Below are positions 1 to 29,510 of a stretch of 29,510 nucleotides of DNA, piece by piece (the stretch's first letter is position 1; every line of letters starts with the position of its first letter). A program made the translations under genes and the position numbers. The notes under the pieces are model-generated. The model was not told where the DNA came from and searched no databases. It worked only from the letters and a program-made list of their open reading frames with translations. Origin of the DNA: a virus; the IMG/VR virus record IMGVR_UViG_3300025030_000344, positions 1 to 29,510 of that record; one strand, 5' to 3'.

Positions 1-1423
1 CTGCGCCCATTAAACCTAATACTTCTTCGTTTTTAATTACTTTAGCATTAGTTAATTCACTTACATTAATAAATTTACCTTTTAATGGAAAAGCTCCAAA
101 CTTTTGAGAATCTCTAAATTTACGTACCGCTGATAATGCCGATAAACCTTCAAATATTCCTAATATACAATGATTTCTTTGTCCTTTTGCTTTTGCATCA
201 ATTAATTTTTCAACTTTAGTAGAAGATAAATTTTTATTTAATTTTCTTAATTCTCTTCTTTCTTCTGCAGATTTTTTCTTTTCTAACCAATCTAAAACAT
301 TTTTAACTATATCAGATTCAAATACTGCCTTCATAAAGGTATCTGATACTATATGTTCTGTACCAAAATCTATTTGAGCTGTTATAAGTTTTTCCTTTGT
401 TTGGGATCCAAATGAACTATTAATAACAGTAGCATTAACAAATAAAAACATATATTGTTTTAGTTCTGATGGTTTAACATCTATTTTATATTTCTTTTGT
501 ATTTTATCTCGTAACCAATTTATTATTTGATTAATTATATAATCAACATGAGTTCCACCTTCCTTTGTTTCAACTGAATTAACAAATGAAACGTGTCTAT
601 AACCATCTTTTGATAATCCTAACCCTATTTGCCAATCTTTTGATTTTTCGTAAAATACATGTGGAACATATAATTCAGTATATTTATGAAAATCAGAATA
701 TTTTAATAATTTTTCATTTAAATATATTTTAAGATTAGGATTACAGGCTGCAATATCTATTAATCGTTTTGTTATAATATCTTTACTAATTTCATCTATA
801 CCTATTTTTAACATTCCAAATTTATCTAAATCTGGATAATAAATTATTTCAGTATAATGTTTTGTAGTGGTTTTAATAATAGGATTAGATCGTTTACGCA
901 TGTTTTCAGTAAATTCCTGTTCAAATGATTTTTCACCATCTGCAGTTTTAACAATAAACTTTTTACTAAAAATATTTGTAAGTGTTGCTCCTTCACCGTG
1001 CAAGCCTGCTCCTGTTCGATCATCAACATCATTAAAATTACTGCCTGCTTTTAATTCAGAAAATAACATTTCCGGTATATAAATATTTTCTACTGGATGT
1101 ATTTCTACTGGAATTCCACCATTATCCCATATTGATATAAAATTTTCAGTTGTATTAATTGTAACTTTAATTGTATTTAATAGTGAATCTTTATTTTTGA
1201 ATTCATCAACTGAATTTGAAATAATTTCATCAAATAATTTCAAAAATCCAGGATTGAATGTAATATCGTAAAGTTCAAATTTTTGAGAATCTTCATCAAA
1301 TAAATATGATTCTCTTTTATGAAATGAAGTAGATCCAATATATCGTCCAGGTCTTAAAAGAACATGATCTACATCATCTAATTTTTTGTATTTATTTGCT
1401 AAAAAATCTTTTGATTTTTTCAT
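1..1423 (-). CDS. Type II DNA topoisomerase large subunit (partial, C-terminus outside window)
   Basis: ATP-dependent type II topoisomerase subunit (GyrB/ParE/T4 gp39 type), which would relieve supercoils during phage replication. Reading from the ATG at 1423, the GHKL ATPase is clear: DEIISNSVDE (E66 and N70 bind Mg-ATP), DNGGIP at about residue 100, and the glycine loop GAGLHGEGATLTNIF at about 138-152. A transducer domain follows with the switch-lysine loop SFGSQTKEKL near residue 340. The TOPRIM start is at about 420-440 as GIFEGLSALSAV. The usual EGDSA is EGLSA here, but the catalytic Glu is kept. It then reads KFGAFPLKGKFINV, as in T4 gp39. The frame is open to base 1 (474 codons), so the rest of TOPRIM lies outside. 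No Shine-Dalgarno is seen before the ATG. It is separated from the SPFH gene by a terminator. Confidence 0.93.
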   Translation of the reverse strand, partial: MKKSKDFLANKYKKLDDVDHVLLRPGRYIGSTSFHKRESYLFDEDSQKFELYDITFNPGFLKLFDEIISNSVDEFKNKDSLLNTIKVTINTTENFISIWDNGGIPVEIHPVENIYIPEMLFSELKAGSNFNDVDDRTGAGLHGEGATLTNIFSKKFIVKTADGEKSFEQEFTENMRKRSNPIIKTTTKHYTEIIYYPDLDKFGMLKIGIDEISKDIITKRLIDIAACNPNLKIYLNEKLLKYSDFHKYTELYVPHVFYEKSKDWQIGLGLSKDGYRHVSFVNSVETKEGGTHVDYIINQIINWLRDKIQKKYKIDVKPSELKQYMFLFVNATVINSSFGSQTKEKLITAQIDFGTEHIVSDTFMKAVFESDIVKNVLDWLEKKKSAEERRELRKLNKNLSSTKVEKLIDAKAKGQRNHCILGIFEGLSALSAVRKFRDSQKFGAFPLKGKFINVSELTNAKVIKNEEVLGLMGA

Positions 1424-1501
1424 ATAGAAAATATAAAATATTAAATATTAAATTTATATGCTAATATAATAATAAAGTTTCAAAAATAAAACGATAGAAA
1501 T

Positions 1502-1539
1502 AAAAAAAGCCACATAATTTTCATTATATAGCTTTTTTT
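1502..1539 (-). terminator. Hairpin terminator after the SPFH gene
   Basis: Read on the minus strand, an A-rich arm ending GCUAUAUAA pairs with UUAUGUGGC through two G-U pairs, followed by a run of seven U. The G-U pairs make it stronger on the minus than on the plus strand. It lies just past the stop codon at 1556. Confidence 0.75.
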
Positions 1540-1555
1540 AATTTTTTAAAACTTA

Positions 1556-2773
1556 TTATTTTTTGATTCCTAAATCAAGACTTAAATCATTTGCATATTT
1601 AACAGTCATGAAATCTACTAATTTATTTGCTCCATTACTATTGCCTTGAGATTCACCCATTACTATATTTGGTACCCAATTTCCTGTATATCCTTTAACA
1701 GCATCAGCCCAATATTTTTGTACATTTTCATATGTTTCTAATTTTTGCTTTAGAGCACCATCTGCTTGCATTACTAATCTTTTATAAGTTGCTTCTCCCT
1801 CACCACGTAGTGTTTGTTCTTTCTTATAGTATTCAGCTTCTTCTGCACCTAATCTTGCTACTTCTTTTGTTTGTTCAGCTTCAGTTACCATTTTAGCTTT
1901 TATAACCTCTTGATCCCATTTAGCTTTAGCTGCAGATGCTTTACCTTCTTCTTCTACTTTAATAGCATTTTGTTCAGCTTTCTTTGTTTCAGCAATAGCT
2001 GTTTGAACATCCATTATAGCCTTTTGTTGAGCTTTAATTTGTTGATCAACTACTTCATCATATACAATTTTATTAATAGATAAATTATAAATACCGATAC
2101 CTATATCAGCAAGAGGTGATTCACCTTGTCTTTTAAGAGTATTAGCAGTTGTATCTTTAACTATTTCTACAACAGTAACAGTCTTTTCTTTTCCAGATAA
2201 TGGATCTATACCTTTAACTTCTTTAGTAGTTGTTTTATAAACTCCATATGCTGCTTGATCATCTATAAATGACAATAAATCATTTCTACGTTCAGCATAA
2301 GATTCTTTTGAACTCATTAATGGGCCTGTCATATAAACAGATTTTTCTATTACTGTTCTAATTAATTGTTGTTCTACTGCTTCTTGTGAACCATATAACA
2401 TATGAATTTTACTCATATTAGTCTCATCCATTGGTAATTTAAAACGAATACTACCTGAAATTTTAGCATGCCCACCATCATTAAAACGAATTTTAATACT
2501 TTGATCTGCAGCACTACCTTGATCAACTGCAGATGAAAACCAATACTGTGATTCTTTTTTGTAATGTTGTGCTGTACCAAAATTTTGATACTTTAAACCT
2601 GGCGAAAAATAGAAATGTAATTCTCCGTCAACTGGATCTTGTATTACTACAATTTCATCGGCATCTACACTTTCAACTATACTGCCTGAAAGTGCAATTA
2701 ATACTATTGCGGCAATTGCAAATAAAACGAGGAAAAATAATTTTGTTCCTCTGGGTTTGATTGAATCTGTCAT
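1556..2773 (-). CDS. SPFH/prohibitin (band 7) family membrane protein
   Basis: 405 residues. It has a short cytoplasmic N-terminus, then one membrane segment at about residues 13-32 (LFFLVLFAIAAIVLIALSG). Next comes an SPFH/band 7 domain of about 170 residues (VDADEIVVIQDPVDGELHFY onward). A long charged, Ala/Glu/Lys-rich helix at about 245-340 (QQKAIMDVQTAIAETKKAEQ onward) resembles the oligomerising coiled coil of prohibitins and flotillins. Family members form ring or cage scaffolds in membranes. In a phage it might protect or remodel the host membrane during infection, which is inference. It starts 25 bases after the stop of a small membrane protein gene, so the two are probably co-transcribed and may act together. 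Its terminator follows at 1502-1539. Confidence 0.85.
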   Translation of the reverse strand: MTDSIKPRGTKLFFLVLFAIAAIVLIALSGSIVESVDADEIVVIQDPVDGELHFYFSPGLKYQNFGTAQHYKKESQYWFSSAVDQGSAADQSIKIRFNDGGHAKISGSIRFKLPMDETNMSKIHMLYGSQEAVEQQLIRTVIEKSVYMTGPLMSSKESYAERRNDLLSFIDDQAAYGVYKTTTKEVKGIDPLSGKEKTVTVVEIVKDTTANTLKRQGESPLADIGIGIYNLSINKIVYDEVVDQQIKAQQKAIMDVQTAIAETKKAEQNAIKVEEEGKASAAKAKWDQEVIKAKMVTEAEQTKEVARLGAEEAEYYKKEQTLRGEGEATYKRLVMQADGALKQKLETYENVQKYWADAVKGYTGNWVPNIVMGESQGNSNGANKLVDFMTVKYANDLSLDLGIKK

Positions 2774-2797
2774 TGTTAATTTAAATTTAAGTGAATA

Positions 2798-3025
2798 TTA
2801 ATTATTTGGTGTTATTGGTGTTTCGTTTTCATTCTTTTTGTTAGTTGTATCATGCCCATTACATTTATCGTCATGACAACATTTACAATCTTTCTTTTTA
2901 TAAAAAATTGATTTGAAAATACTAAATAATGGTTTATTTGTTAAAATGGGAATTAATATATCAAAAATTGCCCATACTAAAATTACTATTGGAAGTAAAA
3001 CTCTTATAAAAAATAATATAATCAT
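2798..3025 (-). CDS. Small membrane protein with Cys/His-rich tail
   Basis: 75 residues, not recognised. The first half is hydrophobic (about residues 2-30, IILFFIRVLLPIVILVWAIF) with a second hydrophobic stretch to about 40, suggesting one or two membrane passes. The tail holds a dense KDCKCCHDDKCNGHD cluster (four Cys, two His) that could bind a metal, then a polar Asn/Thr/Glu-rich end. It lies directly upstream of the SPFH gene with a 22-base gap, so co-expression and perhaps partnership are likely. The upstream region carries a 21-base direct repeat. Confidence 0.7.
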   Translation of the reverse strand: MIILFFIRVLLPIVILVWAIFDILIPILTNKPLFSIFKSIFYKKKDCKCCHDDKCNGHDTTNKKNENETPITPNN

Positions 3026-3051
3026 AATGCAATAAATTAATTAAACTTGTA

Positions 3052-3130
3052 TGTAAATATAATAAAAAAGAATTTAATTAAAAATATATAGTTTAATTTT
3101 AAATTAATTTGTAAATATAATAAAAAAGAA
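3052..3130. repeat. 21-base direct repeat pair (3052-3072 and 3110-3130)
   Basis: The same 21 bases, beginning tgtaaatataat and ending aaaaaagaa on the plus strand, occur twice with starts 58 bases apart. The second copy runs straight into the terminator stem at 3129. On the minus strand each copy is a T-rich run then TTATATTTACA. They occupy the leader of the small membrane protein/SPFH unit and could be regulatory. Function unknown. Confidence 0.7.
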
Positions 3131-3156
3131 AGGGTATAAATTAATTTATACCCTTT
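3129..3156 (-). terminator. Hairpin terminator after the 97-residue hypothetical gene
   Basis: A perfect 13-base-pair stem (aaagggtataaat / atttatacccttt) with a two-base spacer. On the minus strand it is followed by CTTTTTTATT. It begins 6 bases after the stop codon at 3162. Confidence 0.85.
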
Positions 3157-3161
3157 AAAAA

Positions 3162-3455
3162 TTATAATTCTGATGGATGTAATCGAACAGAATCTATAGT
3201 TAGATTTTGTTCATATCCATATTCTGTTTGTAATGTTACACCCTCATCTGGCCAACCTGGATCACCAGCATAATGATATGATTTCATATATTTTTTTTCT
3301 TCATATTCATCTCCAGCAACCCATATTCTTTTACCTTTACATAATGATAGTACTTTTTCATTACGATCTATTTTAGCCCATACATAATAAAGAATATTAT
3401 GTTTTTTAGTATATTTAATCTCTGTTAAATATTTTATATCATTTTCAAATATCAT
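3162..3455 (-). CDS. Hypothetical 97-residue protein
   Basis: Not recognised. It is a soluble protein rich in aromatic residues and beta-prone segments (ILYYVWAKIDRNEK, KRIWVAGDEYEEKKYM, YHYAGDPGWPDEGVTLQTEY), with no membrane segment. It has its own candidate promoter (box 3476-3485, 20 bases upstream of the ATG) and its own strong terminator, so it appears to be a single-gene unit between the tape measure and the SPFH operon. Confidence 0.65.
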   Translation of the reverse strand: MIFENDIKYLTEIKYTKKHNILYYVWAKIDRNEKVLSLCKGKRIWVAGDEYEEKKYMKSYHYAGDPGWPDEGVTLQTEYGYEQNLTIDSVRLHPSEL

Positions 3456-3475
3456 AATAAATAATCTTTTTATTC

Positions 3476-3485
3476 TTATATATTA
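3476..3485 (-). promoter_or_regulatory. Candidate late promoter box for the gene at 3162-3455
   Basis: Minus-strand TAATATATAA followed by GAATAAAA, 20 bases before the ATG at 3455. It is a variant of the GATATATAAT decamer seen before the sheath and tube genes, and resembles T4 late promoters (TATAAATA). Confidence 0.45.
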
Positions 3486-3519
3486 CATTTTTCCGACTCA
3501 ATAGCGATAAATTTTATAT

Positions 3520-3550
3520 TGGGTAATTAAAAAATGTTTTGGATTACCCA
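3520..3550 (-). terminator. Probable terminator after the tape measure gene
   Basis: An 8-base-pair stem (tgggtaat / attaccca) closes a 15-base loop, starting 15 bases after the tape measure stop at 3566. The following minus-strand sequence is only moderately T-rich, so this is weaker than the others. Confidence 0.5.
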
Positions 3551-3565
3551 GGTTATTTTTATAAA

Positions 3566-6500
3566 TTATTGAATATTTAATTGTTGATTAGTAACTCTGA
3601 CTTTAAGTTCACCTTTTATTTCATTAATTAATTCATCTAATTTACTAGACATGTTATCCATAGATAATTTAAGAGATGTTAGATCAGCAACTGCTTGTAC
3701 AGTTGCTGATTTTGTTGGTGCATTCGTAGGTTCATTTTTAGTAATTGCAACAGGTGTTACTACTGCAGCAGATTTAGTACTAGATTTAAACATATTATTT
3801 ATTTTATCTGAAAATTGTCCTATTAAATCTAAACCTTTTTCTATACCAGTACTTATACCTTCTGATATTCCTGATGCTATACCATCTCCACCAACTTTAA
3901 TTTCATATTTGTATATTTCTGAAATACTATCAAACATAGTATTCATTTTATCTACTTTACGTATATTTAAATCATTAATTGCTTCTTTAAAATCTGCAGT
4001 ACTTTTAGCTATTCTTTCAAAAGATGATGCAACTTTATCCATTGCATTTGCATGTTTAGCAATTGCTTCAACCATACCTGCAAAATTTTGTGGCATAGTT
4101 TCAGTTAATAATTTTACAGTATTTTTATCTCTTAATTGATCTTTAGTTAAATTATATACTGCTAATAAACCAAGAGGAGCTGCCATTATTATATGTTTAA
4201 CGTTACTTGCTAATAATTCAGCATCATCAAACTTTGAAATTCTTTCTGTTATATCAATAAGATTGTCAAATTTTCCATCTAACATTTCAATTATTTCAAC
4301 ACCTTTTTTAATATTATCTATTCCAAATATATTGTATTTTAAATGTGTAGCTTTATCATCAGATCCTAATAATCCTATAGGAAAAGTTAATCCTCTAATC
4401 ATAGAATTAATATTATTTTCAAATAATCCAGGCGCTAAAAGTATTCCATTTTTGTCGTATACTCCAAATATTCCATCATTTTCAGTTCCAATTTTAATTA
4501 TATCATCTACTACTCCAATTAATACTCCAAATCTATTTCCTATATTTTCTATTACATCTAATCCATTAGTCATATCTGAATCAGTAAACCAACCATGTTT
4601 AGCACTATCTTTAGAACCTACTTCTCCTATAGTTTTAGTTAATCCCATTACCATAGCTTTAATATTTTTATCAACTACAGCAATTTTATTTTCATCTAAT
4701 TTAACGTCACCAAATGTTAAATTAGCCATTTTTTCAACCATTGTTGCTAAATTTAAAAGAGGTTCACCAATATTTTTAATTTGATTAATACCTTTTTCAA
4801 TATTAGATTCTCCGAAAAACCAATCAGTTTGTGCACCACCAGATGCACCTAACTCACCAAATATTCCAGTTAATCCACCAGTACGTTTTCCATTTTTATC
4901 TACGTATCCACTAATTATAGATCTAATATTATTTTGAACCATTGCAATATGTCCTGGTGTTATTTGAATTTCATGACCATTATACATAAATTTAAGCCCG
5001 GCCCAATCTATAATTGCTTTAGCTAATTCTGATAAAGGTTCACCCATTCCTTTAATTGAATTGATACCTTTTTCAATATTAGATTCTCCAAACCACCAAT
5101 CAGTTTGTGCATTGGGACTAGCACCTAATGTTCCAAATACTCCAGTTAATCCTCCTTTGCCATCTTCCCCACTTATTATCATTTTAATATTTCTCTCAAG
5201 ATTTCTAAAGTCTCCACGTCCTAATTTAAATTCTTTTCCATTTAATGTAAATTTAAGATTTGCCCAGGATTGAACTCCATAAGCTAAACTAGAAAGTACT
5301 TCTCCCATTCCACTTACCATTCTTATTCCTTTGGAAACTGGATCACCACCCATAAAACTTAATACTAATCCTGTTAAACCTGATCCTCCAAATTTTATAC
5401 CTATATCTCCAAATGCTTTAGCTACTACCATTGTGATATAAGCTATATTAAGTCCTAATGTTTTTATATCAATTTTATCTTTTACTAATTGTGTAAATTT
5501 AGCAAGACCTTCTCCTATTGTTATTAATGATAATCCTGCCATTATTAATGCTGGTGCTACTGCATATATTTTAAGTGTATCTTTAAATCCTATACTAGAA
5601 AAACCATTAGTAACTGATTGTAACATTATTTCTAAATTAGTTTTCTTTCTATCTAAAGAACTTGGTAAAAATAATTCTCTACCTTCATTATATACTTTAC
5701 TCATAATAAATAAACCACCCGCAATTAAAACTAATGCACTACCTGCAACTATCATAGCACCAGCACCTAATGTTATAAATGCGGCAATTACTGGTATACC
5801 TGCTGCAGCCATAGCAGCCCCTAATCCAACAATTACAGTTCCCATTAATGCAGTCATTTCCCAAGGACTATCTACTTTAGATAATGCATCCATAAATATC
5901 CAAACTCCTGCACTTATAACACCTAAAGCTGCTGCTGCAATTAACATTACTTCTGCACCTTTTTTAATAGAATCATTTACTCCTTTTAATCCAGCTACTG
6001 CCATTACAGCTCCTAATCCAACTACAATTGCTCCCATTATTGCAATCATCTCCCAAGGATCTCCTTTAATTCTGCCTAAGCCTTCTATAAATAAAAATAT
6101 ACCTGCACCTATTGCGCCTATTGCTGCGCCTGCATATAACATCGAAGTAGCTCCATTTTTTATAGAATCACCTCCAAATTTACCTATAATTGCTAAAGCC
6201 GTACCAAATACAACAATTGCAATACCTGTCGATATAATCCATTCTAACGGTAGTGCTTTTGGATCATTAGGCAGTGCTTGAAATATCCATGCTAATGATA
6301 CTATTGATGCACCTATTACGTCAAGCTGAAGTGACGTATAAAGAAGATTTTTAATTTTTAATTTACTAAATATTAAATAAGTTAATCCAAATAATGAAAC
6401 TGCAATAGCGGCTTTTAATGACCATGCATATGGAGGTGATTTAAATTGTTTTTCGTCAGGAAGAGCTTTAAAAGTCCAAGCTAAAAGTACAATAGCTACA

Positions 6501-8971
6501 CCAATAATGCCCATAGCAAGAGCAACTAAACCAATAGATCCTATATCAGCTCCTTTAATATTTCTAATTAATATAGCCATTCCAATTGAAAATGCTGCTA
6601 CTGCTAATCCAGCTTTAAGACTCCATGCAAATGGAGGAGATTTAAATGCTTTTTCTGTGGGCAAAAACATAAATAAATATGCTAAACCTATTACTCCTAA
6701 TCCAATACCTAACATAGCTAAAGTAGCCAATCCTATTTCTTTTAATCCAAGTTTTTGTCCTAATTCATTTTCACCTTTTATTGATTTAATTAACATTGAC
6801 ATTCCAATTGAAAACATAACAGCTGCTAATCCTACTTTAAGAATCCACATTAATGGGGGAGCTTTAAATGCTTTTTCAGGAGGTAAAGCCATAAATAAAA
6901 ATGCTAAACTTAAAATAACTGTACCAATCATACTCATTGCAAAAGTAGCCAATACTATTTCTCTAAATCCAAGTTTTTGTCCCTTTGTTTCTGTAAGTGT
7001 ATCACCATTAAGTACAGTTTTATCTTTACCATTCATTACTTTCATAAGCATTGCCATTCCTTTTCCAAATATATACATAGCAATCCCTACTTTAAAAGTC
7101 CACATTAATGGTGGAGATTTAAACATTTCTGCTGTAGGTAATCCTAAAAATATAAATGCCATACTTATTATAGAACCTGCTACCATTAATTGAGCTAAAG
7201 TAGCCATTCCTATTTCTCTAAGACCTAATTTCTGTCCTTTAATAGTTTCTGTACCTACACCACCTTTAAGTATTGTTGAATCTTTACCAGTCATTACTTT
7301 TAAAAATACTGCAAAGCCTTTTCCAAATAAATATAATGCTAAACCTGTTGCTAAAATCCATCCAATAGGTGGAGCTTTAAATTTACTTGGATCTGGAAGT
7401 GCCTGCATAATCCAAGCTATAGCAACAATAGATAATGCAACTAAAGGTATAGATGCCATAGCTATTAATAATTGTGAATTTGATACTTTTTGTGATTCTC
7501 CTCCAGAAATTGGGGATTTAAATGCTAATACTATTCCTTTCTTTCCGTGAATTACCATTGCAATAGATTTTAAAGACATACTAAATAAATACATTGCAAG
7601 TCCTATAGATAAAGTCCATCCTAATGGTGGTGCTTTAAATTCAGAAGGTAAACCTTTCATCATCCAAGCTGTTGCTAAAATTCCAGCTGATAACATAATA
7701 ATTATTCCCATTGATTTAAATGCTCCAAAACTAAATTTGCCTTTAGTTATCTCCGTTTTACTAGCAATATCGTATACACCTGTTCCAACTTCTTTTTTAA
7801 ACATATGTAAATAGCCATAAACTCTTGTAAAAGTCATAGAAAAAAACAATAAAGATAATCCAACATTAAATGTCCATCCAATAGGTGGAGCTATAAATTT
7901 ACTAGGCATCATTTTAAATATCCAAGCAACTATTACCATAGTTAATGCTAATAATGGTAATACAGCAAGAGTACTTCCTATAGATCTTATTAAACCTAAT
8001 GGTCCACTTGTAGGATCTGCACCTAATACTTTATTAGTAATTTTCATCATTATTAAATTAACAAAATTACCTCTTAGTTGTGTAAATAACATATTAAATG
8101 CATATATCATTGGAATAAGAGCAAATGATACTGCTATAGCATTTGATAATTGTATTAAATTTATTTTATTAGGCATTGTTGTTAATATTCTAGCAGTTGC
8201 TGAAATAGTCATTGCAATTATTGGTAACATTATCATTGTTCCCATACTAGCTACGCCACTTACAATTGCATTTATACTATTGCCTATTGCTCCAAAAAAA
8301 CCTCTACCTTTAAAAAGATTACCTACTATTTTAACAATTGCAGCTGTTATAGGAACAAATACTGCAGCAATTATACTAGCATTAAATAATTGTTTTTTAG
8401 AAACGTCAGCCATTTGACTTAATATTCTGGATACAGACTGCAAACTCATAGCTATAGCTATCATTGAACCTGCTACTATTACAATGCTACTTGCTGATAA
8501 ACTATTGCTAGTTTTACTTATGACCATTATTGTTCCAAAAACTGCTAATAATATAACAGTTATAGTCATAATCTGTTCTTTAGATATATTTTGCATTTGG
8601 CCAAGACCTTTACCAAAAGCCCAAAAACCTGCGCCTAATAATACAAGAGCTTTTGCAAATTCTCCAATATTGCTTTTACCTTCTTTTGAACCTATAATAT
8701 CTTTTACTATTCCAGATTCTGAAGTAGATGTAGGAGAAGGAGCGACTTTACCACCAACTGCCTTTAAAATTCCTTTTAATAAATCTGTTTGTGTTTGTAG
8801 TTCAGTGACAATAGTTTGAACCCCTTTTACAATATTAGTACTAACATCTAATTGTATTGAAGAAAGACTATTTGATTGTTGCTGACTTATTGCTTCAATC
8901 TTATCTAATGCATTAATAATTAGTTGTTGATTAGCAATTATTCTTTTATCACCGCTACCTTTAAATGGCAT
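3566..8971 (-). CDS. Tail tape measure protein with tandem hydrophobic repeats
   Basis: 1801 residues, the longest gene here. The N-terminus (1-65) is polar and helical (ANQQLIINALDKIEAISQQQ). Almost all of the region from about 95 to 1130 is hydrophobic helices rich in Gly, Ala, Ile and Met, typical of the part of a tape measure that sits in the tail lumen and may enter the host membrane. About residues 345-910 contain eight degenerate repeats with the signature LPxxFKxPPxxWxxxxGLA. Two copies of PWEM(I/T)A(I/L)MG-VVGLGA-MA-AG follow at about 970-1060. A third family, (G)xxxIxxMGExLxxLA...WAxLxF...NIxxMIxG, occupies about 1215-1575. The C-terminus is polar. No peptidase or lysozyme domain is visible. 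It lies downstream of the tail assembly genes, as in most tailed phages. The length would set the tail length. Confidence 0.85.
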   Translation of the reverse strand: MPFKGSGDKRIIANQQLIINALDKIEAISQQQSNSLSSIQLDVSTNIVKGVQTIVTELQTQTDLLKGILKAVGGKVAPSPTSTSESGIVKDIIGSKEGKSNIGEFAKALVLLGAGFWAFGKGLGQMQNISKEQIMTITVILLAVFGTIMVISKTSNSLSASSIVIVAGSMIAIAMSLQSVSRILSQMADVSKKQLFNASIIAAVFVPITAAIVKIVGNLFKGRGFFGAIGNSINAIVSGVASMGTMIMLPIIAMTISATARILTTMPNKINLIQLSNAIAVSFALIPMIYAFNMLFTQLRGNFVNLIMMKITNKVLGADPTSGPLGLIRSIGSTLAVLPLLALTMVIVAWIFKMMPSKFIAPPIGWTFNVGLSLLFFSMTFTRVYGYLHMFKKEVGTGVYDIASKTEITKGKFSFGAFKSMGIIIMLSAGILATAWMMKGLPSEFKAPPLGWTLSIGLAMYLFSMSLKSIAMVIHGKKGIVLAFKSPISGGESQKVSNSQLLIAMASIPLVALSIVAIAWIMQALPDPSKFKAPPIGWILATGLALYLFGKGFAVFLKVMTGKDSTILKGGVGTETIKGQKLGLREIGMATLAQLMVAGSIISMAFIFLGLPTAEMFKSPPLMWTFKVGIAMYIFGKGMAMLMKVMNGKDKTVLNGDTLTETKGQKLGFREIVLATFAMSMIGTVILSLAFLFMALPPEKAFKAPPLMWILKVGLAAVMFSIGMSMLIKSIKGENELGQKLGLKEIGLATLAMLGIGLGVIGLAYLFMFLPTEKAFKSPPFAWSLKAGLAVAAFSIGMAILIRNIKGADIGSIGLVALAMGIIGVAIVLLAWTFKALPDEKQFKSPPYAWSLKAAIAVSLFGLTYLIFSKLKIKNLLYTSLQLDVIGASIVSLAWIFQALPNDPKALPLEWIISTGIAIVVFGTALAIIGKFGGDSIKNGATSMLYAGAAIGAIGAGIFLFIEGLGRIKGDPWEMIAIMGAIVVGLGAVMAVAGLKGVNDSIKKGAEVMLIAAAALGVISAGVWIFMDALSKVDSPWEMTALMGTVIVGLGAAMAAAGIPVIAAFITLGAGAMIVAGSALVLIAGGLFIMSKVYNEGRELFLPSSLDRKKTNLEIMLQSVTNGFSSIGFKDTLKIYAVAPALIMAGLSLITIGEGLAKFTQLVKDKIDIKTLGLNIAYITMVVAKAFGDIGIKFGGSGLTGLVLSFMGGDPVSKGIRMVSGMGEVLSSLAYGVQSWANLKFTLNGKEFKLGRGDFRNLERNIKMIISGEDGKGGLTGVFGTLGASPNAQTDWWFGESNIEKGINSIKGMGEPLSELAKAIIDWAGLKFMYNGHEIQITPGHIAMVQNNIRSIISGYVDKNGKRTGGLTGIFGELGASGGAQTDWFFGESNIEKGINQIKNIGEPLLNLATMVEKMANLTFGDVKLDENKIAVVDKNIKAMVMGLTKTIGEVGSKDSAKHGWFTDSDMTNGLDVIENIGNRFGVLIGVVDDIIKIGTENDGIFGVYDKNGILLAPGLFENNINSMIRGLTFPIGLLGSDDKATHLKYNIFGIDNIKKGVEIIEMLDGKFDNLIDITERISKFDDAELLASNVKHIIMAAPLGLLAVYNLTKDQLRDKNTVKLLTETMPQNFAGMVEAIAKHANAMDKVASSFERIAKSTADFKEAINDLNIRKVDKMNTMFDSISEIYKYEIKVGGDGIASGISEGISTGIEKGLDLIGQFSDKINNMFKSSTKSAAVVTPVAITKNEPTNAPTKSATVQAVADLTSLKLSMDNMSSKLDELINEIKGELKVRVTNQQLNIQ
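6243..7900 (-). repeat. Eight tandem FKxPPxxW repeats inside the tape measure
   Basis: Codons for FKAPP/FKSPP followed by two residues and Trp recur at roughly 7888, 7632, 7373, 7115, 6857, 6638, 6434 and 6250 (the last degenerate, KALPLEW). Spacing is about 255-258 bases (85-86 residues) for the first five, then shortens to about 219, 204 and 184 bases. This suggests ancient in-frame duplication followed by trimming. Confidence 0.8.
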
Positions 8972-8981
8972 TTAAATTAAA

Positions 8982-9491
8982 TTATTTATTTTTTAATTTT
9001 TCTTTATATTCTTCTTCTTTTTTTCTCCATTCTTCTTCTTTTTCTTTCCATTTTTTCTCATATTCACCTAATATGCCTCCAACATCTCCAGCAAATTCTT
9101 TTCCATAATCTTTAACACCAGTACTTATCATAGATCCTATTTTAGGATTTTCTTTAATAATATTTGCAATTCCTAACATTACTCGTCTACCTAATCTTTT
9201 AATAGCACTAAAAAATCCACCTCTTTTTAAATCTAATAAAAAAGATTCATTTAAAAAGTTAAATGATTCATCTATAAAAATATCATCTATTTCTTCGACT
9301 TCTTCAATTTTATTAACTATAATAATTTTATTATCTTCTATATTAAATTCATTAAATTTTTTAACTTTTAAATCATTAGAACTTAATATAATAGGTTTAA
9401 TTTCAGTAACTGTTTCTTTAATTTCTTCTTCTTTTTCAATTATTAAAGGCTTTTCGATTTCAAAATCCTTAAATCTTTTTGGTTTATCCAT
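8982..9491 (-). CDS. Hypothetical basic/amphipathic protein with a possible prohead-protease site
   Basis: 169 residues, not recognised. The first 90 residues are acidic and low-complexity, with two related segments (KRFKDFEIEKPLII and KKFNEFNIEDNKIII). Then come FNFLNESFLLDL, a basic amphipathic stretch (KRGGFFSAIKRLGRRVMLGI, about residues 89-108) and a charged C-terminal coiled coil of K/E/W repeats (about 142-169). LNE-S matches the (I/L)-x-E cleavage rule of the T4 prohead protease, and similar ESF junctions occur in the protein at 11838-12824. It ends 10 bases before the tape measure ATG, so the two are co-transcribed. A packaged or tail-associated role is inference. Confidence 0.65.
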   Translation of the reverse strand: MDKPKRFKDFEIEKPLIIEKEEEIKETVTEIKPIILSSNDLKVKKFNEFNIEDNKIIIVNKIEEVEEIDDIFIDESFNFLNESFLLDLKRGGFFSAIKRLGRRVMLGIANIIKENPKIGSMISTGVKDYGKEFAGDVGGILGEYEKKWKEKEEEWRKKEEEYKEKLKNK

Positions 9492-9731
9492 AATAGTAGT
9501 TTATTTTATAATACAAAATTTATATTTTTGTTCATTTAATTAATATTAATCAAATCTTTCTGATACAAATATTATTTGTATCAACTGACGAATTATAATC
9601 GTCCATAAAATGTTTATTTATAAACATTTCTTTGAAGTATAAACTTCATTTACTTTTATAACTTCATTACCTTATAAGGTGTATAAAAGTTTCTTTTATT
9701 ATATATTCCATTTTATAATAAAATTTTTGAT
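9492..9731 (-). other. Non-coding interval packed with hairpins (possible structured RNA)
   Basis: 240 bases without a credible gene. In succession it holds stems at 9561-9570/9574-9583 (10 bp), 9587-9591/9599-9603 (5 bp), 9608-9616/9621-9629 (9 bp), 9633-9638/9643-9648 (6 bp), 9652-9660/9682-9690 (9 bp, enclosing a 4-bp hairpin at 9669-9680) and 9710-9716/9718-9724 (7 bp). It lies in the leader of the 8982-9491/tape measure unit, so it could be a 5' leader structure, an RNA processing zone or a small RNA. It does not fold as a tRNA cloverleaf. Confidence 0.5.
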
Positions 9732-9911
9732 TTATGTTGTATTTATTTGATCTACATAGTATTCAAATTCATAATACGGTAAATTATTAATTTCACTATT
9801 AGTAAAATTAAGATATTTCATTAATTTAAATTGTCCATCTAACAATTTAAATAATGATACCCGAAAGCTATCATTTATTCTTTCAGGTATCGTTTTATTT
9901 TTAAAAGTCAT
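9732..9911 (-). CDS. Short tail-assembly-like protein, 59 residues
   Basis: ATG at 9911, TAA at 9732-9734. The product begins MTFKNKTIPERINDSFRVSL and ends EFEYYVDQINTT. It carries the motif SEINNLPYYEFEYYVDQIN, closely matching SEIEQMPYYEYEITLENLH in the frame just upstream, so the two are probably diverged copies or share a fold. The ATG is 13 bases after the preceding stop. Small proteins with a (L/M)P-YYE-(F/Y)E motif between gp26 and the tape measure suggest a role as a tail/hub assembly chaperone, which is inference. A hairpin-forming segment (about 9857-9892) lies within the gene. Confidence 0.65.
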   Translation of the reverse strand: MTFKNKTIPERINDSFRVSLFKLLDGQFKLMKYLNFTNSEINNLPYYEFEYYVDQINTT

Positions 9912-9924
9912 TTAAAATTTATTT

Positions 9925-10134
9925 TTATATTTTAGGAGTCTTAAATTTTGGAACTTTATAAGCATTAGAATAATTTTTCATCATTCCACCATAATTAGGT
10001 GAATTTTTTTGTTGATCACCATGTGCTCTTTTTTCTGCATCTTGTTTCTCCTTCAGTAACTCATGTAAATTTTCTAATGTTATTTCATATTCATAATAAG
10101 GCATTTGTTCTATTTCACTTGGCTGCATATGCAA
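9925..10134 (-). CDS. Short tail-assembly-like frame downstream of gp26; possible frameshift extension
   Basis: Contains SEIEQMPYYEYEITLENLHE, a charged helix (LLKEKQDAEKRAHGDQQ) and a basic tail ending FKTPKI. The only starts are TTG at 10134 and ATG at 10128, yet the frame is open back to 10221, overlapping the end of the gp26 gene by 62 bases. The extra residues (FFKAKLALYYHLH just before the TTG) look like genuine protein and resemble the equivalent part of the 59-residue neighbour. It may therefore be made as a C-terminal extension of gp26 by +1 (or -2) frameshifting, as tail assembly chaperones G/GT are in many phages. The alternative is independent initiation at TTG/ATG. Confidence 0.6.
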   Translation of the reverse strand: MHMQPSEIEQMPYYEYEITLENLHELLKEKQDAEKRAHGDQQKNSPNYGGMMKNYSNAYKVPKFKTPKI

Positions 10135-10159
10135 ATGATAATATAGAGCTAATTTAGCC

Positions 10160-11218
10160 TTAAAGAAGTTCGTCAGTTGGATCTGAAATAATGAAAAGAG
10201 ACTTAAGTCCGCCTTGAAATGTTATTGGAACAGTGACCTCCCCTTCACATCTTTCGCATCTTTCAATAAATTCTTGTTTTACACCAAGTTTCATCATATC
10301 AGCTAATCGATATATAAGACTATATTTTTTAGTACTCCATCCTTGAAATTCAACATGTCTATCAAATATTTCTTTTTCTGAAAATCCTCTCCAATCTTTT
10401 ACTAAATAAGGTATTACCTGTAAAAATGATTTATCCCATTTTTCTTTTTTCTCTTCTTTCTTTCTAATATAACTTGTAATTTCTTTCATTACCCCAATAG
10501 TAGGTGGAGCCATTTTTAAAGTACCTACTGATTTAGTCGGTATATAATATAATCTATCGTTTTCACTATAATATTTTTCTACAGTATTGTCTTTATCATT
10601 ATACTGTAAATTATTAGTTTTCATTTCAAATTTATTTTCATGTGTACACTGAGAGCATATAGCAGGAAGAACTAATTTATTTTCTCCTTGTTTAAATGTT
10701 AATTCTCTAATCGATAAAATAACATAAATTCTATCTTCTTCTAATATATCTTTATATGATCCTAATTTACCTTGCATTTCAACTCTACAACATGCAACTA
10801 ATATGTTATTAAGCTTATCATCAATGTCATAAAGATTAGTTTCTTCTAATGTCGAAAAATCTTTTATTTCATTTACTGTAGCAGCTTTCATTAATATTTT
10901 CATTCCAAATGGATAAAATCTTCCAGCTGATGGTAAATTTTGTAAAACTAATTCAGTATAACCCATTTGAGTTTTTATTCTCTGTACTTCTTCAGATTCA
11001 TCTCTTTTAATATTTTTAGCAGAATTTGCTTTACCTAAACTTTTATATCCAGGTTCAACATCATCGTTGTCAACAATAACCTCTTTATTAAGTTTAGTTG
11101 TTTCTACATATTCTGCATTATCAATATTATCAGTATTGTCATTAGAACGATTTTTATTTTCTTCTTGTTGTAATAATACTGCTCTTCTTGCAGCTTCTTC
11201 CATTTTGTCTTTATTCAT
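10160..11218 (-). CDS. gp26: T4 gp26-like baseplate hub assembly protein
   Basis: 352 residues. The first 80 are acidic and Asn-rich (EEENKNRSNDNTDNID...), probably disordered. From about residue 90 the pattern LVLQNLPSAGRFYPFGMKIL..AATVNEIKDFSTLEE..LYDIDDKLNNILVACC..E is that of the T4 baseplate protein family (gp26). It includes the later DRIYVILSIRELTF segment and a CxxC motif (ICSQCTHENKF) paired with a second near the end (CERCEGEVTVPI), likely one zinc site. The family acts in assembly of the baseplate central hub rather than as a bulk structural part. The stop context is CTT-TAA-G, and the next frame overlaps, so a frameshifted longer form is possible. T4 gp26 is about 208 residues, so this one has an N-terminal extension. 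Confidence 0.75.
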   Translation of the reverse strand: MNKDKMEEAARRAVLLQQEENKNRSNDNTDNIDNAEYVETTKLNKEVIVDNDDVEPGYKSLGKANSAKNIKRDESEEVQRIKTQMGYTELVLQNLPSAGRFYPFGMKILMKAATVNEIKDFSTLEETNLYDIDDKLNNILVACCRVEMQGKLGSYKDILEEDRIYVILSIRELTFKQGENKLVLPAICSQCTHENKFEMKTNNLQYNDKDNTVEKYYSENDRLYYIPTKSVGTLKMAPPTIGVMKEITSYIRKKEEKKEKWDKSFLQVIPYLVKDWRGFSEKEIFDRHVEFQGWSTKKYSLIYRLADMMKLGVKQEFIERCERCEGEVTVPITFQGGLKSLFIISDPTDELL

Positions 11219-11229
11219 AATTTTTAAAT

Positions 11230-11772
11230 TTAAGATATTTTAGATTTTTGTTCTTCAATAATTTTTTTGATATGATCACCAACATAACTTTTTTGTTCTA
11301 TATTTATTTCTTTATGTATGTGATCTTTAATTAAATCTCTTATATATGATGATGCTGATAAAGGTCTTTTTCCCTCTTCAAGCGCTTTTCTAGATATAAT
11401 TATATACAACAATTTTAAATCATCTTCAGATATTAATACTTGTATTTTTTTACTTAACTTAAAACAATCTTTTATTGATATATTATTAGTTCCACTACCA
11501 ACATTTTTATTTTTTAATTTTTCACCAATAGTATAATAATGAGCTATATAATATTGTTCCCATTTAATTCTTTGTGATTCATTTACTGATTTTAAAATTT
11601 TCATAGATATATTATCTATACCAAAAAATTTTTTATGACTTTCTAATCTATTTTGACTGTTTTTTGCTGATCCTATATATTTATCTCCATCTGGAAAACT
11701 TAATTCATAAATGTATACAACTTTATTTAATTCGTCAAAATCTTCTATTTCATTTAATTCATCTATATTCAT
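11230..11772 (-). CDS. GIY-YIG homing endonuclease with ribbon-helix-helix-like tail
   Basis: 180 residues. About residues 17-85 form a GIY-YIG nuclease: VVYIYELSFPDGDKYIGSAKNSQNRLESH holds the Y...YIG core and the conserved Arg, and WEQYYIAHY holds the metal-binding Glu. About residues 110-150 (KKIQVLISEDDLKLLYIIIS, then PLSASSYIRDLIKDHI) look like a CopG/Arc-type ribbon-helix-helix DNA-binding domain, which would give target specificity. It has its own decamer promoter box (11801-11810) and sits between the gp26-like gene and the membrane protein gene, typical of a free-standing mobile endonuclease. The target is unknown. Confidence 0.8.
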   Translation of the reverse strand: MNIDELNEIEDFDELNKVVYIYELSFPDGDKYIGSAKNSQNRLESHKKFFGIDNISMKILKSVNESQRIKWEQYYIAHYYTIGEKLKNKNVGSGTNNISIKDCFKLSKKIQVLISEDDLKLLYIIISRKALEEGKRPLSASSYIRDLIKDHIHKEINIEQKSYVGDHIKKIIEEQKSKIS

Positions 11773-11800
11773 GGATTATATTATAAGATTATATTATTTT

Positions 11801-11810
11801 ATTATATATC
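11801..11810 (-). promoter_or_regulatory. Candidate late promoter box (GATATATAAT) before the GIY-YIG gene
   Basis: An exact minus-strand copy of GATATATAAT followed by AAAATAA, 28 bases before the ATG at 11772 and just after the terminator at 11828-11853. This is the arrangement expected for a new transcription unit. Confidence 0.5.
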
Positions 11811-11827
11811 ATCTGCCTCCAGTGAAA

Positions 11828-11853
11828 AAAAAAGGGATTATAATCCCTTTTTT
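11828..11853. terminator. Perfect palindromic terminator at the end of the 328-residue gene
   Basis: A 26-base perfect palindrome, aaaaaagggatta / taatccctttttt. It overlaps the last codons and stop (11838-11840) of the minus-strand gene. A-run and T-run flanks would work in either direction, but only the minus strand has a gene feeding it. Confidence 0.85.
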
Positions 11854-12824
11854 AAATTTCTTTTATTTATTTTATCATTTATTATTTTCTCTTTAGCTCT
11901 TAATTGTTGAATTTCACTAATTAATTGTTCTCTTTCTTTTTTGATTTTAATTTTTTCTTCTTTAGGTAAATTTAAATATATTTGTTTTTCTTTATATAAT
12001 TCTTTTTCCTTTTCTTTAACTTTTAATTTAATTTTAATTTCACTATTTTTAGCTGTTCTTAATTCATTCTTAATTTGTTCAATTTTAATAGGATCTGTTT
12101 CATCTATTAATAATTTTTTAATTAATGTTTTTCGTCTTCTATTTATTATATAATTTCTAACTAATATACCAGATATTGCTCCAAATATAGAAGGTAATCC
12201 CAATGCTAATAATGTAAATGATTCATTTATTAATTCATTATTATTTTCAACTATTGTATATTTAACATCAATAGGTTCTTCTGCCTTTCTAATTTTATCA
12301 TCTACTTTTTTAATTCTTTTTTGCTTTAGTTTTTCAATATAATTCTTAAACCTAGGAAATGTTTCTTTAAGATTATTAAATTTCATTTCATAATATGCCT
12401 TTTCATCTCCATTTACCTTTTCTAACATTATTTTTTTAAGCACCATATTAATATGTATAATCATTAATATATCTAATAGTACACCTCCAAATGGTACTAA
12501 TCCCACTACAAATCCAAATCCAAATTTTTTGGAATTTTCTATAAAATTTTTAAAATACTCATCAAATTCTTTTTGTTCATCATCACTAATTTTAGATCCA
12601 CTTTTAATTTTTTTCCATATAATTTTTGCATCTTTAGATTTATTATCCTCAACTTTAGGATTTTCTATATGTACTAAAAAATGTTCTACTGAAGTTTCAC
12701 TATCTTTATTTTTTGTAAAAAAACTTTTAATATCAGTTGATAATCCAGAAATATAATCTTTAAAACCTTCTTCTATTAAATTACTATTTTCATTATAATT
12801 TTCATAATCATTTATATACTTCAT
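11838..12824 (-). CDS. Membrane/coiled-coil protein with capsid-targeting-like N-terminus
   Basis: 328 residues, not recognised. It begins MKYINDYENYNENSNLIEEG, like the two genes upstream and like T4 internal proteins (MKTYQEFIAEA). Hydrophobic segments lie at about residues 103-130 (FGFGFVVGLVPFGGVLLDIL) and 204-226 (FTLLALGLPSIFGAISGILV). The C-terminal 95 residues are a very charged coiled coil (KIKLKVKEKEKELYKEK...). Two potential prohead-protease sites fit (I/L)-x-E: LIEE-G near 19 and LINE-S near 202. The second falls immediately before the second hydrophobic segment, so cleavage would release a separate membrane-active half. The gene is co-transcribed with the leucine-rich repeat gene (12-base gap) and closed by a strong terminator. 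A packaged, injected protein is a reasonable inference. Confidence 0.65.
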   Translation of the reverse strand: MKYINDYENYNENSNLIEEGFKDYISGLSTDIKSFFTKNKDSETSVEHFLVHIENPKVEDNKSKDAKIIWKKIKSGSKISDDEQKEFDEYFKNFIENSKKFGFGFVVGLVPFGGVLLDILMIIHINMVLKKIMLEKVNGDEKAYYEMKFNNLKETFPRFKNYIEKLKQKRIKKVDDKIRKAEEPIDVKYTIVENNNELINESFTLLALGLPSIFGAISGILVRNYIINRRRKTLIKKLLIDETDPIKIEQIKNELRTAKNSEIKIKLKVKEKEKELYKEKQIYLNLPKEEKIKIKKEREQLISEIQQLRAKEKIINDKINKRNLKKGL

Positions 12825-12836
12825 AATAATGTTTAT

Positions 12837-13595
12837 TTATATTAATCCAAAATCATCTGCATTCGCTATATCCTCTATATCTTTATTACTTCTTAATCCC
12901 TTTGGAAAATCCTTATGCTTTATCACCCTAAACTTATCTGCTTTAAATAACTTAAGCCACTCTTTATCACTTAAATTTTCTAAATCTAATTTATAAAACC
13001 ACCTCCACTTAACCAATTCATTAAGTATTGAAGTCAACTTATTATCACTTAAATCTAATTCTTTTAAATTATTTAAATTTCCTATCTCCTTCGGCAACTC
13101 AACCAACTTATTGCTATGTAAATTTAAAGCTGTTAAATTAGTTAAATTACTTATTTCTTTAGGTAACTCAGTTAATTGATTATTATGTAAATATAATTCT
13201 GTTAATTCTTTTAAATTTTCAATTTCCTTCGGCAACTCTTTTAACTTATTATTACCTAAATATAAATTAGTTAAATTATTTAAATTACTTATCTCCTTTG
13301 GCAACTCTTTTAACTGATTAGTATATAAATTTAATTCTTTTAAATTAGTTAAATTACCTATCTCCTTCGGCAACTCAACCAACTGATTAACACTTAAATT
13401 TAAACTTGTTAATTTAGTTAAATTTCCTATCTCCTTCGGCAACTCAACCAACTTATTATTATTTAAATATAATTCTTTTAAATTAATTAATTCATCAACT
13501 GAAACTTTAGCTAATTTAGCTATCAATTCTAATCCATTTAATTTAGTTCTTTTAGCTTCATTAATAAAATCTTCATACTCCTTTATATACTTCAT
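12837..13595 (-). CDS. Leucine-rich repeat protein with capsid-targeting-like N-terminus
   Basis: 252 residues. The N-terminus MKYIKEYEDFINEAKRTKLN closely resembles the T4 internal protein leader MKTYQEFIAEA; FINE-A fits the prohead protease rule. Residues about 36-196 are seven uninterrupted 23-residue leucine-rich repeats of consensus LxNLxxLxLxxNxLxELPKEIxN, as in bacterial and plant-type LRR proteins that bind other proteins. The C-terminus (KWRWFYKLDLENLSDKEWLK onward) looks like a capping helix region. There is no signal peptide or membrane segment. Some nucleotide units repeat almost exactly (ctccttcggcaactcaacca), pointing to recent unit duplication. It sits between the other two leader-bearing genes. 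The LRR face suggests a host-protein-binding role if the protein is injected, which is inference. Confidence 0.85.
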   Translation of the reverse strand: MKYIKEYEDFINEAKRTKLNGLELIAKLAKVSVDELINLKELYLNNNKLVELPKEIGNLTKLTSLNLSVNQLVELPKEIGNLTNLKELNLYTNQLKELPKEISNLNNLTNLYLGNNKLKELPKEIENLKELTELYLHNNQLTELPKEISNLTNLTALNLHSNKLVELPKEIGNLNNLKELDLSDNKLTSILNELVKWRWFYKLDLENLSDKEWLKLFKADKFRVIKHKDFPKGLRSNKDIEDIANADDFGLI

Positions 13596-13607
13596 AAAAT
13601 ATATTTA

Positions 13608-14006
13608 TTATGCCGCTGGAACTCCTGTATCCTTTGCTCCTGCATCAGCTGGAACTATTCCCATCATAGCATCCTGAGAAGCTTTCTTTTCTGCTTTTCT
13701 TTTTTCTATATCTGCTTTTTCTTTTTCTACTTCCTTTGGAGTCATAAATGTAACAATAATATCATTTGAGTTTTCTATAGAAGCTGATTTAACTGTATAC
13801 TTTCCTTTATCATATAATATAGTATCTAATAAATCTTTTGCGAATGATATATCATTCGTTTTAATTTTTATTTTTCTTTTTATATCATCTATAACCTCAT
13901 ACTTAACATCATCTATTGCATCTAAATCTTTAATTAAAAAATCTGCATCTTTTTTAAAATTTTCACTTTCTATTATATAATCTTCTAATGATAATATATT
14001 TTTCAT
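13608..14006 (-). CDS. Small alpha/beta protein with capsid-targeting-like N-terminus
   Basis: 132 residues, not recognised. It begins MKNILSLEDYIIESENFKKD, with IIE-S fitting the (I/L)-x-E prohead-protease rule. The middle (KYEVIDDIKRKIKIKTNDIS, then FAKDLLDTILYDKGKYTVKSA, then NDIIVTFM) alternates strands and helices like a small ferredoxin-like fold. The C-terminus is a charged helix followed by an Ala/Gly/Pro-rich tail ending GVPAA. It is first of the three-gene group (gaps of 12 bases between genes) and is preceded by an exact promoter decamer at 14025-14034, 18 bases upstream of the ATG, that lies inside the end of the endonuclease gene before it. Confidence 0.65.
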   Translation of the reverse strand: MKNILSLEDYIIESENFKKDADFLIKDLDAIDDVKYEVIDDIKRKIKIKTNDISFAKDLLDTILYDKGKYTVKSASIENSNDIIVTFMTPKEVEKEKADIEKRKAEKKASQDAMMGIVPADAGAKDTGVPAA

Positions 14007-14017
14007 TTTAGTTATTT

Positions 14018-15883
14018 TTATTTAATTATATATCCCATTTTATCCCATTCAAATTTATAGTTACCTGTTCCAAAACATCTATAATATCCTTTATCATGCA
14101 TTATCTCCACTTCAGTCATCGATGGATCCGCTCCTTCTTTAACCAATATATCTTTTCTAAATTTAAATCTATTCTCTCTTATGCCATCTACTACCCACCA
14201 ATAATTCAAACCAGTATGCCCTAAATAGTTAAAACCTAATTTTGTATATAAATTATCTTGCTCATTTGGACTCCAATCACAATCTGCATAACTAATTAGC
14301 CGTTCAGGTTTATACTCTTTTATAAAGTGTTTGAATAATCTAGAAGCTCCACCTACAACTGTTGTATTTAATTTATTAGCAAATCTAGTTAATTCATAAT
14401 CTCCTTCAATAGCCTTCTGTCCTAAATTCTTTCTCAATGATCCAAAGGTCATTAATAATACTAACTCATCATTGTAATATAAACCTAATTTAACAGCTGC
14501 ATTTGCATTACCTTGCAAATGATTCATATTTAAAAACTCTCTACTATCACTAGAGGACGCCTTTTTAACTATACACTTTCTAGCATATATTTTATTCGGA
14601 GATAAATTTAATAAATTTAAAATTCTAGATTTTACTATCTCTTGCTTATTCAACCATAAATCTTCCCATATATGCACTAACTTAACTCCCCTTTCTTTAG
14701 CTAATACTGTCTTATCTAAATGATAATCTTTAGGTTTATTAAATTCATTATGCCAATATACTCCATTATGTTCAAACCCTATTTTATAATCTTCAATATA
14801 AACATCTATCTCATTACCATTTAAAATTGTTCTATCTTTTTTTGTTTCTATATTTAAACTCTCTATAAACTCTTTAATCTCTTCTTCACTCTTACTTGTA
14901 TAATTAACACTTGAATAAAGAGGATTACATATTGTACATAATTCATTATTAAATTTATATCTTTGATGCAACAGATGTATATTTATATTTTTATAATCTT
15001 TGCATTCACTACAATAAAAATCTAATGTTCCATTTTCATATACCTCTTTAATATTTAAACTATTATAACGTTCTCTTATTTGTTTATCATATTCTTTAAA
15101 TTTTATTTCCTTATATTTATCAGATAATAAATAATGATTTACTCCGTATTTTTTATTATGCGTTTCTTTAATTTTTTCTTTAATATCTTCTCTTTGAAAA
15201 TTATATTCAACATTATAATTTTCAAGATTTTTAATTTTAATTTTATCTATTATATCTCTATTTCCAAATGGACTTTCATTTCCATATCGCTCTAAATTAG
15301 TTTCTTTAATTTTATCTCTTATTATTTCTGATGATAAATGACTTTCATTTCCATATCGCTCTAAATTAGTTTCTTTGATTTTATCTCTAACTTCTTTACT
15401 TTTTAAAGTATAATTTACTCCATATCTTTTAATACACGTTTCTTTAATTTTTTCTGATATTTCAATACTTTGTCTTGGATTATCAACTCCATATCGTTCT
15501 AAACATGTTTCTTTAATTTTATCTCTAACTTCTTTATTTTTTAAAGGATTATCGACTCCATATTTTTTAATACATGTTTCTTTCTTTTTTATTTCTATTT
15601 GTTTTCTTAATTCTGAATCATTAGTAGCACATTTAGTAGAACAATAATTACTATAGCCTTTATCTATTCCGGAAAAATTACATTTATTTATTTTACATAC
15701 TCTACATATAGGTATATCTAAAGTATTATTTAAAAAATGCCATATTTTTTGCATAAATACTAAATTATAATCTTTAGTATAATCTACTATTTTTAAATAC
15801 AGATCTAAATATCTTTTTTTTACACTTACTTCTTTTATGTAAGGACCTTTTAAATTCAATAATATATCTTTATAATCTTTCAT
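14018..15883 (-). CDS. Homing-endonuclease-like protein 1 (zinc finger, seven YG repeats, Vsr-like nuclease, GNAT-like domain)
   Basis: 621 residues from the ATG at 15883. A start at 15922 is also open but lies inside the terminator palindrome, and the sister proteins align with 15883. Order: a Cys cluster (C60, C63, C81, C85); seven repeats of about 23 residues with KIKETCLERYGVDNP consensus (about 98-255); a second Cys set (C291, C294, C316, C319); a restriction-like core at about 333-425, EIDVYIEDYKIGFEHNGVYW then H378, and HIWEDLW; and a GNAT-like domain at about 430-565 (GLYYNDELVLLMTFG, GGASRLFKHF, ISYADCDW, LYTKLGF). The architecture recalls Hef-type mobile endonucleases of T4-like phages. 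It lies just downstream of the tube gene. Its last codons (GYIIK-stop) contain the promoter decamer of the next gene. Confidence 0.8.
   Translation of the reverse strand: MKDYKDILLNLKGPYIKEVSVKKRYLDLYLKIVDYTKDYNLVFMQKIWHFLNNTLDIPICRVCKINKCNFSGIDKGYSNYCSTKCATNDSELRKQIEIKKKETCIKKYGVDNPLKNKEVRDKIKETCLERYGVDNPRQSIEISEKIKETCIKRYGVNYTLKSKEVRDKIKETNLERYGNESHLSSEIIRDKIKETNLERYGNESPFGNRDIIDKIKIKNLENYNVEYNFQREDIKEKIKETHNKKYGVNHYLLSDKYKEIKFKEYDKQIRERYNSLNIKEVYENGTLDFYCSECKDYKNINIHLLHQRYKFNNELCTICNPLYSSVNYTSKSEEEIKEFIESLNIETKKDRTILNGNEIDVYIEDYKIGFEHNGVYWHNEFNKPKDYHLDKTVLAKERGVKLVHIWEDLWLNKQEIVKSRILNLLNLSPNKIYARKCIVKKASSSDSREFLNMNHLQGNANAAVKLGLYYNDELVLLMTFGSLRKNLGQKAIEGDYELTRFANKLNTTVVGGASRLFKHFIKEYKPERLISYADCDWSPNEQDNLYTKLGFNYLGHTGLNYWWVVDGIRENRFKFRKDILVKEGADPSMTEVEIMHDKGYYRCFGTGNYKFEWDKMGYIIK
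14025..14034 (-). promoter_or_regulatory. Candidate late promoter box (GATATATAAT) inside the end of endonuclease 1
   Basis: An exact GATATATAAT followed by TAAATAAAA on the minus strand, 18 bases before the ATG at 14006. It encodes the terminal YII residues of endonuclease 1, so gene end and promoter overlap. Confidence 0.5.
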
Positions 15884-15890
15884 ATAAATA

Positions 15891-15924
15891 AAATGGTTCA
15901 TATAATTAATTATATGAACCATTT
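15891..15924. terminator. 34-base perfect palindrome: terminator of the tail tube gene
   Basis: aaatggttcatataatt / aattatatgaaccattt, 17-base arms with no spacer, starting 27 bases after the tube gene stop at 15952. The T-rich minus-strand continuation is short. It also contains the dispensable upstream start (15922) of endonuclease 1. Confidence 0.7.
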
Positions 15925-15951
15925 ATTAAATGTTTATGTTATTTTAAACCA

Positions 15952-16503
15952 TTAAGTTAACTCTTCTGTCCAGTGATCACATCTAAAATTCATTGTAAGT
16001 TCCTGTGGGTCACTTGATTCATAATCTAAAGAATCCATAGCTTCTGGATTTCCAGTAGGAAAAACGTCTTCAAATGTTATTTTTCTGAAAATATCACCTT
16101 TTCTATTATACATAACTACAATCATAGTACCTACATATTCAACTTTTAGTCCCATTTCACCAGTTAATGGGTTATAGATAAGAGCATACCAATCTCTTAA
16201 TTGTTTATAAAGGTATAATTCATTAGAAGTGTTAACGTTTAATGTAAATACAATACTAAGACTTACTGCTGTTTCACTTGGCATTCCTGCAAAACTTCTA
16301 TCAGCAAACTTATATTTTTGTCCTACTGAATCTACAGCTGGATTAACGCCTTGCAAACCTCCAATACTTTTAACATGCTCTAAAATTAAAGCAGAATCAT
16401 GATTTAAAGGAGTCATTAAAGTTACCTCAAATAAATTAGGATATACTGGTTCATACATATCCCTTGATGCTTTTGATTGATTATAATGTGGAAATGGACA
16501 CAT
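15952..16503 (-). CDS. gp19: T4 gp19-like tail tube protein
   Basis: 183 residues (T4 gp19 has 163). It forms the stacked hexameric inner tube of the contractile tail, through which DNA passes. Family features: an N-terminus with DMYEPVYPNLFEVTLMTP, the beta-rich core (AVSLSIVFTLNVNTSNELYL), the YKQLRDWYALIYNPLTGEMG segment, the loop VVMYNRKGDIFRKITFEDVF, and the C-terminal strand ELTMNFRCDHWTE. It is in the gp18-to-gp19 order of T4, though two endonuclease genes now lie between sheath and tube. An exact promoter decamer lies 23 bases before the ATG, and a palindromic terminator follows, so it can be transcribed alone at the high level a tube protein needs. Confidence 0.9.
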   Translation of the reverse strand: MCPFPHYNQSKASRDMYEPVYPNLFEVTLMTPLNHDSALILEHVKSIGGLQGVNPAVDSVGQKYKFADRSFAGMPSETAVSLSIVFTLNVNTSNELYLYKQLRDWYALIYNPLTGEMGLKVEYVGTMIVVMYNRKGDIFRKITFEDVFPTGNPEAMDSLDYESSDPQELTMNFRCDHWTEELT

Positions 16504-16526
16504 AGTTTATTTCTTTTTTTTATTTA

Positions 16527-16536
16527 ATTATATATC
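16527..16536 (-). promoter_or_regulatory. Candidate late promoter box (GATATATAAT) before the tail tube gene
   Basis: An exact minus-strand GATATATAAT followed by TAAATAAAA, 23 bases before the ATG at 16503. Identical in its first 17 bases to the copy at 14025-14034 (GATATATAATTAAATAA). Confidence 0.55.
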
Positions 16537-16598
16537 ACTTATTCAAAACAATTTTTTAGTTATTGAATACTTTTATTTATAATATATATTGAAAGTTT

Positions 16599-18227
16599 TT
16601 AGCTTTTTTTCCATTCAAATTTATAATTTCCTGTTCCAAAACATCTATAACATCCTCTATCATGCATTATTTCCACTTCAGTCATCGAGGGATCTGCTCC
16701 TTCTTTAACCAATTTATCCTTTCTGAACTTAAACCTATTTTCTCGAATTCCATCTACCACCCACCAATAATTAAGTCCTGTATGCCCTATATATTTAAAC
16801 CTTAATTTAGTATATAAATTATCTTGCTCATCAACCGTCCAATCACAATCTGCATAACTAATTAGCCGTTCAGGTTTATACTCTTTTATAAAATATTTAA
16901 ATAAACGACTGGCTCCTCCTATTACACTAATATTCAATTTATTAGCAAACCTAGTTAATTCATAATCTCCTTCAATAGCCTTCTGTCCTAAATTCTTTCT
17001 CAACTTACCAAAGGTCATTAATGATACTAATTCATTATTATAATATAAACCTAATTTAACAGCAGCATTAACATTACCTTGTAAATGGTTCCTATTTAAA
17101 AACTCTCTACTATCACTAGAATTAACGGTTTTAATTATACACTTTCTAGCATATATTTTATTCGGAGATAAATTTAAAAGATTTAAAATTCTAGATTTAA
17201 TTATTTCTTGTTTAGTTATCCAATCATCTTCCCATATATGCACCAACTTAACTCCCTTTTCTTTAGCTAATGCTGTCTTATCTAAATGATAATCTTTAGG
17301 TTTATTGAATTCATTGTGCCAATATACTCCATTATGCTCAAAACCTAAATTATATAAAGGTATAAATATATCTATTTCATCTCCATTTAAAATAGTTCTA
17401 TCTATTTTTGTTTCTATATTTAAACTTTCTATAAATTCTCTAATTTCATTTTCTTTACCACTAGATCTATAACTATTTAATGGATTACAATTAAGACAAG
17501 GATTAATTGAATATACATTAATTCTTTGATGAAGTAAAAAAGAATTGATATTATAATTTTTATTACATTTATTACAAATAATATCTATAGTTCTATTTTT
17601 ATTTATTTTAATTATATTTAAATGATTATATTTGTTTTTAATATATGTTTCATATTTCTCAAATAATGTTTCTTTTCTTTTATCAGTTATTATTTTGTTT
17701 TGTTGTGGATGATTAACTCCATATATTTTATTCCAAGTTTCTTTTCTATTTTTTAAAAAATCTTCAGTTTTAAATATACTATCTTTACCATATCGTTTAA
17801 TATATGTTTCTTTTATTTTATTTTGAATTTTTTCATTTGATATAAAATTTTCACCATATTTTTCTTTTAATGTTTCTTTTCTTTTATTAATAAAATATTC
17901 ACTTTGAAATAAATTTTCTGTTCCATATTTTTCTTTTATTTTTTTATATCTATTATCTTTTACTAATTGATCATTTGCTGCACATTTTTTTGAACAATAT
18001 CCAGTATAATTAAATTTATTTGGATTAAATTTAGATTCTACTGAATTACATATTTTACAATTTGGAATTTTTAAAGTATTATTTAAAAAATGCCAAAGTT
18101 TACGAGAAAAATTAATATTTAATAATTTCGTATATAAAATAATTTCTTGATATATTTCAGAAAAATTAATTTTTATTTTATATTCTGTTCTTTCTTTTCT
18201 AGAAAGTTTTAATATTTCTTTATTCAT
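16599..18227 (-). CDS. Homing-endonuclease-like protein 2
   Basis: About 542 residues from ATG 18227; a TTG at 18239 is less likely. It has the same plan as endonuclease 1 but about five YG repeats (from KIKEKYGTENL to FEKYETY). Cys sets are CKICNS...CSKKC and CNKCNK...CLNCN. The nuclease core is EIDIFIPLYNLGFEHNGVYW with the following His and HIWEDDW. The GNAT-like end reads ISYADCDW and LYTKLRF. The C-terminal third is nearly identical in DNA to endonuclease 1 (for example the stretch around 16950-17030 against 14385-14460). Its ATG overlaps the end of endonuclease 3 by 8 bases, so the two are translationally coupled. It sits between sheath and tube genes. Confidence 0.8.
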   Translation of the reverse strand: MNKEILKLSRKERTEYKIKINFSEIYQEIILYTKLLNINFSRKLWHFLNNTLKIPNCKICNSVESKFNPNKFNYTGYCSKKCAANDQLVKDNRYKKIKEKYGTENLFQSEYFINKRKETLKEKYGENFISNEKIQNKIKETYIKRYGKDSIFKTEDFLKNRKETWNKIYGVNHPQQNKIITDKRKETLFEKYETYIKNKYNHLNIIKINKNRTIDIICNKCNKNYNINSFLLHQRINVYSINPCLNCNPLNSYRSSGKENEIREFIESLNIETKIDRTILNGDEIDIFIPLYNLGFEHNGVYWHNEFNKPKDYHLDKTALAKEKGVKLVHIWEDDWITKQEIIKSRILNLLNLSPNKIYARKCIIKTVNSSDSREFLNRNHLQGNVNAAVKLGLYYNNELVSLMTFGKLRKNLGQKAIEGDYELTRFANKLNISVIGGASRLFKYFIKEYKPERLISYADCDWTVDEQDNLYTKLRFKYIGHTGLNYWWVVDGIRENRFKFRKDKLVKEGADPSMTEVEIMHDRGCYRCFGTGNYKFEWKKS

Positions 18228-19926
18228 TTTTCCATTCAAATTTTAATGAACCACTATCATATATTCTATAAATTTTTCTAGACATCATTATTTCATGTTC
18301 TGTCATATTAGAATCATAACCTTCTTTAACTAATACATCTTTCCTATAATTAAATCTATGTTTTTTAATTCCATCTACTACATACCAATAATTTGGAGGT
18401 GTATTATTTATAAAATTGAATCCTAATTTATAATAAAGATTTCCTTTACTCCAACTCCTATCAGCATAACTAATTATTCTTATTGGATTATATTCTTTAA
18501 TAAAATGTTTAAATAAGCGATCAGCACCACCAATAACATTAGTATTTAAAATTGTACAGAATCTAAGTAATTCATACTCATTTTCAATTGAAATTTGTCC
18601 TAGTGCTTTTCTTAATACACTAAATGTCATTAAACTAACTAATTCATTATTATAATATAGCCCATATTTTATTTTAGATGGAGTATATCCTTGTATGTGA
18701 TTTTTTTCTAAGAAATCTTTTTCTTCTTTTGTATTAATTTCTTTTATATCACATTTTCTAGCATATATTTTATTATCAGATAAATTTAATATATTTTTTA
18801 TTCTAGATTTAATTATATCTTTTTTATAATACCAATCATCTTCATATATATGTATTAATTTTATATTATTATTTTCAGCTAATTCTGTTTTTTCTAAATG
18901 ATAATCTTTATCCTTTTGGAGTTCATTATGCCAATAAATTCCATTAAATTCAAATCCTATTTTTAAATCAGGTAAATATATATCTATTTCTTTACCATTT
19001 AAAAATATTCTTCTATTTAATTCTAATGTATTATCATATATTTCACTTATAAATAATTTTAAACTATTTTCAGGTTTTGATAAATTTAATTGATTACAAT
19101 TTGTGCATGTTTCCTCTTTATTATATCTATATCTAAATAAATCTCTACTTATTTTATATGATTTTTTACAATTGTTGCACATAATAGTGAAAAAATCTCT
19201 TTCAATAAGAAGTATTTGTTTATCTGGATATGTTTTTATTATATTTTCTTTTCTTGTTTGTAGTATTTTATATTTAATATTTTCAACTTTATTTGGATTA
19301 TCTTCTCCATATAGTTCTATCATTGTATTTTTAAATACATCTTTAACTATTTCCGATTGCCATGGATGATTAGTTCCATAACGTTCTTGGGATGTTTTTT
19401 TATATGACTCTTTCCAACTATCTATATTTTCTTTGAATGATTCTATTCTTTTTTCTTGTATCTCCTTTAATTGGGCTACATTTTCTACACCATAACGTTC
19501 TAAATTAGTATTCTTTAACTTATTTTGAATATCTTGTTTTTCTTCTTCGGATTTATTTAATTTAGTATTACTTAATTTATCTTTTATATTCTGTAATTTA
19601 TTTGGATTATCAACTCCATAACGGTTTAGACTAGTTTTACGTCTAGATTCTTTCATTTTTTCCTTTAACTCTGGATCATTAACCATACATTCTTTTGAAC
19701 AGTATCCTGTATATCCAATATCTAAATTTTTAAAATTAGAATCTTTATTATTACATACTTTACACTTGGGAACTTCTTTTATTTTATATATGTAGTGCCA
19801 TATTTTTTGTAAAAAACTGATATCTAAATCTAAATAACCATTTATCAATTCATACTTAATTGGATAATTTTTCTTTACACTGCGTTCTTGTAATAAATTT
19901 CCTTTTAATTCTATAATATTTTCCAT
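18220..19926 (-). CDS. Homing-endonuclease-like protein 3
   Basis: 568 residues, the most diverged of the four sisters. It has an N-terminal Cys set (CKVCNNKDSNFKNLDIGYTG then CSKEC), only about four clear YG repeats (NRYGVDNPN, ERYGVENVA, ERYGTNHPW, ELYGEDNPN) in an otherwise charged helix region, and a second Cys set (CNNCKK, CTNCN). The nuclease core is EIDIYLPDLKIGFEFNGIYW followed by H and HIYEDDW, then the GNAT-like domain (GLYYNNELVSLMTFS, GGADRLFKHF, ISYADRSW, LYYKLGF). It follows the sheath gene and its terminator, and overlaps endonuclease 2 at its 3' end. Confidence 0.8.
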   Translation of the reverse strand: MENIIELKGNLLQERSVKKNYPIKYELINGYLDLDISFLQKIWHYIYKIKEVPKCKVCNNKDSNFKNLDIGYTGYCSKECMVNDPELKEKMKESRRKTSLNRYGVDNPNKLQNIKDKLSNTKLNKSEEEKQDIQNKLKNTNLERYGVENVAQLKEIQEKRIESFKENIDSWKESYKKTSQERYGTNHPWQSEIVKDVFKNTMIELYGEDNPNKVENIKYKILQTRKENIIKTYPDKQILLIERDFFTIMCNNCKKSYKISRDLFRYRYNKEETCTNCNQLNLSKPENSLKLFISEIYDNTLELNRRIFLNGKEIDIYLPDLKIGFEFNGIYWHNELQKDKDYHLEKTELAENNNIKLIHIYEDDWYYKKDIIKSRIKNILNLSDNKIYARKCDIKEINTKEEKDFLEKNHIQGYTPSKIKYGLYYNNELVSLMTFSVLRKALGQISIENEYELLRFCTILNTNVIGGADRLFKHFIKEYNPIRIISYADRSWSKGNLYYKLGFNFINNTPPNYWYVVDGIKKHRFNYRKDVLVKEGYDSNMTEHEIMMSRKIYRIYDSGSLKFEWKNE

Positions 19927-20016
19927 AAACTATTTTATTATTATATGAAATAAACTAAATATGTTTCGATAATTAATTATGTTTCAACAAATGTATCTAA
20001 AAATTTAATATAAAAC

Positions 20017-20053
20017 AAAGAAGCCTAATAAAATTAATTTATTAGGCTTCTTT
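20017..20053 (-). terminator. Strong hairpin terminator after the tail sheath gene
   Basis: A 16-base-pair perfect stem (aaagaagcctaataaa / tttattaggcttcttt) with a 5-base loop, starting 17 bases after the sheath stop at 20071. On the minus strand it is followed by TGTTTTATATT. Confidence 0.85.
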
Positions 20054-20070
20054 AAGTTATTAGTTATCTA

Positions 20071-23000
20071 TTAGATAAACTCTCCAGTTGAAATAGCACC
20101 AGTCTTAAGAACAGTTGTTCTGTGAACAAGAATTTCCAATCCCTTTACTGGTTCAACATATGTATCTAGTATACCTATATTTTTGTCTATTACATCAGGA
20201 GTATTATTTGTTTCATCCATAATGTTTCTAAAATCGTATACACCGTTATCTGCTTGAATTTGTCTCATAAAGTTATCAGCAAGTGTTTTAATTTCTAATC
20301 TAGTTTGTGCAGTATTAAATTCAAAAATAAAGTTTTTAAGAATTGCTGCAATACCATCTTGAATATAAATTAATACTTCTCTTACATGAATACTAGAAAG
20401 AGCAGACTTGATATTTTGTTGAGCTGTTTTATTACCAAAGATTACAATACCTGTACCGCTTTGGAAAATAATTGGGTTAAGTCCGAAAGGTTCAATCCAA
20501 TCTCTATCTTCTTTAGATAAATTATATTCTAATCCAACTAAACCTCTTCCACCTACTACACCTCTTCTAGGACCTGCAACAATTGCCCAAGGTACTGAAG
20601 ATGTATATTTTTCTACGAAGTTATTTGACACATAACCAGCAGGAGGAATAGCTAAATTTTTACCTCTATCTCTTACTAATACATAAGGAATATAAAAACC
20701 TGCATAATTTGATCCTTGTTCAACACCTGGAAGAGTATATACTACTTTAGGATTTTTAGTTAAATCTCCACCTTCAGAAATCATTTTGGTATCAAGTAAA
20801 CCTTGAGCATCTAAGAATGAAGGATCTGTAGATTCTTTAAAATCTTTTATTGCTGGTGCATTAAGAATTGCAAATGCATTTTGTCTAGTTTTAGCTAAGT
20901 TACAAAGAACTGCTTTAGAACCTGATTCAATACCTAATCCAAATGAATCAACAATATATCTAAAAGTTATATTATCTTTATCTATAAGAGCTTTATATAA
21001 TTTTGTTCCAGATATAGTATCGTATAAGATATTATTTTGTTGTTCCATAGAACCATCTGGTAAATGATAGCTAGTATAAGTAAATCCATTTAATGAAAAT
21101 AAAGTATAATAATCAACCCAATCTCCAATTTTGCTATATACTTCAACTGAAGGAACAGCATTTACAGTTTTAAATAAAACTTTACCTACTGTTGTAACTG
21201 TTAATGTAGTAGCATTTTGTGAAATTCTAACTATTCTAGTTAATCTAGAAGGACCTGTTGTACCACCATCATCGGCTACTATATATTTACCTACTGCTAA
21301 TTTATTTGCATAATCAGAATGTACTTCAATAACATTACTTAATGATGTAGCAGTTGCAGGTATAGTTGAATTTAATGCTCCTTTTAAAGTTTGAATTACT
21401 AATGTATCTGTTGCAGCAGGAGTATCAGTATTATCAAAAAATACTTCAGAGAAATTAAATGTTCCTTGAGTTACAAAACTTGAATCTTCGTATCCTTCAA
21501 TTTTAGCAACTGGAATTAAATAATTTGTATCAGTAATAGCTCCACTTAAATATAAACCTCCATATACTATAGAATCAAATGTAGTTATAGTACTATCAAT
21601 ATATAATACTTCTGCAGCTTGTGGATCTCCACTACCGTCTGCATCCCATATCATTTTATCTCCATCTGTAATTGTTCCTTGTTCAACGCTAGTATACATA
21701 TCATTTGAATATGCTGCTATAATTGAATCAGCAGGTGCTGCAACTAAATCATCAACTAAAAAGTCAATATCTGTATAATTAACATATTTAAGATCATTTC
21801 CTGATAGAGCAGTATCAAATGATGTTTCAGTAATTCCTCCTACTACACTTACTTCAATTAATGCAGTTGTTGCAGTTACCTGTTTAGTAATAACTGGTAC
21901 AAATTCTCCACTATCTGCTTGTAAATAAGAACCTAATATTCTAGGAGATAATTCATTTTCTCTAAATTCTTCTTGTGCAACAATATTATAAAATGTTGCA
22001 TTAGTTGAACTATCAACACTTATTAAAAGATTTCCAGATGATGCTAATACTGGATTTAATCCTGTACAATCATTTATAGCTTTTAATGTTACTGATTTCT
22101 TAGCATAATCTAAATTAGCTTTAATTGTTTCTTTATAAGAAAGAAAATCTATTGTTGTAGGTTGTTCCCATTCTAAATTATGTCCAATTAAATCTAATCC
22201 ACCATCTACTCCTGAAAGTAATTCACCACTATCATATGCTTCTTTATTAATAGAACAAAATAATCCTGTTTTAGAAGTTTCTGTATTAATAATTGTTTCA
22301 ATGAATAGATTATTACTATTTAAATCAATAAAATCTGGAATTAAACATCCTGTATAAGTTGCAATATGATTTACTTCTGGTAAATTTAAGAATGCTTCAA
22401 GAGATGTATCAGTCGAATCTGCTACTGATACTTTTCTTTTTATACCTCTAGATTTATCAAAATAACTAGCAAATAAAGGATCTGATGCTAATCTTTCATA
22501 TGGAGTTGTATCAGTTGATTTAGGACCAAAATCTCCTTCAATAACTATTACATCAATCATAAAATCTGATATATAATCATCTTTGTGTAAAAACTCAGGT
22601 ATATTAGATATACCATACCATTCTTTAACAGTAATATCAAAACCACTTATAAAATCTGCTCTTTTAACAATTACAGTTAAAGGCTTTTTATCGATATTTG
22701 TTAAATTAAATAATTTATTTCCAGATGAAGTAACATTTTTAATAAATGCTTCTGTATCAGGAAACCAAAATTTATCTCTATTGAAAAATCCTGCAAATAA
22801 ATCTGATGATTTTGTATCATTAATTTGTGTTGCACTAGTTGAAAATACAACATCTTCAATTTTATCAGCATTTCCTTCTGAATCGTCATTATTTAATCTT
22901 AATAAATTAAGAGCTAAAATTGGACCTCTTTCTAAAGCAGCTAAACATGTTCTGTGAAAATAAGAACCTTTTCTTTCTAAAGTTCTATCTATACTTCCAT

Positions 23001-23181
23001 ATACATCGCTAAAAAAGCCAGTATCTGATACATAAATAGGCGTATTGAAAGGGCCTTTCTTACTAAATCCAACGATCATTCTAATTTGCTCAGCAGGTAT
23101 AGAAACTGTTTGAGATTTATCAAACTCAAATCTATAGGTGCCGGAACTACGAAGCGATGCAATTTGTGGTGATATTGCCAT
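20071..23181 (-). CDS. gp18: T4 gp18-like contractile tail sheath protein
   Basis: 1036 residues (T4 gp18 has 659). The N-terminus MAISPQIASLRSSGTYRFEF then VSIPAEQIRMIVGFSKKGPF and the C-terminal block (about 860-1036: QNIKSALSSIHVREVLIYIQ, FEFNTAQTRLEIKTLADNFM, DNGVYDFRNIMDETNNTPDV, VEPVKGLEILVHRTTVL) are typical of myovirus sheaths. The C-terminal half forms the inner, conserved sheath domain that handshakes between rings. The middle (about 240-700) is Thr/Ser/Asp-rich and beta-prone and accounts for the extra length. It probably forms protruding surface domains. It has a promoter decamer 23 bases upstream, ends in a strong terminator, and is bracketed by endonuclease genes 4 and 3. Confidence 0.92.
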   Translation of the reverse strand: MAISPQIASLRSSGTYRFEFDKSQTVSIPAEQIRMIVGFSKKGPFNTPIYVSDTGFFSDVYGSIDRTLERKGSYFHRTCLAALERGPILALNLLRLNNDDSEGNADKIEDVVFSTSATQINDTKSSDLFAGFFNRDKFWFPDTEAFIKNVTSSGNKLFNLTNIDKKPLTVIVKRADFISGFDITVKEWYGISNIPEFLHKDDYISDFMIDVIVIEGDFGPKSTDTTPYERLASDPLFASYFDKSRGIKRKVSVADSTDTSLEAFLNLPEVNHIATYTGCLIPDFIDLNSNNLFIETIINTETSKTGLFCSINKEAYDSGELLSGVDGGLDLIGHNLEWEQPTTIDFLSYKETIKANLDYAKKSVTLKAINDCTGLNPVLASSGNLLISVDSSTNATFYNIVAQEEFRENELSPRILGSYLQADSGEFVPVITKQVTATTALIEVSVVGGITETSFDTALSGNDLKYVNYTDIDFLVDDLVAAPADSIIAAYSNDMYTSVEQGTITDGDKMIWDADGSGDPQAAEVLYIDSTITTFDSIVYGGLYLSGAITDTNYLIPVAKIEGYEDSSFVTQGTFNFSEVFFDNTDTPAATDTLVIQTLKGALNSTIPATATSLSNVIEVHSDYANKLAVGKYIVADDGGTTGPSRLTRIVRISQNATTLTVTTVGKVLFKTVNAVPSVEVYSKIGDWVDYYTLFSLNGFTYTSYHLPDGSMEQQNNILYDTISGTKLYKALIDKDNITFRYIVDSFGLGIESGSKAVLCNLAKTRQNAFAILNAPAIKDFKESTDPSFLDAQGLLDTKMISEGGDLTKNPKVVYTLPGVEQGSNYAGFYIPYVLVRDRGKNLAIPPAGYVSNNFVEKYTSSVPWAIVAGPRRGVVGGRGLVGLEYNLSKEDRDWIEPFGLNPIIFQSGTGIVIFGNKTAQQNIKSALSSIHVREVLIYIQDGIAAILKNFIFEFNTAQTRLEIKTLADNFMRQIQADNGVYDFRNIMDETNNTPDVIDKNIGILDTYVEPVKGLEILVHRTTVLKTGAISTGEFI

Positions 23182-23204
23182 AATTTTTAATTTTTTTTAT
23201 TTTT

Positions 23205-23214
23205 ATTATATATC
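23205..23214 (-). promoter_or_regulatory. Candidate late promoter box (GATATATAAT) before the sheath gene
   Basis: An exact GATATATAAT followed by AAAAATAAAA on the minus strand, 23 bases before the ATG at 23181, the same spacing as at the tube gene. It resembles the T4 late promoter (TATAAATA). Confidence 0.55.
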
Positions 23215-23255
23215 ATCAACAAACTTTAAAAATTAAAAATTATAGAAATAATTTA

Positions 23256-25103
23256 TTAATTTGTATTAATGTAATTAAATTTTAAATTACCTGTTCCAAA
23301 ACATCTATAATATCCTTTATCATGCATTATCTCCACTTCAGTCATTGATGGATCCGCTCCTTCTTTAACCAATTTATCCTTTCTGAACTTAAACCTATTT
23401 TCTCTTATGCCATCTACTACCCACCAATAACTAAGCTCTGAATGCCCTATATATTTAAAACCTAATTTTATATACAAATTATCTTGCTCATTTGATGTCC
23501 AATCACAATCAGTATAACTAATTACTTGTTCTGGTTTGTATTCCTTTGTAAAATAATTAAACAAACGACTTGCACCTCCTGTAACAGATATATTCAATTT
23601 ATTAGCAAACCTTAAAAGTTCATATTCTCCTTCAACTGCCTTTTGTCCTAAATTCTTTCTTAATGATCCTAACGTCATTAATGATACTAATTCATTATTA
23701 TAATATAAACCTAATTTAACAGCAGCATTAACATTACCTTGCAAATGGTTCCTATTTAAAAACTCTCGACTATCACTAGAGGACACCTCTTTAATTATAC
23801 ACTTTCTAGCATATATAGTTTCATTTAAATTTAATAGCCCTTTTATTCTTGACTTAATAATATCTTTTTTATAATTCCAATCATCTTCCCAAATATGCAC
23901 CAACTTAACTCCTTTAGATTTAGCTAATAATGTTTTATTTAAATGATATTTATCATCTTTATATAATTCGGAATGCCAATAGACACCATCTACTTCAAAT
24001 CCTACTTTATAATCTTCTATATAAATATCTATTTCATTATCATTTAAAATGGTTCGATCTTTTTTTGTTTCTATATTTAAACTTTCTATAAATTCTCTAA
24101 TTTCATTTTCTATTTTACTTTCAAAAGAATTTGAATAATATAAAGGTTCACAATTTAAACATGTATTTTTATTTATTAATGATCTTTTATGAAGTAAATA
24201 GCTTGTTATAGTATATTCTTTATTACATTTATCGCATGTTATAGTAACATTTAAATTATTATCAATATTAATAATATTTAGAGTATTAAATTTATTTAAA
24301 ATATCATTTTTATATTTATTTTTTAATTTTGATTTATAAAAATTAGATTGAGTTATAAATTCAGTTCCATATTTTTTTAAACATGTTTCTTTTGATTTTT
24401 CTTTTATTTGTTCTGATTGTAATACATGATTAGTACCATATTTTTCTAAGCATGTTAATTCTCTTTTTTCTAAACTTTCTTTTGTTACATTATGAAACTG
24501 ATTATATCTTTTAAAATTAGTTTCTTTTATTTTTTGTTTAATTTCATTATTTCTAAATACATTATCACTTCCATATTTTTCAGTTAAAGTTTTTATAGAT
24601 TTTTGTTTAATTTTTATATTATCAAAAACATATTCAACTCCATAACGTTCTAAATTAGTTTCTTTAATTTTTTCTCTTATCTTTTTAACAGATAATATTT
24701 CTTCATTACCATATTTTTCTAAACATGTTGATTTTCTTTTTTCTATTGCTAATTTACTTTGACTTGGATTTATTGTTCCATATCTTTCTAATGAAGTTTT
24801 TCTAATTTTATTTATAGATAATTGTTTTGAACATTCATTTGAACATGATGTATAACCAATAGAAATAGATCTAAATTTTTTTAAATTATTTTTACATATT
24901 TCACATATAGGTATTTCACATATATCATTTAAATATAAATAAAGAATTTCTTTAAATTGTATTTTAGTAAAATTATATTTTGTAATAAAAATATTTAAAT
25001 CATTTAAAATTTCTGGTTCAAATTTTTCGAACCATTTTTTATTCATTCTAGTTGATAAAAAACGATTATTTATTTTTATTATATGCAGTAATTTATTTTT
25101 CAT
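23256..25103 (-). CDS. Homing-endonuclease-like protein 4
   Basis: 615 residues. Order: N-terminal Cys set (CEICKNNLKKF then CSNEC); about seven YG repeats (ERYGTINPS, EKYGNEEIL, ERYGVEYVF, EKYGSDNVF, KRYNQFHNV, EKYGTNHVL, KKYGTEFIT); a second Cys set (CDKCNK, CLNCE); nuclease core EIDIYIEDYKVGFEVDGVYW then H, and HIWEDDW; and a GNAT-like domain (GLYYNNELVSLMTLG, GGASRLFNYF, ISYTDCDW, LYIKLGF). Here the core reads EVDG, closer to the EDxHD form than the EHNG of sisters 1 and 2. The C-terminal DNA is nearly identical to that of endonuclease 1. It sits between the TerL paralogue and the sheath gene. Confidence 0.8.
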   Translation of the reverse strand: MKNKLLHIIKINNRFLSTRMNKKWFEKFEPEILNDLNIFITKYNFTKIQFKEILYLYLNDICEIPICEICKNNLKKFRSISIGYTSCSNECSKQLSINKIRKTSLERYGTINPSQSKLAIEKRKSTCLEKYGNEEILSVKKIREKIKETNLERYGVEYVFDNIKIKQKSIKTLTEKYGSDNVFRNNEIKQKIKETNFKRYNQFHNVTKESLEKRELTCLEKYGTNHVLQSEQIKEKSKETCLKKYGTEFITQSNFYKSKLKNKYKNDILNKFNTLNIINIDNNLNVTITCDKCNKEYTITSYLLHKRSLINKNTCLNCEPLYYSNSFESKIENEIREFIESLNIETKKDRTILNDNEIDIYIEDYKVGFEVDGVYWHSELYKDDKYHLNKTLLAKSKGVKLVHIWEDDWNYKKDIIKSRIKGLLNLNETIYARKCIIKEVSSSDSREFLNRNHLQGNVNAAVKLGLYYNNELVSLMTLGSLRKNLGQKAVEGEYELLRFANKLNISVTGGASRLFNYFTKEYKPEQVISYTDCDWTSNEQDNLYIKLGFKYIGHSELSYWWVVDGIRENRFKFRKDKLVKEGADPSMTEVEIMHDKGYYRCFGTGNLKFNYINTN

Positions 25104-25152
25104 TTAAAAATTTTATATTATATGCATATTTATCAGTTTGTTTTTAAAATAA

Positions 25153-25178
25153 AAAAGTCTATATTTCTATAAACTTTT
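25153..25178 (-). terminator. GAAA-tetraloop terminator after the TerL-like paralogue
   Basis: On the minus strand AAAAGUUUAUA pairs with UAUAGACUUUU (one G-U pair) across a GAAA tetraloop, then two more U follow. It starts 19 bases after the stop at 25197. Confidence 0.75.
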
Positions 25179-25196
25179 AAATTACTATAACTTTAT

Positions 25197-26009
25197 TTAA
25201 ATTTTAAAATATTTATCTTTTATTTTAAATGATAAATTATATTCATGCATAAAGTTTTCTTCACCTATATTTTTTATAGTATCTTCTTTCCATTTTTCAT
25301 TTCTTTGTGGATGATCATACCAATAAACTTTTTTAACTTTAAATATTTCAGAATCTTGTACAAATTTATAAAATAAATCAAAATGAATATCTGAAGACAT
25401 AATAATTATTCTAGAATTATTAATTGAAGCATATAATGGTACTATTTCTTTTATTAAAATTTTTTTATTATTATCAGACATGTTAGAAATATTATCAATT
25501 ATAAAAATATCATAAAGTTTACCTTTATAATTATTACTATTTACTAATTGTATACTTGAATTATTATCGAATTCTATTACTTCTGATGTGCTTTTTATAA
25601 TACCTGGTTTCAAATACATAGGTAATTTAGAATAAAAAATTTTAAATTTATTAAATAATTCTCTACCAATTTCATGTTTAATTGAAAATAAAGCTATTTT
25701 TTTTTGTTCAAATACTGCAAAATATAAAGATAATAATGTATTTAACATTGAAATTCCCATTTGTCTAGAACTTAATAATATTGAAAATCTATTTTCATTC
25801 CAAAATTTTAAAATATCTTTTTGATATTCATATAAATTAATATCCAATTTTGATATAAAATATTCAATATCTTTTCTACATTTATAATATTCATCTAATT
25901 CATCATAATCTAAAACATATTTAAATTTACTATTTTTACTATTAGGTATATTTCTATAACAATATTCATTGCTATTTATACTATTTTTATTTATATAATT
26001 CATAACCAT
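25197..26009 (-). CDS. Degenerate terminase ATPase-domain paralogue (no Walker A Lys, no nuclease)
   Basis: 270 residues that align along their length with the N-terminal ATPase half of TerL next door. DIEYFISKLDINLYEYQKDI then FWNENRFSILLSSRQMGIS matches TerL DIVYFANKYC...LRDYQEKML..FVDNRFSICLAARQTGK-T. KLPMYLKPGI matches NLPFFMKPGL, and VYWYDHPQRNEKWKEDTIKN matches the equivalent TerL segment. Key residues are lost: Walker A is SRQMGIS (Ile86 in place of Lys), Walker B is IFIIDN (Asn173 in place of Glu), and the coupling motif is IMSSD instead of ITSTP. It stops where the nuclease domain would begin. ATP hydrolysis is unlikely. It may be a regulatory or decoy subunit, or a relic. The frame is intact, with its own promoter-like box and terminators on both sides, which argues for function. 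Confidence 0.75.
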   Translation of the reverse strand: MVMNYINKNSINSNEYCYRNIPNSKNSKFKYVLDYDELDEYYKCRKDIEYFISKLDINLYEYQKDILKFWNENRFSILLSSRQMGISMLNTLLSLYFAVFEQKKIALFSIKHEIGRELFNKFKIFYSKLPMYLKPGIIKSTSEVIEFDNNSSIQLVNSNNYKGKLYDIFIIDNISNMSDNNKKILIKEIVPLYASINNSRIIIMSSDIHFDLFYKFVQDSEIFKVKKVYWYDHPQRNEKWKEDTIKNIGEENFMHEYNLSFKIKDKYFKI

Positions 26010-26012
26010 TTT

Positions 26013-26020
26013 TATTTATA
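26013..26020 (-). promoter_or_regulatory. TATAAATA box immediately before the TerL-like paralogue
   Basis: An exact T4-type late promoter octamer within TTAATATATAAATAAAAATGG on the minus strand, broken here as TTAATATATAAA and TAAAAATGG. It is only 3 bases from the ATG at 26009 and 9 bases from the second ATG at 26003, so transcripts would be nearly leaderless. It may instead be an A/T-rich translation-initiation context. Confidence 0.35.
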
Positions 26021-26024
26021 TATT

Positions 26025-26076
26025 AACAATAGAGTCAGAAAAAATTTAAAAATTAATTTTTTCTGACTCTATTGTT
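26025..26076. terminator. Bidirectional terminator after terL
   Basis: A perfect 20-base-pair stem (aacaatagagtcagaaaaaa / ttttttctgactctattgtt) with a 12-base spacer, starting 24 bases after the terL stop. A-run and T-run arms make it efficient on the minus strand. Confidence 0.85.
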
Positions 26077-26100
26077 AATTTTTTTAATAGTTAGTTACTT

Positions 26101-27987
26101 TTAAATAATATCATAAATATCGAAAAATAAACTACCATCTTCTCCTTTAGATCCCTTATTTAATTCTTTATCAACTAAATCTTGAATATCTTTTTCTATT
26201 ATTTCATATAATTCTTCTGCAAAATCTGAGAAATCCATAGTAGAAAAGAATTCATTACTGGTTATGCAAGACATTATTAAATCATCGTGTCCCTTCATTC
26301 CAGCATAGGATCCAGCTGGAGTTTTTCCAAATTGTTTAGCTTCTTCTATTGTATTAAATTCAAATAATTGTATTCTATTTTCTCTAATTGATTTTTTAAA
26401 TTTTTGACATATTATAGGTTTATTATCAGTTTTAATTCTTAATCCAAAACTAGGAGTCTTTGCGTCATTTCTATGTTTAAATTTTACTATCATTTCTTCA
26501 TCAAATTCATTTCTAGATGGAAAAATAGTTTGTAAATTTTTAATTAATTCACCACCAAAAGTATTCCATTCTATTATTATTTTTATATTTTCTGCATAAA
26601 AAATATCAAAAATTAAAGTATATAATATTTTAGCATATTGTTCAGGAGAATGTTCATTACTTCTAAATACTCCTATTTGTTTTAAAGCAAAAAAGTCCAT
26701 AAAAGAGCCAGGCTGTTTTAGATGTTTAAACATATCTTTATCTAATAATTCTAGTTTAAAGATATTTATTACAGCATGATCTCCAAAATTACCAGCAGAT
26801 AAATCACAACTAAATAACCAATAATTTTCTTCATTACCTATTTCATCAATATCAAATTTTGGATGCCATTTCAAAAATATTTCATAAGGTATTTCTAAAT
26901 CTTCTAATTCATCAAATTGATGTGATATAAATTCTACTTTTGCATTTTCTAATTTTTTAAGTTCTCCTGGACCTAAAAGTAAATTATCTCCTGATATAAA
27001 TTGATTACCATATTGTCTATTAAATGCATCTTCACCACCTAAATTAGAAATTTCTTTTCTCATCCATTCATTATCTCTTCCTGGAACCTCCCACCAATCA
27101 ACTCTAAAATCTTTAAATTCATTTTGTTTTCTAACAGCTCCATCATAAATATCATGAAACTTATTAAATCCATTTGGTGTACTAGTAATAATAATTCTAG
27201 ATATTTGTGAAGACGATAATGTAGGAAATACATTTTCATAAAAACTATGTACAAAATTAGGATGTATGTGAGCAAACTCATCTAAAAATAAAAGGTGAAT
27301 AGTAAAACCTATACCTGCTTTTTTAGTAGTAGATTGAGCAACAATCCTACAGCCATTATCAAATTTTAAATTAAATACATCATTTTTTAATAATCCTGGT
27401 TTCATAAAAAATGGTAAATTATCTAATATAACTTTTGCTTTATCTACAATTTCTCTCGTCGTGGCACCTTTATTCGATAAAATTAAACAATTCTTATCAA
27501 AATTAAATAATACGTACCATGCTATATAAATTGACGAACATATTGTTTGACTTGAAAGTATACCATTAGTATATAATCTATGATTTGGATGATTTACTGT
27601 AACATCAAACATACCTATTTTATTGTTACTTTTTGATATACTAATAATTTTTTCTAAACCATCGACTGTTATTATTTCCGTATTTAATTCAAGTTTATCG
27701 AAAGATATTTTATTATAATTTTTATCATAAACTTTATGTAAATCAGCGCCTTCTAAAATTTTACCTGACTCTGTTATTATTGTCCATACTTTATAAGGTT
27801 GAGTATTATGAAGATATTGTAATTCTTCATATCCAGTATCAGTTAAAACTTGTATATATGATAACTTAATAGATTTAATTATTTTTTTAGATATATTATT
27901 TTCATCTAAATCTAAATTTCTATACTGTATTTTTTCTATTAATTCTATTAAGTATAAAATTATTTTTTTTAATATTTTTTTTATCAT
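26101..27987 (-). CDS. terL: Terminase large subunit, C-terminal piece carrying the intein C-half
   Basis: 628 residues. Residues 1-147 are the C-terminal part of a split intein, and residues 148-628 continue TerL from the Walker A threonine. Intein part: VLTDTGYEE; block B at about 67-88 (VWTIITESGKILEGADLHKV); block F/G (GMFDVTVNHPNHRLYTNGIL then SSQ); splice before Thr148. TerL part: Walker B LLFLDE (D236, E237), coupling motif ITSTPNG (about 267-273), and an RNase H-like nuclease with D395 (FSCDLSAG), E473 (IIIEWNTFGG) and D568/D569 (KGHDDLIMS), matching T4 gp17. It powers and terminates DNA packaging at the portal. Its ATG overlaps the endonuclease stop (TAATG), so translation is coupled. 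The protein needs splicing with the product of 29114-29510 to be active. Confidence 0.9.
   Translation of the reverse strand: MIKKILKKIILYLIELIEKIQYRNLDLDENNISKKIIKSIKLSYIQVLTDTGYEELQYLHNTQPYKVWTIITESGKILEGADLHKVYDKNYNKISFDKLELNTEIITVDGLEKIISISKSNNKIGMFDVTVNHPNHRLYTNGILSSQTICSSIYIAWYVLFNFDKNCLILSNKGATTREIVDKAKVILDNLPFFMKPGLLKNDVFNLKFDNGCRIVAQSTTKKAGIGFTIHLLFLDEFAHIHPNFVHSFYENVFPTLSSSQISRIIITSTPNGFNKFHDIYDGAVRKQNEFKDFRVDWWEVPGRDNEWMRKEISNLGGEDAFNRQYGNQFISGDNLLLGPGELKKLENAKVEFISHQFDELEDLEIPYEIFLKWHPKFDIDEIGNEENYWLFSCDLSAGNFGDHAVINIFKLELLDKDMFKHLKQPGSFMDFFALKQIGVFRSNEHSPEQYAKILYTLIFDIFYAENIKIIIEWNTFGGELIKNLQTIFPSRNEFDEEMIVKFKHRNDAKTPSFGLRIKTDNKPIICQKFKKSIRENRIQLFEFNTIEEAKQFGKTPAGSYAGMKGHDDLIMSCITSNEFFSTMDFSDFAEELYEIIEKDIQDLVDKELNKGSKGEDGSLFFDIYDII
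27547..27987 (-). other. Split intein, C-terminal part (147 residues)
   Basis: The first 147 codons of the downstream terL piece. It opens with a helical, Ile/Lys-rich stretch (KKILKKIILYLIELIEKIQY) that could help the halves associate, then blocks B, F and G. The last residue is Gln (codon 27547-27549), not Asn, and the residue before it is Ser instead of His. The +1 extein residue is Thr (27544-27546). Confidence 0.85.
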
Positions 27988-29087
27988 TATTTATTTTTAT
28001 TTTCTATAAATTCTAAGCAATTATTTATTACTAAATCAGGATCTTTATAATATTCTAATTCATTTACATGATATACTTCATATCCTGATCTTAATATTGC
28101 ATCATCTCTATCTTTTTCTCTTTTATTATTTTCGGGATTATTTTTATGATAATATACACCATCAAATTCTATAATTTTATTTATATCTTTTATAAAAAAA
28201 TCTGGTAAAATTATTCTATTACATAATCTTAATCTATATTCTGAATTAGTACCATCATCTAAAATAATTTTATTTTTATTTAAAGTTGCAAAATATATCT
28301 CATTATATTTATCTTTTATAATTTCATATAAAGAAATAAAAAGTTTCTGTGATACTTTAGAATAACTACTTACTTTAAAATTATTACTCCATCTATTTAT
28401 TTTTAAATTCCATTTTTCTATACCTATTTCTTCTCCATATTTATTTATAAAAAAATTTAAATCTCTACACTGAATTTTAGAAATAATATTTTTTGCTTCT
28501 TCTAAAGAAAAACCTCTTCGTATCCAATATTCTTTATGTATAGGCATAACTCTATTTTTCATAAAATACTTATAATTATCTTTTTTCATAATAAAATATT
28601 CTTCATCTGTTAAATTAGGATATCTCTTTTTATAAAACTCAATAGAAAATGGACTAGTCTCTTTACGTTTTTGCTCAGTAGTTTTACTTTTAGACATAAT
28701 GTTTCCTTCACCTTTCATTCTATCAGAAATCCATTTTCTCCATTTATCTTCTTTCATATGTTTACCTCCATTTATAGTTGTTGCCGCTTTATCACTAGGT
28801 ATACATAATAATGCATCTACACCAAAATCTTTTCTATAATCACTATTATTTTTATCGGGATGAAATCTTTTGAAATGACCACTATATATTCTTTTAACAG
28901 CCATTCCACAATATTTACATATAACATAATCTGTATTTTCTATACTGTTTAATTTTAATTTTTCCGATTCTTTATAAGCACCATAAATACCTTTACATTT
29001 ATTTGAACAAAATTTAGCACTTATAGTAGAAGAGTTAAATTCATTTTTACAATGAATGCATTTTATTTTTCTAATTATATTTGACAT
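27987..29087 (-). CDS. EDxHD/Vsr-like homing endonuclease inside fractured terL
   Basis: 366 residues. Two N-terminal zinc-finger-like motifs: C10, C13, C27, C31, then a C2H2-like CKYCGMAVKRIYSGHFKRFH (C57, C60, H71, H76). The middle is probably DNA-binding (FYKKRYPNLTDEEYF; YWIRRGFSLEEAKNIISKIQ). The C-terminal Vsr/PD-(D/E)xK-like nuclease has LPDFF (D296), IIEFDGVYYH (E307, D309, H314) and RDDAILRSGYEVYHVNELE. This family is known from fractured genes, where such endonucleases lie between split-intein halves (Dassa and colleagues, 2009). It starts 26 bases after the stop of the N-terminal terL piece and its stop overlaps the next ATG. It would cut intein-free terL alleles and spread the insertion by homing, which is inference. 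Confidence 0.85.
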   Translation of the reverse strand: MSNIIRKIKCIHCKNEFNSSTISAKFCSNKCKGIYGAYKESEKLKLNSIENTDYVICKYCGMAVKRIYSGHFKRFHPDKNNSDYRKDFGVDALLCIPSDKAATTINGGKHMKEDKWRKWISDRMKGEGNIMSKSKTTEQKRKETSPFSIEFYKKRYPNLTDEEYFIMKKDNYKYFMKNRVMPIHKEYWIRRGFSLEEAKNIISKIQCRDLNFFINKYGEEIGIEKWNLKINRWSNNFKVSSYSKVSQKLFISLYEIIKDKYNEIYFATLNKNKIILDDGTNSEYRLRLCNRIILPDFFIKDINKIIEFDGVYYHKNNPENNKREKDRDDAILRSGYEVYHVNELEYYKDPDLVINNCLEFIENKNK

Positions 29088-29091
29088 TTTT

Positions 29092-29099
29092 TATTTATA
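29092..29099 (-). promoter_or_regulatory. TATAAATA box between terL N-piece and endonuclease
   Basis: An exact TATAAATA in the 26-base gap, 4 bases before the endonuclease ATG. It has the same AATATATAAATAAAAA context as the box at 26013-26020. It could allow independent expression of the endonuclease, or be a translation-initiation context. Confidence 0.35.
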
Positions 29100-29113
29100 T
29101 ATTAGATATAGTA

Positions 29114-29510
29114 CTAGCTTCTTGATAGATAAGAATATGTTTTATATAAATAATATTTAATTTTATCTAAAAAAGATAATGTTTTATTTGTTTTAGATAT
29201 AACATAATATAATTCAAATATAGGAAGTGTATAAGTATTATCTTTATTTTTAAATTTACTTAAACTATTAATTAAAGTAATATCATTTAACTTTATAGTA
29301 ATTAATATATTATGGAAAAAACATTTCCCCGTTTGTCTCGCCGCGAGGCAGATACTGAAGCGATTATCAACAAAATGTCTAAGCATTTTTTCTTGATAAT
29401 CTCTTAATACAATTGTTCTAAGACCTTCATCGGTCATTACTGTACAATACTTATTAGCAAAATATACTATATCTTTAGCACATTTTCTTATTTCACTTAT
29501 TTCAAAATCT
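29114..29510 (-). CDS. terL: Terminase large subunit, N-terminal piece carrying the intein N-half (5' end outside window)
   Basis: The frame is open to the window edge, so the true start lies beyond 29510. The ATG at 29437 is internal: the 24 codons before it encode KCAKDIVYFANKYCTV, matching the TerL-like paralogue. Then LRTIVLRDYQEKMLRHF, VDNRFSICLAARQTGK (adenine-binding Gln motif region and Walker A) and, straight after the Lys, Cys1 of an intein (CFFHNILITIKLND). The frame stops 69 residues into the intein at TAG 29114-29116. The rest of Walker A (Thr) is encoded at 27544-27546, 1.57 kb downstream. This piece cannot act as an ATPase without trans-splicing to the product of 26101-27987. 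Confidence 0.9.
   Translation of the reverse strand, partial: DFEISEIRKCAKDIVYFANKYCTVMTDEGLRTIVLRDYQEKMLRHFVDNRFSICLAARQTGKCFFHNILITIKLNDITLINSLSKFKNKDNTYTLPIFELYYVISKTNKTLSFLDKIKYYLYKTYSYLSRS
29117..29323 (-). other. Split intein, N-terminal part (69 residues)
   Basis: Begins with Cys (codon 29321-29323) in block A (CFFHNILITIKLND), then a PIFELYYVISKTNKTLSFLD stretch and a helical end (KIKYYLYKTYSYLSRS). Block B is absent here and found in the C-part, so the split lies between blocks A and B, unlike common natural split inteins. Confidence 0.85.
29326..29362 (-). other. GC-rich island at the intein insertion site
   Basis: 23 of 37 bases are G or C (62%), against roughly a quarter around it. 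It encodes RFSICLAARQTG of TerL with codons such as CTC, GCG, GCG, ACG and GGG that are rare in neighbouring genes. It includes the dyad ctcgc-c-gcgag at 29337-29347. Confidence 0.75.

What the first reader, a model, noticed from the sequence alone, without database searches (positions are those of the whole stretch)
26101..29510. Fractured terminase gene: split intein plus interposed homing endonuclease
The sequence shows TerL Walker A (ARQTGK) running directly into an intein Cys1, a stop 69 residues later, a complete 366-residue EDxHD/Vsr-like endonuclease gene, then a gene starting with the other 147 intein residues and continuing TerL exactly at the Walker A Thr. The packaging ATPase can therefore only form by protein trans-splicing. 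Established: fractured genes with split inteins and EDxHD endonucleases were described from metagenomes by Dassa et al. 2009, and AceL-TerL is a known split intein in a terminase. Inference: this is a new member in an otherwise T4-like genome, and DNA packaging depends on splicing.
Basis: partly seen in the sequence, partly recalled or inferred. Interest (0 to 1): 0.88.

Follow-up and report, generated by a model that had tools for sequence, protein, structure and literature searches.

The report
Phage packaging motor gene in pieces
In this huge phage the gene for the motor that packs DNA into the capsid is cut in two inside its ATP-binding loop by a split protein-splicing element (with a selfish DNA-cutting gene between the halves), so the motor should form only if the two proteins meet and splice; relatives, including the largest known phage and two cultured phages, carry the pieces many kilobases apart.

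Summary
On the minus strand TerL runs to ARQTGK, then 69 intein residues (Cys1) and a stop; a 366-aa Vsr/EDxHD-type endonuclease gene; then 147 intein residues fused to TerL from the Walker-A Thr. In 31 related contigs TerL reads GK|T uninterrupted. The window belongs to the 462-kb huge phage LR756500, which encodes no intact TerL.

The element is a family: 53 IMG/VR contigs plus LR756501, all at the same TerL site, with conserved amphipathic helices added to both halves. The endonuclease decays repeatedly while the split persists. In one nearly identical phage pair the same intein is split in one and contiguous in the other. In several lineages the halves lie apart: 12.4 kb in the 735-kb phage LR756501, about 22 kb on opposite strands in one contig, about 77 kb on opposite strands in cultured Vibrio phage vB_VmeM-32. 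In cultured Salicola phage SCTP-2, TerL is in three distant pieces.

Trans-splicing is inferred, not shown; the window's intein ends Ser-Gln instead of His-Asn. Verdict: a new variant of the known 'fractured gene' kind.

The parts
29324..29510 (-). TerL N-extein (last 62 residues of 122), ends at Walker A ...ARQTGK
   Evidence: phrog_5989 E 5e-20; about 57-72% identity to the same part of uninterrupted TerL in the relatives
29114..29323 (-). N-intein (IntN), 69 aa from Cys1 plus stop; last ~25 aa a basic amphipathic helix (LSFLDKIKYYLYKTYSYLSRS)
   Evidence: sequence; same element in L041 and LR756501 and in 29 distinct IMG/VR IntN sequences
27987..29087 (-). Interposed homing endonuclease gene, 366 aa: N-terminal Cys-rich part, linker shared by the family, C-terminal Vsr/EDxHD-type nuclease domain
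   Evidence: PF18741 (E 2.5e-5, below the curated cut-off); family profile hits Vsr 1odg/1vsr and I-Bth0305I 3r3p at E 0.015-0.037; fold match to 3r3p prob 1.00, TM(target) 0.74
27985..27989 (-). TAATG: endonuclease stop overlaps the start codon of the IntC-TerL gene (possible translational coupling)
   Evidence: sequence; the upstream ORF overlaps the IntC start in 29 of the 38 relatives listed, with my choice of start codons
27547..27987 (-). C-intein (IntC), 147 aa: amphipathic helix (about 1-24), block B ADLH, block F MFDVTV..NH, ends NGILSSQ
   Evidence: family profile vs VidaL/gp41-1/CatC; Intein_splicing in 37/39 members of the alignment that holds it; alignment A1
26101..27546 (-). TerL C-extein, 481 aa from the Walker-A Thr: Walker B (LLFLDEFA), ATPase and nuclease domains
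   Evidence: T4 gp17 E 2e-29, PF03237
25197..26009 (-). TerP: TerL-ATPase-like paralogue lacking the nuclease domain and with Walker A GK changed to GI (neighbour, not part of the element)
   Evidence: phrog_5989 E 2.9e-29; second match of TerL in the genome
23256..25103 (-). Free-standing DUF7487/MTES_1575 endonuclease gene between TerL/TerP and the tail sheath gene (neighbour)
   Evidence: PF24308 E 9e-37, PF18741; in many intact relatives the sheath gene directly follows TerL

Best explanation
The terminase large subunit is made as two proteins. The N protein ends in a 69-aa IntN, the C protein begins with a 147-aa IntC. The amphipathic helix at the end of IntN and the one at the start of IntC dock into a helical hairpin (inferred), which brings block A together with the rest of a HINT fold; Cys1, Thr+1 and cyclisation of the C-terminal Gln then splice the exteins into ...ARQTGK-TICSS..., restoring the P-loop that the insertion splits. 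The endonuclease gene between the halves cuts intein-less terL and drives the whole cassette into it by homing; because the IntC-TerL start overlaps the endonuclease stop, translation of the essential C part is probably coupled to it. In descendants the endonuclease decays while the split remains, and the halves can then separate in the genome because only the proteins need to meet. Shown: anatomy, exact empty site, intein homology, lack of another TerL, contiguous sibling, endonuclease decay, dispersal. Inferred: splicing, docking, homing, coupling.
For: Exact GK|T empty site in 31 related contigs. IntC family: Intein_splicing in 37/39, VidaL/gp41-1/CatC. AlphaFold model of the contiguous sibling L110 (pLDDT 81.7, helices 30-41 and 46-64 before the beta-rich part) matches inteins at the top of the PDB list. 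L110 encodes IntN and IntC in one ORF, while L100, 94-98% identical in DNA around it, has them split by an endonuclease gene: the two halves are one intein. No intact TerL elsewhere. Pairwise dN/dS of relatives' IntN and IntC about 0.1-0.47. Amphipathicity of both helices exceeds shuffles (0.50 vs 0.35, sd 0.016; 0.44 vs 0.36, sd 0.02). The window's TerL nests among intact TerLs (99/100) although the intein family is spread over distant TerLs: horizontal entry. Endonuclease family fits Vsr/I-Bth0305I. Endonuclease remnants in L075, L077, L088, L111, L114.
Against: No protein evidence of ligation. The window's IntC ends Ser-Gln, whereas the 56 relatives listed end His-Asn (49) or Leu-Asn (7), and block B is ADxH, not TxxH; Gln-ending inteins do splice, some slowly, one better than with Asn (PMC4031507). 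Endonuclease cleavage of terL was not tested; profile E-values for the nuclease are modest (0.015-0.04). The IntN part of the L110 model has low confidence (pLDDT 37-58). Helix docking is inferred from conservation, amphipathicity and the model only.
Confidence: 0.88

Rival explanations
1. The terL of this phage is broken: the intein is degenerate (Ser-Gln end) and the locus is a dead relic, with the phage defective or complemented.
For: Atypical C-terminal Gln and loss of the penultimate His in the window only; long branch of its IntC in the intein tree.
Against: All reading frames are intact and TerL-C keeps Walker B and the nuclease domain; the 462-kb genome has no other TerL; Gln-ending inteins splice (PMC4031507). 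Selection was measured on relatives, not on the window itself.
Confidence: 0.07
2. The gap is bridged at RNA or translation level (intron, bypassing, frameshift) rather than by protein splicing.
For: The gene is interrupted by a stop and an endonuclease ORF, as in introns with an endonuclease gene.
Against: No Rfam match in 25000-29510 even at E 1; the flanks of the endonuclease gene code for conserved intein halves under purifying selection; in relatives the halves lie on opposite strands far apart, which excludes cis RNA mechanisms there.
Confidence: 0.01
3. The two proteins act as an unligated two-subunit ATPase that merely assembles through the intein halves.
For: Conserved helices would allow assembly without splicing.
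Against: The break lies between Lys and Thr of the P-loop, so without ligation the intein halves would stay in the ATP site; Cys1 and a +1 Thr (Ser in two) are conserved in the sequences read.
Confidence: 0.04

Closest known systems
Fractured genes of Dassa et al. 2009 (split inteins with an interposed EDxHD endonuclease gene)
   Same: Host gene cut by a split intein, endonuclease gene of EDxHD/Vsr kind between the halves.
   Different: That paper is not held here, so compared from its title, its citations and my own knowledge. Extra here: helices added to both halves, overlap of endonuclease stop with IntC start, natural series from endonuclease to none, dispersal of the halves, a contiguous near-identical sibling.
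AceL-TerL and GOS-TerL atypical split inteins
   Same: Split inteins of TerL with the break after block A, before block B; CatC, their engineered consensus, matches the IntC profile (E 2e-9).
   Different: Their IntN is 25 and 37 aa and the consensus IntC 104 aa (PMC11766414); here 69 and 147 aa because of added helices. Insertion site of AceL/GOS within TerL not checked; GOS uses Ser1/Cys+1, here Cys1/Thr+1.
Contiguous TerL mini-inteins of Ackermannviridae (Klebsiella phage Magnus, Salmonella PM10, Vibrio Kuja)
   Same: Same TerL site GK|T, homologous C part (about 35-40% identity over ~100 aa).
   Different: One ORF, 159-aa intein in Magnus, no endonuclease gene inside, no helical insertion.
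Split DNA polymerase B intein of Pseudomonas jumbo phage MIJ3
   Same: Split intein with an endonuclease gene between the halves in a cultured jumbo phage (PMC6892783).
   Different: Other host gene, HNH endonuclease, halves adjacent.
Split DnaE inteins of cyanobacteria
   Same: Halves encoded far apart; the protein must be trans-spliced (own knowledge).
   Different: Cellular gene, not a phage; different intein; not tied to an endonuclease gene.

Membership tests
Split intein (class 1) | Nucleophile at intein position 1 (Cys) | tested here: met
   ARQTGK|CFFHN; Cys in the IntN sequences listed
Split intein (class 1) | Nucleophile at +1 (Ser/Thr/Cys) | tested here: met
   Thr in the window; T 54, S 2 in relatives
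Split intein (class 1) | C-terminal Asn preceded by His (block G) | tested here: not met
   Window ends Ser-Gln; relatives His-Asn 49, Leu-Asn 7. Gln-ending inteins and inteins without that His are accepted variants that splice (PMC4031507), so this is a common rather than a strictly defining feature; it weakens the claim of activity for the window's member
Split intein (class 1) | HINT fold / intein sequence family | tested here: met
   Intein_splicing 37/39; VidaL 1.4e-10; Foldseek top hits are inteins for sibling L110
Split intein (class 1) | Two halves encoded by separate genes | tested here: met
   Stop after IntN, own start of IntC
Split intein (class 1) | Trans-splicing activity | not testable with these tools
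   Needs co-expression and mass spectrometry
Fractured gene (Dassa 2009) | Endonuclease gene between the split-intein halves | tested here: met
   27987-29087
EDxHD (Vsr-like) homing endonuclease | Vsr/I-Bth0305I-type nuclease domain | tested here: met
   Profile E 0.015-0.037; fold 3r3p prob 1.00, 1vsr prob 0.97. Strength modest
EDxHD (Vsr-like) homing endonuclease | Cuts the intein-less terL near the insertion site | not testable with these tools
   Indirect only: window TerL nests among intact TerLs
AceL-type atypical split intein | Very short IntN (25-37 aa) without extra helical tail | tested here: not met
   IntN 69 aa in the window, about 42-73 aa in the relatives listed, with a helical tail

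The most novel reading that the evidence does not exclude
In a whole lineage of huge phages the packaging ATPase has become a permanently multi-part, dispersed gene: docking helices make the split stable without the endonuclease, and the pieces sit in separate transcription units (even opposite strands, even three pieces), so that trans-splicing acts as an AND gate that sets when DNA packaging can start.
Probability: 0.2. Interest if true: 0.88.

Novelty: new variant of a known kind. Interest (0 to 1): 0.74.

Why it matters
The packaging motor is essential, and here it should exist only after two (in SCTP-2, three) separately encoded proteins find each other and splice. The family gives a rare natural series for one element: contiguous intein, split with endonuclease, split with endonuclease remnants, halves kilobases apart. 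That makes testable how a selfish element turns an ordinary gene into a trans-spliced one and why the split is not repaired. Practical points: annotation and TerL-based trees of huge phages (including the 735-kb phage) can rest on half genes, and the helix-extended halves are candidate new split inteins for protein engineering. I found no report of the dispersed or three-piece TerL in the papers that can be searched here; the original fractured-gene paper and most subscription papers were not available, so priority is not established.

Tried and rejected
Searches with the window's endonuclease or TerP alone in IMG/VR found no relatives; the IntC alignment reached the family. Alignments mixing IntN and IntC fragments with the contiguous L110 intein failed (IntN rows misplaced), so the model was made with IntC rows only and its first ~40 residues are unreliable. 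Joint folding of the two separate window proteins was not possible with the tools. T4-type late promoter TATAAATA upstream of the genes: 21 matches against 20 expected, no signal. RNA intron: no Rfam match.
Full report
What is there. Reading the minus strand: TerL to ...SICLAARQTGK, then CFFHN... (69 aa) and a stop at 29114; a 366-aa ORF 29087-27987; an ORF 27987-26101 that begins MIKKILKKIILYLIELIEKIQYRN and has 147 aa before TICSSIYIAWYV. The endonuclease stop and the next start overlap as TAATG. The TerL parts match T4 gp17 and terminase PHROGs. The boundary is exact: in 31 IMG/VR contigs (some near-copies) the two extein parts abut with no base between them...RQ[IM]GK|T.

Where it lies. 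The window matches LR756500.1, a 462,018-base 'uncultured phage' record, at 100% over window 1-24000 and without a mismatch over 11.4 kb at the other end. The record lengths of this accession series (462, 634, 636, 642, 735 kb) fit the huge-phage set of PMC7162821, whose main text mentions neither inteins nor split genes. In the whole record there is no intact TerL: only the two halves and TerP, an ATPase-only paralogue with GK changed to GI.

The element is a family. An alignment of four IntC sequences found 53 IMG/VR contigs. All carry TerL at the same site, and IntC begins a new ORF in all but one, L110. IntN was found upstream on the same strand in most. IntC members match Intein_splicing (37/39) and the solved inteins VidaL, gp41-1 and CatC. 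Both halves carry something extra compared with AceL-type split inteins: IntN ends in a basic amphipathic helix and IntC begins with another (moments above shuffles). Both halves evolve under purifying selection. About 300 cultured phages, mostly infecting Enterobacteriaceae, have a homologous C part in TerL; in those read from Ackermannviridae the intein is contiguous, sits at the same site and has no such helices.

Why it is one intein. L110 encodes the whole thing in one ORF: CRQAGK|CLFNGK...FLLRFSRKNILKN...NNILSHN|T. L100, 94-98% identical in DNA on both sides, has the same IntN beginning, a stop, a 374-aa endonuclease gene and IntC. An AlphaFold model of the L110 intein (pLDDT 81.7; the first 40 residues poorly determined) shows helices 30-41 and 46-64 before the beta-rich part, and the best PDB matches are inteins. 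Which of the two states came first is not settled; on the extein tree L110 is sister to split L100/L102, and its linker DNA matches neither half of the split form.

Mobility and decay. On the extein tree the window's split TerL sits inside a clade of intact ones (99/100; 9 intact, 1 split), and split, intact and endonuclease-less states are interleaved, so the element has moved between phages or been lost repeatedly. The interposed gene in 16 aligned members is one endonuclease family related to Vsr and to I-Bth0305I, the EDxHD type structure (modest E-values). In the 38 cases listed the ORF upstream of IntC, nearly always the endonuclease, ends within 20 bases of the IntC start or overlaps it (29 overlap), given my choice of start codon. 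The endonuclease is truncated in L041 and L108. In L075, L077, L088 and L114 only stretches of its C-terminal coding sequence are left between the halves, and in L111 its first residues are fused to IntC (read by eye). The split thus outlives the endonuclease.

Dispersal. In LR756501 (735,411 bases; PMC7162821 reports a 735-kb genome, curated to completion, as the largest phage genome then known) TerL-N-IntN is at 624410-623865 and IntC-TerL-C at 611493-609226, 12.4 kb apart with unrelated genes and no recognisable endonuclease gene between. Relatives suggest the path: L115 and L120 have one endonuclease gene between the halves; L116 has two in tandem (Vsr type, then DUF7487-like); the contig of L122 has IntN followed by a gene of the first type and, 12.3 kb on, one of the second type followed by IntC; L119 keeps only the tail of the second fused to a radical-SAM-like ORF, with IntN about 11 kb away. 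In the contig of L107 the halves are about 22 kb apart on opposite strands (a misassembly is not excluded for this single contig).

Cultured phages. Vibrio phage vB_VmeM-32: TerL-N-IntN (...SRQLGK|CVTGD..., 225 aa) near 80 kb on the minus strand, IntC-TerL-C at 1102-3216 on the plus strand, and a second, contiguous intein at Walker B. Salicola phage SCTP-2 (440 kb): N piece (...ARQLGK|CVDYE...) at about 429.4-429.7 kb minus; middle piece 256428-257321 plus, which begins with IntC and ends with a second N-intein after ...SISLLY; C piece in a 709-codon frame at about 216-218 kb minus, which begins with a second C-intein ending ...NVSQ|CDEFAF and holds a further contiguous intein. So SCTP-2 TerL should need two trans-splicing reactions and one in cis. 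The annotation of the stretch calls only the middle piece 'terminase large subunit'.

Open points. Splicing has not been shown for any member here. The window's IntC is unusual in ending Ser-Gln; the 56 relatives listed end His-Asn or Leu-Asn. Inteins with C-terminal Gln splice, some slowly, one more efficiently than with Asn (PMC4031507). Docking of the helices, homing by the endonuclease and translational coupling are inferences. Novelty was judged against the papers that can be searched here; the original fractured-gene paper and the GOS-TerL paper were not readable.

Noticed in passing
25197-26009 (-); LR756501 about 699857-701026 (L065); LR756504 about 635778-636347 (L163): Truncated TerL-ATPase paralogues without nuclease domain in 462-, 636- and 735-kb phages; in the first and last of these Walker A GK is changed to GI, which suggests a non-catalytic TerL-like protein.
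   Followed up: partly
MF360958 (Salicola phage SCTP-2): L139, L135, L141: TerL in three distant pieces joined by two split inteins, plus one contiguous intein in the C piece.
   Followed up: yes
MF360958 about 202-205 kb (L143:1225-3210): A RecA/UvsX-like protein of SCTP-2 appears to carry two contiguous inteins, one in its Walker A motif.
   Followed up: no
L110:7509-9260 vs L100: Nearly identical phages, one with the contiguous and one with the split form of the same intein; the linker DNA of the contiguous form matches neither half of the split one.
   Followed up: partly
14018-15922, 16599-18239, 18220-19926, 23256-25103 (-): Four large free-standing DUF7487-type endonuclease genes sit between structural genes of the same window; pieces of the window match further places in LR756500 (13 places).
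   Followed up: no
26027-26075: Inverted repeat (AATAGAGTCAGAAAAAA...TTTTTTCTGACTCTATT) between TerL and TerP, terminator-like.
   Followed up: no
L079:6826-6933 and 7514-7915: The IntN frame is only 35 aa in this contig; either a frameshift or a decayed half.
   Followed up: no
L145, L150 and others: Related inteins in contigs binned with Bacteroidales, Flavobacterium and Firmicutes genomes, possibly phage contigs and a hint at hosts.
   Followed up: no
12837-13595 (-) and L044:4532-5305: Leucine-rich-repeat proteins with very regular repeats beside structural genes.
   Followed up: no
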